Origin: an uncultured Hyphomonas sp.
GTDB taxonomy: Bacteria > Pseudomonadota > Alphaproteobacteria > Caulobacterales > Hyphomonadaceae
Assembly (NCBI RefSeq): GCF_963677035.1
Contig: NZ_OY781472.1
Span: 1,674,001 to 1,738,000 of the forward strand
Direction of reading: 5' to 3'
DNA: 64,000 nt
Shown: positions 1 through 64,000 of the stretch, in pieces
Layout of the letters: every line of letters starts with the position of its first letter
Numbering within the stretch: position 1 is the stretch's first letter
The notes under the pieces: generated by a model
The model's database searches: none
The model's input: the letters and a program-made list of their open reading frames with translations, nothing else
What the model was told of the DNA's origin: nothing
Position numbers and translations under genes: made by a program

Positions 1-707
1 AGAGGCATAAGAACTTGAAATATGACGGTCACAAGAACTATGCATTTGCCGCAGATGCGACAGCTATAGTGGTGATGGCGGACGAGTTCGCATTGGTGGA
101 GCGAGACTGTCCGATCGTTTTCAGTAAAGGAGATGCGGTCATGCCGGTCGCCCTGACGGGCATGCCGCAAGGACGAAATCAGTTTGTTTCTGAAGATGGA
201 AGCTGGAAAAGTGATGCGTATGTGCCCGCTTATGTGCGTCGCTACCCGTTCATTCTGGGAAAACTTTCATCAGAGGACGATAAGTTGACGCTTTGCTTCG
301 ACAGCAAAAGCGAGCTGGTCGGTGAAGAAGGGGAGCGTGGCGCCCTCTTTGCGGACGACAAGCCTACGGCGCTCACTCAGCATATTCTCGCGTTTTGTAA
401 ACAGGTGGAGGTTGGCTTCACACGGACTCGGAATCTCGTGAAAGAGCTAGAGGATCTTGGTCTGTTGATGGACGCGAAAGCGGAAATTGTGCGGCGAGGG
501 GCAGAGCCTGCGCTTTTTGCCGGTTTCCAGATTGTATCGGAAGAAAAGCTGAAAAGGTTGACAGAAGAGCAAACACAGGCGCTGGCAAAGTCTGGCATGC
601 TCGCTCTTATCCATGCCCATCTTCTTTCCCTTAAAAATGTGGATCGCTTGTTTGCCCGCCACTTGGCGGCAACGAATGCGGCTGCCGGGACTGAATGGGT
701 GGCTTGA
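1..707 (+). CDS. SapC family protein, 5' end outside the window
   Basis: The frame is open to the left edge (first full codon at base 3). It begins with ...HKNLKYDGHKNYAFA, which matches the conserved H-x-x-L region near the start of SapC proteins, so the TTG at 15 is probably not the start and a short N-terminal part is missing. Further SapC-like features are EFALVERDCPIVFS and the YVRRYPFILGK segment. SapC-type proteins were named from an S-layer-associated gene, but their molecular role is poorly defined; no export signal is visible in the part seen. A hairpin with a T-run follows about 75 bases after the stop. By eye the base composition is lower in GC than the core genes further right. 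Family confident, function open. Confidence 0.75.
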   Translation, partial: RHKNLKYDGHKNYAFAADATAIVVMADEFALVERDCPIVFSKGDAVMPVALTGMPQGRNQFVSEDGSWKSDAYVPAYVRRYPFILGKLSSEDDKLTLCFDSKSELVGEEGERGALFADDKPTALTQHILAFCKQVEVGFTRTRNLVKELEDLGLLMDAKAEIVRRGAEPALFAGFQIVSEEKLKRLTEEQTQALAKSGMLALIHAHLLSLKNVDRLFARHLAATNAAAGTEWVA

Positions 708-1056
708 TCTCAGATGTGACCGGGGCAAGCGCCAACGTTATGGGCGCGGGCACCGGGGGAGAGGTGGTCGTCTCCTCTTAAAGAAGGGCTCGTTGCAACG
801 ATGCGACGGGCCCTTTTTGTTGAGGGGCAGTCTGCTGGCATGAATGGACAATCAATATGGATAACGGATGTCGGCCGCGTGGTTCAAGGCCATTACCTCC
901 GATGCAGGTATTACTAAGTATACGGACTTCTTGTTAGCCAGCTCTGGTCCGGAACAGAACGGTCTCGCCTGCAAAGTACCAAAATCATCGCGGGCTTCCA
1001 CCACCTCGCCAGCGGAGGAGTTCAATGCAAGTGGACGCAAAGTACGAGGAGGAGAG
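708..1056. other. Gap between SapC gene and MarR-like gene
   Basis: Apart from the terminator at 784-820, no convincing gene is seen. Short open frames exist on both strands but have no ribosome-binding site and no recognisable protein character. Confidence 0.5.
784..820 (+). terminator. Rho-independent terminator after the SapC gene
   Basis: A ten-pair stem (784-793 with 806-815, one G-U pair) is followed by a run of five T at 814-818. It lies downstream of the SapC gene on the same strand. Confidence 0.7.
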
Positions 1057-1557
1057 TCAGTAATCTTTCGAGGAGGGAGTCCACTCGGTTAATGCCGGAG
1101 CGAGCGCCCGGAAGAAGGTGGAGTTGACTTCCGAAAGATAGGATTGGACGGCTTCCAGCCCTTTTGCTGTCAGCAGAACATAAATGCGTCGGGAGTCCTC
1201 AGTGTCTTCCTGGCGAGCGATCAGGCCGGCCTTGATCATCTCTTCAAGCCGTCGGAGCGCCGTCGTTGGTGAGCGGGCTGAGCTCGAGTAGCACAGCGCA
1301 GATACATACAATCTCGAGTTCAGCAGATGTGTCTGGTACAGATCGAGCAACATGCTCCAGGCTGCATCATCGACCTTGTCATTCTTGATGATATTTCTTT
1401 GCAGGTTTTTCACTTCAAACAGAGCGAGAATGAGACGCAGTCTGATTTCCGTCTTGTGCGTTTCTTCATTTGGGGAATGGGCGACTGAAGAAGAACGTGC
1501 CACTGCGCCTTCATGATATCCGGCAGAAGGTGCAGAGTAGGTGCCGCGCTTGTTCAT
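1057..1557 (-). CDS. MarR-like winged-helix transcriptional regulator
   Basis: A 166-residue protein with a predicted winged-helix domain in its second half: a helical stretch around WSMLLDLYQTHLLN, a recognition-helix-like ARSPTTALRRLEEMIKAGLI and a wing-like EDTEDSRRIYVLLTAKG. This order (TTALRR...L...GLI.R..D..D.R...V.LT..G) is typical of MarR-type regulators, which bind palindromic operators as dimers. Two start codons are in frame at 1566 and 1557. A GGAGG lies directly against the first and nine bases before the second, so I chose 1557. No obvious target gene is adjacent; the divergent gene starts about 300 bases away. The ligand is unknown. Confidence 0.7.
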   Translation of the reverse strand: MNKRGTYSAPSAGYHEGAVARSSSVAHSPNEETHKTEIRLRLILALFEVKNLQRNIIKNDKVDDAAWSMLLDLYQTHLLNSRLYVSALCYSSSARSPTTALRRLEEMIKAGLIARQEDTEDSRRIYVLLTAKGLEAVQSYLSEVNSTFFRALAPALTEWTPSSKDY

Positions 1558-1858
1558 GAAATTCATCCTCCAAATTAACCTGAATGGTTACGGTTTCAGA
1601 ATTTGGGATGTGATCGGAGTATATCTTTGGGTGCGCTCCGTTGGGGGCTTTCCCTCAAAAGTGGTACACGAGAAGGGTGAGGGTTAACCAATGGGCATTT
1701 GAAGTGATCTTTTGATCTTATTGTCTTTGCCGGAGTGGGTACTTACTGGTTAACATTAACGACCTTTTAGGTGGTTATCCCTTCTTTATGGAGGGCTGGA
1801 GCCAGTGTTTGACCGCAGGAAAACAAGCTCGATATTTTAGATCGAATTGAGATAAAAA
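1558..1858. other. Divergent intergenic control region
   Basis: About 300 bases between divergent regulator genes, AT-richer than its surroundings. It contains several GTTAAC/TTAACC-like words (near 1576, 1683 and 1750). Their spacing does not fit the TTAA-N7-TTAA CtrA site, so no regulator is assigned. Promoters for both flanking genes presumably lie here. Confidence 0.35.
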
Positions 1859-2542
1859 TTGTCCGAGTATTTGCCCGAAACTGTTCTAATTATTGATAAT
1901 CACCTATTTGTTTGTGAACTGCTTGCCGATTTTCTGGTCGATAAATGGAAGGGTGTGCGAGTCAATTTCATCGAGTCTCACGATGAGCTGACGGATAAGA
2001 TCGAAGATTCCATGGCGCCGGACCTTGTCATTCTTGATTGTGGTCACCCCGGGGTTGCCGCGCAGGAGATTTTGAATGCGGTGAGGGACGCTTATCCGTC
2101 CGCAAAGATTGTTGTTTTTTCAGCAGCGTTGCCGGGCATTGAGGTCGCAGCAGCATTTGATTTGGGTGCGATTGCCTATGTGCCAAAAGATGTGGGTCTG
2201 GAGGTGTTGAGCAAAATCCTGGACCTGGTTGTTGCGGGCGTTAGCTATGTACCAACAGAAATCATTGCAGACCTGATGGATCACCCGCCAGCACGGCTGA
2301 AGGCAAACCATGCGGGTTCAGCAACGCCACCCAGTTTGAGTCAGCGGGAAGAAGTGCTGCTTACACATTTTCTTCACGGCGATTCGAACAAGGTGGTCGC
2401 CCATAACATGGACCTGTCCGAGAGTGCGGTAAAGCAACTGGCCAGGGGGCTATTTAAAAAGCTGAATGTAAACAATCGGACGCAGGCTGCAGTTGTTGCT
2501 GTCAAGCTGGGTATCGCATCAAATATCGTCCGAAAACAATGA
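1859..2542 (+). CDS. LuxR/NarL-type response regulator
   Basis: 227 residues with an N-terminal receiver domain (about 8-125) and a C-terminal LuxR-type helix-turn-helix (about 155-215). The receiver has the phospho-acceptor context LVILDCGHPG and a VFSA stretch where the conserved Thr/Ser is expected. The HTH reads SQREEVLLTHFLHGDSNKVVA followed by SAVKQLARGLFKKL and NNRTQAA. The acidic patch expected near the N-terminus is changed to IIDNH, so the metal site may be weaker than usual. The start is TTG. No histidine kinase lies beside it; the six-PAS c-di-GMP gene downstream is the nearest signalling partner. Target genes are unknown. Confidence 0.8.
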   Translation: MSEYLPETVLIIDNHLFVCELLADFLVDKWKGVRVNFIESHDELTDKIEDSMAPDLVILDCGHPGVAAQEILNAVRDAYPSAKIVVFSAALPGIEVAAAFDLGAIAYVPKDVGLEVLSKILDLVVAGVSYVPTEIIADLMDHPPARLKANHAGSATPPSLSQREEVLLTHFLHGDSNKVVAHNMDLSESAVKQLARGLFKKLNVNNRTQAAVVAVKLGIASNIVRKQ

Positions 2543-2626
2543 GGCTGGTCTGCCATGCCCTTGTTTTCTGTCCGGACCAATCTGCGCCACATGCGGGGCA
2601 GGATACACAAATCTGAAGCACGTGGA

Positions 2627-2890
2627 TCAGGGCCTATAGGTATCCAGTACTCTGCGGGCTTTCTGGATGAATTTTTTTGCGCCGTCCTGATCAGATTCCA
2701 TCAAGGCTTGGTGCAGGTGCAATGTTTCAACGATGAGTGCGTCAGCACCGACAAGTTGAGCAGACCCAAGTATGGTGTTCGCAGATTTCAGCGCTTTTGA
2801 AAATTGCCGCCTCATAACCAGAACGTGTATCTGGTTTAGGATTTCCACGTTTGACGCAAAAAAGAGTTCGCGGAAAGCGGGGCGGTTCAT
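2627..2890 (-). CDS. Small helical hypothetical protein
   Basis: An 87-residue protein, not recognised. The frame is open further upstream, but the ATG at 2890 is the only start preceded by a good Shine-Dalgarno (GGAG seven bases before), so I chose it. The sequence is predicted helical, with two amphipathic segments (IHVLVMRRQFSKALKSANTI and ETLHLHQALMESDQDGAKKFIQKA) reminiscent of one TPR-like hairpin pair. There is no signal peptide or membrane segment. It converges on the response regulator gene, with about 85 bases between their ends. Confidence 0.45.
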   Translation of the reverse strand: MNRPAFRELFFASNVEILNQIHVLVMRRQFSKALKSANTILGSAQLVGADALIVETLHLHQALMESDQDGAKKFIQKARRVLDTYRP

Positions 2891-3443
2891 TCGGTTCTCC
2901 AATTGTGGCGAGGACATACTTAGGCGGCTAAAAGATTTATTAGGGTCGCTAATAAGGGACGTGTTTGAACGAATCAACTTGTACGTGCCCATTTTTATTC
3001 GTCTTATGTAACGTTTTTTGCAACTATCAGGCCATTCTGTCTGGGGATCTGTTAGGCGGCTGCAAAAAATCACTTCAAAATGAACACATTATTCAGGTCA
3101 GGATCCGACTACCCGTTTTGATGGATCTTCCTGAAAATTCGTTCTCTAGGAAGACCACTTCATGCCAGCTGAGGCTCTACTTCCCAGCAGGTCTTTCGGG
3201 ATGGATGTATCCATTCTTCCGAACTTCGGTTCCAATGGAAGTAATTTCACTGCGGGCGTTCCTCTGGCCTCAGCCTGAAATGTCTCAGATTTCTGCTTTG
3301 AAAACGTCGGGGTGAAGACGTTCGCGCCGAGCGGTGATGGTTGTCGCATAATAACGACGAGGAATTATTTGAGTAAATACTCTTCTTTTTGAGAGAGAGG
3401 CTTGGCACCTCGGATTGTCCGTTACTAAGGAGGTAGTGCCCAC
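2891..3443. other. Intergenic region upstream of the c-di-GMP gene
   Basis: About 550 bases with no supported gene. A seven-pair inverted repeat (TCTTCCT at 3126-3132 with AGGAAGA at 3148-3154) is present without a T-run. The end carries the AAGGAGG ribosome-binding site (3428-3434) of the next gene. Confidence 0.4.
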
Positions 3444-6400
3444 ATGAGAGCTTGCTTGCTGGGCTGTGGTTCGAAATGGAGTAAACTCACCTTGAACCAC
3501 TCTCCGCTATCGGAACGTAGCGCATCTGTCAAGCATAGGGTCTCTAGCGGCGGAACGAGACGAAGTGCAATGCAAAGATTGAATTGGTTGGCGGGGTTTA
3601 GGGTACTTTCTAAGGCGTGGTTGATCTTGAGCGGGACATGCCGGGAGTTCGTCCGTCTTAGGCATGAGGTCATCACTAAGAACGATTCACTAAGACTGTT
3701 GGAGGTTGCATTTTCGCGTGCGGCTGACGGAGTGTGCATCGCGACGCCCGATATGACGTTGGTTAAAGTGAACGCAGCAATGTGCGCGATGACGGGACGG
3801 TCCGAGGTAGATCTTCTCGGTAGCGAGTATTGGGAGTGCGTTCATCCGGAGGATGTTGGCCTCGTGCGTGATGTGATCTCAAGGCTGTTGGAGGAGGGGA
3901 GTGGCACAGCTGCTTTTGAAAACAGGCTCCTGAGTGTAGACGCGGCGGAATGTTGGCAGCACACAGAGCTCACATGTTTACGCGACGAGAGCGTAGGTGA
4001 GGTGTCCTATATACTGGCGCACATCAAAAATATTCAAGCTCGTAAAGAAGCGGACAGAGCGCTTCGAGATGCTTTGGAGCGCAAGAGGATCGCGGCAAAA
4101 ATTGTGGGGTTGGGAGAGGTGCGATTGAGTCTGTGGCCGACCTCGCCAGGCTCTCAAATTGATGTGGGTAGTATCTTGGAGCAGGCTGAATTCAATGATG
4201 AGGCCCGCGCAATCCTGGGGTTTGATGGGCCGGCCGAGGGCGCCGACTTCTCGAATAGATGGCGTGATATCATTCATCAGGATGACCAGGGGCGACTGAT
4301 CGATTTGATTGATTCACTACTCGACAGCACCCGGATTAGAGAAACGACAACTCCGCTTCTTTGCCGTGTTATAAGGCCTTCCGGAGAGGTGCGTCATGTT
4401 AAATGTGTCAGCCGTCTTGTGTCCGAAGATCGAGGAAGGCTGGAAACTATCCTTATTACGTTCCTGGATGTAACTGAGGAAACCCGCCTGACTGAGCGTG
4501 TGCAAATCGAACGAAAAAAACTTGCAGCAGCGCTGACGCGCAGCGAGCTCGCTGCTGAGGTGGCAGGTATCGGTATATACCGCTTTAAATCCAAAACTGG
4601 TGAGGAGTATTGGGATAAGCGACTGTGTCAGATATTTGGCCGTGACTCCGGAGTAGGAGGGGCGGCGCCAAGGGCTTGGGTTGAACAAGTTCATCCACGC
4701 GACCGTGGGCGGGTTTTGAAGGACGTTCGTATTGCCAGGCATTCTGGTGCGTCGATCCAGTTCGAGTGCCGTATTGTGCGCCCGGATGGCGAGGTTCGCT
4801 ATGTGAAAGTTAGCGCAAATACAAAGCGAAACGCGATCGGTGAGGCGGACGAGATTGTCGCGGCGGTTTGGGATGTTACAAGCCAGGTTATGCTTCAGAA
4901 AGATGTTGAGCGAAGGCGAGCCTTTCTCGACACGACCTTGGGAGCAATCGCTGACGCTGTTGTTCGGACCGATAGGGCCGGAATCGTTCGGTATGCGAAT
5001 GAGGCGGCTATCGAGCTCTCTGGTCTTAGCGGGGGTAATGTTCTTGGCCAAAAACTGACTGCATGCTTTCGCCTCTCGGGTGGACAGGCAAATGAAGTGA
5101 ATTCGCTTGTAGACGGCATGAGGTCGAGTGGGCTCCCTTTGAGGGCCTTCGTGGAGGTCGGTGAAGGGCGGCTAAAAGCCGTTGACGTTTCGCTGCGAAC
5201 TTTCGGAAACGGCCCGGATGGGCAGGTCGCTGTTTTTCATGACATAACGGCTCTTCAGGACAGTAAGGCAGAGTTGACGAAAGCTCAGATGCTTTTCCGG
5301 AACGCTTTGGATCATGCCCCAATGGGGCTTGCGGTGATAGACTTCGATGGAAAAGTTTCTTTCGTGAATGACGCGCTGGGCAAGATATTCGGTTATTCTC
5401 CATCTGACTTGATTGGATCCGACGCCTCCGAGATTTTGTGGCCAATCGGTGCGCTTCATGGTGATGTCGATCCGGGGTATCCAGAGGAGGGCGAGCGCCG
5501 GTTTGAACGTATTTTGAAACATGCGGCGGGACATGAGGTACGTGTAAGGATTAGTGTGAAGGAAGTGCGGGACGAGCAAGGTGGCGTCCTTTATAGCGTT
5601 GCGAACGTCGAGGATATTTCAGAAGAGTTCGCCCGCACGGAAGAATTGCATGCGGCAAAGGAGCTTGCGCAGGTCACCATTGCCTCGGCGAGTGAGGGCA
5701 TCGTCAGGACAGATGAAAATGGAGTAGTGACGGTATGCAATCCGGTTGCAGCTGAACTTGTCGGTGCAGTTCCAGGGAAGCTGATTGGCGAGGAGTTTTC
5801 TGAAGTATTCAGTTTTGTGGCAGGTCGAAACGAAGACCCTGTCCCTGATCCCGTTAAAGAGGTGATTTTACGTGGAGGGAGCGTGCGAATGGGGCACGCG
5901 CTGAAGCTCCGCGGCGATGGGGATTTAATGCATCACGTCAACCTATCAATTGCGCCAACATATGGGACAGATGGCTCCCTTACGGGCGCTGTTGTGCTTA
6001 TTCAGAATGCCAGCGAAGTGTCTGCGTTGACAGAGAGGCTGGCGCGTCAGGCGCTCTCCGATGATTTAACCGGTTGTGGGAATCGAAGAGCTTTTGAGCA
6101 GGCGCTGAAAGACTGTGTGGAAAGCAAGGCCAGCACAGACACGAAAAACTATCTCCTTTTCATGGACCTGGATAGGTTCAAGATTATCAACGATGTCTGT
6201 GGGCATCGGAGTGGGGATAAGGTGCTATGTGATATGGCGCGCATATTCAGGGAGAGGATTGGAGCGAATGACTTCCTGGCGCGCGTTGGTGGAGATGAGT
6301 TTGCAATCATACTTCGTGAAGAGACGCAGGATGGTGCGGTTGATGTGGCCAGAGATATAATTGCGGAAGCGGGAAGGTATCGTCTGACCCACAAAGATGG

Positions 6401-7361
6401 TTCTTTTCAAAGTGGTGTCAGCATAGGCATTGTTGAGGTTCCGGGTGGAGCGGATACGGCAACTGTTCTGGCTGAGGTTGATGTCGCCTGCTATACCGCC
6501 AAGAATCAGGGGCGGGGGCGATATTGTGTATTCGAAAGTAGTGACGCGAGCCTGATTCGATCGCACGAAAGCCAGAACTGGTATCACCGGATACTGAGCG
6601 CGTTGGATGACGACAGGGTGATGTTGTTCGTCCAGAAGATTGTTACCAAAGACGGGGAGGTCGTCGGTTATGAAGCGCTTATGCGTCTTCGTGAAGCAGC
6701 AGCAATATACGGACCGGCGGCTTTTCTTGGGCATGCAAGGCGACATAACCTGATGCCCAAACTCGACCGTGTTATGTTTGAGAGTGTCCTCGCAGAAATG
6801 AATGGCGGAGGTTTATCCGTAACGCCCAAAGAGGGCCATTTTCCGTATGTGTCAGTCAATCTTAGTGCAGCGTCAGTTGCGGATGCGGAGTTCAGAACAT
6901 GGCTCGAGGAGCTGGTGGCTGAAAACACTCACCTTACGGAGCGGCTTTGGGTTGAGCTTACGGAGACGGATTTAATATATTGGTCAGACGAAGAGAGGTC
7001 CTTTGTAGAGCGATTGCGAAAGAGGGGGGTCAAGGTATTTCTCGACGACTTTGGAACAGGTTACAATTCATTTGATATACTGAAGAGAATATCAGTAGAC
7101 GGTCTTAAGCTTGACCATTCGGTGATCAAGGATGTTATGGCCAGTCCCATCGACCAGGCCCTGGTGGGGGCGTCTTTGGGGATTGCCCGGAATTTGGATC
7201 TTGATCTGGTCGCCGAAGGGGTGGATCGTTCAGAGGTCGTGGATTTCCTGTCGAGCTTGGGGGTGAAGAAGTTCCAGGGGTACTATTTTCACCAACCTGA
7301 AGAGGTTGATGGGAAGTTTCGAGACCATAAGTGTTGGGGCAAGCGCTCCGGAACAGGCTGA
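3444..7361 (+). CDS. Multi-PAS GGDEF-EAL c-di-GMP protein
   Basis: A 1305-residue cytoplasmic-looking protein (no clear membrane segment). About six PAS-type sensor modules occupy residues 85-865, several ending in the PAC-like R..DGE.R....S pattern. A GGDEF domain follows (motif near 949-953) and then an EAL domain (EAL near 1076). The GGDEF motif is intact (RVGGDEF), so cyclase activity is plausible. The inhibitory RxxD site is degenerate (GAND in its place), suggesting no product feedback at that site. The EAL domain keeps GYEALMR, VNLS, ELTETD, DDFGTGY, KLDHS, AEGV and QGYYF, so phosphodiesterase residues also appear present. Net activity cannot be read from sequence. AAGGAGG lies ten bases before the ATG. 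It probably senses several inputs and sets c-di-GMP level. Confidence 0.92.
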   Translation: MRACLLGCGSKWSKLTLNHSPLSERSASVKHRVSSGGTRRSAMQRLNWLAGFRVLSKAWLILSGTCREFVRLRHEVITKNDSLRLLEVAFSRAADGVCIATPDMTLVKVNAAMCAMTGRSEVDLLGSEYWECVHPEDVGLVRDVISRLLEEGSGTAAFENRLLSVDAAECWQHTELTCLRDESVGEVSYILAHIKNIQARKEADRALRDALERKRIAAKIVGLGEVRLSLWPTSPGSQIDVGSILEQAEFNDEARAILGFDGPAEGADFSNRWRDIIHQDDQGRLIDLIDSLLDSTRIRETTTPLLCRVIRPSGEVRHVKCVSRLVSEDRGRLETILITFLDVTEETRLTERVQIERKKLAAALTRSELAAEVAGIGIYRFKSKTGEEYWDKRLCQIFGRDSGVGGAAPRAWVEQVHPRDRGRVLKDVRIARHSGASIQFECRIVRPDGEVRYVKVSANTKRNAIGEADEIVAAVWDVTSQVMLQKDVERRRAFLDTTLGAIADAVVRTDRAGIVRYANEAAIELSGLSGGNVLGQKLTACFRLSGGQANEVNSLVDGMRSSGLPLRAFVEVGEGRLKAVDVSLRTFGNGPDGQVAVFHDITALQDSKAELTKAQMLFRNALDHAPMGLAVIDFDGKVSFVNDALGKIFGYSPSDLIGSDASEILWPIGALHGDVDPGYPEEGERRFERILKHAAGHEVRVRISVKEVRDEQGGVLYSVANVEDISEEFARTEELHAAKELAQVTIASASEGIVRTDENGVVTVCNPVAAELVGAVPGKLIGEEFSEVFSFVAGRNEDPVPDPVKEVILRGGSVRMGHALKLRGDGDLMHHVNLSIAPTYGTDGSLTGAVVLIQNASEVSALTERLARQALSDDLTGCGNRRAFEQALKDCVESKASTDTKNYLLFMDLDRFKIINDVCGHRSGDKVLCDMARIFRERIGANDFLARVGGDEFAIILREETQDGAVDVARDIIAEAGRYRLTHKDGSFQSGVSIGIVEVPGGADTATVLAEVDVACYTAKNQGRGRYCVFESSDASLIRSHESQNWYHRILSALDDDRVMLFVQKIVTKDGEVVGYEALMRLREAAAIYGPAAFLGHARRHNLMPKLDRVMFESVLAEMNGGGLSVTPKEGHFPYVSVNLSAASVADAEFRTWLEELVAENTHLTERLWVELTETDLIYWSDEERSFVERLRKRGVKVFLDDFGTGYNSFDILKRISVDGLKLDHSVIKDVMASPIDQALVGASLGIARNLDLDLVAEGVDRSEVVDFLSSLGVKKFQGYYFHQPEEVDGKFRDHKCWGKRSGTG

Positions 7362-7429
7362 ATGTTCTCGCTCCCTAGCTTTCTGATGCTTGGCAGTGTC
7401 GTTATCAGCTGTAGTTCGCCAACGTCAAA

Positions 7430-7903
7430 TCAGCGCCAGTCTGTCCGATACGGCGTCGATGCGTGTGCATTGTTAGATTGTTCGTCTCGGAATTTGGATA
7501 GGCGGATAATCGTTGAGCCGAACGATTCGCGTGCGATGTCGTTATCAGACAGGAAGGTGTGCATTTCTTTTTCAAGTTGGTCGTAGTTCCGCGGTAGAAG
7601 GAAAATGATTCCTGCCTGCTTCGTTTCTGAGAACCGCGTGGAGAACTTTGATCTGATGAGGCTGAGAAACTGCGTCGTGATTTCTGAGCGCGAGTAAGTT
7701 TCCTCTGAATGTTGTACCCTGATGATCAGGTCTCCAAGGAACTCTTCTACTGCCGAGTCGCCGTCTTCTGAACTCCCGGCTGCAACATGCGCAACAGCGC
7801 GCCATTTTGCTATTTGAGTCTCGGCGAGTTCGTGCAGGCTTGTGCAAGAGTCTGAAGGGAACGACTTCGGTGGGGCGGGTGTTTGAGCGGGCATCTCCAT
7901 CAT
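7430..7903 (-). CDS. Hypothetical protein
   Basis: 157 residues, not recognised. It opens with a Pro-rich start followed by coherent predicted helices and strands (LHELAETQIAKWRAVAHV, EEFLGDLIIRVQHSEE, AGIIFLLPRNYDQLEKEM). It has no signal peptide and no membrane segment. Three in-frame ATG codons lie close together at the beginning and none has a strong ribosome-binding site, so the start is uncertain by a few codons. It converges on the c-di-GMP gene. Composition resembles the rest of the first 8 kb. Confidence 0.5.
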   Translation of the reverse strand: MMEMPAQTPAPPKSFPSDSCTSLHELAETQIAKWRAVAHVAAGSSEDGDSAVEEFLGDLIIRVQHSEETYSRSEITTQFLSLIRSKFSTRFSETKQAGIIFLLPRNYDQLEKEMHTFLSDNDIARESFGSTIIRLSKFRDEQSNNAHASTPYRTDWR

Positions 7904-8732
7904 CCTGACTGAGTTTTTGGCGGTCCGAGAAGGTGCGCCAATTGAGCAACAAGACCAACGCTGCCGATCTAGGGCGCTTAAAACGGCTTATACTGTCGAA
8001 GTATCACTGATCGAGATCTTGGATGTAAGAAGCGATTCACTCCTTTTTGGATGCTATGAGGACAAATTGACGGGTATTCGGGATGTGTTGCGCCCGGCGC
8101 TGAAAGGTATTCGAATAGTATACAGAAAATCGGTATGGGTTATTTGGTGATGACCTGGTCGATGAAGGGAAGGGGGGTATTTTTGAGGGCATTATTAGAA
8201 GAGGTGCGGTTCGTGGGGTAAACACTGCGAAGAAGGCCGTGGGGGTTTTCTCGTAGGTGCCTTGTGCACATCATGCCTCAAGCGTACGGGCATACTCTGC
8301 CGCTGCAATGCCAGTTACGGTAGCAGAGTATGCCCGTCGAATGTCGCGGCGGTCGAAGTGCCGAAGGCGCAGGCAAGTCGAGCAGGACGCGCGGTACGAC
8401 GTGACGTGTTGGTCGGGTTCTTTTTGTGTGTCTCTATTGCGGCCTTCGTGACCCAGGTAGGCTGTCGCGACGAGGCTCCGGGGTGGCTGAGAAATACCTC
8501 CCATGATGTCGGCGAAGGGGCCCGACTATGTTTTTCGCTCCACTTCGGATGAACTTGCCGTGCTTCCCTTCAAAACAGAGAGTGCGTCGTTTGACCCACA
8601 TCCTCAGAACCGGCTGCTCCGCCCCACAGGGGTGGTTCATCGGTTTGTTGGTCCGGGGTGGTTTCCAGGTAGCGACGTTCATGCCTCGACACTTTCCTGG
8701 AGGAGAGCGGAGGAGTTGCCCTCATCCAATCT
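7904..8732. other. Long gene-poor region
   Basis: Roughly 830 bases without a supported gene. Frames on both strands are short and lack recognisable protein content. Within it lies a perfect 15-bp inverted repeat (8286-8337). By eye, composition rises from the lower-GC left part of the window to the GC-rich right part across this stretch, so it may be an old junction. Confidence 0.5.
8286..8337. repeat. Perfect 15-bp inverted repeat
   Basis: The arm ACGGGCATACTCTGC at 8286-8300 is exactly complementary to 8323-8337, with 22 bases between. There is no T-run, so it is not a typical terminator. It could be an operator, a palindromic repeat unit or a remnant of a mobile element end. Confidence 0.6.
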
Positions 8733-8770
8733 CGTATAAACGCCTCCATCGCTCTGTCGCGATGGAGGCG
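8733..8770 (-). terminator. Terminator of the EF-hand gene
   Basis: A perfect 12-pair stem (8741-8752 with 8759-8770) around a six-base loop. On the minus strand it is followed by TTTATA. It lies about 25 bases after the stop of the EF-hand lipoprotein gene. Confidence 0.7.
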
Positions 8771-8794
8771 TCTGGCTTTGCGAGAAGCTGCAGC

Positions 8795-9301
8795 TCAATA
8801 GGCCACGGCAGTATCGGTCTCATCGACGATGCCATCGCCATTCGTATCGAGATCGGAGAACATTTGATCACCTGACGCATTGAACTCGGTCAGCGTGATC
8901 TCCGCATTGTCATCGCTATCGAGCACATCAAAGCGCACATAGGCCTGCTTGATCTGCATGTCGTGCCGCTCTTTCAGTTCCTGTTCGAGGCGGCCTTCAT
9001 ATTCTGAAACATATTCTTCCTCGTGCACGGTGCCGTCACCGTCTGCGTCGCGGACATGATAGCCCTTTTCGCGCTCAGTGGTGAATTCTGCGAGGGTGAC
9101 AAGGCCGTCGCCATTGATGTCGTAGGTTTCCACAAAGGCGCGTTTGCTGTGTCCGGCGGATACACTGCCGGGAGCCGGTGCTGCATCGGCCTGCGCGGTG
9201 AGAGTGGGGGCGGTGTCTCCGGCGCTGGCTGTCTGTACGGTTTCACATGCCGTCAGCATCAGAGCGGCTGCAAGCGGGATGGAAAGAAGGGTAGGTTTCA
9301 T
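8795..9301 (-). CDS. EF-hand lipoprotein
   Basis: 168 residues with a lipoprotein signal (MKPTLLSIPLAAALMLTAC; lipobox LTAC), then a low-complexity Ala/Pro linker and four EF-hand-like loops: DINGDGLVTLAEF, DADGDGTVHEEEY, DSDDNAEITLTEF and DTNGDGIVDETD. It is therefore probably an envelope-anchored calcium-binding protein; its partner is unknown. It is followed by a strong terminator and shares the strand of the DUF4198 gene 40 bases upstream, so they may be cotranscribed from the Fur-boxed promoter. Confidence 0.85.
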   Translation of the reverse strand: MKPTLLSIPLAAALMLTACETVQTASAGDTAPTLTAQADAAPAPGSVSAGHSKRAFVETYDINGDGLVTLAEFTTEREKGYHVRDADGDGTVHEEEYVSEYEGRLEQELKERHDMQIKQAYVRFDVLDSDDNAEITLTEFNASGDQMFSDLDTNGDGIVDETDTAVAY

Positions 9302-9340
9302 CGGTTTTTCCTGAGGTTTCTGAGGGTTTGTTTCTGCCTG

Positions 9341-10132
9341 TCAGCGCAGGACTTCGAAGGTGAGTGACGTGGTATAGCTGCGCTCGTCTGTGTCGGCGCC
9401 AGCCGGTGCATCGGCACGATGCCGGGTCATGAGAAGGTAGATGCCGGGCTTGTCGAAGCTGAGGTCGAGGTGCCCATCCGTGTCCGTTGTAAACTCCTTA
9501 TGGTACTTTGGGGATTCATAGTCTCCGCCGTCGCGAGAGAGCGTGACGGTCTGATCAGCGAGCGGCTTGCCATCGAACGTCACGTCCAGGGAGAAGCCTT
9601 CATCAAGGTAGATTTCGTTCGGATGAGTAAGTGGGTGGATTGCCAGACGGCCGATTGTCGTGTCCACGGCCGAGCGGGTGGACGGACCTTTGGTGACGTA
9701 GACATCGGCGACGGTTTCGGTCTGGCTGGTAATCACTTTGATGGCGTTTTCCGGCACTTTGTTGCCTTCCTCAAACAGCGGTTTCCACTCACCGTCGATG
9801 AGAGCGACCTTGCTGGTCCGGCCGAGGCGCGCGCCTGTCGTGAACCGGTAGGTGCCTTGTTCCGTCAGAGGGCTTTCAAGAATGACAACCTGCCGGAATG
9901 GCGTGACAGATAGGAAGTCACTGCGCGAGCCATCCGGCAAAACAACGTGATAGTCGTTCGAATCGACGGCGATCTCCGGCGTTGCGAAGTCTTCCGTGAA
10001 AGAGGCCTGCAGGGTGACAAAGTTCCCTTTGGCAGTCGTGAAAACAGTCGGCAGCAAATAGGAGGTGTGGGCGGAAGCGGCAGGGATTGCCAGCGCCGCC
10101 ACGAGGGCTGCGGCGCAAAGTCGGAAGTTCAT
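9341..10132 (-). CDS. DUF4198 periplasmic protein
   Basis: 263 residues with a cleavable signal peptide (cut expected after ASA, before HTSYLLP). The mature start HTSYLLPTVF followed by a beta-rich domain (FVTLQASFTEDFATPE, GTYRFTTGARLG) and a C-terminal beta-sandwich-like half (PLADQTVTLSRDGGDY...GIYLLMTRHR) is the layout of DUF4198 proteins. These are found next to TonB-dependent metal-uptake genes and are often called nickel/iron uptake accessory proteins; no catalytic role is established. A Fur-like palindrome lies in the divergent region shared with the ApbE gene, which suggests iron control. Confidence 0.8.
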   Translation of the reverse strand: MNFRLCAAALVAALAIPAASAHTSYLLPTVFTTAKGNFVTLQASFTEDFATPEIAVDSNDYHVVLPDGSRSDFLSVTPFRQVVILESPLTEQGTYRFTTGARLGRTSKVALIDGEWKPLFEEGNKVPENAIKVITSQTETVADVYVTKGPSTRSAVDTTIGRLAIHPLTHPNEIYLDEGFSLDVTFDGKPLADQTVTLSRDGGDYESPKYHKEFTTDTDGHLDLSFDKPGIYLLMTRHRADAPAGADTDERSYTTSLTFEVLR

Positions 10133-10182
10133 GGTCTGGACCCTTCGATTGGTTTCCTGTCGCAGAAAGTGGCTTGCACAAA

Positions 10183-10205
10183 TTGCGATTGAGAATTATT
10201 CGCAA
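10183..10205. promoter_or_regulatory. Fur-like box between DUF4198 and apbE genes
   Basis: A palindromic site with outer arms TTGCGA and TCGCAA and an AT-rich centre (GAATTATT). It resembles the two sites near fur and could control both divergent genes. Inferred from pattern and context. Confidence 0.6.
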
Positions 10206-10286
10206 TAACGATAATCCGACGAGAAAGTCAAATCCAAAGTCGCCGGACATGATGCCGCGGATCAAAAATGCAGGAAATTTAAGGAC

Positions 10287-11765
10287 ATGCTCTTTCCCAA
10301 AACCTTGTTTGCCGCCGCTTGTTTAGGCGCGGTTACCTTGACGGCCGTGGCCGAACAAAAGGCTTACAACCGGCACCGAGACCATGTGCTGGGCACTTCG
10401 TTCGATCTGGTCGTAATGGCTGAAAAGGAAAAAGTAGCTGACCAGGCAGAAGCTGCCGCGCTGGAGGAAATCACCCGGCTGAACGCCCTTTTGAGCAATT
10501 ACGATCCTGACAGTGAGGTGTCGCAGCTCAACACGAAACCGGCGGCGAAAGTCTCGGCGGACCTCATGCGGGTACTTACCATCTGCGAATCATTTCGTGA
10601 GCGGAGTATTGACGCGGTCAGTTGCCGCATCGGTGAGGCGATCTCGATCTGGAATGCCGCTGAGAAGCAGGATGCGATCCCCGACCGGGCAAACCTGCGT
10701 CTTGTTTCAGGGCAGGCAAAACGTGTCGAGGTTGACCTTGATCAGGTGAAAGAAACGGTTACGCGGCCGGAGCCTGTCGTGTTCAGAACCGATGCGCTGG
10801 CCAAGGGGTACATTATCGACATGGCGCTGGAAGCCGCCCGCAAGGTCGCGCCGGGAGCCAAAGGCATCCTCCTCAATATCGGCGGTGACCAGCGGGCCTG
10901 GGGGCAGGGGCCGCATGACGGGAAATGGCGCACAGGGATCAGCAGCTTTTCCGCAACGGCCGCGCCCGGGCCTGTGCTGAGCTTTGCCGCAGGGGCGCTC
11001 GCCACCAGCGGCACGGGCCCACGCGACCGTATCATCGATGGACAGCATTTTGGGCACATTATTTCGCCGGTTGATGGCTGGCCGGTCTCCGGCAAGCTGC
11101 GTGTCAGTGTCTATGCGAAGGATGCCATGACGGCGGATGCCCTGGCGACTGCCTTGATGGTCATGAACATCAGCGATGCGATCTCCATGATCGAGGGGAT
11201 GGAGGGGGTCGAAGCTTCGGTTGTGGCGGATGACGGCCGCATCTATAGCTCATCCGGCTGGACCGTACTGGAAGATACGGCGCCAGGCGCGCCTTCTGAC
11301 GGCGCTGTGCCCGTCTGGCCGGAGGGGTACCAGCTAACGATTGACCTCGAAATTCCGGACCTCAAGGTCGCCAAATATGAGCGTCCTTATATTGCGGCAT
11401 GGATTGCCGATGCTGACCGGAACCTGATTCGTATTCTGATGTTGTCCGGCGACGAGTCGCGCTGGATGGAGGAGAATTATTACTGGTTCCGTCGCTTTGG
11501 ACGGAAAGCAGGCAGCCTTGTTGATGCCATGTCGGGGCCGACGCGGCGGCCGGGCGTCTATACGCTGGTCTGGGACGGGCGGGATGATGATGGCAATGCC
11601 GTGCCGCCTGGCGATTATATTCTCCACGTCGAAGCCGCCCGCGAGCACGGTGACCACCAGCATGAGAGCCTCGATCTGCCGCTGAGCACCGGGGCATTCA
11701 CGAAAGACATTCCCGCTGGCGCCGAACTCGGTAAAGTTCAAATCCGGTTCGGGGTTCCACAATGA
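10287..11765 (+). CDS. apbE: FAD:protein FMN transferase (ApbE) fused to DUF2271
   Basis: 492 residues. After a signal peptide, residues 30-330 form an ApbE domain: RHRDHVLGTSFDLVV, LNALLSNYDPDSEVSQLN, the DALAKGYIID segment, LNIGGDQRAWG and the metal-binding YAKDAMTADALATALMVM. ApbE enzymes attach FMN to Thr/Ser of target proteins in the periplasm. Residues 345-490 form a DUF2271 domain (YQLTIDLEIPD, YIAAWIADADRNLIR, AMSGPTRRPGVYTLVWDGRDDDG). In many bacteria ApbE, DUF2271 and PepSY are separate neighbouring genes; here the first two are fused. The stop overlaps the next start (ATGA), so translation is coupled with the PepSY protein, a plausible redox partner in reductive iron uptake. Confidence 0.88.
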   Translation: MLFPKTLFAAACLGAVTLTAVAEQKAYNRHRDHVLGTSFDLVVMAEKEKVADQAEAAALEEITRLNALLSNYDPDSEVSQLNTKPAAKVSADLMRVLTICESFRERSIDAVSCRIGEAISIWNAAEKQDAIPDRANLRLVSGQAKRVEVDLDQVKETVTRPEPVVFRTDALAKGYIIDMALEAARKVAPGAKGILLNIGGDQRAWGQGPHDGKWRTGISSFSATAAPGPVLSFAAGALATSGTGPRDRIIDGQHFGHIISPVDGWPVSGKLRVSVYAKDAMTADALATALMVMNISDAISMIEGMEGVEASVVADDGRIYSSSGWTVLEDTAPGAPSDGAVPVWPEGYQLTIDLEIPDLKVAKYERPYIAAWIADADRNLIRILMLSGDESRWMEENYYWFRRFGRKAGSLVDAMSGPTRRPGVYTLVWDGRDDDGNAVPPGDYILHVEAAREHGDHQHESLDLPLSTGAFTKDIPAGAELGKVQIRFGVPQ

Positions 11766-12409
11766 AAGCGGATGTCACCATGCCGCTCCGGAGCCGGCTG
11801 TTGAAGCGGCCGAAATTCAACAAGGGCGCGTTCTATCGCACATGCCGAATGCTGCATGCCTATCTCTCGGCGGCGGCATTTATCATGCTGATCTTCTTCG
11901 CCCTGACCGGATTCCTGTTGAACCATCCGCAATGGTTCGGTGCCGCGCGCGTATCGGGCGGTGACGTGACGATCGATCTTGATCCGGAGCATCTTGAGCG
12001 CGCGCGCGTATCACCGGAAGCGGGCAGGGCGCTGGCTGACCTGGTCGCTGCGCAAACACTTTTGAAAGGCGCCTATCAGGACGGGGAAGTGCTGGAGGAC
12101 GAAGCCTATCTGCGTCTTGCGGGCGTTAAGGGCACGTCCGATGTGGTCATCGACTTCGAGACCAGCACAGCGGACGTCGAAGTGCGCCGCGCAAATCTCA
12201 CCTCCATGCTCCACGACCTGCACCGCGGCAAGGATGCCGGGCCGTTCTGGAAGCGCCTGATCGATGTAACGGCGATCCTGATTCTGACGATGTCGCTGGC
12301 CGGGCTGATCCTGTTCTTTTCGTTACGCTTCCGCCTCGCGAACAGCCTCAAGATCATGGGGGCGACGCTTGTCGTGTTCGGCGTACTCTTTATTTTCCTG
12401 ACGCCCTAG
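11762..12409 (+). CDS. PepSY-associated membrane protein
   Basis: 215 residues with an N-terminal TM helix after RTCRMLHAYLSAAAFIMLIFFALTG, a periplasmic part, an LHDLHRGKDAG segment and two C-terminal TM helices. The H-A-Y...TGF-L-L-N-H pattern is typical of PepSY-associated TM proteins that accompany DUF2271/ApbE and TonB systems and probably act as small periplasm-facing ferric reductase parts. It overlaps the ApbE-DUF2271 gene by four bases. Its TAG stop shares the palindrome CTAG with the stop of the convergent tonB gene. Confidence 0.8.
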   Translation: MKADVTMPLRSRLLKRPKFNKGAFYRTCRMLHAYLSAAAFIMLIFFALTGFLLNHPQWFGAARVSGGDVTIDLDPEHLERARVSPEAGRALADLVAAQTLLKGAYQDGEVLEDEAYLRLAGVKGTSDVVIDFETSTADVEVRRANLTSMLHDLHRGKDAGPFWKRLIDVTAILILTMSLAGLILFFSLRFRLANSLKIMGATLVVFGVLFIFLTP

Positions 12410-13272
12410 TCGCCCTCAATCTCGACCGAGAAGGAACAATTGACGCCGGGCGGCGGGACAGGGAAAGGCGCCGCCCGGCGTACCACCTTCAGCGCATCCC
12501 GGTCGAAACGGGACGAGCGTGAGGATTTGGCGATCCGGATATCTTCCAGTTCTCCGTCCTGGCCGATAGTGAACGACACGAAGGCGGAACCAGGACTCGA
12601 GGCCCGGGGACGGCGAACCTTTGACAGGTGCTGCATCACGAGGCCGGCATAGTTTGTAGACGCAGCACGCCCGGATCCGGCGCCTTCCTGGTCCGATGCA
12701 TTGCCTGCCACGGTGTTCTTGTCAGACACCCCGTCTTCAGCGTCCGCGTCGTTGCCGACGGCAGGTCCGGCTGTCCCGCTGCCGGCGCCGGTTACTGCCT
12801 GTGCCTCAACGGAGGGGCCGGGTACAGTTCCGGTATATGCAGTGTCGTCTGCGATGTCTGTCTCCTGTGCGGGGGCGCGTGCGGTGTCCTCAACCGGCTT
12901 TGCAGAAGTGTCGGCAGGAGTAGGCTCGGGCGGCTGCGGTGCGACCTGAGATAGCTCCGGCCTGATAGGTTTGGGGGCCGGCTTCGGCAGCGGCGCGGGA
13001 TCCGGGCGGGTTTCGTGCTCCGTTTCAGGCGCCTTCGGTTCAGACGTCTTCGGTTCCGGCACGTGCATGCTGACCGGTTGCGGATCTGCCTGGTTGCTGC
13101 CCGCCCCGCTCGCGGCACGGGCGCCTGGTGGAGCACCGATATGGATCTCGGCGCCGCCCCCGGTAATCTGCGTGGCGGTGCCGCCGGGCCCGGCCGCCGC
13201 GAACACGACGAGGTGGATTGCGAGGGAGGCACTCACGGCCATACCAATCCGGATCGTCAGAGCATGGGTCAT
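12406..13272 (-). CDS. tonB: TonB energy-transducing protein
   Basis: 288 residues. An N-terminal TM segment (residues about 8-28, IGMAVSASLAIHLVVFAAAG) is followed by a long Pro/Glu/Lys-rich stretch (EPKTSEPKAPE, PAPLPKPAPKPIRPE) and a C-terminal TonB domain (YAGLVMQHLSKVRRPR, GSAFVSFTIGQDGELEDIRIAKSS, FDRDALKVVRRAAPFPVPP). The frame is open much further upstream, but the start at 13272 gives an ATGA overlap with exbD and places the TM helix at the N-terminus, so I chose it. It passes proton-motive energy from the ExbB-ExbD complex to outer-membrane receptors. It is the last gene of the receptor-exbB-exbD-exbD-tonB operon. Confidence 0.9.
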   Translation of the reverse strand: MTHALTIRIGMAVSASLAIHLVVFAAAGPGGTATQITGGGAEIHIGAPPGARAASGAGSNQADPQPVSMHVPEPKTSEPKAPETEHETRPDPAPLPKPAPKPIRPELSQVAPQPPEPTPADTSAKPVEDTARAPAQETDIADDTAYTGTVPGPSVEAQAVTGAGSGTAGPAVGNDADAEDGVSDKNTVAGNASDQEGAGSGRAASTNYAGLVMQHLSKVRRPRASSPGSAFVSFTIGQDGELEDIRIAKSSRSSRFDRDALKVVRRAAPFPVPPPGVNCSFSVEIEGD

Positions 13273-13649
13273 CGCGGAAGTGTCTCCGTCATCAGGATTA
13301 TGCGGCTGGCGCCCGCGTTCTGCAGCCGGGTGACGAGACGCAACAGGTCTGCGGCGGGCAGCGCCTTGTCCGGCAGGAGGCGGGCAGGGGCGTCCTCGCC
13401 GCTCTGATCGAGGTATGCTTCCACCGAGCTGACTGGCTGGTTCCGGAAGAACATTTCTCCGTCTGCCGTAATGATGAGGGCATCGGGCGGGGAGCAGCAT
13501 TCGCCCGCTTCGCTTTCGACATAATCGGGCGAGGCGAGAGGCGGTGCGGCCAGCGACCCGGTCACCATGAAGAAGATGAGGATCAGAAAGACGATATTGA
13601 TCAACGCAGTCGTCGGTTCGCGTTCGGTCTGGGAACGTGTGCGTCTCAT
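13269..13649 (-). CDS. exbD: ExbD/TolR family protein (second copy)
   Basis: 126 residues with a short cytoplasmic N-terminus, one TM helix (TALINIVFLILIFFMVTGSL) and a periplasmic domain with the typical end VTRLQNAGASRIILMTETLP. The usual TM aspartate of ExbD is replaced in this copy (INIVFL rather than IDVIFL), whereas the other ExbD copy keeps it. This suggests division of labour between the two. It overlaps its neighbours by four bases on both sides, so translation is coupled. Confidence 0.88.
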   Translation of the reverse strand: MRRTRSQTEREPTTALINIVFLILIFFMVTGSLAAPPLASPDYVESEAGECCSPPDALIITADGEMFFRNQPVSSVEAYLDQSGEDAPARLLPDKALPAADLLRLVTRLQNAGASRIILMTETLPR

Positions 13650-14032
13650 GGCGTCTCCACCACATAGATTGTCAGCTCAGGGATCTGGTTCAGCTCAGCC
13701 AGAACGTCCGTCATCCGCTGGGTGCTGATTTCGGGCGCGACACTCAGGGCGACGACCGTGTTGTCCGTCAGCTTCCCTTTCAGGGCTGCCGTCCAGCCAT
13801 GGGCCGGCAAGACAGCGCCATCAAGGCGCATGTGGTGCGTGTCGATGGTGAGTTCCAGAATATCCGGCGCCTCACTCATGGCCTCGCTGCCCGCACCGGT
13901 GGCGGCAATGTCCAGTTCGGAAAATTTCGAGAAGGTCGAGGCCAGCATGAAGAAGAGCAACAGCAGGAAGATCACGTCGATGAGCGACGTGATCGACAGG
14001 CTTCTGCGCCGGGTGATGCGCTTAAGTGCCAT
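13646..14032 (-). CDS. exbD: ExbD/TolR family protein (first copy)
   Basis: 128 residues from the ATG at 14032 (an in-frame ATG at 14041 is also possible). The sequence MALKRITRRRSLSITSLIDVIFLLLLFFMLAST is a canonical ExbD start with the proton-path aspartate in SLIDVIF. The periplasmic part ends VLAELNQIPELTIYVVETP. The start lies inside the end of exbB, showing tight coupling. It forms the proton channel with ExbB that drives TonB. Confidence 0.9.
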   Translation of the reverse strand: MALKRITRRRSLSITSLIDVIFLLLLFFMLASTFSKFSELDIAATGAGSEAMSEAPDILELTIDTHHMRLDGAVLPAHGWTAALKGKLTDNTVVALSVAPEISTQRMTDVLAELNQIPELTIYVVETP

Positions 14033-14684
14033 ACCGCACATTCGTATTGGCCGCGGTGGCTGATGCCGGTGTCAGCGGCGTCAGGAATACGGCGAAGGCG
14101 GCTTCGGCCAGTGTCCGGTCGGCATTGATGCGGCTTTCGAACCAGGTCAGTGCCATGGAGGTCGGCATCGCGACGGCCAGGCCTGCAGCCGTGGTGAGCA
14201 ACGCCACCCAGATACCGCCCGCCAGCGCCGATGGATCGACCTGCGAGCCGGCCGCCTGCAATGACTGGAATGCTTCGATCATGCCCAGCACCGTGCCGAA
14301 CAGGCCGAGCAGGGGGGCAAGCTGTACGACAATGTCGAGCACGCGCAGCCCGCGTTCAAGCGGCGCGAAGGCTTGCTCCGCCTCCGCTTCCATCCGCCGG
14401 GGCGCTTCCGGCCGCTTTTCCACCTCTATGGCAAGCAAGAGCACGCGGGAGAGATAGCTTCCTGATCCTTTCAGGTGATCGGCGGCTGCTTTCGTCTGCC
14501 CGGCATCCCAGCGGGCAAGCGCCTTGCGGATCTGCCGGTGCCGGCCGACACCTTCGGACCGGAACTGCCAGAATTTCAGCAGCACAATCGCCAGTGACAC
14601 AACCGAGACACAGGCAAGGATGACGAGGACGGGCCCGCCAAGGGCAATGAATTGCCGGACAGGTGTAAGAATGGACATTCTCAT
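14022..14684 (-). CDS. exbB: ExbB/MotA/TolQ family proton channel protein
   Basis: 220 residues with an N-terminal TM helix (ALGGPVLVILACVSVVSLAIVLL) and two C-terminal TM helices. They contain the MotA/TolQ/ExbB signature LAPLLGLFGTVLGMIEAFQ and GGIWVALLTTAAGLAVAMPTS. It forms the membrane pump with the two ExbD proteins that energises TonB. It lies 82 bases downstream of the TonB-dependent receptor on the same strand. A second ATG two codons in (14678) is an equally possible start. Confidence 0.92.
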   Translation of the reverse strand: MRMSILTPVRQFIALGGPVLVILACVSVVSLAIVLLKFWQFRSEGVGRHRQIRKALARWDAGQTKAAADHLKGSGSYLSRVLLLAIEVEKRPEAPRRMEAEAEQAFAPLERGLRVLDIVVQLAPLLGLFGTVLGMIEAFQSLQAAGSQVDPSALAGGIWVALLTTAAGLAVAMPTSMALTWFESRINADRTLAEAAFAVFLTPLTPASATAANTNVRYGT

Positions 14685-14766
14685 GCTCCGATCTGTGGGC
14701 TGTCATTCTGTCTGAACCGGTGCCAGCAAGTAGCCGGCACCGGCTCGAGACAGCTGATGCTGAGGC

Positions 14767-16764
14767 CTAGAAGGTTTTCGACACCGTGAATTTGAGATTC
14801 CGTCCGGGGGCCGGGCGTGTGGCGAGGTTTGGCGTGTAGTTCTTGTCGAGCAGGTTCTCGATGCCGAACCGGAACGCGATGCCTTCCAGCACGCCTTCCT
14901 GGGGCGTGAAGGTTGCCCGCAGGTTTGCGATGACGAAGCCGGGGTCAGTCGTTCCGTCCACGTTGATCTCGTCGACCGCAACAATCTCACCGGAAAGGTC
15001 GGCGAGGCGGTCGAACCGCTTGCCGAGCGTCAGGCGGAGCGAATTCGCCGGCAGGTTTCGCCAATCCCTGGTGTTGCCCGTGCTGGAACTGGTTTCTTCG
15101 CCATCGACAATATTGGCGTTGATGTCGGCGTAATAGCCGTCGGCGCGGGCATAGGAACCTTCAAGTTCCAGTCCCTGCAGCTCGACGGAATCAACGTCGG
15201 AGTACGACGTATTGTCCTCCAGATCCGTGTGATAGTAATTGGCCTTCAGCGCGAGCGAGTCATCTTCCGAGAAAACGCCAATCCGGTCATAGGATCCGCC
15301 GAGCTCATACGTTTTACCGATTTCCGGCTGTTCCATATAGGTGGCGTTTTCGAGGTCATCGATGATCGGCAGGCTTTCGGTGTAGGCATAGCTGCCGAAG
15401 AGGGCGAAGCCATTATCGAAGGCTTTGCGCAGGGATGCACCGCCCATCAGGGCGCTGTTATCGTAGCTGACATTGCTGCCATCATCCAGCGTACCTTCGA
15501 CGTCGGAGGTTTCGTAGCGAAGAGCAGGTGTGAAGCTCCAGCCCTCACCGAACTCGATCTGGTCGACGACGAACAGCGCATAGCGATTGTCTTCACCACC
15601 GGGAGCGGAGCTCGCGTCCAGGCGTTCCTTCAGCATGTATTCGACGCCGGTTCGCAGATCGTGCGTGATGGCGCCCATTTCGATGAAGGCGGTATTTTTC
15701 ACCGTCAGCTTTGTGGTTTCGTATTGCTGATCGGCCTCCACCACGGCGAAACACCCGAAGGGGCCGCTTCCAGCAATACATTCCTGTTCAATCTCCTGGT
15801 TGGCGTAGGAATAGATGGCATCGAGGTTGACGAGGTCGTTTGTGACCGGATTGTAGTTGTATCTGACAGAGACGGTTTCCGAGGTCGTATCGCGGTCGAC
15901 ATTGCCGAACGAGCCACCGCTGGTGCCGAAGGAGTCATACGGTTTGTCGCGTTCGGTGGTTTCGGTGTTCGTATAGCTGCCAGTGATGCTGTGATCGCCG
16001 AATGTGTAGCGGGCTTTCACCAGATAAGACGGTAGCTCGAACGCGCTGTTTGCAATGACCTTGTCCTGACCGTCTTCCTGGTCGTGCTGTTCGCGCCAGG
16101 AATAATTGGCAAGAAATTCCAGATTTTCGGTGGGTTGCAGGGCCAGCGTGCTGGACGAGTTGAACCCGTCCATATTCGTCGCACCGCCGAGCGTCTGCCG
16201 GAAGGCGGCGCCGGGCTTGCCGCCGGTCATGTCGGAGGCATCAATGGTTTCAAGGCGCACGACGCCGCCTATAATGCCGGAGCCATATTCGAAGCTGCCG
16301 ACCGTTCCGCGGATGACTTCCACACGCTTGTAGAGCCCGGGGTCAGTGAAGAGCTGCGTCCCGATCCGGTAGAGCTCTTCCGAGCCCACGCTGGCGCCAT
16401 CCACCTGTACGGCGACTTTCTGGTCCGTGCCGTATGTGCCGTTCGCGCCGAAACCGCGGATATTGATGCCTGAGCCGATCGGGGTGGATCCGTTCACCAG
16501 CGACACACCCGGGACCGAATCGATCAGTTCGGCAATCGTACTGGCCTGGCGGTCTTCAATTTCTTCCTGATCGATCTCCGTCTCAGGCACAGCCGTGTCG
16601 GTCTTCACGGCACGTTTGCTCTGGCCCAGCTGGATCGTGCCGAGAAACGCGTCGCCTTCCGGGGGCGGGGCCTCCTGAGCGATGGCATATTGTTGCACGG
16701 TCAACAGGACGAGGACTGAAGTGGTTGCCTGAAGTGTCAGCCTTCCGGCGCGGTGATGGAACAT
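14767..16764 (-). CDS. TonB-dependent outer-membrane receptor (iron/haem type)
   Basis: 665 residues: signal peptide, a plug domain (about 60-175: TIAELIDSVPGVSLVNG, INIRGFGANGTYGTDQKVAVQVDG, VEVIRGTVGSFEYGSGIIGGVV) and a 22-strand barrel ending in the C-terminal Phe required for insertion (LKFTVSKTF). The LYRIG...DPGLYKRVEVIRG part is reminiscent of haemoglobin/haem/transferrin-type receptors, but the ligand is inferred. It is the first gene of the energising operon receptor-exbB-exbD-exbD-tonB. Two Fur-like palindromes in its upstream region, shared with the divergent fur gene, indicate repression by iron. Confidence 0.9.
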   Translation of the reverse strand: MFHHRAGRLTLQATTSVLVLLTVQQYAIAQEAPPPEGDAFLGTIQLGQSKRAVKTDTAVPETEIDQEEIEDRQASTIAELIDSVPGVSLVNGSTPIGSGINIRGFGANGTYGTDQKVAVQVDGASVGSEELYRIGTQLFTDPGLYKRVEVIRGTVGSFEYGSGIIGGVVRLETIDASDMTGGKPGAAFRQTLGGATNMDGFNSSSTLALQPTENLEFLANYSWREQHDQEDGQDKVIANSAFELPSYLVKARYTFGDHSITGSYTNTETTERDKPYDSFGTSGGSFGNVDRDTTSETVSVRYNYNPVTNDLVNLDAIYSYANQEIEQECIAGSGPFGCFAVVEADQQYETTKLTVKNTAFIEMGAITHDLRTGVEYMLKERLDASSAPGGEDNRYALFVVDQIEFGEGWSFTPALRYETSDVEGTLDDGSNVSYDNSALMGGASLRKAFDNGFALFGSYAYTESLPIIDDLENATYMEQPEIGKTYELGGSYDRIGVFSEDDSLALKANYYHTDLEDNTSYSDVDSVELQGLELEGSYARADGYYADINANIVDGEETSSSTGNTRDWRNLPANSLRLTLGKRFDRLADLSGEIVAVDEINVDGTTDPGFVIANLRATFTPQEGVLEGIAFRFGIENLLDKNYTPNLATRPAPGRNLKFTVSKTF

Positions 16765-16785
16765 GTAGGACCCCTTGCGTATAAT

Positions 16786-16806
16786 CGCGAATGCAAGTCA
16801 TTCGCA
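16786..16806. promoter_or_regulatory. Fur-like box 1 (receptor/fur intergenic region)
   Basis: Perfect dyad GCGAATG-N5-CATTCGC (16787-16805), about 20 bases upstream of the receptor start. It matches the GCGAAT...ATTCGC core seen in the other sites of this locus. Confidence 0.7.
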
Positions 16807-16843
16807 AACTTATAGCGCCCTTAGCGCACCCGATTTACATTTG

Positions 16844-16865
16844 CAATTGCGAAGCATTCGCATTT
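16844..16865. promoter_or_regulatory. Fur-like box 2 (receptor/fur intergenic region)
   Basis: Perfect dyad TGCGAA-GCA-TTCGCA (16848-16862) within an AT-rich context, between the divergent receptor and fur genes. Confidence 0.7.
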
Positions 16866-17000
16866 TGTGTTTTATGCATGGAGAGTGCGGACAGAGTGCG
16901 TGCGCGTTTGACGTTCTGGTACCGGAATGCCTGCGGAAGACAGGCTCCGGCGCCAGGAAAACGCACACTGTGTAGCCGGAACGAGAAGGGAAATGCAGGA

Positions 17001-17408
17001 ATGAAGACTCTGGTGGACAAATGCCATGCCCATGGGCTCCGCTTGACGGATGCGCGGCGAATTATTGTCGAAGTGCTGCAGGAGGCCGAAGACCACCCCG
17101 ATGCGCTGATCCTGCAGGAAAGGGCCCGCATGCGGGACCCGTCCATCTCAACGGCCACCGTCTACCGCACGCTGAAACTGCTGGAGGAGTTGAGTCTCAT
17201 CAGCCGGCATGATTTCGGCGATGGCCGGGCCCGTTATGAGGAAGCCGATAAGGAGCACCACGATCACCTGATCAATCTGCTGACCGGTGAAATCATTGAG
17301 TTCCACAATGGGGAACTTGAAGAGCTCAAGCGCGCCATTGCCGAACGTCTTGGTTTTGACCTCAAGGACCACCGTCTGGAGCTCTATGGTGTCCCGCGAA
17401 ACGATTAG
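17001..17408 (+). CDS. fur: Fur-family metalloregulator
   Basis: 135 residues with the Fur winged helix (GLRLTDARRIIVEVLQEAEDHPDA, SISTATVYRTLKLLEELSLI) and the metal-binding C-terminal part (HHDHLINLLTGEIIEFHN). The CxxC pair that holds structural zinc in many Fur proteins is absent, as I recall is common in alphaproteobacterial Fur. The frame is open upstream, but the ATG at 17001 follows GCAGGA and gives the normal family length. It is divergent from the TonB receptor, with two Fur-like boxes between them, so it probably represses the iron locus and itself. Confidence 0.88.
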   Translation: MKTLVDKCHAHGLRLTDARRIIVEVLQEAEDHPDALILQERARMRDPSISTATVYRTLKLLEELSLISRHDFGDGRARYEEADKEHHDHLINLLTGEIIEFHNGELEELKRAIAERLGFDLKDHRLELYGVPRND

Positions 17409-17667
17409 CCCGGTGCTTTGCGGACGGTTTGGCGCTCCATGTTCAAAGACCATCCGCCCGCGTCGCGGCGGCGCCTGAACGTCTTCGGGGCTTACCGTTT
17501 GTTGCGCCGCACCTGAGCGCGCTCGCTTCCGGAGGGGCGTTTTGCAATCGCCGCCATTTCGTGTGTGCTGTGTGTGCACAGACAGGCAAAACCCGGTAAA
17601 AGCGTGTGAAGATTGGTCCGGGCTCGTGCGGCCGATATTGTTTTAGCGCTCCGAAATATCTGGAAAA

Positions 17668-18651
17668 ATGCAAATAAATCAAATCTACGGGTTTTCTGTT
17701 GCCCCTATGATGGACTGGACGGACCGGCATTGCCGGGCATTTCACCGGTGCCTGTCGAAACGGGCCTTGCTCTGGACGGAGATGGTGACGGCGGATGCCG
17801 TGATCCACGGTAACCGGCAGCGCCTGATCGGCTTCAACGAGGCGGAGCATCCGGTCGTGCTTCAGCTTGGCGGCAGCGACCCGCAGAAGCTGGCCGAAGC
17901 GGCGCGCATCGCTGAAGGCTTCGGCTATGACGAGGTGAACCTCAATTGCGGGTGCCCGTCCGACCGGGTGCAGTCGGGCGCGTTCGGGGCGTGCCTGATG
18001 GCGCAGCCGGATCTCGTGGCAGACTGCGTTGCCGCAATGAAGGCGGCGGTCTCCATTCCCGTAACCGTGAAGTGCCGGATCGCCATTGACGATTTGCCGG
18101 CGCGCGAAACCCTGTTCACCTTTATCGACAAGGTGTCTGCCGCCGGGTGCGAGGTCTTCACCGTGCATGCCCGGAAAGCCTGGCTGAAAGGGCTTTCGCC
18201 GAAAGAGAACCGGGACATTCCCCCGCTCGATTATGATCTGGTCGCCGATCTGAAGACGGCCCGGCCGGACCTGACCATCATTCTGAATGGCGGCATTCCC
18301 GACATAGCGGCGTGTGCGGAGCACCTGCAACGCTTCGATGGCGTCATGCTGGGCCGGGCGGCTTACCAGACGCCCGCCATTCTGGGGGAGGTCGATGCAA
18401 TTCTGTTCGGGCAGGGGGAGGTCGTTTCGCCCTTTGAGGCGGTCGAGGCTTACCGCCCTTATATGGCGGCACGGCTGGAAGCAGGGGACGGACTGCATGG
18501 CATGACCCGCCACATGCTGGGTCTTTTCAATGGCCGGCCGGGCGCGCGCCTGTGGCGGCGGACCCTGTCGGAACGCGCCCCGCGCGAAGGGGCCGGGCTG
18601 GATGTGCTCGATGCCGCGCTGGACGCCGTGAAAGATCACGCCCCGGCCTGA
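17668..18651 (+). CDS. dusA: tRNA-dihydrouridine(20/20a) synthase
   Basis: 327 residues, the usual DusA length. An FMN TIM barrel begins SVAPMMDWTDRHCR. The catalytic-cysteine motif VNLNCGCPSDRVQSGAFGACLM is typical of DusA, as are FTVHARKAWLKGLSPKENRDIPPL and ILNGGI...GVMLGRAAYQ for FMN phosphate binding. The enzyme reduces U20/U20a in the D-loop of tRNAs. Its stop is 11 bases before a LexA box that belonged to comM before the element inserted. Confidence 0.95.
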   Translation: MQINQIYGFSVAPMMDWTDRHCRAFHRCLSKRALLWTEMVTADAVIHGNRQRLIGFNEAEHPVVLQLGGSDPQKLAEAARIAEGFGYDEVNLNCGCPSDRVQSGAFGACLMAQPDLVADCVAAMKAAVSIPVTVKCRIAIDDLPARETLFTFIDKVSAAGCEVFTVHARKAWLKGLSPKENRDIPPLDYDLVADLKTARPDLTIILNGGIPDIAACAEHLQRFDGVMLGRAAYQTPAILGEVDAILFGQGEVVSPFEAVEAYRPYMAARLEAGDGLHGMTRHMLGLFNGRPGARLWRRTLSERAPREGAGLDVLDAALDAVKDHAPA

Positions 18652-18661
18652 CACCAAATTT

Positions 18662-18676
18662 GTTCTTTATTTGTTC
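18662..18676 (+). promoter_or_regulatory. LexA (SOS) box, orphaned from comM
   Basis: GTTC-N7-GTTC, the alphaproteobacterial LexA site. If the inserted element is removed in silico, this box ends 44 bases before the comM ATG. That is nearly the same spacing as the identical motif before recN (40 bases). Today the next gene downstream on this strand is not comM; the casposon separates them by 14 kb. Confidence 0.75.
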
Positions 18677-18691
18677 GTTTCTGCGTGTTAA

Positions 18692-18710
18692 CCATTTTCC
18701 CGCTGGAAGG
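18692..18710 (+). repeat. Left direct repeat (target site duplication)
   Basis: CCATTTTCCCGCTGGAAGG, identical to 32870-32888. Identity runs two bases further (GA) on both sides, 21 bp in all. It contains the Shine-Dalgarno GGAAGG of comM. It abuts the left terminal inverted repeat exactly. Confidence 0.88.
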
Positions 18711-18748
18711 GATAAGGGAATTGAATAATTAAACGACGAAGTTGACCC
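18711..18748 (+). repeat. Left terminal inverted repeat of the casposon
   Basis: It starts GATAAGG and matches the reverse complement of 32832-32869 at 24 of 38 positions without gaps. The conserved blocks are GATAAGG, AAT, AACGAC and TGACC. A GACGAAGTT word in it (18735-18743) recurs at 18791-18799, and a six-pair hairpin follows at 18747-18763. Confidence 0.72.
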
Positions 18749-18806
18749 ACTCCTTTTGAGTGGCGCCGGTCAGTGCGCAGAATTTGAATTGACGAAGTTA
18801 GTGGCA

Positions 18807-21158
18807 CTACATCTGTAGTTTTCGTCTAACACCAAGCAGTATCAAAAAGAGTGTTGTGATTGATAGCAACGACTGTGCTAGCGATATTGATTTGAACGCA
18901 TATGCGCCGTCGTTTAGCGCAAGGGATGTATAGCAATAGGATGACATTGAATGGCTGTTAGTTTGGGCCATTGCATCACCTCTTGTACATTCGCTAATGA
19001 TATCCTTGGTTGGCCTACTGAAGACCGGGTTTAAATGGTAGAAGGGGCGGGTTTGCCCTTCAATGGCGACCCATGCTGCTGGGGCTATGCGATCGGAAAA
19101 ATTCTCTGGAAGATCCTCGTCCGGGATGAGTGCGTAGAGCGCAAAGGAAATAACTCCAATGCTAAGGAAAGCTAGTATGGATCGTCCAATACTTTCACCG
19201 TAGTCGGACAAAACTCCGTACAAGGCACTAATCCAAGCATCCGATCTAGGGACCTCTTTGTCTCCAAAGCGTAGCTGCCTTGCCTTCAATTCCTCTCGGT
19301 GAAATATTGCCGCCTGCCTGTTATCTTCGTTGTCTTCCATTGCCTTTCTAAGGGTTCTAAACGCACTAGATGCGCTCTTGAAATAGGCATTGTCGAATTC
19401 AATTTTTTCTGGCAGGCCGTAATCTTTTTTGGGATGTTTTAGAATTGCATCTAGCAGCGATCTTAAAGGGCGAATCCAAATTTGCACCCGTCCAACAGTT
19501 CCCACTAAAAATGGGTGAGTCACTCTGTGTGATTGCCACAAAAATCGAGAATTTCGAAAACTAATATTTTGATGGCATATGGCTCCATGAAGCAATAGTA
19601 GTTGGTCGAACACGGACGATTCGAACTTTGTTGTATTGCCAAAAATTCGATTGCTAAAATCTACGGTGCGGTGAAAGCGGACTCGGTTGAAGGATGTTCT
19701 CGAGAACGTATTTGAGGTAGTACTATGGTCGGCGCTGAAATCCGCCAATCCGAAAAAGTTCGTTCTATTAGTTTCGTCACCATCGAAACTAGCGTTGCCA
19801 TTAAAAGGGGTGTTGCGAAATGTGCAATCTCCGACGAATTGTGCGCCATCAAACGAAACGTTGTTCATAAATGTGGAGTGGTCAAAATTCACCGCCCCTA
19901 GAAAGCTCGTTCGGAGGAACGTGGGGCCGGTATGATGCGCGTTGGATCCAGTTCTGAACTCGAATGTGCAATTGGTGAATGATTTTTCGTTGGAAGAGCT
20001 TATCTGCAGCTCTGCTCCATCAAATGATGCATCTCCAGAAAAGCGATTATGGGAGACCGTAGTGTCTTCTAAAACCCTCGAATTGTGTAGGCGAAAATTT
20101 TGGAACTCAACAAGGGATATCTCAAGAACGCCAAAATAAGTATCTGACGCGTCAAAATCTTCGACCTTCATCAGAGTTCCAGAGGTTCCTTGAATTTTAA
20201 GGCTTAATGGCGCATGGGCATTGGGCGCTGAGACCCTGAATTTATTGGGGATGCTGCTGCCGCTTAGTACAATCGAAAAGGGGCGCTCCAAATTCTGAAT
20301 GCTGATGATTTGTCTGAATTTGGCATTGGATACAGTTAATTGTGGACCAAAGTCGATATTCGGATCAATCAGCTCGATAGTCGAGCTAGTGTCTCCAGTG
20401 TCCGTTAAGTTCTGAAGCAGCAGACCTGAACAAAATTTGCTGCATCTGTAGCGCTCGAGATCCGCGAGTTGAGCGGATTGAATTTTTAAATGGTATGGAG
20501 CGATACAGTTTTCGAGCCGCATCCCGTTTGCATTTTCAAAAGACTGTGCGAGCACAAAGCAGTCGATCAGTTCATCAACGGGGCCTATCGCATTTTGTGC
20601 ATTAGGTAGAATACATGATAGTTCGAGGCGGGCGGTGGGAGCAAATAGGTTTAAAGAATTAGGGTCCGCCACTACCATACCGGTGCTTATAAACTGATAT
20701 AGGCTGGAAAACTCGTTGTCCCGTCTGCCGCCAGCCGTATTCCACTTGGCTCTTCCTTCGTTGAGGATGTCGCCATTTAGATCGAAGGGGGGGATATGGC
20801 TTTTGGGCCATGTTGCTCCAAATTCGTCAGTGTACGTTTGTGCTAAAAAATCGTTCCGAAGAAAACTATTTACCCTCGAATTTTGGTGAAAATTGGTGCC
20901 CTGTAATCTTTTGTTCCAGCCATCGATTGTGAAGTCAGCAGATCTCCATTTTGCCAACCAAGCTAACTTTAAAGCGCGACAGTAATCGTCAAAAAACTTG
21001 TCGCCGGGCAGAATAGATAGGCTCTTCAACTTTTCGAGAAGTGCGGATGTTGTTTCAGCGGCATTTGTACCACTTGCTAAACTCCCATTATTCTCAAATG
21101 CTTGCTTGGCGAAGGATTCCGACTGATCGAAAAGAGACTGAAGTTCCGAGCTTTTCAT
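18807..21158 (-). CDS. Pentapeptide-repeat-like membrane protein (casposon cargo)
   Basis: 783 residues. The middle (about 330-560) shows pentapeptide-type beta-helix repeats with Phe every five residues (SGDASFDGAEL, GAVNFDHSTFMNNVSFDGAQF, GNASFDGDETNRTNFFGLADF). The stretch SAFRTLRKAMEDNEDNRQAAIFHREELKARQ is a hallmark of membrane-tethered pentapeptide proteins. Two hydrophobic segments follow near the C-terminus (SILAFLSIGVISFALYALI and SISLAQSLLSITTLFLILLGV). The N-terminal third is unique. The fold suggests a scaffold or DNA-mimic-like surface, but the function is unknown; defence or fitness cargo is possible. It is the leftmost gene of the element, pointing at the left end. Confidence 0.75.
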   Translation of the reverse strand: MKSSELQSLFDQSESFAKQAFENNGSLASGTNAAETTSALLEKLKSLSILPGDKFFDDYCRALKLAWLAKWRSADFTIDGWNKRLQGTNFHQNSRVNSFLRNDFLAQTYTDEFGATWPKSHIPPFDLNGDILNEGRAKWNTAGGRRDNEFSSLYQFISTGMVVADPNSLNLFAPTARLELSCILPNAQNAIGPVDELIDCFVLAQSFENANGMRLENCIAPYHLKIQSAQLADLERYRCSKFCSGLLLQNLTDTGDTSSTIELIDPNIDFGPQLTVSNAKFRQIISIQNLERPFSIVLSGSSIPNKFRVSAPNAHAPLSLKIQGTSGTLMKVEDFDASDTYFGVLEISLVEFQNFRLHNSRVLEDTTVSHNRFSGDASFDGAELQISSSNEKSFTNCTFEFRTGSNAHHTGPTFLRTSFLGAVNFDHSTFMNNVSFDGAQFVGDCTFRNTPFNGNASFDGDETNRTNFFGLADFSADHSTTSNTFSRTSFNRVRFHRTVDFSNRIFGNTTKFESSVFDQLLLLHGAICHQNISFRNSRFLWQSHRVTHPFLVGTVGRVQIWIRPLRSLLDAILKHPKKDYGLPEKIEFDNAYFKSASSAFRTLRKAMEDNEDNRQAAIFHREELKARQLRFGDKEVPRSDAWISALYGVLSDYGESIGRSILAFLSIGVISFALYALIPDEDLPENFSDRIAPAAWVAIEGQTRPFYHLNPVFSRPTKDIISECTRGDAMAQTNSHSMSSYCYTSLALNDGAYAFKSISLAQSLLSITTLFLILLGVRRKLQM

Positions 21159-21247
21159 GGTGTCTTTTGCAACAAGCCTCTAAATTTGTTGAAGATTATT
21201 TCAGCGACGCAATTGTAAAGTCTCGCATGTGAACATGATTCTACTTT

Positions 21248-22366
21248 CTAGTGTATCTGGTGTATTGGCATGATGATATCGATCCGTTCACACTCCAGGG
21301 CAATGAGCTTGGAGAGGGCGCATGATAATCGACAAACACCATTGGCGGTTTGGATAAAATCTTTCGCGCAGAACGAGTTGGATAGTGCTACCTTTAGAAC
21401 AACCCAATCGAAATTGGCCCTAACCGGCTCCATTAAGTCAAATACAAAAGAATCTAGCGCGTAATTTTGGCGTTGGTGAAACACCCCCAACCGCAGGTGC
21501 AAACCATGTGAGATTGCATGGATTCGCAATTTGGCTTCCAAAATAGCGTACGCATAATTCAGCATCGCATTTATGGGGTGAGTGGCATTCCGATTTACGA
21601 ACTTGTCTCCATTCGCAATCGACGTGCGCCCCTTGTAAACCTTCCACCGAGGCGGAACAGGGTATTGTTTTTCCTTGATCCAGCGAAGCTCAATTCCTTT
21701 CCAAGCGCGAAAGTACCGCTTCGCCACGACACCCTCCAAGCTCATGAGCGCATCAACGCTTTCAATGTCTCCAGCTTGAATGCGTTCAACGCCGGACTTG
21801 GTAGATGCTACGGCTTCCAGGCACTCTTTCGTGTCCGGAATAAACTCTTCCAGAACGCGTAAGCTGGATTCGAACTTCTCAAGAATGATGCTTTTCGAGA
21901 ACTCCAATCGCTTCTCGGGATCTGCTGCTGTCTCTAATTGCCATTTCAACAATTCGACATTGGGGCCAGCATGAGGTCCATTCACAATCGTTGTTGAACG
22001 TCCGCGCCAATCGATCCGTGTAAGCGTCACACCTTGCTCATCAAGCCAGTCGAGTACGGCAAGGGAGAAACCTCCTTTGCCATCTACGATGATAATATGT
22101 TCCGGAATGGCTGGGTCGCCGGGGAAGTAGCGGGTGGTCTCTTGCTTTTGCGGATAGTGGGTAAAGCCATCGCAGATCAACAAGGTACCTTTGTCGACGC
22201 GCAGGGAAATTCCATAGCCGGTTAGAATGAGGGGATGTTTCCGGCGATGACGTTGTGCGCGGAAAGGCGCTGAGTTTTCGACTTTTCGAACCCACTTTTC
22301 GGAGCGTTTTCGCCACTCATCTCTAAGGCCTTCGCGTTCAAAATCGCTATGCTCGGAATGGGCCAT
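21248..22366 (-). CDS. cas1: Cas1-like integrase (casposase)
   Basis: 372 residues. The N-terminal beta domain has LILTGYGISLRVDKGTLLICDG and PEHIIIVDGKGGFSLAVLDWLDEQGVTLTRIDWRG. The C-terminal helical catalytic domain shows the Cas1 residues: E211 in LMSLEGVVAKRYFRAW, H297 in LRLGVFHQRQ, and D310/E313 in FDLMEPVRANFDW. NATHPINAMLNYAYAILEA is the usual Cas1 helix. About 40 extra N-terminal residues are basic. There is no Cas2 and no CRISPR array anywhere in the window. In casposons Cas1 alone integrates element ends into a target site, producing a duplication. The gene starts 27 bases after the MerR-like gene, with AGAGG nine bases before the ATG, so the two form an operon. Confidence 0.9.
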   Translation of the reverse strand: MAHSEHSDFEREGLRDEWRKRSEKWVRKVENSAPFRAQRHRRKHPLILTGYGISLRVDKGTLLICDGFTHYPQKQETTRYFPGDPAIPEHIIIVDGKGGFSLAVLDWLDEQGVTLTRIDWRGRSTTIVNGPHAGPNVELLKWQLETAADPEKRLEFSKSIILEKFESSLRVLEEFIPDTKECLEAVASTKSGVERIQAGDIESVDALMSLEGVVAKRYFRAWKGIELRWIKEKQYPVPPRWKVYKGRTSIANGDKFVNRNATHPINAMLNYAYAILEAKLRIHAISHGLHLRLGVFHQRQNYALDSFVFDLMEPVRANFDWVVLKVALSNSFCAKDFIQTANGVCRLSCALSKLIALECERIDIIMPIHQIH

Positions 22367-22393
22367 TTTATCCTCTCAAAATAAGAGGAAATA

Positions 22394-23506
22394 CTACGCC
22401 AATTTGACCTTAGATGCATGTAATTCCTGGATTAATTTTTCCAATTGTTCGTTGTTTTGAAGGGCGCTCCGCAACCGTTTTGGGGTTAGTATTTCTGCCA
22501 ATGGTCCGGACTTCTGAGAAAGGTGTCGCAGTTCCTGGGATATTTCCAACAGTCGTGCCGCTTGCTTCGCTTGTTCGCGAGTTTCTCCGAGCGAAGGGGT
22601 GTCGAATGCTGAATCTGCTCGGACTTGCATCCAACACACGATGATACCTGCCTGAAAAGATGCAGGAGCGCGTTCGAAAATCCAGCGAGCGGTTTTCAAG
22701 CCGAACGCTCGCGTTCCGAAAATCCAGGATGTCGCTGCATGAAAGTCGGATGCCGCTTTCATCCCGCAGAAGAAGGTATCCCGAGCGTCTGCGAGGTGCA
22801 TCATACCCGCACGGCTCGAAAGAGCGCCTTTTATCGGCGCATTCTGAATTTCACCGAACGCCTTCAAGATCCCAGGAAGCACATCAAAAATCTGAATGCG
22901 TTGGCCTAAGACCGAATCCTGATTGGTCTTACGCATACCCATTAGCAGCGAAACACCATTCAGTCGCTGTACTTTGTCTTCCAAGCCAATGTCCGGATCG
23001 AATGATCCTGCAATAGCGTCCAGGAGAATTCGAAGCGCGTCGGCCTGGTCTTCAGCAGAAACATTGCGTTTGGTGTTGGAGAGGGGAGGCGGAAGCTTCC
23101 CGGTATTAGCGAGCTCCAGGATTTCTCCATCAAGTGCATCGCCCGTTGCTTCGTCATCGTCTGCACGGCGAACCAGGTTCGTGATCCGCTTTGACCATTT
23201 TTGAACGTCCTTCGCGCTGCTCTCGATGAGTGGTCGCCAATAGCGCTCATCAACGTCATATCCGCGAAGCCAAAGCTGCCAGCCGACAAAATCGGCTTTC
23301 TTCTTGATCTCAAACAAGCGGGTGATTTCGAAGATCTGTGCAACAGATGAAATTGGATGCCTCGCTATTCCGGATTCCCTTGATGGCGGTAACAGGCCGA
23401 GCCGTCTCCAGCTCCTAAGTTCTGAGTCTTTTACGCGCACACCCTGTTCGGCCAACTTCGCATGAAGTTGGTCGCCAGTTAGATAGCTCTGATCTTCAAT
23501 AGCCAT
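22394..23506 (-). CDS. MerR-like helix-turn-helix protein upstream of cas1
   Basis: 370 residues from the ATG at 23506, chosen because GGAAAG lies just upstream and because upstream codons lack protein character. The N-terminus is a MerR-type winged HTH: LTGDQLHAKLAEQGVRVKDSELRSWRRLGLLPPSRESGIARHPISSVAQIFEITRLFEIKKKADFVGWQLWLRG. About 250 helical residues of unknown function follow. Being directly upstream of cas1, it may regulate the module or act as a DNA-binding partner that brings Cas1 to the ends, a role HTH proteins have been suggested to play in casposons. The latter is inference. Confidence 0.7.
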   Translation of the reverse strand: MAIEDQSYLTGDQLHAKLAEQGVRVKDSELRSWRRLGLLPPSRESGIARHPISSVAQIFEITRLFEIKKKADFVGWQLWLRGYDVDERYWRPLIESSAKDVQKWSKRITNLVRRADDDEATGDALDGEILELANTGKLPPPLSNTKRNVSAEDQADALRILLDAIAGSFDPDIGLEDKVQRLNGVSLLMGMRKTNQDSVLGQRIQIFDVLPGILKAFGEIQNAPIKGALSSRAGMMHLADARDTFFCGMKAASDFHAATSWIFGTRAFGLKTARWIFERAPASFQAGIIVCWMQVRADSAFDTPSLGETREQAKQAARLLEISQELRHLSQKSGPLAEILTPKRLRSALQNNEQLEKLIQELHASKVKLA

Positions 23507-23538
23507 AGGGCTTTCCACGATCTGGTGCGCTTCATATG

Positions 23539-23595
23539 GCGAATTTGGGGATTCGCGCGTGTGATTTCTGCCCCGCTCCACAAATTATTGGAGCG
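23539..23595. promoter_or_regulatory. Two palindromes in the divergent casposon promoter region
   Basis: In the 93-base gap between the divergent core operons there are two perfect dyads. GCGAAT-N6-ATTCGC lies at 23539-23556 and CGCTCCA-N8-TGGAGCG at 23574-23595. The right arm of the second overlaps the ribosome-binding site of the plus-strand HTH gene, a position suited to autorepression. Candidate binders are the MerR-like protein or the HTH protein. Confidence 0.55.
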
Positions 23596-23599
23596 AGAT

Positions 23600-24196
23600 A
23601 TGGCCAAGAAACGCAGGAACTATGCCGAAGAGTACCGACGGCGTGTTGAAAGAGGACTGGCGCGAGGCCTGACCAAGCAAGAAGCCCGTGGTCATGGTGG
23701 TCTGAAGGAAAAGCAAAAGCGTACCAGAAAAGAAAGCCGTCTCGAGACTCTTGAATCCACAGATCCTTTGTTCCGAGGGTTCGAAGCCGTTCGACAGGGC
23801 GCTGCAATGACGCCAACCGCTAAGCAGCTTGGGATTTCTCCTGAGCGGTTGAGCCGCTTCATTAAAGAAAACGCTGATATCGACCGGAAGTCGGGTCGTA
23901 TTGTCATTGTCGAGAGCAAGTTGATCTCAATTGTTCCGATATTCACCCAGGGGCGCAGCAAGAAGATTGCGGTAAATGCATCGATCCGTGACCGCATCAC
24001 GGAATATATGACGGCTGTCGAAAATTTTCTCCAAAGCCGTGACCCGGAGTTCTTGTCGCCTTTTGTTGGCGAGCGAGTGAAAGATACTCGCAACAGATCC
24101 TATCCGCTCGAAACCAATCCGAACCGATTGCTGGAATTGGAAGCCGCTGGCGAGTTGGACTTTGTGATTGTCTACAAAGGGCTCGTAGTACGATGA
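23600..24196 (+). CDS. Helix-turn-helix protein of the casposon core
   Basis: 198 residues from the ATG at 23600, preceded by GGAGCGAG. The N-terminus is strongly basic (AKKRRNYAEEYRRRVERGLARGLTKQEARGHG), followed by an HTH-like TPTAKQLGISPERLSRFIKEN and a beta-rich part (IVIVESKLISIVPIFTQGRSKKIAVNA). The basic N-terminus is of a kind also seen in phage and mobile-element proteins. It overlaps the HNH gene by four bases, so they are cotranslated. Likely DNA binding; exact role unknown. Confidence 0.7.
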   Translation: MAKKRRNYAEEYRRRVERGLARGLTKQEARGHGGLKEKQKRTRKESRLETLESTDPLFRGFEAVRQGAAMTPTAKQLGISPERLSRFIKENADIDRKSGRIVIVESKLISIVPIFTQGRSKKIAVNASIRDRITEYMTAVENFLQSRDPEFLSPFVGERVKDTRNRSYPLETNPNRLLELEAAGELDFVIVYKGLVVR

Positions 24197-24573
24197 GCCT
24201 CTTCGACGACTACAAACGCCATCGCGACCGCTACAACCGTCTGCGCAAACTCAATCAGCTTTTAGGATCAGAATACGAATGTTGCCCTTGGTGCGGACGT
24301 CCGCATGTGCGTCTGGAAATGCATCATTATGCACGTGAAAAACATGACCCAATTGCCGTGATTGCATGTCGCGATTGCCACGACCGCTTTCGCGACCGAG
24401 AGCAATTCGAACATCCGCCTCTGACGGAAGATCTAGGAGATCACCGAGAACGACAGCGCAGGCAATTGCTCGCCTTTGCCGACATGCTCGAATTCGTGGC
24501 CAATGAACTTCGGTCAATTGTAAACTCAATCACTTACAAAATGGGAACGAAGATCATCGACAAGGAACAGTAG
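24193..24573 (+). CDS. HNH endonuclease-like protein
   Basis: 126 residues carrying a His-Me-finger/HNH pattern with zinc cysteines: C31-PW-C34, then LEMHHYAREKHDP (H44, H45) and ACRDCHDRF (C59, C62, H63). The ATGA overlap with the preceding HTH gene and a 32-base gap to polB show one operon. HNH nucleases are a recurrent casposon component, proposed to act in excision or in processing replication intermediates. The C-terminal 50 residues are helical and unassigned. Confidence 0.78.
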   Translation: MSLFDDYKRHRDRYNRLRKLNQLLGSEYECCPWCGRPHVRLEMHHYAREKHDPIAVIACRDCHDRFRDREQFEHPPLTEDLGDHRERQRRQLLAFADMLEFVANELRSIVNSITYKMGTKIIDKEQ

Positions 24574-24605
24574 ATCAACCCAAACCAGAAAGACTTTCGC
24601 GCGGT

Positions 24606-27600
24606 ATGAAAGAAGAAATTCCTCTTGAGCCGCGCGAGATTCAGCTTCGGGCCTATATTGAGGGCGAAGCATCCACATCAGTTGTTGGCCTGGAAAAGCC
24701 TCAGCCGTCCAATCGCGTTTTGATATTTGACACAGAAACGACGGCGGACGCTGCACAACAGCTAAGATTTGGCGCGTTTCAAATTCGAGATGAAGAGGAA
24801 CTGTTCCGTCAGGGTCTGTTCTATGACCCTGCAGGGCTAACTGCAGATGAAATCGGAACATTGGAGGCATACACCTTCGGGACCGATTTGGAGTTCATGC
24901 CGGTTGAGGAATTCGTTGAAGAGATCTTCTTCCAAGAATGCGCCGATATGGATGGTGTTTGTGTCGGCTTCAATCTTCCCTTCGATCTGTCGCGCCTTGC
25001 AATCGATCATGGGACCGCAAAGCGCGGGAAGAGCGGAGTGTTCCATCACGGCTTTTCATTGAAGCTTAGCCCGAGCGAATATCGCTCACGAGTCCGGGTG
25101 AAGCATCTTTCGCATCGCGCCGCCTTCATCCAATTTGCAGATCATAAGCGCCCGCAAAAGAAGAACGATAAGCGGAAGGCTAAATATGAGCGGCCTAGAG
25201 GCTTCTTCGTGGATGTCAAAACTCTGGCGGGGGCGCTCCTTGCAGAATCTCACTCGCTTGAGAGTTTGTCGAACGCACTCAAAACAGCAACAAAAAAATC
25301 AGCGAGCGAAGACCATGGTGCAGAGCTAAAGCCTGACTATATCAAATACGCCCTAGATGATGCGCAATGCACATGGGAATGCTACGCCGACCTCATCAAA
25401 CGGCTTCACGCACATAATTTACCAAATACACATGCGCGTGAGCTTTTCAGCGAAGCCTCACTTGGGAAGGCATATCTGAGAGCATTGGGTGTGAAGCCTT
25501 GGCTATCCGTCCAACCAGATTTTCCGAAGACGCGAATAGGGGAGATCCTGAGCACCTATTATGGCGGCCGTTCGGAAGTGAACATTCGTCGGAAAATCAG
25601 CGAGACCGCATATTGCGATTTCCTGTCTATGTATCCGACCGTGAATACGCTCATGGGGTTATGGCGTTTCGTCATTGCGGATGGCGTTTCTGAAGAGGAT
25701 GCCACCGAAGACGTTCGGAATATCCTGGAGACCTGGACGCCCGAAGACCTCCTGCAGCCTTCGAATTGGAAGCGATTGCATTGCGTTGTGCAGATTGAGC
25801 CGAATGATGATGTGCTACCAGTTCGGGCGGTTTATGGTGATGCGCTCCCCAGGAACGAATCTAACAAGATCGCCAATATCGGATTGAACCGTCTGACATG
25901 CGAAGCGCCGCTTTGGTTCACGCTCGCAGATTGTCTCGCGTCGAAGTTCCTTTCCGGCAGGATTCCCAACCTCCAACAAGCCATTCGGTTCAAGCCATTG
26001 GGAGTTCAGGAGGGCCTCAATCCTATCGCGGTAAGCGGAAACGGCGATTATCTAGTCGACCCAGCTAACGATGACTTCTTTAAACGGATCATCCAATTGC
26101 GTCGCAGCGTTGTTCAGCGGCGCGACGCAAGCGACGGCGCGGAAAAGGAAAAATACGATTCCGAGCAGAAGGCGCTCAAGATCCTCGCCAACTCAACAAG
26201 CTATGGAATCTTTGTTGAGACTCTTGTTGAAGACCATGACACTCAGAAGAGCATCACGCGATATGGCTATGATGGCATTCCGACAAAGATAAGATCCAAA
26301 GTGGACGAAAAGCCGGGAAGATATTTCCACCCGCTATTGGCGACGCTCATCACAGGTGCTGCGCGGTTGATGCTGGCATTGTCGGAACGAGTTGCTTTGG
26401 ATCAGGGGTTGGATTGGGTCTTCTGCGATACGGATGGGATCGCATTCGCGAAACCTGACGGTATAAGCCGGGGCGAATTCATCGAACGGGTTCGATCGGT
26501 TTGCAATTGGTTCAAGCCGCTCAACCCCTACGACGCCGAAGACTCAATTCTTCAAATGGAAGATGAGAACTTCGAGGTTGGAGACAGGGAAGGGGATTGG
26601 GCGAAAGCACCACCTCTCTATTGTTATGCGGTTTCAGCGAAACGGTACGCTCTCTTCAACATCGACGGAGGCCAAGTCGAAATCCGTAAAGCTTCAGCGC
26701 ATGGTTTGGGGCATTTACTACCGCCGTATTCAGATCCCGATAAAGGCAGGAAGCAGACCGCTAAAGTTGCTTATTGGCATAAGGAACATTGGACGGCGAT
26801 TTGCGAAGCAGCGCTTGAGGGGAGGGATCACAATGGAGCGTTCATCGCCGATGCCAGGTTGGAGAAGCCGGCCGCTAGTCGTTACGCAGCGAATACGCCC
26901 GACCTTCTGAAATGGTTCTCAGATTTCAATGAGGGTTTGGAGCGCGCACAACAGGTCAAGCCATTCAATTTCCTACTGACGTTCCAGGCGAAGAATCTAG
27001 ATCGTCTAGCTGCTAGCGATCTTGAGGCAGCATCTTGGGTGGCGAAGCACAGACCGAAACCTAGACCTGCTGGCCCGTATGAAAAGGATCCGGAAAAGTC
27101 GGCTGTGATGGCGTTTGATAGGGCGACACATGAGCCAGTGCCGTCCAGGTGGTTGAAGACCTACACCGAAGTGCTCCAGGATTATCATCTACATGCCGAA
27201 GCCAAATTTCATGGAGGTTTCGACAATGCGAGGGGACGACTTCAACGCAGGCATGTCGACGCGTTCGCGATCCGGCACATCGGCAAAGAAGCGCATAATT
27301 GGGAAGAGGACTATTTTGTCGGAACCGACGCCGACAGTGCTATTGTGCACGGCGATGCGCTTATCAATCGAACTTGGGCCATTGAAACCATTCGGGCAGC
27401 CAAGGAACGGTTTGGCGTTCGGAATCTTTGCAACGCAGCGCGAGTTGGCGACAATTTACTGAAGGCGACTTGCGATAGCGCGAATGTCGCCAAGCATGAA
27501 CCCATCGTGAGATTGGTGCGGGCTGCACATGTATTGGGTGTTGAGGATACGGATGCGGCTGGAAGGACGCTCCGAGTAGTGGGGGCGCTAAACGAAGCGA

Positions 27601-27728
27601 TCGCCGAACATGGAGTTGGCGTTGTCGCTAAGCAACTTGGATTTGACCTCTCCAATTTAAGGAAAGTCGCAGATGGCAAACGCAAGGCTAGTTCCTATCT
27701 CATTGAACTGATTGAGAAAAACATTTAG
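24606..27728 (+). CDS. polB: Family B DNA polymerase of the casposon
   Basis: 1040 residues. 3'-5' exonuclease: ExoI DTETT (D42, E44), ExoII GFNLPFD (N123, D127), ExoIII YALDDA (about 248-253). Polymerase: motif A DFLSMYPT (D338), motif B ILANSTSYG (N529), motif C FCDTDG (D608, D610). All metal ligands are intact, so both activities are plausible. The last 150 residues extend beyond the catalytic core. They end in an HTH-like segment (NEAIAEHGVGVVAKQLG then FDLSNLRKVADGKR), perhaps for binding element DNA. It would fill gaps or copy the element during transposition. It is the last gene of the HTH-HNH-polB operon. Whether it is RNA- or protein-primed cannot be judged. Confidence 0.92.
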   Translation: MKEEIPLEPREIQLRAYIEGEASTSVVGLEKPQPSNRVLIFDTETTADAAQQLRFGAFQIRDEEELFRQGLFYDPAGLTADEIGTLEAYTFGTDLEFMPVEEFVEEIFFQECADMDGVCVGFNLPFDLSRLAIDHGTAKRGKSGVFHHGFSLKLSPSEYRSRVRVKHLSHRAAFIQFADHKRPQKKNDKRKAKYERPRGFFVDVKTLAGALLAESHSLESLSNALKTATKKSASEDHGAELKPDYIKYALDDAQCTWECYADLIKRLHAHNLPNTHARELFSEASLGKAYLRALGVKPWLSVQPDFPKTRIGEILSTYYGGRSEVNIRRKISETAYCDFLSMYPTVNTLMGLWRFVIADGVSEEDATEDVRNILETWTPEDLLQPSNWKRLHCVVQIEPNDDVLPVRAVYGDALPRNESNKIANIGLNRLTCEAPLWFTLADCLASKFLSGRIPNLQQAIRFKPLGVQEGLNPIAVSGNGDYLVDPANDDFFKRIIQLRRSVVQRRDASDGAEKEKYDSEQKALKILANSTSYGIFVETLVEDHDTQKSITRYGYDGIPTKIRSKVDEKPGRYFHPLLATLITGAARLMLALSERVALDQGLDWVFCDTDGIAFAKPDGISRGEFIERVRSVCNWFKPLNPYDAEDSILQMEDENFEVGDREGDWAKAPPLYCYAVSAKRYALFNIDGGQVEIRKASAHGLGHLLPPYSDPDKGRKQTAKVAYWHKEHWTAICEAALEGRDHNGAFIADARLEKPAASRYAANTPDLLKWFSDFNEGLERAQQVKPFNFLLTFQAKNLDRLAASDLEAASWVAKHRPKPRPAGPYEKDPEKSAVMAFDRATHEPVPSRWLKTYTEVLQDYHLHAEAKFHGGFDNARGRLQRRHVDAFAIRHIGKEAHNWEEDYFVGTDADSAIVHGDALINRTWAIETIRAAKERFGVRNLCNAARVGDNLLKATCDSANVAKHEPIVRLVRAAHVLGVEDTDAAGRTLRVVGALNEAIAEHGVGVVAKQLGFDLSNLRKVADGKRKASSYLIELIEKNI

Positions 27729-27800
27729 CTCAAAAGTAGTGTCGGGAACTTCTTGTGATTGTTGTTTGCTGGACGATGGGTATAGAGGCACGTTGAGATA

Positions 27801-28979
27801 ATGAGCATTAGCCAAGTGACGAGTCGCTCTGCTGTTTTAGATGCAATCGCAGAATTTCGAGCTGGTGGCGACGCATTCTTAGAACGATACGACCGCGGCC
27901 AGGCTCTCGAGTATTTTCTGAAATTTGAAGGTGAGTTACTTCCCTCCAAAGCCATTCTAGCCGGCGCTTTTCAGCACCAGCATGGCGAAAGCATCGGGAA
28001 CTTTGTTGGCGGTAAGAGGGTTGCTGAGCAGCTTCAGAAGCTAGGCTTTGAAGTTGTGAGAATTCACAACGGCGAAGAACTGCCCATTGAAACTGAAGTT
28101 GGTGATCCTGCGCTTACGGCTCTGCCATTTGTTGTCGGCGAGGAATACAATCGACGCGCTGATATTCACGGTGTTTACGGTGGGCAACGGCAAGGTGGAA
28201 TTTCAACACCCGCTCAGTTTCCCTATGTCTTCATCTTTACCGGAGATTCTGGTGAACAATACGGCTACAAAGATGGCTGGCTGGATGATGGAAAAACATA
28301 TCTCTACACGGGTGAAGGCCAAAGAGGGGATATGGTCTTCAAGGGTGGAAATGCTGCCATCCGAGATCATGCAGCGAGAGGCAAGTCTCTGCTGCTCTTC
28401 CAGGCGTTAGGGAAAAGCAGGCCTGTTCGATTTTTGGGATACTTCAATTGTGCCTCCTGGGAGTTCGGCCAAGGCGTGGATACAGACGGTGCACTTCGTC
28501 AAACGATTCAGTTTCAATTGGTTCGTGACGATACGGCCACAAATGATGACGAAGAATTTGAGGATGAAAAGGCTGAAAAAGGTGCCTCACTCGAAGATCT
28601 ACGAAAGGCCGCCTACAAAGCGTTGCCGGCACCTAGAAATGCCACTCCCAAGGCCGCGGCGGGCCTTTACCGCAAACGCAGTGCAGCCGTGAAGGCATAT
28701 GTTCTCGCCCGTGCTGCTGGAGTTTGTGAACTGACTGGCGAACCGGCTCCTTTCAAAACGAAAGATGGCAAACCTTATCTAGAAATTCACCACACACTTA
28801 GGTTGTCAGATGGCGGACCAGACCATCCGCGTTGGGTGGCAGCGATTTCCCCGAATGCGCACAGGGAAATACACTTTGGTGCGGGCGGCCAGGTCCTGAA
28901 TGAGAAACTGAAATCGTTGATTGCTGAAATAGAGGGAGCCGACTTCGATCTAGGGACCGCTGAAGACAACGGCCACTAG
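27801..28979 (+). CDS. ScoMcrA-like SRA-HNH endonuclease (type IV restriction-like)
   Basis: 392 residues. An N-terminal domain (LEYFLKFEGELLPSKAILAGAF) is followed by a ScoMcrA-type SRA-like domain (about 105-215: YNRRADIHGVYGGQRQGGIST, YGYKDGWLDDGKTYLYTGEGQRGDM, GGNAAIRDHAARGKSLLLFQ). The C-terminal HNH nuclease has CELTGEPAPF, LEIHHTLRLSDGGPDHP and ISPNAHREIHFG (His near 329-330, Asn/His near 352-354). Enzymes of this build cut DNA bearing methylcytosine or phosphorothioate marks, so this is probably a modification-dependent defence nuclease carried as cargo. The last 30 bases overlap the convergent MORN-like gene. Confidence 0.88.
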   Translation: MSISQVTSRSAVLDAIAEFRAGGDAFLERYDRGQALEYFLKFEGELLPSKAILAGAFQHQHGESIGNFVGGKRVAEQLQKLGFEVVRIHNGEELPIETEVGDPALTALPFVVGEEYNRRADIHGVYGGQRQGGISTPAQFPYVFIFTGDSGEQYGYKDGWLDDGKTYLYTGEGQRGDMVFKGGNAAIRDHAARGKSLLLFQALGKSRPVRFLGYFNCASWEFGQGVDTDGALRQTIQFQLVRDDTATNDDEEFEDEKAEKGASLEDLRKAAYKALPAPRNATPKAAAGLYRKRSAAVKAYVLARAAGVCELTGEPAPFKTKDGKPYLEIHHTLRLSDGGPDHPRWVAAISPNAHREIHFGAGGQVLNEKLKSLIAEIEGADFDLGTAEDNGH

Positions 28980-29675
28980 ATTTCCGTCTTGATCTTGCAC
29001 AATCCCATTTTCAGGTTGAAGCCGACCATTCAGGTCTTTGAGTATTCCCGTGAAACGGCGTGATCCATCATATTTTTTGTAGACGCCATACCCGCCGCCG
29101 ACTCCGTAATAGGTGCCCGTAAAGGTATCTCCGCCCGCATACACCGCAATGCCATCACCGGGTAACACGTTGATGGTGCCTGGATGGCGCAGTTCGCCTA
29201 TGAAGGATTTGATGCGATTGTGCTTGCCACCTGCTACTTTCACAGACCCCCAGACCGAGTTTGTTGGATAAGTGATGAAGTAGAACAGACCTGTAGCAAC
29301 TGCACCGCTTGGGTACTCAATGGCACCAGCCATGTACTGTCCCGTCGCATTCTCAACAGGTGTGCCGTCAAATACAATCTCTTCAGAGATGACCTCACGG
29401 CGTGTTGAATAGTCCGCTACATTCTCAAACTTTCGATAGTCCACTTCAGCTTGTTTCGCCGCTTGCTTCGCGATGGCATACGCCTTCCGCGCTGCGGCGA
29501 GTCTGTCATTGAGCCGAGCATCAGGCAGAGCAGTCTTCGGTTCTTCGGGCCAGTTGAACTCGGTGTAACTCGTCCAGGTCTCTGCCGGCGCTTGATTTGG
29601 TGTTCCCGCAATTGCAATCGGTGCAACGGCAATTATCGCCGTCAATCCGATCAAGCTCAAACTTCTTTGAAGCAT
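28950..29675 (-). CDS. Secreted MORN-like repeat protein (cargo)
   Basis: 241 residues from the ATG at 29675, which has GGGAG six bases upstream; the ATG at 29681 touches that site and is less likely. There is a signal peptide (MLQRSLSLIGLTAIIAVAPIAIAG), a helical segment (NDRLAAARKAYAIAKQAAKQAEVDYRKFEN) and a C-terminal part with MORN-like glycine/aromatic repeats (GQYMAGAIEYPSGAVATGLFYF, GDTFTGTYYGVGGGYGVYKKYDG, RRFTGILKDLNGRLQPENG). Probably periplasmic; function unknown. It is divergent from the XRE gene. Confidence 0.65.
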   Translation of the reverse strand: MLQRSLSLIGLTAIIAVAPIAIAGTPNQAPAETWTSYTEFNWPEEPKTALPDARLNDRLAAARKAYAIAKQAAKQAEVDYRKFENVADYSTRREVISEEIVFDGTPVENATGQYMAGAIEYPSGAVATGLFYFITYPTNSVWGSVKVAGGKHNRIKSFIGELRHPGTINVLPGDGIAVYAGGDTFTGTYYGVGGGYGVYKKYDGSRRFTGILKDLNGRLQPENGIVQDQDGNLVAVVFSGP

Positions 29676-29759
29676 AACCATCTCCCAAGATGAAGAATAT
29701 CAATAAGATAGGGAATATATACCCTAGTGATATTGCGTTTGGCTTAACTAATTGGCCGA

Positions 29760-29978
29760 ATGTTTTGGGAATCGGTCGTTGGCCGTAACATTCGTGTTAT
29801 TCGCAAAGAGCGAGGGACTAGCCAGGAGCAACTTGCTCACACAGCTGGCATAGACCTTCGCTATTTGGGTGGAATAGAGCGAGGCGAATTCAATCCTACA
29901 GTCGCTGTACTAGGCCAGATCGCAGAAGCGCTAGATGTGAATCCTAGCGTTTTCTTTAATTACGCTGCCGATGAGTAA
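29760..29978 (+). CDS. Small XRE (Cro/CI-type) regulator
   Basis: 72 residues, essentially one HTH_3 domain: VGRNIRVIRKERGTSQEQLAHTAGIDLRYLGGIERGEFNPTVAVLGQIAEALDV. The ribosome-binding site is weak. It sits divergently from the MORN-like gene and ahead of the ABC pair, so it may repress one or both. Small regulators of this type also accompany restriction genes, so control of the ScoMcrA-like nuclease is another possibility. Confidence 0.8.
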   Translation: MFWESVVGRNIRVIRKERGTSQEQLAHTAGIDLRYLGGIERGEFNPTVAVLGQIAEALDVNPSVFFNYAADE

Positions 29979-30256
29979 ATGCCACCGAATCCGCCTTATT
30001 CGCTCAAACCTGATCACTAGAATTGCCGTTGCACCTTCTTCTCAAAATTGAGTGGAAATTGCTCTTGGTTGACGCAGTTGCGTACGTCTTAGGCATCGCA
30101 GCCATATCAACCGGAGGCGGCATTTGAGAAAGAGGCTATGGATGTTTGATATGGTCAGCGTGGGTTCAGGATTGGTCTTTTCTGGTCAAAAGAGCTTTTT
30201 TTATTGAACTGCATGTGGTGTCTCATCCAGATTGAAATTTGAGGTTGGGATGGGTC
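29979..30256. other. Gap between XRE gene and ABC gene
   Basis: No gene seen. At 30176-30201 a six-pair A/T stem (TCTTTT with AAAAGA) is followed by GC and seven T, a weak terminator-like structure that may end the XRE transcript. Confidence 0.35.
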
Positions 30257-31726
30257 ATGCGGATTGATAGATTTGAGTCCTTCAAAGCAGTTCAGCAAGC
30301 CACGGAGGAAGTTCTCGCGTACACTGAAAAATGGCTTTCTGGGGAGAACAAGTCATTCCTTACAGATAAAGACCTACTTGAACGACTAAAAAGGCTGAAT
30401 TTGGCTTTGAAGTCGGAAGTATCTGAAGAGCAACTACTGCTCGATATTCGTGAGCTCGCGATGGGTTCAAGACTGGCCAGTTTGGGTACTCAAGTTCAAA
30501 AAATCATCCAATATTATAACGATCACTTAGCACCTGAAGTCAGTATACTTGAGGGTTCAGCTTCTGAAGAGTTGCTTAAAACTACGCGCTCAATGATTTC
30601 TGACCTTGTCGAAAGTTGGGTGGAGTTGCTCTCCCAACGGAGAGCCCTTTCTTTGGAGGAGATAGCGAAACTTCCTGGGCTTGCTCTTGAGGACATTTCT
30701 GAGCCGCAGGCAAGGTACTTCCTAGAGGAACTAAGACGCACCCGCGAGGCTGAAAATGAGCCGGGTGACTCGATAAAGCAGCCCATCTTGAGGTGCGTTG
30801 ATATGCAATTCCAGCGCGGCGCTGCCTTTAAGCTCGGTCCTGTAAACTTAGAAATTCATCGAGGCGATGTGGTAGCCTGTGTAGGGCCTAACGGAAGCGG
30901 CAAGACTACGTTGTTGCGCCTACTTGCGGGAAGCTTGCGCCCCACTTTTGGTAGTGTTGATATTCCGTCGATTCAGTCGACAACGCCATCGAAAACAAGG
31001 AGGTATCAGGCGCATTGGCCAAGGCGGCGAAAGGTCGTCGCCTACACGAGTCAGTCGCCTAAGACGCTCGCAGGTCGTATTGATAAATCGATATCTTTTG
31101 CTTTGGCGCAGGCGGGTGTCGTTGGTGAAGCCAATGATGTGATGACACAAATTCACATTGATCGATTTCGTCTTGTGGGGAAAAGTTCTAAAAAATGGAA
31201 CACGCTATCTCAAGGCGAGAAGACCCTCGCTAGGTTGGCGTACTCCTTCGCAAAGCAGCCTGATATCCTCATACTGGATGAGCCCCTCGCGCCTCTTGAC
31301 TATCTTGGCGTAATTCAAGTGACAAATGATCTTCGAAGAATTGCATCGGGAGAATTCTGGCTGCCACCAGCTATTATAATCAGTACACATCATCTATCTG
31401 AATTGGGTTGGTGGGCGGACAAAGTGCTCTTTTTGCAACAAGGGGCGCCACGCATCCTTGATGCGACAAGGGGAAGCGATTTTGTGTTTGAGATAGTGCT
31501 CGCAGCCAAATCGGACCCCAGTTTAATGGTTGAGGATCTTAAGCGGGCAGGGTTTTTGGTGCACAGATTGTTTGAGCGGTTGATCGTTAAGGGCGCATCT
31601 AAGTCCGAACTATGGGAGCAAATAAGACGTCATAATAGCGACGTTTTTGAGGTTCTCTCCGTGCAGAATATTACAAAATCAGCGAAGAGATTGTTCCTTG
31701 AAGAGATTTATAAGGATCTGGGGTAG
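30257..31726 (+). CDS. ABC-type ATPase with long N-terminal extension (cargo)
   Basis: 489 residues from the ATG at 30257. About 180 N-terminal residues are mostly helical with no known domain (ESFKAVQQATEEVLAYTEKW and on). A complete ABC domain follows: Walker A GPNGSGKTT (about 210-218), signature LSQGE, Walker B ILILDEPLAPLD and switch His in STHHLSELG. About 100 further C-terminal residues follow. The stop is immediately followed by the start of a membrane protein gene. This looks like a one-ATPase, one-permease system, but neither substrate nor family is recognised. The N-terminal helical extension is unusual for an exporter ATPase. Confidence 0.78.
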   Translation: MRIDRFESFKAVQQATEEVLAYTEKWLSGENKSFLTDKDLLERLKRLNLALKSEVSEEQLLLDIRELAMGSRLASLGTQVQKIIQYYNDHLAPEVSILEGSASEELLKTTRSMISDLVESWVELLSQRRALSLEEIAKLPGLALEDISEPQARYFLEELRRTREAENEPGDSIKQPILRCVDMQFQRGAAFKLGPVNLEIHRGDVVACVGPNGSGKTTLLRLLAGSLRPTFGSVDIPSIQSTTPSKTRRYQAHWPRRRKVVAYTSQSPKTLAGRIDKSISFALAQAGVVGEANDVMTQIHIDRFRLVGKSSKKWNTLSQGEKTLARLAYSFAKQPDILILDEPLAPLDYLGVIQVTNDLRRIASGEFWLPPAIIISTHHLSELGWWADKVLFLQQGAPRILDATRGSDFVFEIVLAAKSDPSLMVEDLKRAGFLVHRLFERLIVKGASKSELWEQIRRHNSDVFEVLSVQNITKSAKRLFLEEIYKDLG

Positions 31727-32764
31727 ATGTTGAAAGATGCGGCGATACGTTTGGTTCTTGAAATTAGAAATTTTGGCGCCGGGCTCGATCACCATATGAT
31801 GAGCAATCACTTCGGCATTTGGTCTCATAAGCTTCATTTGTTTGTATTTTTCGCCGCATACTGCACTGTATTTGGCGTAATTATGATACTTGTTTTGCCA
31901 CCGACAGGTGCGCTAACAGCTGTAGGCGTCATTAGTATTTGGGCGTGGTTGGTTTGGTTCACGGCGGCTTATCGATCTGATGGCCATCTGTATGATGGGA
32001 ATGGTTTGTACCCTCTCATATGGTCTGCCATCCTATTTTGTCAGCCAACGATAACAATATACGGCCTAGTTGGAATGCCGTTTGGTCCCCAATTCTTGTT
32101 GATAGTTGTTTTTGCGGGACTTGTTCTGCCATTTCTGTACGCGATGTACACGTTTGGGGCGGTGCATTCGGTCGGAATGGCATCTGTCGCGTCAATAATT
32201 TCGGCAACGGTACTGATCTTTCTGGTGTCACCAGCATTCATGTGGTTGGTCCACTCGTTTGTAAGCGGACAAAGCAACGCGGATTCGGTTGCAATGTTGT
32301 CACCGCGAAGCAGTGAAGAGATTGCAGGTAATTTTACCATTGAGACGACGCCTGACCCAAAAGATTCCTCGTGGATGGGGTGGGTCTTCTTCGGGGGGGG
32401 GTTGGTGATTACATTTTATCTCAATTTGTTGGTCTCCGCGATAAAGGGGGTAGAGAAGATAATTCAATTACAGGTTCCGGAGCGGGTCGTTGATAAGCAC
32501 GAGTGGCTCACGGAAATGGGCGAGAAAAGCATCTCTATCATAATCGTGATAGTTGCTTCAGAGTTCATAGTTCGGTTTTTATGGAATGCCAGTGTAAGGT
32601 TGCTAGGCGGTGAGTATGGGGTGGCCATGGGGAGTGGCGCATGGCACGGAACCTCGCCTACGGTAATTTCAGCGATCCTTTGTTGCCTGTTTGTCGTTAT
32701 GTGGACTTATGAAGTGCAACCTGTGATCAATGACTATAGAGCGCAGGCTTGCTACTCGGATTAG
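31727..32764 (+). CDS. Polytopic membrane protein paired with the ABC ATPase
   Basis: 345 residues with about seven or eight hydrophobic segments (for example LHLFVFFAAYCTVFGVIMIL, FLLIVVFAGLVLPFLYAMY, SIISATVLIFLVSPAFMWLV). A loop between them is soluble and acidic (SSEEIAGNFTIETTPDPKDSS). It begins at the base after the stop of the ATPase gene, so it is its likely permease partner. No family is recognised. It ends only about 70 bases before the right terminal inverted repeat and is the last gene of the element. Confidence 0.65.
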   Translation: MLKDAAIRLVLEIRNFGAGLDHHMMSNHFGIWSHKLHLFVFFAAYCTVFGVIMILVLPPTGALTAVGVISIWAWLVWFTAAYRSDGHLYDGNGLYPLIWSAILFCQPTITIYGLVGMPFGPQFLLIVVFAGLVLPFLYAMYTFGAVHSVGMASVASIISATVLIFLVSPAFMWLVHSFVSGQSNADSVAMLSPRSSEEIAGNFTIETTPDPKDSSWMGWVFFGGGLVITFYLNLLVSAIKGVEKIIQLQVPERVVDKHEWLTEMGEKSISIIIVIVASEFIVRFLWNASVRLLGGEYGVAMGSGAWHGTSPTVISAILCCLFVVMWTYEVQPVINDYRAQACYSD

Positions 32765-32831
32765 AGGGATGGAGGCTGCCGAATAGAGCAGTGGACTGAT
32801 GCATGCGCAGTATGCTTACCGTCTTGGTGGT

Positions 32832-32869
32832 AGGTCAGTGTTGTCGTTATGTCCGTGGATTGCCTTATC
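32832..32869 (-). repeat. Right terminal inverted repeat of the casposon
   Basis: Its reverse complement begins GATAAGGCAAT and contains ATAACGACAA and CTGACC. It aligns without gaps to the left repeat at 24 of 38 positions and abuts the right direct repeat. Confidence 0.72.
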
Positions 32870-32888
32870 CCATTTTCCCGCTGGAAGG
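32870..32888 (+). repeat. Right direct repeat (target site duplication), carries the comM ribosome-binding site
   Basis: Identical to 18692-18710. The GGAAGGGA at 32883-32890 is the Shine-Dalgarno of comM (ATG at 32899), so the insertion duplicated the site and left comM translatable. Confidence 0.88.
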
Positions 32889-32898
32889 GAAACGGGCG

Positions 32899-34446
32899 AT
32901 GGTCTGCAGGGTCACCACATTTGCATTTGAAGGCGTGGACGCGCAGCCCGTCGATGTTCAGGTACAACTCACCGGCGGAAATCCGAATTTCCATATTGTC
33001 GGCCTGCCGGACAAGGCCGTTGGCGAAAGCCGGGAGCGTGTGCGCGCCGCTTTTGCGTCGCTCGGGCTCGCTTTGCCGCCCAAACGTGTGATCGTAAATC
33101 TTGCTCCCGCAGACCTGCCCAAGGAAGGCAGCCATTACGATCTGGCCATCGCGCTCGCCATGCTGGCCATCATGGGGGTGATCCCGGCTGACCAGCTGGA
33201 GGGGTATGCCGCCATCGGGGAGCTGTCGCTGGATGGCGGCCTTGGAGAAACGGTCGGGGTCCTGCCGGCTGCCATGGCAGCCGAGTCGATGGATCTGCGG
33301 CTGATCTGCCCAGAAATCTGCGGCGCTGAGGCTGTCTGGGCCGGGGGCAGCGTGATTGCCGCGCGCAGTCTGATCGCCCTGATCAATCACTTCACCGGAC
33401 GTGAAGCCATCGGAGCGCCCAAGGCGGGCCTGCTGGCTGAGCCGCCGCCCGGTCCTGACCTCAGGGATGTCAAAGGGCAGGAGGGGGCCAAGCGGGTATT
33501 GGAGATTGCCGCGGCGGGCGGGCACAACCTGCTGTTCTGCGGTCCGCCGGGGTCCGGCAAGTCGATGCTGGCCCAGCGCCTGCCGGGTCTGTTGCCGCCG
33601 CTCAGTGCAAGGGAGCTGCTGGAGGTGTCGCAAATCCAGTCGATCTCCGGTCTGCTGGAACGTGGACGCCTGTCGCGGCAGCGGCCCTTCCGGGCGCCGC
33701 ACCATTCGGCCTCGATGGCAGCGCTTGTCGGCGGCGGGATCAAGGCGAAGCCGGGAGAGGTCTCGCTGGCGCATCATGGTGTCCTGTTCCTGGATGAGCT
33801 GCCGGAATTTCCGGCAAATGTGCTCGATAGCCTTCGCCAGCCATTGGAGGTGGGGGAGGCTGTGGTGGCCAGGGCAAACCGGCATGTGCGGTATCCGGCG
33901 CGGTTTCAGCTGATCGCGGCGATGAACCCCTGCCGGTGCGGGGGCGGTCCGGGCGCGGCGGCGTGCACGCGCGGGCCCAGATGCGCCCAGCAATACCAGT
34001 CCCGCCTGTCAGGGCCGTTCCTCGACCGGATTGATCTCTACTTCGACACGCCGCCCGTCACCGCCGTGGATCTCGCCTTGCCGCCACCTTCTGAAGGCAC
34101 TGCGGAAGCCCGCGCCCGCGTGGGGGCCGCGCGGGATATCCAGGCTGACCGGTTCGGTGAGACAGGCGACGATACGCGACGGCCCCTCAATGCTGATGCG
34201 CCGCTGCCGGAACTGGAAAAAGTCGCCCGGCCCGACCAGCCGGGGGGCGCCTTGCTGGCCGATGCTGCAGGGCGGCTGAACCTGACGGCGCGGGGCTATT
34301 CCCGCGTGCTCAAAGTCGCGCGGACAATTGCAGACCTCGACGGATCAGATGGTGTACGCCGCGTTCACATTGCTGAGGCGCTCTCTTACCGCCAGCGCCC
34401 GGCCGGGCAGGGGGAAGGCGTCAATGCACAGGCCATGGCCCGTTAG
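32899..34446 (+). CDS. comM: ComM/YifB family AAA+ ATPase
   Basis: 515 residues. A Lon-protease-like N-terminal domain is followed by a Mg-chelatase-type AAA+ core (GQEGAKRVLEIAAAGGHN, Walker A GPPGSGKSMLAQRLPGLLPP about 214-221, Walker B VLFLDELPEF about 296) and the cysteine cluster MNPCRCGGGPGAAACTRGPRCAQQYQSR. ComM is a hexameric branch-migration helicase that helps integrate DNA taken up in natural transformation. The frame is open upstream, but the ATG at 32899 has a strong Shine-Dalgarno eight bases before it and gives the normal protein start. The casposon now replaces its native upstream region, including a LexA box. Confidence 0.93.
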   Translation: MVCRVTTFAFEGVDAQPVDVQVQLTGGNPNFHIVGLPDKAVGESRERVRAAFASLGLALPPKRVIVNLAPADLPKEGSHYDLAIALAMLAIMGVIPADQLEGYAAIGELSLDGGLGETVGVLPAAMAAESMDLRLICPEICGAEAVWAGGSVIAARSLIALINHFTGREAIGAPKAGLLAEPPPGPDLRDVKGQEGAKRVLEIAAAGGHNLLFCGPPGSGKSMLAQRLPGLLPPLSARELLEVSQIQSISGLLERGRLSRQRPFRAPHHSASMAALVGGGIKAKPGEVSLAHHGVLFLDELPEFPANVLDSLRQPLEVGEAVVARANRHVRYPARFQLIAAMNPCRCGGGPGAAACTRGPRCAQQYQSRLSGPFLDRIDLYFDTPPVTAVDLALPPPSEGTAEARARVGAARDIQADRFGETGDDTRRPLNADAPLPELEKVARPDQPGGALLADAAGRLNLTARGYSRVLKVARTIADLDGSDGVRRVHIAEALSYRQRPAGQGEGVNAQAMAR

Positions 34447-34512
34447 GAAACCGGCCGTGAAACCTGTTGCCTGTTTAAACAATTCCTAAAGCGTCTGCGG
34501 CAGGATGCCGGC

Positions 34513-35997
34513 ATGACAAAATCACCCCTGCTGCCGGGCGAGCACAGCCCGGAAGAGACATTCCTCGCTACGGCGAGCCATGAAATCCGCACGCCGCTGA
34601 ACGGGATTCTCGGCACGGTTTCGCTGTTGCTGGAAACCGAGCTGGAGCCGTCCCAGCGGGAATATGCCGAAGCCATCCGGCTCAGCGGTTCCCGGTTGCT
34701 GGATCTCCTGAACAATGTGCTCGATTATGCGCGCCTTGATGCGTCGGCCATTGAGCTGGAGGTTGAGGCATTCAGTCCGGTCCGCCTTGGCCGCGAAGTG
34801 GTAGAACTGCTCAGCCCGCGCGCCCATGCCGCCGGGCTCGACATTGCGGCGCGTGCGTCCGACCTGCCCATGCCGTCCTATTCAGGTGATGCCGGGCGTA
34901 TCCGGCAGATCCTGTTCAACCTGGTCGGCAATGCCCTGAAATTCACCGAAACCGGCGCGGTCCTGCTGGACATACAGGCCCATGCAGACGGGCTTGAATA
35001 CCGGATCATCGATACCGGCCCCGGCATTGCCCCGGCCGACCGCGAGCGGCTTTTCGAAGCGTTCCGCCAGTCCAGCCGCCAGGATGCCTACAAAGATGGC
35101 GGCGTCGGTCTCGGCCTTGCCATTGTGAAACGCCTGACAGATCTGCTCGGCGGACAAATCGACGTGACGGGCGAGCCGGGCCTCGGCACCTGTTTCTCCC
35201 TGCGTCTGCCATTGAAAAAGGCTGACTTGCCGCCGACGCACGACCTGCCGGTTCTCGATGCTGTGGTGGGGCTTGCCGGTCTGCCGCCGGCAACATGCCT
35301 GTCGGCAACCGCGGCCCTGATGGATGCATCGGCGCGGCCGGTTCAAATCGATGTCTCGTCCGGGCGCGTTCCGCCGGAGGTCGATGTCCTGCTGATCGGG
35401 GCGGAGCAGCCGGAAGAGACTGTCCGCGCGCTCGCCCGCAAGGCGCCAGCACTGATCGTGCTGCGTCCGGAAGACCGGGGCGCCATCGCCCGCTTCAAGG
35501 CGATGGGCTGCGTCGGCTGGCTCGTGCGGCCGCTGCGGGCGTCCTCGCTGGTCGAGCGGGTGTTCGTTGTGAAAGCGGGTGGCCTGCCGGCGGACGAACC
35601 CGAAAAGCTGACGGGCGCCGGGCGCGTGCTGATCGCGGACGATAATCCGGTCAATGCGATGATTGCACGGCGTGCCTTGGAATCGGCCGGATTTACGGTC
35701 ACAGTCGCCTCAACAGGTATAGAAGCGCTGGAGGCCGCGAAGAGCATGAATCCCGCCCTGGTCCTGATGGACCTCCGCATGCCCGAAATGGACGGATTTG
35801 AGGCCATGCGCCACCTGCGCGCCGAAGGGGCGGATGTGCCCATTATTGCCGTGTCTGCTGAGGTGAATGGTGACATCGAGCGCCAGGCCATGACTGCCGG
35901 CGCCAACGACGTGGTCGCCAAGCCGATTGAGCCACAGGCCCTGCGGGCGCTGGCCATCCGCTGGACCGGCGCAGCAGGCAAGGCTGGCGCTGCATGA
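34513..35997 (+). CDS. Soluble hybrid histidine kinase
   Basis: 494 residues with no membrane segment and no sensor domain. It begins almost directly with the dimerisation/H-box (H23 in TASHEIRTPLNGIL). A HATPase_c domain follows (NLVGNALKFTETG, DTGPGIAP, GVGLGLAIVKRL), then a degenerate receiver-like part (about 245-370), then a full receiver with D420 in VLMDLRMPEMDG. It therefore must receive its signal from a partner protein or act as a phosphorelay hub. ATGA overlap couples it to the MFS gene. Confidence 0.9.
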   Translation: MTKSPLLPGEHSPEETFLATASHEIRTPLNGILGTVSLLLETELEPSQREYAEAIRLSGSRLLDLLNNVLDYARLDASAIELEVEAFSPVRLGREVVELLSPRAHAAGLDIAARASDLPMPSYSGDAGRIRQILFNLVGNALKFTETGAVLLDIQAHADGLEYRIIDTGPGIAPADRERLFEAFRQSSRQDAYKDGGVGLGLAIVKRLTDLLGGQIDVTGEPGLGTCFSLRLPLKKADLPPTHDLPVLDAVVGLAGLPPATCLSATAALMDASARPVQIDVSSGRVPPEVDVLLIGAEQPEETVRALARKAPALIVLRPEDRGAIARFKAMGCVGWLVRPLRASSLVERVFVVKAGGLPADEPEKLTGAGRVLIADDNPVNAMIARRALESAGFTVTVASTGIEALEAAKSMNPALVLMDLRMPEMDGFEAMRHLRAEGADVPIIAVSAEVNGDIERQAMTAGANDVVAKPIEPQALRALAIRWTGAAGKAGAA

Positions 35998-37721
35998 GCG
36001 GCAATGCCGCGCTTCCGGTGAAGAAACCCTCCCGGGCCGTACGCGCCCTCCGGGCCCTGAAAGACCGCCGCATGGCGGCGATGCTGATGCTCGCCTTTGC
36101 GGCGGGTTTGCCTTACGGGGCCGTGCTCGGAACGCTGAATGCCTGGCTGACCCAGGAGGGGATCAAGCCATCCACCATCGGCACATTGTCGATCATCACG
36201 CTTGGCTATTCCTTTAAGTATCTCTGGGCGCCGGCGTTTCAGGATGCGTCCTTTCCCATCCGGTGGCTGGGGCCGCGGCGGATGTGGCTGCTCACATTCC
36301 AGATCCCGATTGCCATCCTGCTTGGCGTTCTGGCGTTCAGCGACCCTGCGAATGCCATCGGCCTTGTTGCACTTGTCGCCCTGAGCGCGGCACTCCTGTC
36401 GGCAACGCATGACATCGTGCTGGATGCCTGGCGGATCGAGGTGGCGCGTTCGGACGAGGACAAGGATCTGATGTCCGCCATCTACCAGCTTGGGTATCGG
36501 GCGTCTGGTTTCGTGACCGGCTTTGTTGCCCTGTTGCTTGTCGGATATATCGGCTGGCCGCTGGTGTATGGCATGATCGCGCTGATGATGCTGTTTGCCG
36601 TGGCCGGGACGTTTGTGGCGCCCGAGCCGGAGCGCTCCAGCGATCCGGCAGATGCCCGGCCCAGCTATCAGTCGAACCTGCCGGAATCGGAACGAAATCT
36701 CGTCACCTGGGGGATTGCAGCCGGCTGGCTGATCGCCCTCTGCATGATCGTCTGGTTTGTCTTTGGCGCCCTGACACAGGACCCGCCGCCAAGTGCGCGT
36801 GCCTTTGTTACGCAAGAGGGGCCCGTCATCGTGGCGTTCACGGTTCTGTTCCCGGCGCTGATCGCGGCCACGCTTCTGGCGCGGCATGGGCGCGAGCCGG
36901 GCACTGTGCTGATTGATGCGCCGGGCACCAGCCGCCTGACCCGGACTGTCCGTGTCTTGTTCCGGTCCATTTTCGATCCACTGATGGATCTGATCGGCCG
37001 GCTCGGCTGGGGCGCACTGTTTGTGTTGCTGCTGGCGCTGACATACCGGTTTACAGATGCGGTATGGGGGGCTTTTGCCTATCCATTCTATCTCGATGAC
37101 CGGTTCGGCGCACTGCATCACTCCACGGCGGATGTCGCGATTGCCTCGAAATTTTTCGGCATTCTGATGATCATGGCCGGGGCCGCGCTTGGCGGCGTCG
37201 TGATGGGCATCATCGGCCGCATGCCTGTCCTCGTCGCAGGGGCCGTCCTGGCGGCGGTCACCAATCTGTTGTTCGCAGACCTTGCGGCGGGCGGTGCGAA
37301 CATTGATGCATTCCTCGATTTCACCCACCTCGGAGAGCCTTTGCGGGCCTTTGCTGCGGTTGCGGCAAACATATCGCCAGATGCACATGGAGCGGATGCG
37401 GGGCCACGTCTGGCTCGCCTGATGATGGCGATTGCCGGGGAAAACCTGGCCGGAGGTTTCGCCAGCGTTGCGATCGTGGCCTATCTCACCTCTGTCGTGA
37501 ATCCGCGCTTCGCGGCAGTTCAGTATGCCTTGCTCGGGTCCCTGACGATGCTGATCGGGACATTGGGGCGGCCCTGGCTGGGTGAGATCATCGAACAACG
37601 CGGTTATTATACAGTTTTCATCATCACGTTCTGGCTTGGGGGTGTTGCAGTTTTGCTCAGCATTCTGGAATGGTGGCGTCAGGCACGGGAGGCCCGTGCA
37701 GCAAAGCAAGGAGACACCTGA
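35994..37721 (+). CDS. AmpG-like MFS permease
   Basis: 575 residues, about 12-14 TM helices. The opening MLMLAFAAGLPYGAVLGTLNAWLTQEGI, then SIITLGYSFKYLWAPAFQDAS and SATHDIVLDAWRIEVAR, are typical of AmpG-type muropeptide carriers, which import anhydromuropeptides for cell-wall recycling. It is longer than E. coli AmpG because of a central loop. It overlaps the upstream kinase gene (ATGA) and the downstream HdeD-like gene by one base (TGATG). Substrate assigned by similarity only. Confidence 0.82.
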   Translation: MSGNAALPVKKPSRAVRALRALKDRRMAAMLMLAFAAGLPYGAVLGTLNAWLTQEGIKPSTIGTLSIITLGYSFKYLWAPAFQDASFPIRWLGPRRMWLLTFQIPIAILLGVLAFSDPANAIGLVALVALSAALLSATHDIVLDAWRIEVARSDEDKDLMSAIYQLGYRASGFVTGFVALLLVGYIGWPLVYGMIALMMLFAVAGTFVAPEPERSSDPADARPSYQSNLPESERNLVTWGIAAGWLIALCMIVWFVFGALTQDPPPSARAFVTQEGPVIVAFTVLFPALIAATLLARHGREPGTVLIDAPGTSRLTRTVRVLFRSIFDPLMDLIGRLGWGALFVLLLALTYRFTDAVWGAFAYPFYLDDRFGALHHSTADVAIASKFFGILMIMAGAALGGVVMGIIGRMPVLVAGAVLAAVTNLLFADLAAGGANIDAFLDFTHLGEPLRAFAAVAANISPDAHGADAGPRLARLMMAIAGENLAGGFASVAIVAYLTSVVNPRFAAVQYALLGSLTMLIGTLGRPWLGEIIEQRGYYTVFIITFWLGGVAVLLSILEWWRQAREARAAKQGDT

Positions 37722-38257
37722 TGGAAAACCAACGTCCCAAAGGTCTTGGCGGCCACTGGTGGCTTTATGTGGCGATGGGCGTGCTGTCGCTGCTGGGCGG
37801 TATGTTCGCCCTTCTGAACCCTTATATCGCTTCGATTTTCGTGCTTCAGCTCGTGGCCTTCCTGTTCATCCTGCTGGGCGTGATGCAGGTGGCGTTCACG
37901 CTGCGCTCGCCGTTCGGCCTGTCCTGGTTCGACGTTGGCATGGGCGTTCTGCAGATTCTTCTGGGCGTCATGCTGGCGACCAATGTGCTGGGCGGGCTCG
38001 TCTCGCTGACACTGATCCTGGCCTTCCTGTTCATGCTGGAAGGCGTGATCCTCGTCATGGCCGGAATGAATCTGCGCCCGTTCCGGTCCTGGCTCTGGCT
38101 GGTCGTGGGCGGTACGATCTCGATCCTGCTGTCGGTGTTCGTGCTGATGAACCTGCCGGAAGCGGCCGAGACACTGCTGGGCATGCTTCTGGGCATCGAC
38201 CTCCTGTCTAACGGGCTCTGGCTCGTCGCGGCGGGCCTGATGCTCCGCAATCACTGA
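37721..38257 (+). CDS. HdeD-family (DUF308) membrane protein
   Basis: 178 residues with six hydrophobic segments arranged as paired repeats (WWLYVAMGVLSLLGGMFALLNP, FILLGVMQVAF, GVLQILLGVMLAT, LILAFLFMLEGVILV, ISILLSVFVLMN). This is the HdeD/DUF308 layout; the family is linked to acid or envelope stress in enterics, with unknown mechanism. AAGGAG lies ahead of the ATG at 37721, which overlaps the upstream stop. Confidence 0.85.
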   Translation: MENQRPKGLGGHWWLYVAMGVLSLLGGMFALLNPYIASIFVLQLVAFLFILLGVMQVAFTLRSPFGLSWFDVGMGVLQILLGVMLATNVLGGLVSLTLILAFLFMLEGVILVMAGMNLRPFRSWLWLVVGGTISILLSVFVLMNLPEAAETLLGMLLGIDLLSNGLWLVAAGLMLRNH

Positions 38258-38529
38258 GACGGTAAGGGACTGACACGGGAAGGGGGGGCGCCCGCTGCGG
38301 CGCGCCCCGGTCTTCGGCATGCTCTTTTCTGCCGGAGCTTTCCCATGGAACCCGTGTTTGCCGCCGCTACCCGCGGACGGTGGAAGATCGTCTCCGACAC
38401 GACCGCGTCAGCCGGCTGAGACCATCGGCCTGCCATGAAATGACCTCAGGGCTCCGGCTTGGCAGGCCAGCGCTTTGACGGCAAAAAGCGGTCACTGGCC
38501 CTGTGCGGCCACAGGATCAGGGGACCGGC

Positions 38530-39420
38530 ATGAAGCGAGCGACACTCGATCAGGAGACGGCGAACTTCGCCCTGGAACGCTCGATTGAGCGGCCCTGGTT
38601 CCGCAGTTTCATTACCGGCCTCATCATCTTCAACGCCCTGATTCTGGGCGTTCTGACCTACCGGCATTCCTTGCCGCCGGAACTGGTTCTGACATTGGAG
38701 ATCATGGACCACGGGATCACCTATGTTTTCGCGGTTGAGATCCTGCTGAAGCTGGTGGTCTACCGGTTCCAGTTCTTCCGGCGCGGCTGGAACTGGTTCG
38801 ACTTCATCGTCGTCGGCATTTCGCTGATCCCGGGCGGGGGTGCGTTCAGCGTCCTGCGGGCCCTGCGCGTGTTGCGTGTGCTGCGCCTGCTGCACGTCGT
38901 GCCGGTGATGCGCCGGATTACCGAAGCCTTGCTGAAGGCCCTGCCGGGCATGGGCGCCATCGTCGCCGTTCTGGCGCTGGTGACCTATGTCGCGGCGGTC
39001 ATGGCCACCAACATGTTCGGCAACACTGAGACTGAGGAAGTGCGCCAGTTGTTCGGGGACCTGCCAAGCTCGGCCCTGTCCCTGTTTCAGGTGATGACCA
39101 TGGATGGCTGGCGGTTTGAGGTCATGCAGAAAGTGATCGATGACGGCCACCCGATGGCGTGGTTGTTCTTCCTGATCTTCATCTTCATCGCCAGTTTTGC
39201 CATCCTCAACCTGTTCATCGCCCTGGTGGTGGATTCGCTGGCAGCCGAGCAGAAAGCCGTGCTGGAAGAGGGGCTCGAAGATCTTGAGGAGGAGTTCGAG
39301 GAAGAGCGCGAAGAGGCCGATGATGCGCGCACCGAAGTCCTGGCTGTTCTGAAGCAATTGCAACAGGAAATGGCGGAGCTTAAAGCAGCGGTCGCGGCCC
39401 GGCCTGGCCCCGGCGAGTAG
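38530..39420 (+). CDS. Voltage-gated cation channel (NaChBac/NavAb type)
   Basis: 296 residues, one six-TM domain. S4 carries arginines every third position (VLRALRVLRVLRLLHVV). The pore helix and filter read FQVMTMDGWRF, compared with FQVMTLESW in the NavAb type. S6 is FLIFIFIASFAILNLFIALVVDSL, followed by an acidic C-terminal coiled coil (LEEGLEDLEEEFEEEREEADD...EVLAVLKQLQQEMAEL) that should hold the tetramer. Asp in place of Glu and Gly in place of Ser in the filter suggest altered, perhaps calcium-permeable, selectivity. The ATG at 38530, with AGGGGA upstream, is preferred over an earlier in-frame ATG at 38503. Confidence 0.88.
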   Translation: MKRATLDQETANFALERSIERPWFRSFITGLIIFNALILGVLTYRHSLPPELVLTLEIMDHGITYVFAVEILLKLVVYRFQFFRRGWNWFDFIVVGISLIPGGGAFSVLRALRVLRVLRLLHVVPVMRRITEALLKALPGMGAIVAVLALVTYVAAVMATNMFGNTETEEVRQLFGDLPSSALSLFQVMTMDGWRFEVMQKVIDDGHPMAWLFFLIFIFIASFAILNLFIALVVDSLAAEQKAVLEEGLEDLEEEFEEEREEADDARTEVLAVLKQLQQEMAELKAAVAARPGPGE

Positions 39421-39500
39421 GAATGCATCAGCCAGTCTTCACGTAACTGTCAGCAACCCGGCCTCCCAAGATCTGAAATTTCTGCTATAAGACGGCAACG

Positions 39501-40217
39501 ATGAGCCTGTGGACGCGACTACTTGAAGGCGGAAGACGCCTTTTTGACCCCGACATCACGCATGAGGACGAAGCCCGCGATCCGGGAGAGGTTCCGTGCG
39601 CGCCGGACCCGAATGATGTGGGCTTTACCGCAGCGGTTGTTGGCCTGGGCGCCAAGCTGGCCAAGGCTGATGGCACCGTTTCCGACAAGGAAATCATGGT
39701 GTTTTCCCGCGTTTTCCGCGCTCCGCCGGAAGAGGCCCAGAATGTGCGCCGGGTGTTCAATCTCGCCCGCCAGACGGTGCGCGGCTATGAAGGCTATGCC
39801 CGCCGGATCGGACGGCGCTACCATGACCGGCCCTGCCTGCTGGAAGGGGTGATGGACGGCCTGTTCCAGATCGCGGGCGCTGATGGCGTCATTACACAGG
39901 ACGAGCTGACCTATCTGCAGAATGTGTCAGAGGCCTTTGGCTTCAGCGAGGCGACGTTCCGCCGGATCAAGGCCGCCCATATGGGGCCGGACCGGAACGA
40001 TCCCTATCATGTTCTGGGTGTCGCGCATGACGCCGAGTTTGGTGTCATCCGCGCGGCCTATCGGCGCCTGATGGCAGATCACCACCCTGACCGCGTCATC
40101 CAGATGGGCGCGCCGCGGGAGTTCGAGGATGCCGCGCATGCCAAGGCCGCAGCGATTACCGCTGCCTATGCGCAGATCCGGACCGAGCGCGGCCTGCTGA
40201 TCCGGCAGGAATCCTGA
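39501..40217 (+). CDS. TerB-like plus DnaJ-domain protein (DjlA type)
   Basis: 238 residues. The N-terminal two thirds form a TerB/DjlA-like helical domain (AAVVGLGAKLAKADGTVSDKEIMVFSRVF, LLEGVMDGLFQIAGADGVITQDELTYLQNV). The C-terminal J-domain (DPYHVLGVAHDAEFGVIRAAYRRLMADHHPDRVI) carries the HPD motif that stimulates DnaK ATPase. Unlike E. coli DjlA it has no N-terminal membrane helix. It is likely a DnaK co-chaperone. Confidence 0.88.
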   Translation: MSLWTRLLEGGRRLFDPDITHEDEARDPGEVPCAPDPNDVGFTAAVVGLGAKLAKADGTVSDKEIMVFSRVFRAPPEEAQNVRRVFNLARQTVRGYEGYARRIGRRYHDRPCLLEGVMDGLFQIAGADGVITQDELTYLQNVSEAFGFSEATFRRIKAAHMGPDRNDPYHVLGVAHDAEFGVIRAAYRRLMADHHPDRVIQMGAPREFEDAAHAKAAAITAAYAQIRTERGLLIRQES

Positions 40218-40306
40218 GCAAAATATAAGTTTCTGTAAGGTACCGCCTGCGTCTCGTTGACGGGGGGCCATGATGCCGCCATGTTGAAAGGGCACAAGGA
40301 TTTGCC

Positions 40307-40585
40307 ATGACACAGACCGCTCCACATCCCGCCGGATTTGATTTCGCCGCTGCCCTCCGGGCCGGATTTGCCCTGTTTCTTCAGGTGATGATCGGGATGA
40401 TGCTGGTGCTGACCGCTGGCATCGTGGCCGTCATGACAGCCATTGCGGGCGTGCTTCTGGGCGCGGCGGCTCTGGTCATGGGTTTTGCTGGCGGACGCCG
40501 GACGCGCCGCCGGGCAGATGCCGCCGGCCAGGAGACTGTGACGCTGGAAGCGCGGCGCACACCGCGCGGCTGGACGGTGGAATAA
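40307..40585 (+). CDS. Small membrane protein
   Basis: 92 residues with two adjacent hydrophobic segments (about 22-65, FLQVMIGMMLVLTAGIVAVMTAIAGVLLGAAALVMGFAG), then a basic and polar tail (GGRRTRRRADAAGQETVTLEARRTPRGWTVE). Family not recognised. AAGGATTTGCC precedes the ATG. Standing alone, it is followed by a terminator about 70 bases on. Confidence 0.6.
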   Translation: MTQTAPHPAGFDFAAALRAGFALFLQVMIGMMLVLTAGIVAVMTAIAGVLLGAAALVMGFAGGRRTRRRADAAGQETVTLEARRTPRGWTVE

Positions 40586-40649
40586 AGCCCCTCCGGGACC
40601 CTCAGAAACACCATCTAAAGACCGTTTAAAGACCGTCTATACACCATGA

Positions 40650-40681
40650 ACACGGCCCGTTTCACGCGGGCCGTTTGCTTT
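40650..40681 (+). terminator. Rho-independent terminator
   Basis: Eight-pair GC-rich stem (ACGGCCCG 40652-40659 with CGGGCCGT 40667-40674) followed by a T-rich tail (TTGCTTTT). Confidence 0.7.
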
Positions 40682-40709
40682 TGCGCGTATGTCACTTGAC
40701 GCTAGTGCG

Positions 40710-40721
40710 CTACAAGTGTAG
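40710..40721. promoter_or_regulatory. BlaI/CopY-type operator
   Basis: Palindrome CTACAAGTGTAG containing TACAnnTGTA, the cop/bla operator core, 43 bases upstream of the BlaI-family repressor gene. Probable autoregulatory site. Confidence 0.7.
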
Positions 40722-40763
40722 TGAGTCGATGACTTTGATAGTGACCCCGTCCCAGGTGAAGCC

Positions 40764-41150
40764 ATGTCCCAGCCCAATTCCTCCGAACTTATCGTGTTGA
40801 AGCATCTCTGGTCCGCCGGGCCGCAAAGTGCGCGCGAAGTGCATCAGGCCGTTGGCCCGGCGCAGGGATGGAAGCCGTCCACCACGCGCACCGTGATCGC
40901 CCGGATGGAAGAGAAGGGGTGGGTGGAGCGCAAGGACATGCACGGCATGGCCGTCTTCTCCGCCGTGCTGGACCGGACCGCCACGCTGGGCGGCCTCGTC
41001 CGCCATCTGGCCCGGAAAGTGCTCGACATGGACGGGCCGATCCCGGCCGCTCTCTTTGCCGAAAGTCCGCACCTGTCCGATGCCGAACTGGACGAACTGG
41101 ACGCGATCATCAACGCGGCGGAAGACGAGACGAAAGGGGGCAAGTCATGA
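40764..41150 (+). CDS. blaI: BlaI/MecI/CopY-family repressor
   Basis: 128 residues. Winged-helix DNA-binding part SELIVLKHLWSAGPQSAREVHQAVG...WKPSTTRTVIARMEEKGWVERKDMHGMAVFSAVLDR, then the helical dimer/cleavage region. In the bla/mec systems such repressors are removed by proteolysis triggered by an M56 membrane peptidase; the next gene encodes one. The ATGA overlap with it and a TACAnnTGTA operator upstream indicate a self-controlled two-gene unit. Whether the signal is a beta-lactam, wall damage or something else is unknown. Confidence 0.9.
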   Translation: MSQPNSSELIVLKHLWSAGPQSAREVHQAVGPAQGWKPSTTRTVIARMEEKGWVERKDMHGMAVFSAVLDRTATLGGLVRHLARKVLDMDGPIPAALFAESPHLSDAELDELDAIINAAEDETKGGKS

Positions 41151-42670
41151 GCCCGCTGGGTCTTGTCCTGCTTGTGCTGGTCTGGAGCGCGGCTGTCTGG
41201 GCCGGTGCCAGCCTGATCTGCCGGAAACAGCCGCCGCCGAAAGTGGCGCAGGCCATCTGGCGCGGAGCGGGGCTTGCGCTGGCCGCGCCCTTTGCTGCCT
41301 CGCTGGTCGTGCCGGGGTTTTCTGCCGACATCGCCGCGCCGCTGGCCGAGTTGCCACTTCTGGAGCCGGTCATGACCGTGCCGCAGCAAGGTGCAGGCGC
41401 GGCCGCACCGGCTGCCGGGCTGAAACTGCCGGACGCTGGCACGCTGATCCTGGCCGTCATCGCGGCGGGCTGGGCCATCCGCTTTCTGCTGTGGGGCATC
41501 AGCCAGGTGCGCCTGCAACGGCTGAAGACGTGCGCCATGCGCACACACCGCCCGATTGGGCACTGGGCCGAGGCGGTTGGCCTTTCCCGCACGCCGCGTG
41601 TGCAGGTTATCCCGCGCGGAGCGCCGTTCCTCGCGGGGATCCTGAAACGCTCCGTCTACGTCCCTGCTGCCCTGATCAACAGGGCAGGGGCAAGTGAAGT
41701 GATCGTGCACGAACTGGTTCACCTGAAACGGGGGGATCTGATCGCAAGACCCTTGGAACGAATCGTGGCGGACATTTTCTGGTTCTCCCCCTTTGCCTGG
41801 TGGATCCGCGGTCAGCTCGATTTCTGGCGCGAAGCGGTTGTCGATGAAGAGACCGTCGACCTGACGGGCGATCCGATCGCCTATGCCCGGACCCTGACGT
41901 CTGCTGCGCGTATCTCGCGCGATGAGGCGGTGCTGCCTGTGGCGGCATTCATCCTCCGGAAAAAAGGAACCCTGAAGATGCGTCTCAACGAATTACTGAC
42001 CGAGAAAACCCGTCCGCGCCGTCTTGGCGTTGTCATGGCACTTGCGCTTGCCTGCGCCGCCCCGCTGGCGATTGCGCAGGGCATGCTGATCAAGGGCGCC
42101 GCCGCTGCACCCGGCGCAGCCATCACCTACAGCCATGCCGTACTGGACAAGGCCCGCCTGACCAGCGCGTTCGGCCCGCGCAGACATCCGATCACGGGCG
42201 AGAAGAAAACGCATAATGGCGTCGATCTGGCCGATGCAGAAGGCGTGGCCATCTATGCGCCATCGGCCGGTGTGATCACATCGGCAGCCGAAAAAGGCGC
42301 CTATGGGAACCTTGTGGAGATGCAGGCCGGCGGCGACACCGTGCTGCGCTTCGCCCAGCTGAAATCCATGAACGTGAAGGCAGGCGACACGGTAAAGCCG
42401 GGCGATGTGATCGGTACACTTGGCGAGTCCGGACAGGCCACCGGCCCGCACCTGCATTTTGAGGTCCTGCGCGGCGGCGCTGCTGTCGATCCGCAGGCGG
42501 AGGAGGGGCTCGTTCTGGCCGACAGTCTGTTCATCCTGTCGTCGTCCGGTGCGAAAGTTCCGGTGCCGCCGAAACCACCCACGCCGCCGGTGCCCTCGAT
42601 AGACGTGCCGGAACCCCCGGTGCCGCCAGCCCCGCCGCAGGAGTTCAGGGAACGCGGCAGCGAAGGCTGA
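41147..42670 (+). CDS. BlaR1-like M56 peptidase fused to an M23 peptidase
   Basis: 507 residues. The N-terminal part holds several TM segments (SPLGLVLLVLVWSAAVWAGASLI, AGTLILAVIAAGWAIRFLLWGI). The M56 zinc site is HELVH in VIVHELVHLKRGDLIARPLERIVADIFWFSPFAWWI. After a further TM segment (VVMALALACAAPLAIA), residues about 335-450 form an M23 LytM-type domain (SAFGPRRHPITGEKKTHNGVDLA with HxxxD, and GPHLHFEVL with HxH). A Pro-rich tail ends the protein. BlaR1 proteins normally carry a penicillin-binding sensor where this has an M23 domain, so here the outside module should contact peptidoglycan peptides. The start at 41147 gives ATGA overlap with the repressor gene. Confidence 0.88.
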   Translation: MSPLGLVLLVLVWSAAVWAGASLICRKQPPPKVAQAIWRGAGLALAAPFAASLVVPGFSADIAAPLAELPLLEPVMTVPQQGAGAAAPAAGLKLPDAGTLILAVIAAGWAIRFLLWGISQVRLQRLKTCAMRTHRPIGHWAEAVGLSRTPRVQVIPRGAPFLAGILKRSVYVPAALINRAGASEVIVHELVHLKRGDLIARPLERIVADIFWFSPFAWWIRGQLDFWREAVVDEETVDLTGDPIAYARTLTSAARISRDEAVLPVAAFILRKKGTLKMRLNELLTEKTRPRRLGVVMALALACAAPLAIAQGMLIKGAAAAPGAAITYSHAVLDKARLTSAFGPRRHPITGEKKTHNGVDLADAEGVAIYAPSAGVITSAAEKGAYGNLVEMQAGGDTVLRFAQLKSMNVKAGDTVKPGDVIGTLGESGQATGPHLHFEVLRGGAAVDPQAEEGLVLADSLFILSSSGAKVPVPPKPPTPPVPSIDVPEPPVPPAPPQEFRERGSEG

Positions 42671-42686
42671 GCCCTGACCCTCAAAC

Positions 42687-42718
42687 AAAAAGCCCGCAGC
42701 GATGCTGCGGGCTTTTTT
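42687..42718. terminator. Bidirectional terminator
   Basis: Perfect stem AGCCCGCAGC-GAT-GCTGCGGGCT with T-runs on both strands, between the convergent M56-M23 and prs genes. Confidence 0.9.
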
Positions 42719-42737
42719 CGTTCCGGATGGCCCGGCC

Positions 42738-43676
42738 TTAGCGGTCGAAGAGTTTCGAGACGCTTTCCTCGTTCGCGATGCGGCGGATGGCTTCGCCCAG
42801 CAGCGGCGCGATCGGCAGGATACGGATGGATTTGGATTTCTTCGCTTCTTCAGACGGGGCGATCGTGTCGGTCATGACCAGTTCGTCGAGCACCGATTTC
42901 TCGATCCGCTCCACCGCCTTGCCGGACAGGACGCCGTGGCTGACATAGGCCGAGACCGATTTTGCGCCCTGGTCTTTCAGGGCCGCAGCGGCGTTCGCCA
43001 GCGTGCCGCCGCTATCGCACATGTCGTCCAGCATGATGCAGCGCTTGCCGCTCACATCACCGATGATGTTCATCACTTCGGATTTGCCGGCTTCCGGGCG
43101 GCGCTTGTCGACGATGGCGAGATCGGCATCGTCGAGCCGCTTGGCGAGGGAGCGCGCGCGCACCACGCCGCCAACGTCCGGCGAGACGACCACGATCTTG
43201 TCCTTGCCGTAGCGCTCCTTGATATCGTCGATCATCACCGGGCTGCCGAAGAGGTTATCGGTCGGGATGTCGAAGAAGCCCTGGATCTGGCCAGCGTGCA
43301 GGTCGACGGTCAGGACGCGGTCGGCCCCGGCCGTGGAGATCAGATTGGCAACCAGTTTGGCCGAGATCGGCGTACGGCCGTCGGTTTTTCGGTCCTGGCG
43401 GGCATAGCCGAAATAGGGGATCACCGCTGTGATGCGCCGGGCCGAGGCGCGCTTCAGCGCATCCATCATGATCAGCAGCTGCATCAGATTGTCATTGGCC
43501 GGGTGGGAAGTCGACTGAATGACGAAGACGTCTTCGCCGCGGACGTTCTCATCGACGCGGACGAAGATCTCTTCGTCTGCGAAGGATTTCACCTCCGAAC
43601 GGGTCAGCCGCATGTCCAGATAGTCAGCAATGGCTTCGGCCAACGGGCGGTTCGCATTGCAGGCGAGAAGTTTCAT
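42738..43676 (-). CDS. prs: Ribose-phosphate pyrophosphokinase
   Basis: 312 residues, the normal length. [72 protein letters not shown] (ATP and catalytic region), [15 protein letters not shown] and the PRPP-binding loop [17 protein letters not shown] identify PRPP synthetase. It makes PRPP from ribose 5-phosphate and ATP for nucleotide, His and Trp synthesis. The frame is open upstream, but the ATG at 43676 gives the canonical N-terminus. Confidence 0.96.
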
Positions 43677-43768
43677 GTTGGCTGTGACCCTGTGCTGCCC
43701 CGGATGGCGACGCTTTTGTAACAGGGAGCCGTGAGTCGCAACCGGACTCTGGCATTGAATGCGACTTT

Positions 43769-44584
43769 TTACGGTGCAAGCATGATGACTGAGGCATTTC
43801 GGCCATAGTCCGGCTCGCCGCGGTGGTTTCTCCTGCGGTTGGAAAAATAGCCGTCTTCCAGCGCGCAGGTGTCGAGGCCCAGATTGACGACATGGCCGAT
43901 GTCCATGGCCGCCAGGCTGGCCGCGCAATAAGCCGGAAGGTCGAAATGGAAGCGGTCGCCCACGCCGCGCACGAAGAGGTGTTCGCTGGCGGGGGAGGCC
44001 TCAAGGAAGGTGTCGCGGAATTCCGGGCCGACCTCATAGCTCGCCTGGCCGATCGTCGGGCCGATGGCCGCGCGGATGTGTCCCGGCCGGGCGCCGAGCT
44101 CGGTCATCGAGGCGACGGTGGCCTCCAGCACGCCGCCAAGGGCGCCTTTCCAGCCGGCATGCGCCGCGCCGATCACACCGGCCTCCGCATCCGCGAAGAG
44201 GACGGGCGTACAGTCTGCCGTCAGGATGCACAGGCCAAAGCCCGGCAGCGTGGTGACCATGGCGTCGGCCTGCGGGCGGTCTGTGCCCCAGGCTTCGGTG
44301 ACGTGGACCACGTCGGCCGAATGGATCTGGTGGCAGGACAGAAGGGCGTCCGCGCCCATGGCCTGGCGGATGATGTCCCGGTTCTGCGCCACCGCGGCCG
44401 GATCGTCGCCTGAGCCGGGCCCGGCATTGAGGCTGGCATAGAGCCCGGCCGAGACCCCGCCGGCCCGTCCGAAGAAGCCGTGGCGGATGCCCGTCAGGCC
44501 GGACAGGCCGGGGGCGGTCTCGAAAGGGGGCGGGGCAGGGGCTGGCATGCCTTCAGGCGTGCTGCGCCCCGCCGGCCCTGTCAA
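43769..44584 (-). CDS. pgeF: PgeF/YfiH-family purine nucleoside phosphorylase-like protein
   Basis: 271 residues. The family motifs are [43 protein letters not shown] and [19 protein letters not shown], giving the Cys/His zinc site. YfiH/PgeF proteins, formerly called multicopper polyphenol oxidases or laccase-domain proteins, act as purine nucleoside phosphorylase/adenosine deaminase-type enzymes; in E. coli PgeF edits wrongly built muropeptides. The first 15-20 residues are Pro/Ala-rich, so a start at Met13 is also possible. Confidence 0.88.
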
Positions 44585-44614
44585 GTTACCGGGCCGCTGG
44601 CCGGGCCGTTGCCT

Positions 44615-45925
44615 TTACTGGTGATAGGCGGTCTCGCCATGGGTGGCGGAGTCGAGCCCGGCTTCTTCATCCTCCGCGGACACGCGCAGCGGGATCACCG
44701 TCCGGATGCCGTAAAGCAGGCCGGCAGTGACAACCGCCGACAGGAGGCCGACCACACCGACGCCCAGCAGCTGGATGCCGAACTGGATGAGCACAGGCTT
44801 TGACAGGCCGGGCGCCAGCGGGCCGAACGCGGCCAGAAAGGGCAGGGCCAGGCTGCCGAGAATGCCGCCGACGCCATGCACGGCGAACACGTCGAGACTG
44901 TCGTCGATCTTCAGTTTCTGCCGGATCAGCACCACCGCGCCATAGCAGACGAGCGCGCTGGCCGCCCCGATGACCATCGCCCCGGCCGGGCCGACAGAGC
45001 CTGCGGCAGGCGTGATCGTGGCAAGGCCGGCCACCATGCCGGTCGCGATACCGACCAGCGTGGGCTTGCCGAAACTGGTCCATTCAATGCCCATCCAGAC
45101 GAGGGCTGCGGTGGCGGCAGACGTGTGCGTCACCAGCATGGCGCGGGCGGCGTCGCCATTGGCGCCGAGGGCTGAGCCGGCATTGAAGCCGAACCAGCCG
45201 ACCCACAGCATGGCGGCGCCCAGCATGACAAAGCCCGGGCTGTGCGGCGGGTGCATGTCCTGCGGGAAGTGCGCCCGCTTGCCGATGATCAGGGCAAAGA
45301 CGAGCGCGGAGACGCCGGCCGTGGTGTGCACAACGATGCCGCCCGCAAAATCGATCACGCCCATGCCGGACAACCAGCCGCCGCCCCACACCCAGTGCGC
45401 CGCCGGCGCATAGCACAGCAGCAGCCACAATGCGCAGAAGACCAGCATCGCCCCGAAATTCACCCGCTCCACAAAAGCCCCCACGATCAGTGCCGGGGTA
45501 ATGATCGCAAAGGTCATCTGGAACATCATGAACAGCGGCTCGGGAATGGACTGGCCGTCCAGCGGCGCGGCCGTGACACCCCCGGCAAAAGACTTCGCGA
45601 AACCGCCAATGATCCCGTCGGCGCTGGCCCCGAAGGCGAGGGAATACCCGCAGACAAGCCAGACAATGCTCATCAGCGCGGCGATCGCCATGCACTGCAT
45701 CAGCACCGAGAGCAGGTTCTTGGCCTGGACCAGGCCGCCATAGAACAGGGCGAGGCCGGGAAGGGTCATGAACAGGACGAGCGCGGTGGCGGTGAGGATC
45801 CAGGCCGTGTCACCCGCGCTGGTGCCCATGTCTGCAAAGGCCGGCGCAGAAAATACCGCGCACAGCAGCGACAGCACGCCGAAGCGTGCCGCAATTGAAT
45901 TGTGTCCCAATGTCAGCTCCCTCAT
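44615..45925 (-). CDS. amtB: Ammonium transporter (Amt family)
   Basis: 436 residues, signal-like N-terminus plus eleven TM helices. Amt signatures: ALVLFMTLPGLALFYGGLVQAKN, WVWGGGWLSGMGVIDFAGGIVVHTTAG with the first pore histidine, and DVFAVHGVGGILGSLALPFLA with the second. It conducts ammonium inward under nitrogen limitation. No glnK is adjacent, unlike the usual pair. A TTG at 45911 with GGGAG upstream is an alternative start. The minus-strand neighbour upstream is the prolyl isomerase gene, 110 bases away. Confidence 0.92.
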   Translation of the reverse strand: MRELTLGHNSIAARFGVLSLLCAVFSAPAFADMGTSAGDTAWILTATALVLFMTLPGLALFYGGLVQAKNLLSVLMQCMAIAALMSIVWLVCGYSLAFGASADGIIGGFAKSFAGGVTAAPLDGQSIPEPLFMMFQMTFAIITPALIVGAFVERVNFGAMLVFCALWLLLCYAPAAHWVWGGGWLSGMGVIDFAGGIVVHTTAGVSALVFALIIGKRAHFPQDMHPPHSPGFVMLGAAMLWVGWFGFNAGSALGANGDAARAMLVTHTSAATAALVWMGIEWTSFGKPTLVGIATGMVAGLATITPAAGSVGPAGAMVIGAASALVCYGAVVLIRQKLKIDDSLDVFAVHGVGGILGSLALPFLAAFGPLAPGLSKPVLIQFGIQLLGVGVVGLLSAVVTAGLLYGIRTVIPLRVSAEDEEAGLDSATHGETAYHQ

Positions 45926-46035
45926 TTAGTTCACGCGCGTGAACTTGCCCTCCACTCGCGTCTATTGGTTCGGGAAAACAGGATGCGAGTGCGGCGGAGC
46001 GCCAAGCGAATTGGATTAACTGTTCGCAAACGGGA

Positions 46036-46986
46036 TCAATTTTGCCCATTAATTGGGCGAGCAGGCACAGGTAATGTGCAAATATCGAGCACTTTTGGCG
46101 GGGTGTGAACATAGGCGCTGACCGAAGAGTAATCGATCTTGCTCTCTTTTAAGGCGTTCCACTCAGGGCTCGGCGTCTTCATGACTTCGAAGGCGGGGCG
46201 ATCTGCCTCCGGCATATCTGCGGCAACATGCGCGGCGATGATCCGGTTGGAGGCGAGCTTTTCGGCGCGCGCTTTGGCGGCCTCGGCGGCGAGTTCGGGA
46301 TCTTCCCCGAACAGGATGTCGGCGTCTTCCTCGGATGAGGGCTCCACGCGGGCGAGGCCGTTTACCGTGTCCATGCCGGAAATCACGCGGCCGACAATGG
46401 TATAGTTCCGGTCGAGATAGCGGCGCGGCAGGAGCGGGATATAGATTTCGGTGACCGCCGAATCCGGCGCCGTGCTGCGCGCCATGCCGACCGCGCCGGG
46501 GCAGTTGAGCAGCCATTCCGCGCCGCGCTGGTGTGCCGCCGGGAACCCTTTCCGGTGACCGACCTGCGCAGCGTAGAGATCGTCGCTGCCCAGCGGGTCA
46601 AACCCTGCAGTGCTTGTTTCGCGTTCGGCCTCCAGCGGCAATTCCGGCACGTCGCCGATCGCCTGATCGAACTCCCGCCCGGCCTGCGCGACATGGGTTT
46701 CGATCACGCGGTAGAAATATTCGCCATCGAAATAGCCGGACCGGACAGCCTCGCGCAGGGCCGCGGCATTGACCGGGGCCGCTTCCGGCAGCAGCTCCAC
46801 AAAGATCACACCGTTCTGGCCAAGATCGAACAGGAGGAGGTTCTCCGGATCGACCGTGCGCCAGGACGTGTCTTCCGGTGCGGGGACCGGGGCATCCGGG
46901 GCGGAGACCGGTTCAGGCGGCGTTTCTGCCGGAGCGTTCTGGCAGGCCGCGATCAGGGCGAGGGCGGGGATCAGGCGTTTCAACAT
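46036..46986 (-). CDS. Lipoprotein peptidyl-prolyl isomerase (cyclophilin type)
   Basis: 316 residues from the ATG at 46986, chosen because it yields a lipoprotein signal MLKRLIPALALIAAC. The cyclophilin-like domain includes NGVIFVELLPEAAPVNAAALREAVRSGYFDGEYFYRVIETHVAQAG, GAVGMARSTAPDSAVTEIYIPL and RNYTIVGRVISGMDTVNGL. The core deviates from standard cyclophilins (FYRV with VAQAG in place of Q-GGD), so enzymatic strength is uncertain. A C-terminal extension of about 100 residues contains an acidic/helical segment. Probably anchored in the envelope and aids folding. Confidence 0.82.
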   Translation of the reverse strand: MLKRLIPALALIAACQNAPAETPPEPVSAPDAPVPAPEDTSWRTVDPENLLLFDLGQNGVIFVELLPEAAPVNAAALREAVRSGYFDGEYFYRVIETHVAQAGREFDQAIGDVPELPLEAERETSTAGFDPLGSDDLYAAQVGHRKGFPAAHQRGAEWLLNCPGAVGMARSTAPDSAVTEIYIPLLPRRYLDRNYTIVGRVISGMDTVNGLARVEPSSEEDADILFGEDPELAAEAAKARAEKLASNRIIAAHVAADMPEADRPAFEVMKTPSPEWNALKESKIDYSSVSAYVHTPPKVLDICTLPVPARPINGQN

Positions 46987-47040
46987 GGCCGGAGTGTTGG
47001 CGGGGAAGGGGCCGGGAGGCAAGCGAATATGAAGAGACAC

Positions 47041-47165
47041 AAGAGCTGTGGCACGCGGATGTGGCACCTGCCGGACGCTGCGCCGGATCTCGTCATCCTC
47101 TGCGCCGGCACGCTGGACGACCCGCCCGGGGCCGTGCCGACCACCCACATCTTCATTGAGGAAGC
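47041..47165 (+). pseudogene. Remnant of a GFA-family (formaldehyde-activating enzyme-like) gene
   Basis: Frame from 47041 reads KSCGTRMWHLPDAAPDLVI then LCAGTLDDPPGAVPTTHIFIEEA, which matches the C-terminal part of GFA-family zinc proteins (CGTR.W, aGtLDDP...P..HIF). The N-terminal zinc-binding half is absent: the prolyl isomerase gene begins there on the other strand. After 47165 the frame loses family character. A different frame from 47166 to 47268 gives a plausible protein end (DTLIIEAFHSTRQALWDRF and on) with stop TAA, so the region seems to be a patchwork of decayed genes. Confidence 0.5.
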
Positions 47166-47417
47166 GACACCCTCATCATCGAAGCCTTCCACTCCACCCG
47201 CCAGGCCCTGTGGGACCGTTTCGCGGCCATATATCCGGAGCAACAGTTTGCACCCGCCGAAATTTAATTTCTGGCATTCGATAGAGTATGGAGGCTCGGC
47301 TACGGAATTCGCCTAACAGGATATATCTTCGCGTTTTTCTGCCTGGCGGCTGGCAATTCGGGGTTGCGCGCCGTGCTCCTGTCCGGAAAGTAGAACGTTC
47401 CGTTGGGAGGGTAGAAA

Positions 47418-50300
47418 ATGGGAATACGCGCGTTCGCAGCGGCGCTGGCATCGGTGGTCTGGCTAGCAGCTTGCGGCGGCGGCGGAGGTGGCGGAACATC
47501 CAGCCCATCTTCTGTACCCCCGCCATCCAACCAGGCACCTTCCGCCAATGCGGGACAGGATATTGCTGGCCCGATCGAAGCGGAGGGCGTTCAGGTTGGC
47601 GGCGATTTTAGCAGTGATCCGGATGGCGATACGCTCACCTATCTTTGGACCATTCTCTCCCAGCCGGAAGGCGCTGAAGCGGAACTGGATGATGAAACTG
47701 CGCTGCAACCAAAATTGCTGACTCAGGTGCCCGGGACTTATGAGCTTGAACTCGCCGCTACGGACCCCGCCGGCGCGACAGGCTATGACCGCGTGTCGGT
47801 GTCTCTGGTGAACGATCCGCCTGTGCCAGCTATTTCAGGACTCTTTACGACCCCTGCGCTCGGTGAGGAGGTCGAACTATCGGCGGTGGAGACGAAAGAC
47901 CCAAACGGTCAACCCCTGGAGTTTACATGGACACTTGAATCCGCCCCGCCAGGCTCAGCCTTGGACACAGAATATGTCGGTATGGTGCAGAAAATCATCT
48001 TTGACGTAAAAGGAGAGTACCGGTTTTCACTCGCAGTTTCCGACGGAATCCAAACCGTTACGATCGATGTGCCAGTGATTTCGGCAACAGAGTATTCCAT
48101 CAGGAAGCTGCCGGCGGCAGGCCAGGCCCGGGCGATTCAGCCTGGCGGTGACCGCCTGGTCGTCTACCTGCAAGGTCAAAGTGGCTCTCGGGACCTTGCG
48201 ATATACGACAAAAGCAACCACGACCCTGTTCTTGTGCCTCTCGAATCAAAGCCTCTGAGCATCGCGGTGTCGCCGGATGGTCATTTTGCCGTGCTCGCCG
48301 GGGACAATTCGATTGTTTTCGTCGATCTGGACCTGGCGGAGATTATCTCAAGTTGGCCGGTGGACTTTATTGCGTTGGACATCGCGATGTCGAATGAGGG
48401 GTACGCGTATATATTCAATAAAGGAGACGGCAGTACCGACATGCTGTCCATTAATGCCCTGACGGGGCAATTGAAGACGACACAGGGGCGATTTGACGAC
48501 CTGCGGGGCTACATACATCCATCAAGTGATAAAGTGTATGTGATGACCGGGATCGTACCGAATGAACTCGGGCGGTTCGATATCTCGGGCGGTAATTTCA
48601 ATGATTATCGCATATCGCCAATCACGACGGGCATTTGTGGTGCCGGCTGGATGGCAGGGGATGGCGGTTCATTGCTGACCTATTGTGGCCAGGTTATGAA
48701 ACTGACTGACGATCCGGCTACGGACATGAGCCTGCTTGGTTCCGTCAGCGGTTTTGGTGGCGAAATACTGAGTGCGACCTTCAGCCCGATCACGAAATAC
48801 TGGTATATTCTGGGGCCACCCGACGAAGAGCACCAGAGCAAGATACTGGTTTATGATTCCAGGGACTTCGACCTGATCCATACAATGGAGTTGCCGCCGG
48901 AGAACGGCTTGAACGGCACCCAACTCATCGCCCGCTTCATCACGGCCAGCCAGACGGACGCGACAATCAGGATCCTTGCGCTCGACCATCCGACCGTTGC
49001 GCAGGACTTCTACTTGCTGGAGGCATCGCTGGATTATCCTGCCGGCGCGAACCTGCCGCCGGCTGTGACTCTGCAAAAATACTCTGCAGGCTATGCCGGG
49101 GAAAACATCACTTTGGATGCCAGTACCAGCAGTGACCCCGAGGGTTTGCCGCTGACTTATGCGTGGGAGGTCATCAGTGAACCGAACCCGGACGCAGCGA
49201 TCCTTACCGACGCGAATTCACCTGTCGTGCGCATTTCCCCATCGCTGGAAGGGGAATATGTTGTCCAGCTGACGGTGAGCGATGGGGTGCACCAGGTGGT
49301 CCGGCAAGTGACCGTGTCGGTTGCGCCGGATCATGGCGCTGCCTTCTACAGACTGCCTGGAAATGTTCTCGATGCGGAATATTCCAAATCTCTTTCCATG
49401 CTTGCCTATGTTGTGGAAGGTGAGTCGTCGGTGCGTCTGGTCGATCTTCTGAGCTTTACGGAAAGGCAAGTCCCGCTTGAGCGTCAGGCGTACAGAATCG
49501 GGCTCAGTCCGGATGGTCGGCAGGCTGCTGTGTCTCTGTCCGGCAAAGTTGATTTGATCGATCTGGCGTCGGCAAAGGTTACTGATAGTGCGGCAGTATC
49601 CTGGAATTGGGGAGATATCGTCCTCGACGGAAACGGGCGTGCCCATTTCGATACGGAAAAGGGCAGTGTCGGCCCCTTGGTGTCCGTCGATTTCGGTGCA
49701 GACGAGGTCAGTCTGGCGTACAACAATCTTGATCTTGGTACGGTGCTTCGCATGCATCCACTGGAAAGCTGGGTTTATGGTGTCTCGACGAGACAGATCC
49801 CAGCGGTTCTCCGCAAATGGGACGTGACGACTCTGTCCGCCCAGGCGACTCGAGCAGAAACGATCGGTACCGACAAGGATGAACTGGGCGGAAATATCTG
49901 GTTCAGCGAGGACGGGACGCGGATGCTGACCGCGACCGGCAAGCTATTCACCATATCAAGTGATTATTACAAGGATTTGCTGCTCGATAAGACAATTCAG
50001 GACGGTATCTTCGCGGCCTGGGCAGATCACTCCAGCGAGACCGGGGAATGGGCTGTCGCCATCGGGGATTCGACGAATGTGCCGAGCCTGGATGGAAAAG
50101 TCGCGTTCTATGATGACCAGACCCTGACACGGACGTCTGTCGACGACGTGCGCGAAGTGCCCATCGGGGGTGCGCTCTACCCGGTGCTGGCCACCCGGAT
50201 ATTCTATTCCGATGACGGTTCCGGCCAGGTGCTGCTGACCTCCAATGGAGGCGCCACAATCGACCCCTTCACCGTTCAGGTCCTGAACCTGAAGAACTGA
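47418..50300 (+). CDS. PKD-domain lipoprotein with beta-propeller-like repeats
   Basis: 960 residues. Lipoprotein signal ending LAAC, followed directly by a Gly run and a Ser/Pro linker. PKD/cadherin-like domains at about 40-130 (NQAPSANAGQDI, DPDGDTLTYLWTILSQPEGAEA), 135-225 (DPNGQPLEFTWTLESAPPGSAL) and 550-635 (SSDPEGLPLTYAWEVISEPNPDA). Between and after them are WD/YVTN-like stretches (KPLSIAVSPDGHFAVLAGDNSIVFVDLDLAEI; IGLSPDGRQAAVSLSGKVDLIDLASAKV), suggesting two propellers. Likely a surface or periplasmic binding protein; ligand unknown. Confidence 0.82.
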   Translation: MGIRAFAAALASVVWLAACGGGGGGGTSSPSSVPPPSNQAPSANAGQDIAGPIEAEGVQVGGDFSSDPDGDTLTYLWTILSQPEGAEAELDDETALQPKLLTQVPGTYELELAATDPAGATGYDRVSVSLVNDPPVPAISGLFTTPALGEEVELSAVETKDPNGQPLEFTWTLESAPPGSALDTEYVGMVQKIIFDVKGEYRFSLAVSDGIQTVTIDVPVISATEYSIRKLPAAGQARAIQPGGDRLVVYLQGQSGSRDLAIYDKSNHDPVLVPLESKPLSIAVSPDGHFAVLAGDNSIVFVDLDLAEIISSWPVDFIALDIAMSNEGYAYIFNKGDGSTDMLSINALTGQLKTTQGRFDDLRGYIHPSSDKVYVMTGIVPNELGRFDISGGNFNDYRISPITTGICGAGWMAGDGGSLLTYCGQVMKLTDDPATDMSLLGSVSGFGGEILSATFSPITKYWYILGPPDEEHQSKILVYDSRDFDLIHTMELPPENGLNGTQLIARFITASQTDATIRILALDHPTVAQDFYLLEASLDYPAGANLPPAVTLQKYSAGYAGENITLDASTSSDPEGLPLTYAWEVISEPNPDAAILTDANSPVVRISPSLEGEYVVQLTVSDGVHQVVRQVTVSVAPDHGAAFYRLPGNVLDAEYSKSLSMLAYVVEGESSVRLVDLLSFTERQVPLERQAYRIGLSPDGRQAAVSLSGKVDLIDLASAKVTDSAAVSWNWGDIVLDGNGRAHFDTEKGSVGPLVSVDFGADEVSLAYNNLDLGTVLRMHPLESWVYGVSTRQIPAVLRKWDVTTLSAQATRAETIGTDKDELGGNIWFSEDGTRMLTATGKLFTISSDYYKDLLLDKTIQDGIFAAWADHSSETGEWAVAIGDSTNVPSLDGKVAFYDDQTLTRTSVDDVREVPIGGALYPVLATRIFYSDDGSGQVLLTSNGGATIDPFTVQVLNLKN

Positions 50301-50309
50301 AGCAGGCGC

Positions 50310-51926
50310 CTACTCCACCTGGTCGGTGTAGGCGCCGTCTTCGAAGGCTTCGGCGAGTTTGAAGCGCTGGATCTTGCCGGAGCCGGTGAGGGGCCAGTCG
50401 TCGACCCAGATCCAGTAGGCGGGTGTCTTCTGCGGGGACAGGCGCTCGCGGATGAAGGTCTTCAGTTCCGCATCGGTCGGGTGGGGCTTTGAGTTGCCGC
50501 GCATGAAGCAGGCGACCTGTTCGCCCCATTTCTCGTCCGGGATACCGACAATGGCGATTTCGGAAATGGCTTCGTGCTCCAGCAGGGCGTTCTCGATTTC
50601 TGCCGGGAACAGGTTTTCCCCGCCGCGGATGATCATCTCTTTCACCCGGCCGGTAATCTTCACATAGCCGCGCGCATCCATGCGGCCGAGGTCGCCGGTG
50701 TGCAACCATTTTTCGCTGTCGATGGTGGCGGCGGTTGCCTCCGGATTGTCATTGTAGCCAAGCATGACGGAATAGGCGCGGGCGCAGATCTCGCCCTGTT
50801 CGCCAATCGGCATGACATCATTGGTGGCCGGGTCGCGGATGGAGATTTCCGTATGCGGCACAGGCTGGCCGATGGTCTGGGTCAGGTCTTCCTCGCTGTC
50901 TTCATGCCAGGCCTGCGTCAGGCCGGGGGAGGTTTCGGTCTGGCCATAGATGATCTGGATCGGGGCGCCGAGCACTTTGCGGGCCTTGCGGCAAAGTTCC
51001 GGCGGCACCATCGACCCGCCGGACATGATCCGCCGGGTGGCAGAGACGTCGCGTCCGGATTTCTCCACTTCCTCGATCAGGGCGACCAGCATGGTCGGTA
51101 CACCGAGGATGAATTTGGTTCGCTCGCGCTCCATCACTTTCACCACCATGGGCGGATCGAAAACCGGTGCCAGCAGCATCGTCGCCCCGACGCCGAGGCC
51201 GCCCAGCACGAGAATGGCGCAGCCGGTCGTATGGAAGAGGGGCATGTGGTGCACGAAGACGTCGCCCTGGTTCACACCGGCGCGTTTCATCACCTCAATG
51301 CCATTGAGGACGAGGCCATTATGGTGGAGCAGGGCGCCCTTGGGAAAGCCGGTTGTGCCGGACGTGTACTGGATCTGCGTCGGGTCCAGCGGGCCGGGAC
51401 TGCGCAGCTCGCCCTTGTCTTCGCCATCGAACAGGGCGGCATGGTCGGTCAGCAGGATGCGGTGGCGGATGGCCGGGATCTCGTTACAGACGTCATCGGC
51501 GATCTGCTGCATCGGATTGCCCCGGAAATCGGCGACATAATAGATCGCTTCGGACCGGGACTGTTCGAGCACATATTTCAGTTCGCGCTTCTGATAGGCC
51601 GGGTTCACCGTGACGAGGGTGACACCGGCCAGGCCGCAGGCCAGTTCCAGCAGCATCCATTCGGGCACATTGTTGGCATAGACCGCGACGCGGGCGCCTT
51701 CTTCGTGGCGGCTGGCGAGCGCCCGGGCGAGGCGTTCGGCATCGAACAGGAGTTCGGCATAGGACCAGCTGCGAAGGATGGTGCCGTCATAGTCCAGCGC
51801 TTTCAGGGCGGGCTGGTCGGGTTTGCGGGCCGCCGAGGCGCGCAGCATGTCCCCGATTGTGCGCGGGGCCGGTTCAGGGCCGCCCTGTGCCGGAAAATAC
51901 GAATCCGTTAGTGAAACCTGGTACAT
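50310..51926 (-). CDS. AMP-dependent acyl-CoA synthetase
   Basis: 538 residues, full length for the ANL family. P-loop IQYTSGTTGFPKGALLHHNG, motif IIYGQTETSPGLTQ, adenylate-binding LHTGDLGRMDARGYVKITGRVKEMIIRGGENLFPAEIE, and the C-terminal domain with the catalytic lysine in LTGSGKIQRFKLAE. It activates a carboxylic acid, probably a medium- or long-chain fatty acid, to acyl-CoA. The substrate cannot be read from sequence. It converges on the PKD lipoprotein gene. Confidence 0.92.
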   Translation of the reverse strand: MYQVSLTDSYFPAQGGPEPAPRTIGDMLRASAARKPDQPALKALDYDGTILRSWSYAELLFDAERLARALASRHEEGARVAVYANNVPEWMLLELACGLAGVTLVTVNPAYQKRELKYVLEQSRSEAIYYVADFRGNPMQQIADDVCNEIPAIRHRILLTDHAALFDGEDKGELRSPGPLDPTQIQYTSGTTGFPKGALLHHNGLVLNGIEVMKRAGVNQGDVFVHHMPLFHTTGCAILVLGGLGVGATMLLAPVFDPPMVVKVMERERTKFILGVPTMLVALIEEVEKSGRDVSATRRIMSGGSMVPPELCRKARKVLGAPIQIIYGQTETSPGLTQAWHEDSEEDLTQTIGQPVPHTEISIRDPATNDVMPIGEQGEICARAYSVMLGYNDNPEATAATIDSEKWLHTGDLGRMDARGYVKITGRVKEMIIRGGENLFPAEIENALLEHEAISEIAIVGIPDEKWGEQVACFMRGNSKPHPTDAELKTFIRERLSPQKTPAYWIWVDDWPLTGSGKIQRFKLAEAFEDGAYTDQVE

Positions 51927-52019
51927 GCGTGCCTCCCAACACTCATTATGCCGGGGGAGGTTACAGGCAAAATTTCAGCGCCGCTACGGGCGTTTCGGGG
52001 GCAGGTGCAGCGGTTTCAC

Positions 52020-52316
52020 CTAATAGGCGTAATGGCTGCCGCGGCGCAGCTCTCCGGCCATGCGGGCGCGCTTGTTGTCGAGGTCATCTTCGATGATCGA
52101 CGGGATCAGGAAGAAGTCCAGAAACCACCAGACGAAGCCGACAAGGATGAAATAGGACAGGATCTGCAGGATCGCGCTGACCGGCTTGCCCAGATAGAAG
52201 CGGTGAGCGGACACAAAGCCGAGGAAGAACCAGAGCAGATAGGCCGCGCCAGCGCTCTTGCGCTCATTGGCAACGCGTTGCTCGATCAGGATCATGTCGT
52301 CGGTCGTGAGGCTCAT
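52020..52316 (-). CDS. TM2-domain protein
   Basis: 98 residues. KSAGAAYLLWFFLGFVSAHRFYLGKPVSAILQI and VGFVWWFLDFFLIPSIIED make the two-helix TM2 domain (G-A-H-R-F-Y-L-G type turn). The frame is open far upstream; the ATG at 52316 gives a normal TM2 start. Membrane protein of unknown role. Confidence 0.88.
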   Translation of the reverse strand: MSLTTDDMILIEQRVANERKSAGAAYLLWFFLGFVSAHRFYLGKPVSAILQILSYFILVGFVWWFLDFFLIPSIIEDDLDNKRARMAGELRRGSHYAY

Positions 52317-52549
52317 GGCCCAGGGTCTCCTTCTTATCGAATAACAATATAATTCATGTTCCGGGGATTTCCAGAGGGGAAACGGCAGAAGGGCAGATTT
52401 TTTGGGGTTCCGGGCTGGCGGGCGCATGTCTGGCCCCGAAACCGGGCTGATTAACAGGCTTTCATTGCGGCAGTGCTCTGGCATAGGTTGCCGCCAGATC
52501 ATATCGGCGCAGGCGTTGTCCCTTGCGCCCTGAAGAGAGGAAATCCGCC

Positions 52550-54277
52550 ATGACCCGTTCTGCCAGCCTGCTTGCCTCGGTTTGCGCCGCCGTCCTGATG
52601 AGTGCCTGTGCCAGCACCGAAGCGCCCTACGCCCAGGAGGCGGATCTCTATGTTGAGCTGCCCGAACCGGAAGAGATACCGGTGCTTGTGCCGGTGGCGT
52701 CGCATGAGCATCTGGTCGAGATGCGGGCCCAGACCGCGAAGATCGACATGGCGCCGGACACGTCCTTCCTGACGGACGAGCAGGTGGCTGTGGTGGACCT
52801 GCTGAACCAGGCCGCCAATCTGATGAGCGAGATCTACAAGCATCAGCTGAATGCGGAGACCGACGAGCTGCGCGCCGAGATCGCCGCGACGGACATGGAG
52901 GACACGGGCCTCCTGCTGAACCTGTACGATCTCTATTTCGGCCCGTGGGACATGCTGGACCATGACAAGCCCTTCTTCGGATCGAAGGAACGGCCCGCCG
53001 GCGCCGCCTTCTATCCGGAAGACATGACGAAGGAAGAGTTCGATGCCTGGGTCGACACGCATCCGGAAGACGAAGCGGCATTCGAGAGTGGCTATACCGT
53101 GATCCGCCGCACGGCGGACGGCGGGCTGGAAGCGGTGCCGTATTCGACGGCCTATGCCGAATGGCTGGTGCCGGCGGCAGACCTGTTGCGCCAGGCGGCG
53201 GCGATTACCAGTAATGAAAGCCTGAAGACCTTCCTGACCCTGCGCGCCGAGGCCTTCCTGTCGGATGACTATTATGAGTCCGAGCTTGCCTGGATGGACC
53301 TTGAAGGGCCGATCGAGGTCGCGATCGGTCCGTATGAGGTGTATACGGATGGCCTGTTTGGATACAAGACCGCGTTCGAGGCCTTCGTCACGATCAAGGA
53401 CCCGGTGGAGAGCGCGGCGCTCGACAAGTACAAGGGCCTGCTGCGCGCCATGGAAGCAAACCTTCCGGTCGATGACAGCTACAAGAATTTCAAGCGCGGC
53501 TTCGAATCGCCGATTGCCGTGGTGAACCAGGTGCATGGCGGCGGCGACAATGTGCCGGGCGTGCAGACCATCGCCTTCAACCTGCCGAACGATGAGCGCG
53601 TGCGCGAAGCCAAAGGCGCCAAGAAAGTGCTGCTGAACAATGTGATGGGCGCGAAGTTCGACCGCATCCTGCAGCCGATGGCGGAGCATGTGCTGATTGC
53701 GGATCAGGCGCCGATGCTGATGCAGTCCTATATGGGCGCCGAGACGCTGTTCCATGAACTGTCGCACAGCCTCGGGCCGGGCACGATCATGAAGGATGGC
53801 GAGGAAACGACGGTCGGCGCCGAGCTGCAGGACCTTTATTCCTCCATCGAGGAAGGCAAGGCCGACGTCATGGGCGCCTGGAACATCCTCTACATGATGG
53901 AGCGCGGCGAATTGCCGGCGGCGGAGAAGGAGAATTTCCTCGCCACCTATTTCGTCGGCATCTTCCGCTCCATGCGCTTCGGCACGGGGGAGGCGCACGG
54001 CAAGGGGGCAGCGATCCAGTATAGCTGGTTCAGGGAGCATGGCGCCTTCACGGTGGACGAGGCGACCGGCAAGTACGCGGTCGACTTCCCGAAGCTGGAA
54101 GACGCGATCCGGACGCTGACCGCGAAATTCGTGACGGTGGAGGGCGATGCGGACTATGACGCCGCGCAGGCCTTCCTCGACGAATACGGCCAGATCGATG
54201 GCGCCGCCGAGGCCGCCATCGCCTCGATGACCGACATCCCGGTCGACATCCAGCCGATCTACAAGGACACGCTGTAA
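52550..54277 (+). CDS. Lipoprotein metallopeptidase of the dipeptidyl-peptidase III (M49) type
   Basis: 575 residues. Lipoprotein signal ending LMSAC, chosen start ATG 52550 with GAGAGGAAA upstream. Zinc motif H402-E403-L-S-H406 in LFHELSHSLGPG and the third ligand region EEGKAD (E434/E435). Classical M49 enzymes have HExxGH; this shorter HExxH followed by LGPG is found in bacterial relatives, as I recall. It would cleave dipeptides from peptide N-termini in the envelope. It lies upstream of prmA on the same strand with about 60 bases between. Confidence 0.85.
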   Translation: MTRSASLLASVCAAVLMSACASTEAPYAQEADLYVELPEPEEIPVLVPVASHEHLVEMRAQTAKIDMAPDTSFLTDEQVAVVDLLNQAANLMSEIYKHQLNAETDELRAEIAATDMEDTGLLLNLYDLYFGPWDMLDHDKPFFGSKERPAGAAFYPEDMTKEEFDAWVDTHPEDEAAFESGYTVIRRTADGGLEAVPYSTAYAEWLVPAADLLRQAAAITSNESLKTFLTLRAEAFLSDDYYESELAWMDLEGPIEVAIGPYEVYTDGLFGYKTAFEAFVTIKDPVESAALDKYKGLLRAMEANLPVDDSYKNFKRGFESPIAVVNQVHGGGDNVPGVQTIAFNLPNDERVREAKGAKKVLLNNVMGAKFDRILQPMAEHVLIADQAPMLMQSYMGAETLFHELSHSLGPGTIMKDGEETTVGAELQDLYSSIEEGKADVMGAWNILYMMERGELPAAEKENFLATYFVGIFRSMRFGTGEAHGKGAAIQYSWFREHGAFTVDEATGKYAVDFPKLEDAIRTLTAKFVTVEGDADYDAAQAFLDEYGQIDGAAEAAIASMTDIPVDIQPIYKDTL

Positions 54278-54338
54278 GGGCGGCTTGCGGTCTGCGGTAT
54301 CTTTCATTCGCCGCGGCGACCTGCTAAGCGCCGCGTCC

Positions 54339-55196
54339 ATGTATCAGATTTCGGCAAGAGGCGCGCGGGCGCCGGTGGAAGCAGCATGGGATGCCCTGGC
54401 CTGGGCAGACCCGTCGCCTGCAGGCGCAGTGGACTGCAAGGAAGATGGCCGGGGCGTCTGGCGCCTCGACGCCTTCGCGGAAACGCAGGAAGACGCAGAT
54501 GACTGCGTCGCCATCATCGCCGAGACGAGCCCGGAGCTGAATGCGCGGGTGGAAGAAGTGGTTGAGCGCGACTGGGTGACGATGTCCCTGGAAGGCCTGC
54601 CGCCGGTCTCTGCGGGTCCGTTCTTCGTCGCGGGTAGTCATGCTATCGCACGGCATGCGCCGGGTAAGATCGCCGTATTGATCGAGGCGGGCCCGGCTTT
54701 CGGCACGGGCCATCACGGCACGACGCTTGGCTGCCTGCTGGCGCTGGACGGGGTGCGCCGCCGCCAGGCTATCGGGAAAGTGCTGGACCTCGGCACCGGT
54801 TCCGGCGTGCTGGCGATCGCAGCCCTGAAGGCCGGGGCGAGCATGGCGCTCGGCACCGATATCGACTTCGACAGCGTGCCCGTGGCGAATGAAAACGCGG
54901 AAAAGAACAATGTGACGGGCTTTACCGCCATGCATGTGAGGGGCGCGAACCATCCGCGTATCCGCGCGGCAGCGCCCTATGACACCGTGTTCGCCAACAT
55001 CCTGATGAAACCGCTGATCGGCCTCGCGCCGGAGATTGCACGTCTCACGGCGCCCGGCGGCACGGTCATCCTGTCAGGTCTGCTGCACCATCAGGCAGGC
55101 CAGGTGCGCCAGGCCTTTGAAGGCCATGGCATCCTGTTCGAGCGCCGCATCCGCAAGGATGGCTGGTCCACGCTGGTGATGCGCCAGAGGGGCTGA
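54339..55196 (+). CDS. prmA: Ribosomal protein L11 methyltransferase
   Basis: 285 residues from the ATG at 54339. The SAM-binding part reads VLDLGTGSGVLAIAALKAGA then GTDIDFDSVPVANENAEKNNV, followed by the PrmA signature YDTVFANILMKPLIGLAPEIARLTAPGGTVILSGLL. The preceding AFGTGHHGTTLGCLLAL is also diagnostic. The N-terminal substrate-recognition domain is present. PrmA trimethylates ribosomal protein L11. An in-frame start at 54285 is possible but less likely. Confidence 0.92.
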   Translation: MYQISARGARAPVEAAWDALAWADPSPAGAVDCKEDGRGVWRLDAFAETQEDADDCVAIIAETSPELNARVEEVVERDWVTMSLEGLPPVSAGPFFVAGSHAIARHAPGKIAVLIEAGPAFGTGHHGTTLGCLLALDGVRRRQAIGKVLDLGTGSGVLAIAALKAGASMALGTDIDFDSVPVANENAEKNNVTGFTAMHVRGANHPRIRAAAPYDTVFANILMKPLIGLAPEIARLTAPGGTVILSGLLHHQAGQVRQAFEGHGILFERRIRKDGWSTLVMRQRG

Positions 55197-55218
55197 AAGC
55201 CCGGCTGGCCCTTGCCCC

Positions 55219-55257
55219 GAATAAAATTCTCCCGCCGCATCCGGAGATGGGCGGGAG
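55219..55257 (-). terminator. Minus-strand terminator near the prmA 3' end
   Basis: Eight-pair stem CTCCCGCC (55229-55236) with GGCGGGAG (55250-55257). On the minus strand it is followed by AATTTTATT, so it best terminates minus-strand transcription coming from the small gene at 55340-55516, though it may also stop prmA read-through. A second, T-less hairpin (GGGGCCTG...CAGGCCCC) lies between the two. Confidence 0.6.
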
Positions 55258-55339
55258 GAAGTGACTCTACATTCAGGGGAGGGGCCTGGCTCAGGAGGTG
55301 AGGAAGCAGGCCCCGTAGATCTCTGAAGTGATCAGGGGA

Positions 55340-55516
55340 TCACGCGTGCGTAGAGCGGCGGGCCCAACGGGCCATGCGGCGCGCCAGGATGCGCGGACGG
55401 TTCACCGGCATTTGCACGGCTTCGCCGGCAATGATTGCGCGGGTGATGTCATTGACTTCCGAAGCGCGAATTTCGTCTGCGTCGGTGCGGGTGGAAGTCG
55501 TCAGGTCGGTGTTCAT
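55340..55516 (-). CDS. Small basic hypothetical protein
   Basis: 58 residues from the ATG at 55516. Polar N-terminus (MNTDLTTSTRTDADEIRA), helical centre (VNDITRAIIAGEAVQMP) and a very basic end (RPRILARRMARWARRSTHA). The ribosome-binding site is weak. A terminator in matching orientation lies downstream, which supports an expressed minus-strand transcript. Family not recognised. Confidence 0.4.
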   Translation of the reverse strand: MNTDLTTSTRTDADEIRASEVNDITRAIIAGEAVQMPVNRPRILARRMARWARRSTHA

Positions 55517-55716
55517 CAGTTTTGCTTTCGTTGTTCTTGCGATTTTATTTGTGCGTTCTTTTTTCAAACTCATTGTTTCTGGAACAATGACATCAGAGGG
55601 CCGCCATATAGCCCTCGGAGGTAAACAAAAAAGGGGCAAAGTCTTTAAAAGTGCATGCTGAAATGCATAGCTCAAATGCGCTTTCCTCAAGGGAGGGGCG
55701 GCGGTAAGACTCTGCC

Positions 55717-57528
55717 ATGAGACAAACCTTCGATATCAAGGGCGGGCCCCAGGACGGGCGCGCGCACCTTCCGCTGCTTCGCAAGGCACTAGAAAATATG
55801 GGCCTCGACGGCTTCTACGTGCCCCATGACGACGAATACCAGAATGAGTACCTGCCGGACGCGAACGAGCGCCTGGCCTGGGTGTCGGGCTTTACCGGCT
55901 CGTTCGGCTCGGCCTTCGTCTTCACCGACAAGGCCGTGATTTTCGCCGATGGCCGCTACACGATCCAGGCGGCCGACCAGACAGACCCGGATTTGTGGGA
56001 ACGCCAGGCGATCCCCGAGCCGGGTGCCTTTGGCTGGCTGGCGAAACAGGACCTCTCCGGCAAAGCGGTCGGCTATGACCCGCGCCTGATGAGCCCCAAT
56101 GATGTGGCCCTGCTGCAGGCCGCCGCGAAGAGGTCCGGCGCCGCGCTGGTTGCCGTTGACGAAAACCCGATCGACACGGCCTGGACGGACCGTCCGCCGC
56201 AGCCCATGGCGGAGGTCGTGCCCTATCATGTGAAATATGCCGGCGTTGCGCATGACGAGAAACGCGCAGATATCGGCAAGGCGCTGGCAGAAGATGGCGT
56301 GGATGCGGCCGTGCTGACCTCGCCATCCTCGCTGGCCTGGGCATTTAACATCCGGGGCGGGGACGTGATGTGCACGCCGCTGCCGCTGGGCCGCGCCATC
56401 CTGCACAAGGACGGCACCGCAGACCTGTTCCTCGACGAGGCCAAAGTCTCGCCGAAACTGCGCAAGCATCTCGGCAATACGGTCACCGTCCGCCCGCTGT
56501 CGGACATCGACGAAGGGCTGGGCGAGCTGTCCGGCAAGACGGTCAGCCTCGATCCGGACCTTGCCTCGGCCTGGTTCTTCGACACGGTGGAAGCCGCTGG
56601 CGGAACAATCGTGCGCCAGCGTGACCCCGTGGCCCTGCCGCGTGCCTGCAAGAATGACGCAGAGATCAAGGGCACGACCGCCGCGCACATTCGCGACGGC
56701 GTGGCGCTGACCCGCTTCCTGCACTGGCTCGACACCGAAGGGCAGAGCGGCAAGGTCACCGAGATCGAAGCGGCTATCCGTCTTGAGAATTTCCGTGACG
56801 AATATGACTCGCTGCAGGATCTGTCTTTCCCGTCCATCTCCGGCGCTGTGGAGCATGGCGCGCTACCGCACTACACCGTATCGGAAGCCTCCAACCGGAC
56901 GCTGGAATCCGGCTCGCTCTACCTGATCGATTCCGGCGGTCAGTATCCGGATGGAACGACGGACGTGACCCGCACTGTGCCGATCGGTGAGCCGACGGCG
57001 GATATGATCCGTCACTATACGCTGGTGCTGAAAGGTCATATCGCGCTGGCCATTGTGCGCTTCCCGGAGGGCACGACAGGCACCCATCTGGATGTGCTGG
57101 CGCGTCATGCGCTGTGGCAGGCGGGGCTCGATTACCAGCACGGCACCGGCCACGGCGTCGGCGTTTATCTCGGCGTGCATGAAGGCCCGCACCGGATCGC
57201 CAAGGCCTGGAACGCCGTGCCGCTGATGCCGGGCATGATCGTCTCGAACGAGCCCGGCTATTATCGGGAAGGTCAGTACGGCATCCGTATCGAGAATTTG
57301 CAATACATCACGCCGCCAGCGCCCATCGAAGGCGGCGAGATCGACATGCTCGGCTTTGAATGCCTGACCTTCGCCCCGCTGGCGCGGGATCTTATCGATG
57401 TGAAACTGCTGACGAAGGAAGAGCGCAAATACGTCAACGACTATCACAAGCTCGTCTGGAAACGGCTGAACCGGAAACTGCCGGACGATGCGAAAGCGTG
57501 GCTGAAAGAGGCCACGAAGCGGATCTAG
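55717..57528 (+). CDS. pepP: Aminopeptidase P family (M24B) metallopeptidase
   Basis: 603 residues, the long three-domain form of Xaa-Pro aminopeptidase. Creatinase-like N-terminal domains (MGLDGFYVPHDDEYQNEY, ERLAWVSGFTGSFGSAFVF) precede the pita-bread catalytic domain. Metal ligands: two Asp in YLIDSGGQYPDGTTDVTR, His in GTGHGVG, Glu in IVSNEPGYY and Glu in IRIENLQY. It removes N-terminal residues preceding proline. Its TAG stop shares a CTAG palindrome with the stop of the convergent regulator gene. Confidence 0.93.
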   Translation: MRQTFDIKGGPQDGRAHLPLLRKALENMGLDGFYVPHDDEYQNEYLPDANERLAWVSGFTGSFGSAFVFTDKAVIFADGRYTIQAADQTDPDLWERQAIPEPGAFGWLAKQDLSGKAVGYDPRLMSPNDVALLQAAAKRSGAALVAVDENPIDTAWTDRPPQPMAEVVPYHVKYAGVAHDEKRADIGKALAEDGVDAAVLTSPSSLAWAFNIRGGDVMCTPLPLGRAILHKDGTADLFLDEAKVSPKLRKHLGNTVTVRPLSDIDEGLGELSGKTVSLDPDLASAWFFDTVEAAGGTIVRQRDPVALPRACKNDAEIKGTTAAHIRDGVALTRFLHWLDTEGQSGKVTEIEAAIRLENFRDEYDSLQDLSFPSISGAVEHGALPHYTVSEASNRTLESGSLYLIDSGGQYPDGTTDVTRTVPIGEPTADMIRHYTLVLKGHIALAIVRFPEGTTGTHLDVLARHALWQAGLDYQHGTGHGVGVYLGVHEGPHRIAKAWNAVPLMPGMIVSNEPGYYREGQYGIRIENLQYITPPAPIEGGEIDMLGFECLTFAPLARDLIDVKLLTKEERKYVNDYHKLVWKRLNRKLPDDAKAWLKEATKRI

Positions 57529-58319
57529 ACGGCGTAATAGATAATGGTCTTGAGGGCCGGGTTTTCGATGACCTGAAGGGCGACATATTCGTATTTCGTC
57601 CTGCCGCCGCCTGGCGCGTAGAGCGTCTTGCGCCCGGCGCCCCCGGCCTTGATGCCATGCTGGCGCCACCATTTCGCGAACAGAGCGCTCTCTGCCTGAA
57701 GCCGGGCCGTCAGCTTCACGAAGCGGGGGTCGGCGGCGTTGATGTCATGAACGGGCCGGAATTCGGCCAGCATGCGTTTCGCCTCGGCTTCCCAGCCTGT
57801 CCCGAACAGTTTGCGTGAGGACGGGCGCAGGAACATGCCGATAAAGACATTCCTGTCTTCCTCCGCAACATCGCCGAACCCGAACAAGGCGTCAGCCGCA
57901 GGGTTCCAGTGCAGCACATCGCCCAGCCTGTTGGTGATGTAGGCGGGCTGGGCCAGCCGGTCGATCATGCGCTGCACAGTGGACGGAACAGTTTCGTCAG
58001 CAGCGTTCTGGGGCAGGGCGATGCCGGACAGGGCGTAAAGGTGCGCCGTCTCGACCCTGTCGAGCCGCAAGGCCCGGGCAATCGCATCCACGGTCTGCCG
58101 GGACGGGGTGACCGGGCGGCCCTGTTCCAGCCGGATATACCAGTCGACCGAAATATCTGCGAGCTCGGCCACTTCATCACGGCGAAGCCCCGGGGTACGG
58201 CGCCGTCCGCCTTCCGGCAGGCCGAGGGCCTCCGGCCGGATCGCCTCGCGCCGGGAGCGGAGGAACTGGCCAAGCTCGTTGCGGGCATGGCGAAGAGGGG
58301 GGCGCGTCGTCGTCTGCAT
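57525..58319 (-). CDS. XRE regulator with MmyB-like ligand domain
   Basis: 264 residues. N-terminal HTH (LGQFLRSRREAIRPEALGLP, RTPGLRRDEVAELADISVDWYIRLEQG, PSRQTVDAIARALRLD), then the MmyB-like domain (YITNRLGDVLHWNPAADALFG), a PAS-like fold thought to bind a small hydrophobic ligand. It is divergent from the tautomerase gene with 116 bases between, so that gene is its probable target. Convergent overlap with pepP. Confidence 0.9.
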   Translation of the reverse strand: MQTTTRPPLRHARNELGQFLRSRREAIRPEALGLPEGGRRRTPGLRRDEVAELADISVDWYIRLEQGRPVTPSRQTVDAIARALRLDRVETAHLYALSGIALPQNAADETVPSTVQRMIDRLAQPAYITNRLGDVLHWNPAADALFGFGDVAEEDRNVFIGMFLRPSSRKLFGTGWEAEAKRMLAEFRPVHDINAADPRFVKLTARLQAESALFAKWWRQHGIKAGGAGRKTLYAPGGGRTKYEYVALQVIENPALKTIIYYAV

Positions 58320-58435
58320 CTCAGGGTGGGCCTATTTTATCCTATGATAATCCTAGTCCTGTTTGTGGCTCGGTGTTCACCCTAGTCTCGGCAAACGATC
58401 CGTCAACTGCGGGTCGGAAGAGAAAGGAAAATCCC

Positions 58436-58846
58436 ATGCCAATGATTCAAGTCTGGATGCGCTCCGGGAAAGACAAGGCCTACAGGGCGGCCGTTTCGGC
58501 AAGCATCCATCAGGCGATGATGTCGGTCCTGAACCTGCCGGAGGACGACTATTTCCAGGTCACCCACGAACTGGAAAAAGAAGAGAACTATATCTTTGAC
58601 CCGAACTATTTCGGCATGCCGCGCAGTCCGGACTTCCTGATGATCCGGCTGTCGTTCAATGCCCGGCCGGCCGCTGTGAAACAGCGCCTGTTCGAGACGA
58701 TTGCGGACAATCTCGTGAAATCTCCAGGTCTCCGCCGCGAAGACGTCGGCATGAGTATCGTCGAGACCAATTTCGAGAACTGGTGGGCCCATGGCCGCCG
58801 GGTGGACAAGGAGACGGGCACGGACGCGCGGATGGGAAAGGCCTAG
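58436..58846 (+). CDS. Tautomerase-superfamily protein
   Basis: 136 residues starting MPMIQVWMRSGKDKAYRAAVSASIHQAMMSVLNLPEDDYF. The Pro directly after the start Met would be the catalytic base of the tautomerase superfamily. The remainder (FLMIRLSFNARPAAVKQRLFETIADNLVKSPGLRREDVGMSIVETNFENWW) fits the longer single-chain members. AAAGGAAAA precedes the ATG. It is transcribed divergently from the XRE/MmyB-like regulator. Substrate unknown. Confidence 0.85.
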   Translation: MPMIQVWMRSGKDKAYRAAVSASIHQAMMSVLNLPEDDYFQVTHELEKEENYIFDPNYFGMPRSPDFLMIRLSFNARPAAVKQRLFETIADNLVKSPGLRREDVGMSIVETNFENWWAHGRRVDKETGTDARMGKA

Positions 58847-58965
58847 GTCAGGCCCGATCGCGTGAGGACATTGAATTAAGGGGGGGGCATGGCCGGACCG
58901 GAAATGCCGGCGGCAATCAGCGGCGTGTAGACGGCGCCGGAGATCAGTCCGTGCAGATTCTATTT

Positions 58966-58980
58966 GTTCTGTTTTTGTTC
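58966..58980 (+). promoter_or_regulatory. LexA (SOS) box of recN
   Basis: GTTCTGTTTTTGTTC, exact GTTC-N7-GTTC, 40 bases upstream of the recN ATG. Confidence 0.88.
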
Positions 58981-59020
58981 TTATGCTAGGAACGCATTCC
59001 GTAGAGTTGGGAGTGTGCCC

Positions 59021-62811
<3,791 letters not shown>

Positions 62812-62823
62812 GCCGCCCGCCAG

Positions 62824-63654
62824 TTACTTCCCGCCGGGGATCAGCCGTTGCAGCAGGGTGCGTTTTGGCGCTGACGTATCCAGCATGACGCCTTCTGACG
62901 TCATCAGATTGTAGGCCATCTTGTACCAGTCCGAATTGGGATAATTGTACCCCAGCGCCGCAGCGGCTTCGGTCGCTTGCGGGCGCAGGCCCACCGAGAG
63001 ATAGGCCTCGACAAGGCGGTAGAGCGCTTCCTCGGAGTGTGAGGTCGTGTCGTAATCCTCGACCACGGTGCGGAACCGGTTGATTGCCGCCAGCGTCTGG
63101 TTGGACCGCAGATACCAGCGGCCGACTTCCATTTCCTTGCCGGCCAGCTGGTCGTTGACCATATCCAGCTTCACCTGGGCATCGCGGGCGTATTCGCTGT
63201 CCGGGAAACGGCGCAGCACGTCCTGCAGGGAGGCTTTGGTCTGTTCGGTCATGCCCTGGTCACGGCCGACATCGACGATCTGTTCGAATTGGCTGATGGC
63301 GATCAGGTAATAGGCATAGGCCGCCTCAGTGCCGCCCGGGTGCAGCGAGATGTAGCGCTGCGCAGCGGCAATGGCCTCGTCATAATTGTGGCGCTCATAG
63401 TGAGCGTACGCCGTCATCACCATCGCCTTGCGGGCCCATTCGGAATAGGGGTGCTGGCGTTCGACTTCGTTGAACAGCAGGATCGCTGATTCATAATCGT
63501 GGCTGTCCAGCTCGCGGCCAGCCTGATTGTAGAGCTGTTCGACCGGACGCTCGACATAGGCCAGTTCGCGCTGGCGCTTTGCCCGGCTCTGGCAGGCTGT
63601 GAGACTGACAGCCACGGCAATCAGGGCGAGGGCGAGGGGCTTGGAAGGCTTCAT
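62824..63654 (-). CDS. bamD: Outer-membrane assembly lipoprotein BamD
   Basis: 276 residues from the ATG at 63654, which gives a lipoprotein signal ending LTAC. TPR repeats follow (VEQLYNQAGRELDSHDYESAILLFNEVERQHPYSEWARKAMVMTAYAHYERHNYDEAIAAAQRYISLHPGG and on). The stretch YYLIAISQFEQIVDVGRDQG and the TRxxF-like downstream repeats match BamD, an essential part of the BAM complex that inserts beta-barrel proteins. It lies downstream of lpxC on the same strand, a common arrangement in alphaproteobacteria. Confidence 0.94.
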   Translation of the reverse strand: MKPSKPLALALIAVAVSLTACQSRAKRQRELAYVERPVEQLYNQAGRELDSHDYESAILLFNEVERQHPYSEWARKAMVMTAYAHYERHNYDEAIAAAQRYISLHPGGTEAAYAYYLIAISQFEQIVDVGRDQGMTEQTKASLQDVLRRFPDSEYARDAQVKLDMVNDQLAGKEMEVGRWYLRSNQTLAAINRFRTVVEDYDTTSHSEEALYRLVEAYLSVGLRPQATEAAAALGYNYPNSDWYKMAYNLMTSEGVMLDTSAPKRTLLQRLIPGGK

Positions 63655-63804
63655 AGGCTCCGGCGCGCTTTCTGCAATTCTTGTCGTCCTCTGATTAGCG
63701 CGAACCCTGCCTGAAATCCAAGGAACTTTCACAGGCCGTAAACCCTGAACGGGGCCGAGCAGGCGAGTCTTACAGGCTTTTCAGGGGCATGCGGCGATCA
63801 CCGC

Positions 63805-64000
63805 CTAGAGCGCAGCACCAGCGCGGACGGTCCGGGTGACGAGGTCTGTGTCCGCGTCGCTTTCCCAGCACCAGGCTTCCGGCGTGTCCAGCAGCTTGCG
63901 TACCAGCATGTTGTTCAGGGCATGGCCCGGCTGCACGGCATCATAGGCGCCGGCAATCGGGGCGCCGGCCAGCATCAGGTCACCCACCGCGTCCAGCATC
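63805..64000 (-). CDS. lpxC: UDP-3-O-acyl-GlcNAc deacetylase, C-terminal end only
   Basis: The frame runs in from the right edge. The visible 65 residues contain MLDAVGDLMLAGAPIAGAYD and AVQPGHALNNMLVRKLL, the conserved C-terminal LpxC segment with the catalytic-region metal/acid residues D and H (DAVGD, GHALN). LpxC performs the first committed step of lipid A synthesis. The start lies outside the window. Confidence 0.9.
   Translation of the reverse strand, partial: MLDAVGDLMLAGAPIAGAYDAVQPGHALNNMLVRKLLDTPEAWCWESDADTDLVTRTVRAGAAL

Follow-up and report, generated by a model that had tools for sequence, protein, structure and literature searches.

A bacterial family 3 casposon in front of comM in Hyphomonas and a possible hairpin target rule among its relatives

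Directly in front of the gene that we take to be comM, on the complete 3.58-Mb chromosome of an uncultured Hyphomonas species, lies a 14-kb island that raises two questions: what kind of element is it, and how do elements of its kind choose the places where they insert? The whole stretch of DNA analysed here, the window, is 64,000 nucleotides long, and an earlier note made from its letters had described a cas1 island with recognisable ends, which it read as a casposon. The island is real. Its GC content is 0.45-0.53 at 19-32 kb of the window, and the adjoining DNA has 0.57-0.63 on the left side (14-18 kb) and 0.63-0.68 on the right side (33-37 kb), in line with the AT-richer segment first described. 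As detailed below, the element itself is of a known kind, and the novelty lies in where such elements insert.

The Cas1 protein gives a Pfam profile match of 127 bits and groups with casposases rather than with CRISPR Cas1. Among sequences in the PDB its best match is the Methanosarcina mazei casposase 6opm (143 bits), the next best being a CRISPR Cas1 at 90 bits, and a fold comparison also places 6opm first (E of 1.7e-19 versus 4.6e-14). In a phylogeny that took in no known archaeal casposase, the protein forms one clade of seven rows with the Cas1 of Henriciella marina (support 100/98), and it is assigned to the bacterial clade of published family 3 members. The four residues listed in the table, presumably the catalytic residues of Cas1, are invariant in 29 rows.

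This is the sole cas1 of the complete chromosome; cas2 is absent from the genome, and no CRISPR-like array was found within positions 14,000-37,000 of the window, much as the earlier note had stated. The element's Cas1 is homologous to CRISPR Cas1, which would suit a relic of a CRISPR-Cas adaptation locus stripped of its array and cas2. Nevertheless, we regard that origin as extremely improbable, given the lack of cas2 and of an array at 14-37 kb, the casposase as the best match by profile and by fold, and the presence of a PolB module and matched ends.

The polymerase belongs to family B. In 25 rows the residues of the PolB motifs Exo II, Exo III and Pol A-C are invariant, and D42/E44 of Exo I nearly so. 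Pfam PF00136 itself falls below its cut-off for this protein; some homologues carry PF03175, some PF00136 and many no label, and the fold comparison matches both pol alpha and phi29; the polymerase may be of the RNA-primed branch, the one looked for in family 3, or protein-primed. HNH-type proteins are present, with scores below curated cut-offs. A cas1-HTH-HNH-polB module is kept in relatives, where an HTH-type protein occurs in most loci with PolB and an HNH protein in many, the HNH family scores lying below cut-offs and the HTH label being given by analogy. Homologues of the MerR-like protein number three, one of which is the window's own. An Rfam search of positions 18,000-33,500 returned no match.

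Table. Features of the element and of its host surroundings (positions in the window).
Feature	Positions	Strand	Remarks
LexA (SOS)-type box GTTC-N7-GTTC, preceding comM where the site is uninterrupted	18662..18676	+	host DNA, outside the element; motif taken to be the LexA box consensus of Alphaproteobacteria
Left copy of 21-bp direct repeat	18692..18712	+	putative 15-bp target duplication 18694-18708
Left terminal inverted repeat GGGATAAGGGAAT...ACGAC...TGACC	18709..18747	+	
Pentapeptide-repeat protein, cargo	18807..21158	-	PF13576, 3e-12
Cas1 (casposase), 372 aa	21248..22366	-	E211, H297, D310 and E313 invariant; no further domain found
MerR-like HTH protein	22394..23506	-	named after its relatives in L004 and L028; itself without a family match
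Conserved protein of the cas1-polB module	23600..24196	+	start predicted; HTH by analogy with published casposons; no family match
Small HNH-type nuclease	24193..24573	+	below curated cut-offs
Family B DNA polymerase, 1040 aa	24606..27728	+	
SRA-HNH type IV-restriction-like protein, cargo	27801..28979	+	
Unknown protein, cargo	28950..29681	-	relative in casposon locus L041
Cro/C1-type HTH regulator	29760..29978	+	
ABC-type ATPase, cargo	30239..31726	+	
Probable membrane protein, cargo	31727..32764	+	hydrophobic stretches by eye; no family match
Right terminal inverted repeat	32833..32871	-	
Right copy of 21-bp direct repeat	32870..32890	+	putative 15-bp duplication 32872-32886
comM (presumed name), Mg-chelatase-like ATPase	32899..34446	+	host gene, leader split by the element

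The island is bounded by a perfect direct repeat, CCATTTTCCCGCTGGAAGGGA, whose length is 21 bp and not the 19 bp originally given, and which has no third place in the 3.58-Mb genome even when up to three mismatches are allowed. The inverted ends agree at 25 of 38 positions in the register used here (24 had been counted before), a value reached by none of 200,000 random pairs drawn from the island; when the four bases inside the direct repeat are left out, 21 of 34 agree, with a chance fraction of 1e-5 among such pairs. Both ends carry GGGATAAGG and ACGAC, which recur in the ends of related casposons, one in H. marina and one at locus L004, and the left end also carries GGGATAAGGGAA, as in those relatives; TGACC, found at both ends, is common to the L004 ends.

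A genome of the same genus that lacks the island reads a single copy of the repeat across the junction, and a search for relatives with these genes at the same place but without the repeats found none. We read the repeat as a target site duplication, the apparent 21 bp being a probable 15-bp duplication, ATTTTCCCGCTGGAA, that looks longer because CC and GGGA flank the target just as they flank the element's own ends.

Some attachment sites are as long as this 21-bp repeat. Together with the SRA-HNH protein and the ABC pair, which are cargo typical of many islands, the repeat length would suit a genomic island inserted by a tyrosine or serine recombinase or a DDE transposase, with cas1 and polB as mere cargo. 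We consider this very unlikely. In agreement with the earlier note, no recombinase or transposase family occurs among the island proteins; many cas1-polB elements have end sequences of the same kind, and only a few of them carry the cargo seen here; and PolB has no match in 72,556 plasmid records, nor was any Cas1 profile match confirmed in viral contigs. These last two results also led us to reject a plasmid or phage origin of the element. Cas1 matches do occur in 19 plasmid records, 18 of them at no more than 30% identity and mostly annotated as CRISPR cas1; the other, on a Bradyrhizobium plasmid (46% over 27% of the protein), is perhaps a casposase remnant.

All defining features open to testing, the PolB branch aside, agree with the casposon reading. 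We conclude with high confidence that positions 18709-32871 are a bacterial casposon of the family 3 type. The element has a single Cas1, PolB, HNH-type and HTH proteins and inverted ends that match, it is flanked on each side by a copy of a 21-bp sequence that occurs once in a same-genus genome lacking the island, and its Cas1 is predicted to have joined its ends to host DNA.

The closest described counterpart is HenMar-C1, the family 3 casposon reported for H. marina DSM 19595 in PMC4046053, which falls in the same seven-row Cas1 clade. H. marina has two such elements, in region L152 and at L153, and the former appears to be HenMar-C1. L152 has the same cas1-HTH-HNH-polB module and GGGATAAGGGAA end, whereas none of the window element's cargo proteins were found there, and its target is the hairpin repeat CTCCCGGATGCGGGAG rather than the comM leader. 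Two parts of the earlier interpretation are not supported. A casposon of this alphaproteobacterial species had already been described in 2014 (PMC4046053), and bacterial cases are not few: of 101 loci found in a scan of species genomes, 80 were kept, and 43 of these, all bacterial, match both Cas1 and PolB. Within the host's family, 12 of 105 genomes have a casposase-type Cas1, but only 3 of 385 drawn across the class do so when at most five candidates are scored per genome, the host being included in both counts. Casposons of this sort are not rare among the Alphaproteobacteria.

The present element shares its Cas1 fold (6opm), PolB and inverted ends with the archaeal casposons of families 1, 2 and 4 (A. 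boonei, M. mazei), which, as described in PMC6614799, likewise make duplications of about 14-15 bp. Family 2 Cas1 has a C-terminal HTH, and none was found in the window's Cas1. Among the archaeal targets named in PMC4046053 are the aEF-2 gene and tRNA genes at their 3' ends; in contrast, the bacterial relatives have mostly inserted into hairpins, with duplication of the hairpin itself, or into the recA promoter.

Both ends were found for 30 elements. In 24 of them the sequence that was duplicated is a hairpin (stem score of at least 7), and in 21 the centre of the hairpin lies no more than 1 bp from that of the repeat, where no more than 0.35% of random host positions are as good. With intergenic control positions the significance is almost unchanged (p about 1e-27). 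The arms often measure 9-13 bp and run past CCCC/GGGG into both flanks. Targets are usually GC-rich hairpins, either intrinsic terminators or dispersed palindromes; host genomes contain such dispersed palindromes, and at the folE place same-genus genomes have uninterrupted terminators. The six elements whose stem scores below 7 are the window's, L010, L024 and three at recA; in L020, L025 and L030 the stem is off-centre or lacks significant centring. No comparable target rule was found in the open literature searched.

A first two-ended search scored 34 loci and the window, and 24 loci were kept. Ten loci without a convincing pair were dropped (L004, L014, L023, L026, L027, L033, L035, L036, L040 and L044; L023 was later settled as G045), and later scoring, which included H. 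marina L152, left out L158 and L160-L167. In the first scoring, matches between the inverted ends could extend into the repeat, which could favour palindromes; when the ends were kept strictly inside, the same pair remained top in 25 of 25 cases, and with inside ends alone in 24 of 25 (the exception being L012). One-sided ends were judged by eye from a pattern search in which several matches look like chance: a hairpin adjoins the end in L004, L015, L026, L027, L033, L036, L044, L046 and L058, and an imperfect one in L019; L050 lies at recA, L009 is like L010, and no hairpin was seen at L035, L040 or L049.

On this basis we tentatively propose, as a quite possible but still somewhat doubtful rule, that alphaproteobacterial casposases recognise a hairpin rather than a sequence and cut terminators or dispersed palindromes symmetrically about the dyad, so that the palindrome is duplicated, and that another lineage moved to the recA promoter, where LexA binds, so that its transposition is linked with the SOS response. 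Recognition of the hairpin would reside in Cas1. In the predicted course of events, the PolB encoded by the element copies it, the two GGG...CCC ends are brought together by a Cas1 assembly that attacks both target strands about 15 bp apart, and gap repair then duplicates the target.

A simpler account is that the hairpin goes unrecognised, the casposase needing no more than CC...GG at a spacing of about 15 bp, or sequence that matches its own GGGG/CCCC ends, which palindromes fit by accident. For the archaeal A. boonei casposase, CC beside the cut matters (PMC6614799), and 20 of 25 repeats compared here start with C and end with G. We find this account somewhat unlikely, since the long arms extend beyond CCCC/GGGG with the dyad in mid-repeat, and the recA repeats neither start with CC nor end with GG.

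Alternatively, hairpins may merely be safe intergenic places where surviving insertions are seen by selection; terminators and dispersed palindromes are harmless sites. Group IIC introns choose terminators as targets, and both they and the insertion sequences of REP palindromes use enzymes unrelated to Cas1. Insertion sequences that choose such palindromes as targets, as the casposons appear to do, are described in PMC1525189. The intergenic controls speak against selection for safety, as does the precise centring, because safety alone does not predict it, and we judge this explanation quite improbable.

The window's own element is a weak case of the hairpin rule. Its target, in the leader of comM and 15 bp away from a LexA-type box, forms a 6-bp off-centre stem that 15 of 299 random host positions (5%) equal; with centring as a further condition the share is 8%. 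For 20 comM leader sequences of the genus RNAalifold predicted no base pairs; thus a conserved hairpin there was rejected, and we do not call this target a proven hairpin. In one sub-lineage, all four elements found lie in the recA promoter at a LexA-type box. We also considered, and rejected, a single SOS-targeting clade marked by the MerR-like protein: the window's Cas1 groups with H. marina, the recA group lies elsewhere in the tree, and H. marina and L004 have the protein yet use hairpins.

The A. boonei casposase, as summarised in the review PMC9939771, recognises a palindromic repeat that forms the TpsiC loop of tRNA-Pro and lies beside its target, whereas in most of the bacterial relatives the hairpin itself is duplicated. 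In CRISPR adaptation, as outlined in PMC4940900, Cas1 with Cas2 likewise duplicates a palindromic target, and a cut symmetric about the dyad would be the same act as CRISPR repeat duplication; unlike that system, there is no Cas2 and no array here, and the inserted DNA is a 14-kb element. CRISPR repeats have been proposed to derive from casposon ends or from the duplicated target (PMC6452270), and the later review gives up the former origin for the latter (PMC9939771).

The lineage at recA, together with the position of the present element, which separates a LexA-type box from comM, suggests a testable link to the SOS response. Hairpin targeting, for its part, may help to explain how Cas1 enzymes came to copy CRISPR repeats. 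The idea lends itself to direct testing, as there are 30 natural target sites, relatives in which sites are uninterrupted, and Cas1 proteins without known extra domains. If it is true, palindrome-duplicating bacterial casposons would supply the missing shape of the ancestral CRISPR-repeat target, and alphaproteobacterial casposases would be living models of a transposon target becoming a CRISPR repeat.

The casposon island of the window is a lower-GC stretch lying between a dihydrouridine synthase gene and comM. The earlier note described a lone Cas1 without cas2, and this description extends to the entire host chromosome (a single contig of 3,580,092 bases, completeness 100), where the island's cas1 is the sole copy and cas2 is absent. 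The SRA-HNH protein matches the phage family phrog_15103 (1.7e-69) and PADLOC type IV restriction models and, judged by these similarities, is cargo in common with phages.

Features of the window and of its casposon island
Feature	Positions	Remark
Second lower-GC stretch	1-9000	
Response regulator gene	1859-2542	named by sequence reading alone
Large PAS-GGDEF-EAL-like sensor gene	3444-7361	named by sequence reading alone
Dihydrouridine synthase gene	17668-18651	borders island
LexA-type box of comM	18662-18676	
Direct repeat, copies	18692-18712 / 32870-32890	
Casposon island	18709-32871	
Cas1		one copy
MerR-like HTH protein		label taken from relatives in loci L004 and L028
Conserved protein		HTH-type by analogy with published casposons
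Small HNH-type protein		
Family B DNA polymerase (PolB)		
SRA-HNH protein	27801-28979	resembles type IV restriction enzymes
Pentapeptide-repeat protein		
Cro-type regulator		
ABC ATPase		
Probable membrane protein		
One unknown protein		
comM	start 32899	borders island

Both kinds of terminal repeat reported previously are present, with one amendment: the two copies of the direct repeat are identical over 21 bp rather than 19 bp, and this sequence recurs nowhere else in the genome at up to three mismatches. The inverted ends match at 25 of 38 positions, a value reached by none of 200,000 random island pairs. These ends have GGGATAAGG and ACGAC in common with those of the Henriciella marina element and of L004, a locus from our scan of species genomes, and TGACC with those of L004. 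A TGACCAC motif located approximately 30 bp inside the inverted ends recurs in several elements (L009, L011, L017, L022, L044), and is a possible binding site for one of the HTH proteins. The empty site that had been anticipated was sought in 61 genomes (host included) with a query that fused the left and right host flanks through a single copy of the repeat. Some match was obtained in 57. One relative (G007) aligns over all 681 bases at 94% with a single uninterrupted CCATTTTCCCGCTGGAAGGGAAACGGGCGATG at the junction. More same-genus genomes are also uninterrupted there, at 71-86% identity, and many of the other matches are confined to one flank.

A profile of 29 Cas1 proteins best matches the Methanosarcina mazei casposase 6opm (143 bits), followed by a CRISPR Cas1 (90 bits), and 6opm is also the best match to the predicted fold of the window Cas1 (mean pLDDT 85). 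In agreement with the proposed casposase affiliation, a 61-row tree places this protein with H. marina P0088 and L004 in a clade (100/98) of seven rows, two of which, L004 and P0004, are identical proteins. The PolB model (mean pLDDT 86) matches family B polymerases, and the residues of Exo II, Exo III and Pol A-C are invariant in 25 rows, with Exo I nearly so.

The window element exhibits matched ends, a target duplication, a single-copy site, and open Cas1 and PolB reading frames. We infer that Cas1 would make both joints and that PolB would copy the element. The duplication would be approximately 15 bp, as read from ends aligned by hand with kin ends, and would appear longer due to GGG/CCC common to target and ends. 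Counting three or four terminal G residues as part of the element shortens most of the other repeats to roughly 14-17 bp, which is close to the duplication of 14-15 bp described for the A. boonei casposon (PMC6614799). Such overlap of ends and duplications is known from many casposons (PMC4046053).

Among the related elements, targets are usually hairpins, mostly with the dyad at the centre of the direct repeat. Among 34 loci plus the window, 25 elements (window included) exhibit direct repeats of 14-26 bp with inverted ends, and no such pair was found in 10 of the 34 loci. Four further two-ended elements came from H. marina (two), G127 and G045 (the same place as L023), and a 30th, from G284, was retrieved after the rule had been formulated. 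A stem score of at least 7 is observed at 23 of the first 29 repeats, and at 24 of 30 with G284 (score 9); 8 of those 23 have a run of at least four T on one strand beside the stem, as at intrinsic terminators. For 20 of the 29, an equally good stem centred within 1 bp occurs at no more than 0.35% of 2000 random host positions, and for G284 at none of 2000, giving 21 of 30 elements with significantly centred stems. The combined p for the 29 reaches 4e-33 when all positions serve as the control and 1e-27 when the control is restricted to intergenic ones, values that treat not quite independent elements as independent and include some small intergenic control sets (139 bp for L018). Outside the 21 are the window, L010, L020, L024, L025, L030 and three elements at recA. 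The close kin L024/L025 and L030/L032 occupy different sites, an indication that hairpins have been chosen repeatedly, although the stem at L024 itself is weak. L030 and L032 reside in one Marinicauda salina genome at two different hairpins. No hairpin is evident by eye beside the one-sided ends of L035, L040 (Nitrosomonas) and L049, and some lineages may therefore fall outside the rule.

The hairpins are of several kinds. The H. marina target belongs to a nine-copy palindrome (control 0), four copies of which flank its two casposons; these (L152/L168/L169 and L153) have different ends, and both lie within copies of this dispersed palindrome. CCCCGG-N7-CCGGGG occurs 43, 19, 0 and 69 times in the hosts of L012, L011, L041 and L044 (controls 1, 0, 0, 1), and is the target's own form for L012 and L011 only; at L041 and L044, the arms are six bases apart. 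The gene immediately preceding L016 was interpreted as folE, and the element occupies a stem with T residues after it; some same-genus genomes retain this arrangement uninterrupted (e.g. L185, L188, L197), and others carry a different stem.

In the open papers searched, including the covered portions of PMC4046053, PMC9939771, PMC6614799, PMC6977970, PMC6452270, PMC9755687 and PMC4940900, we found no description of hairpins or terminators as the duplicated casposon target, or of recA as a target. What comes closest is a review that describes recognition, by the A. boonei casposase, of a palindromic repeat that makes up the TpsiC loop of tRNA-Pro and is adjacent to the target (PMC9939771).

Relatives are encoded at 101 loci in species genomes, 80 of which were retained. 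Cas1 and PolB matches occur together in 43 of the 80 (E 1e-4 or better), with some matches weak and some loci from the same genome. Many of the others are truncated at the edge of a contig or come from archaea, the latter probably with a Cas1 of CRISPR type. Such a casposon Cas1 occurs in 12 of 105 genomes of the host's family (E 1e-40) and in 3 of 385 across the class (E 1e-50; at most five candidates scored per genome), the host counted in both. A Bradyrhizobium sp. 2S1 plasmid (NZ_CP147719.1, 223043-223391) carries a 46% match over 27% of the window Cas1, lacking an annotated gene, which is perhaps a casposase remnant.

One lineage is found at recA. L028, L038 and L023/G045 are located directly upstream of this gene (identified by translating the flank) and sit at a GAAC-N7-GAAC box, as does L050, judged from one end only. 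L028 and L038 are sisters in the Cas1 tree (100/98), support for grouping L023 with this pair is lower (93/78), and the partial L050 Cas1 is 64% identical to that of L028 vs 45% to the next outside the L028/L038 pair. Thus all four lineage members found sit at recA.

The window element itself interrupts the comM leader. Its stem, TTTCCC-GCTGGAA-GGGAAA, is short and off-centre, and is equalled at 15 of 299 random positions, or at 8% when centring is required. We looked for a common stem in the comM leaders of the genus and found none, and therefore do not claim the hairpin rule for this insertion. The box GTTCTTTATTTGTTC lies 15 bp upstream of the repeat, and it or a close form precedes comM in many same-genus genomes, in a search aimed at that box. 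On both strands, the pattern has 113 genome matches vs 72 for a reversed control; by our estimate, made for a proximity noticed post hoc, approximately 0.2% of genome positions fall within 30 bp of a match. The insertion places 14 kb between comM and its LexA-type box, and comM transcription may now proceed from the cargo genes ending at 32764.
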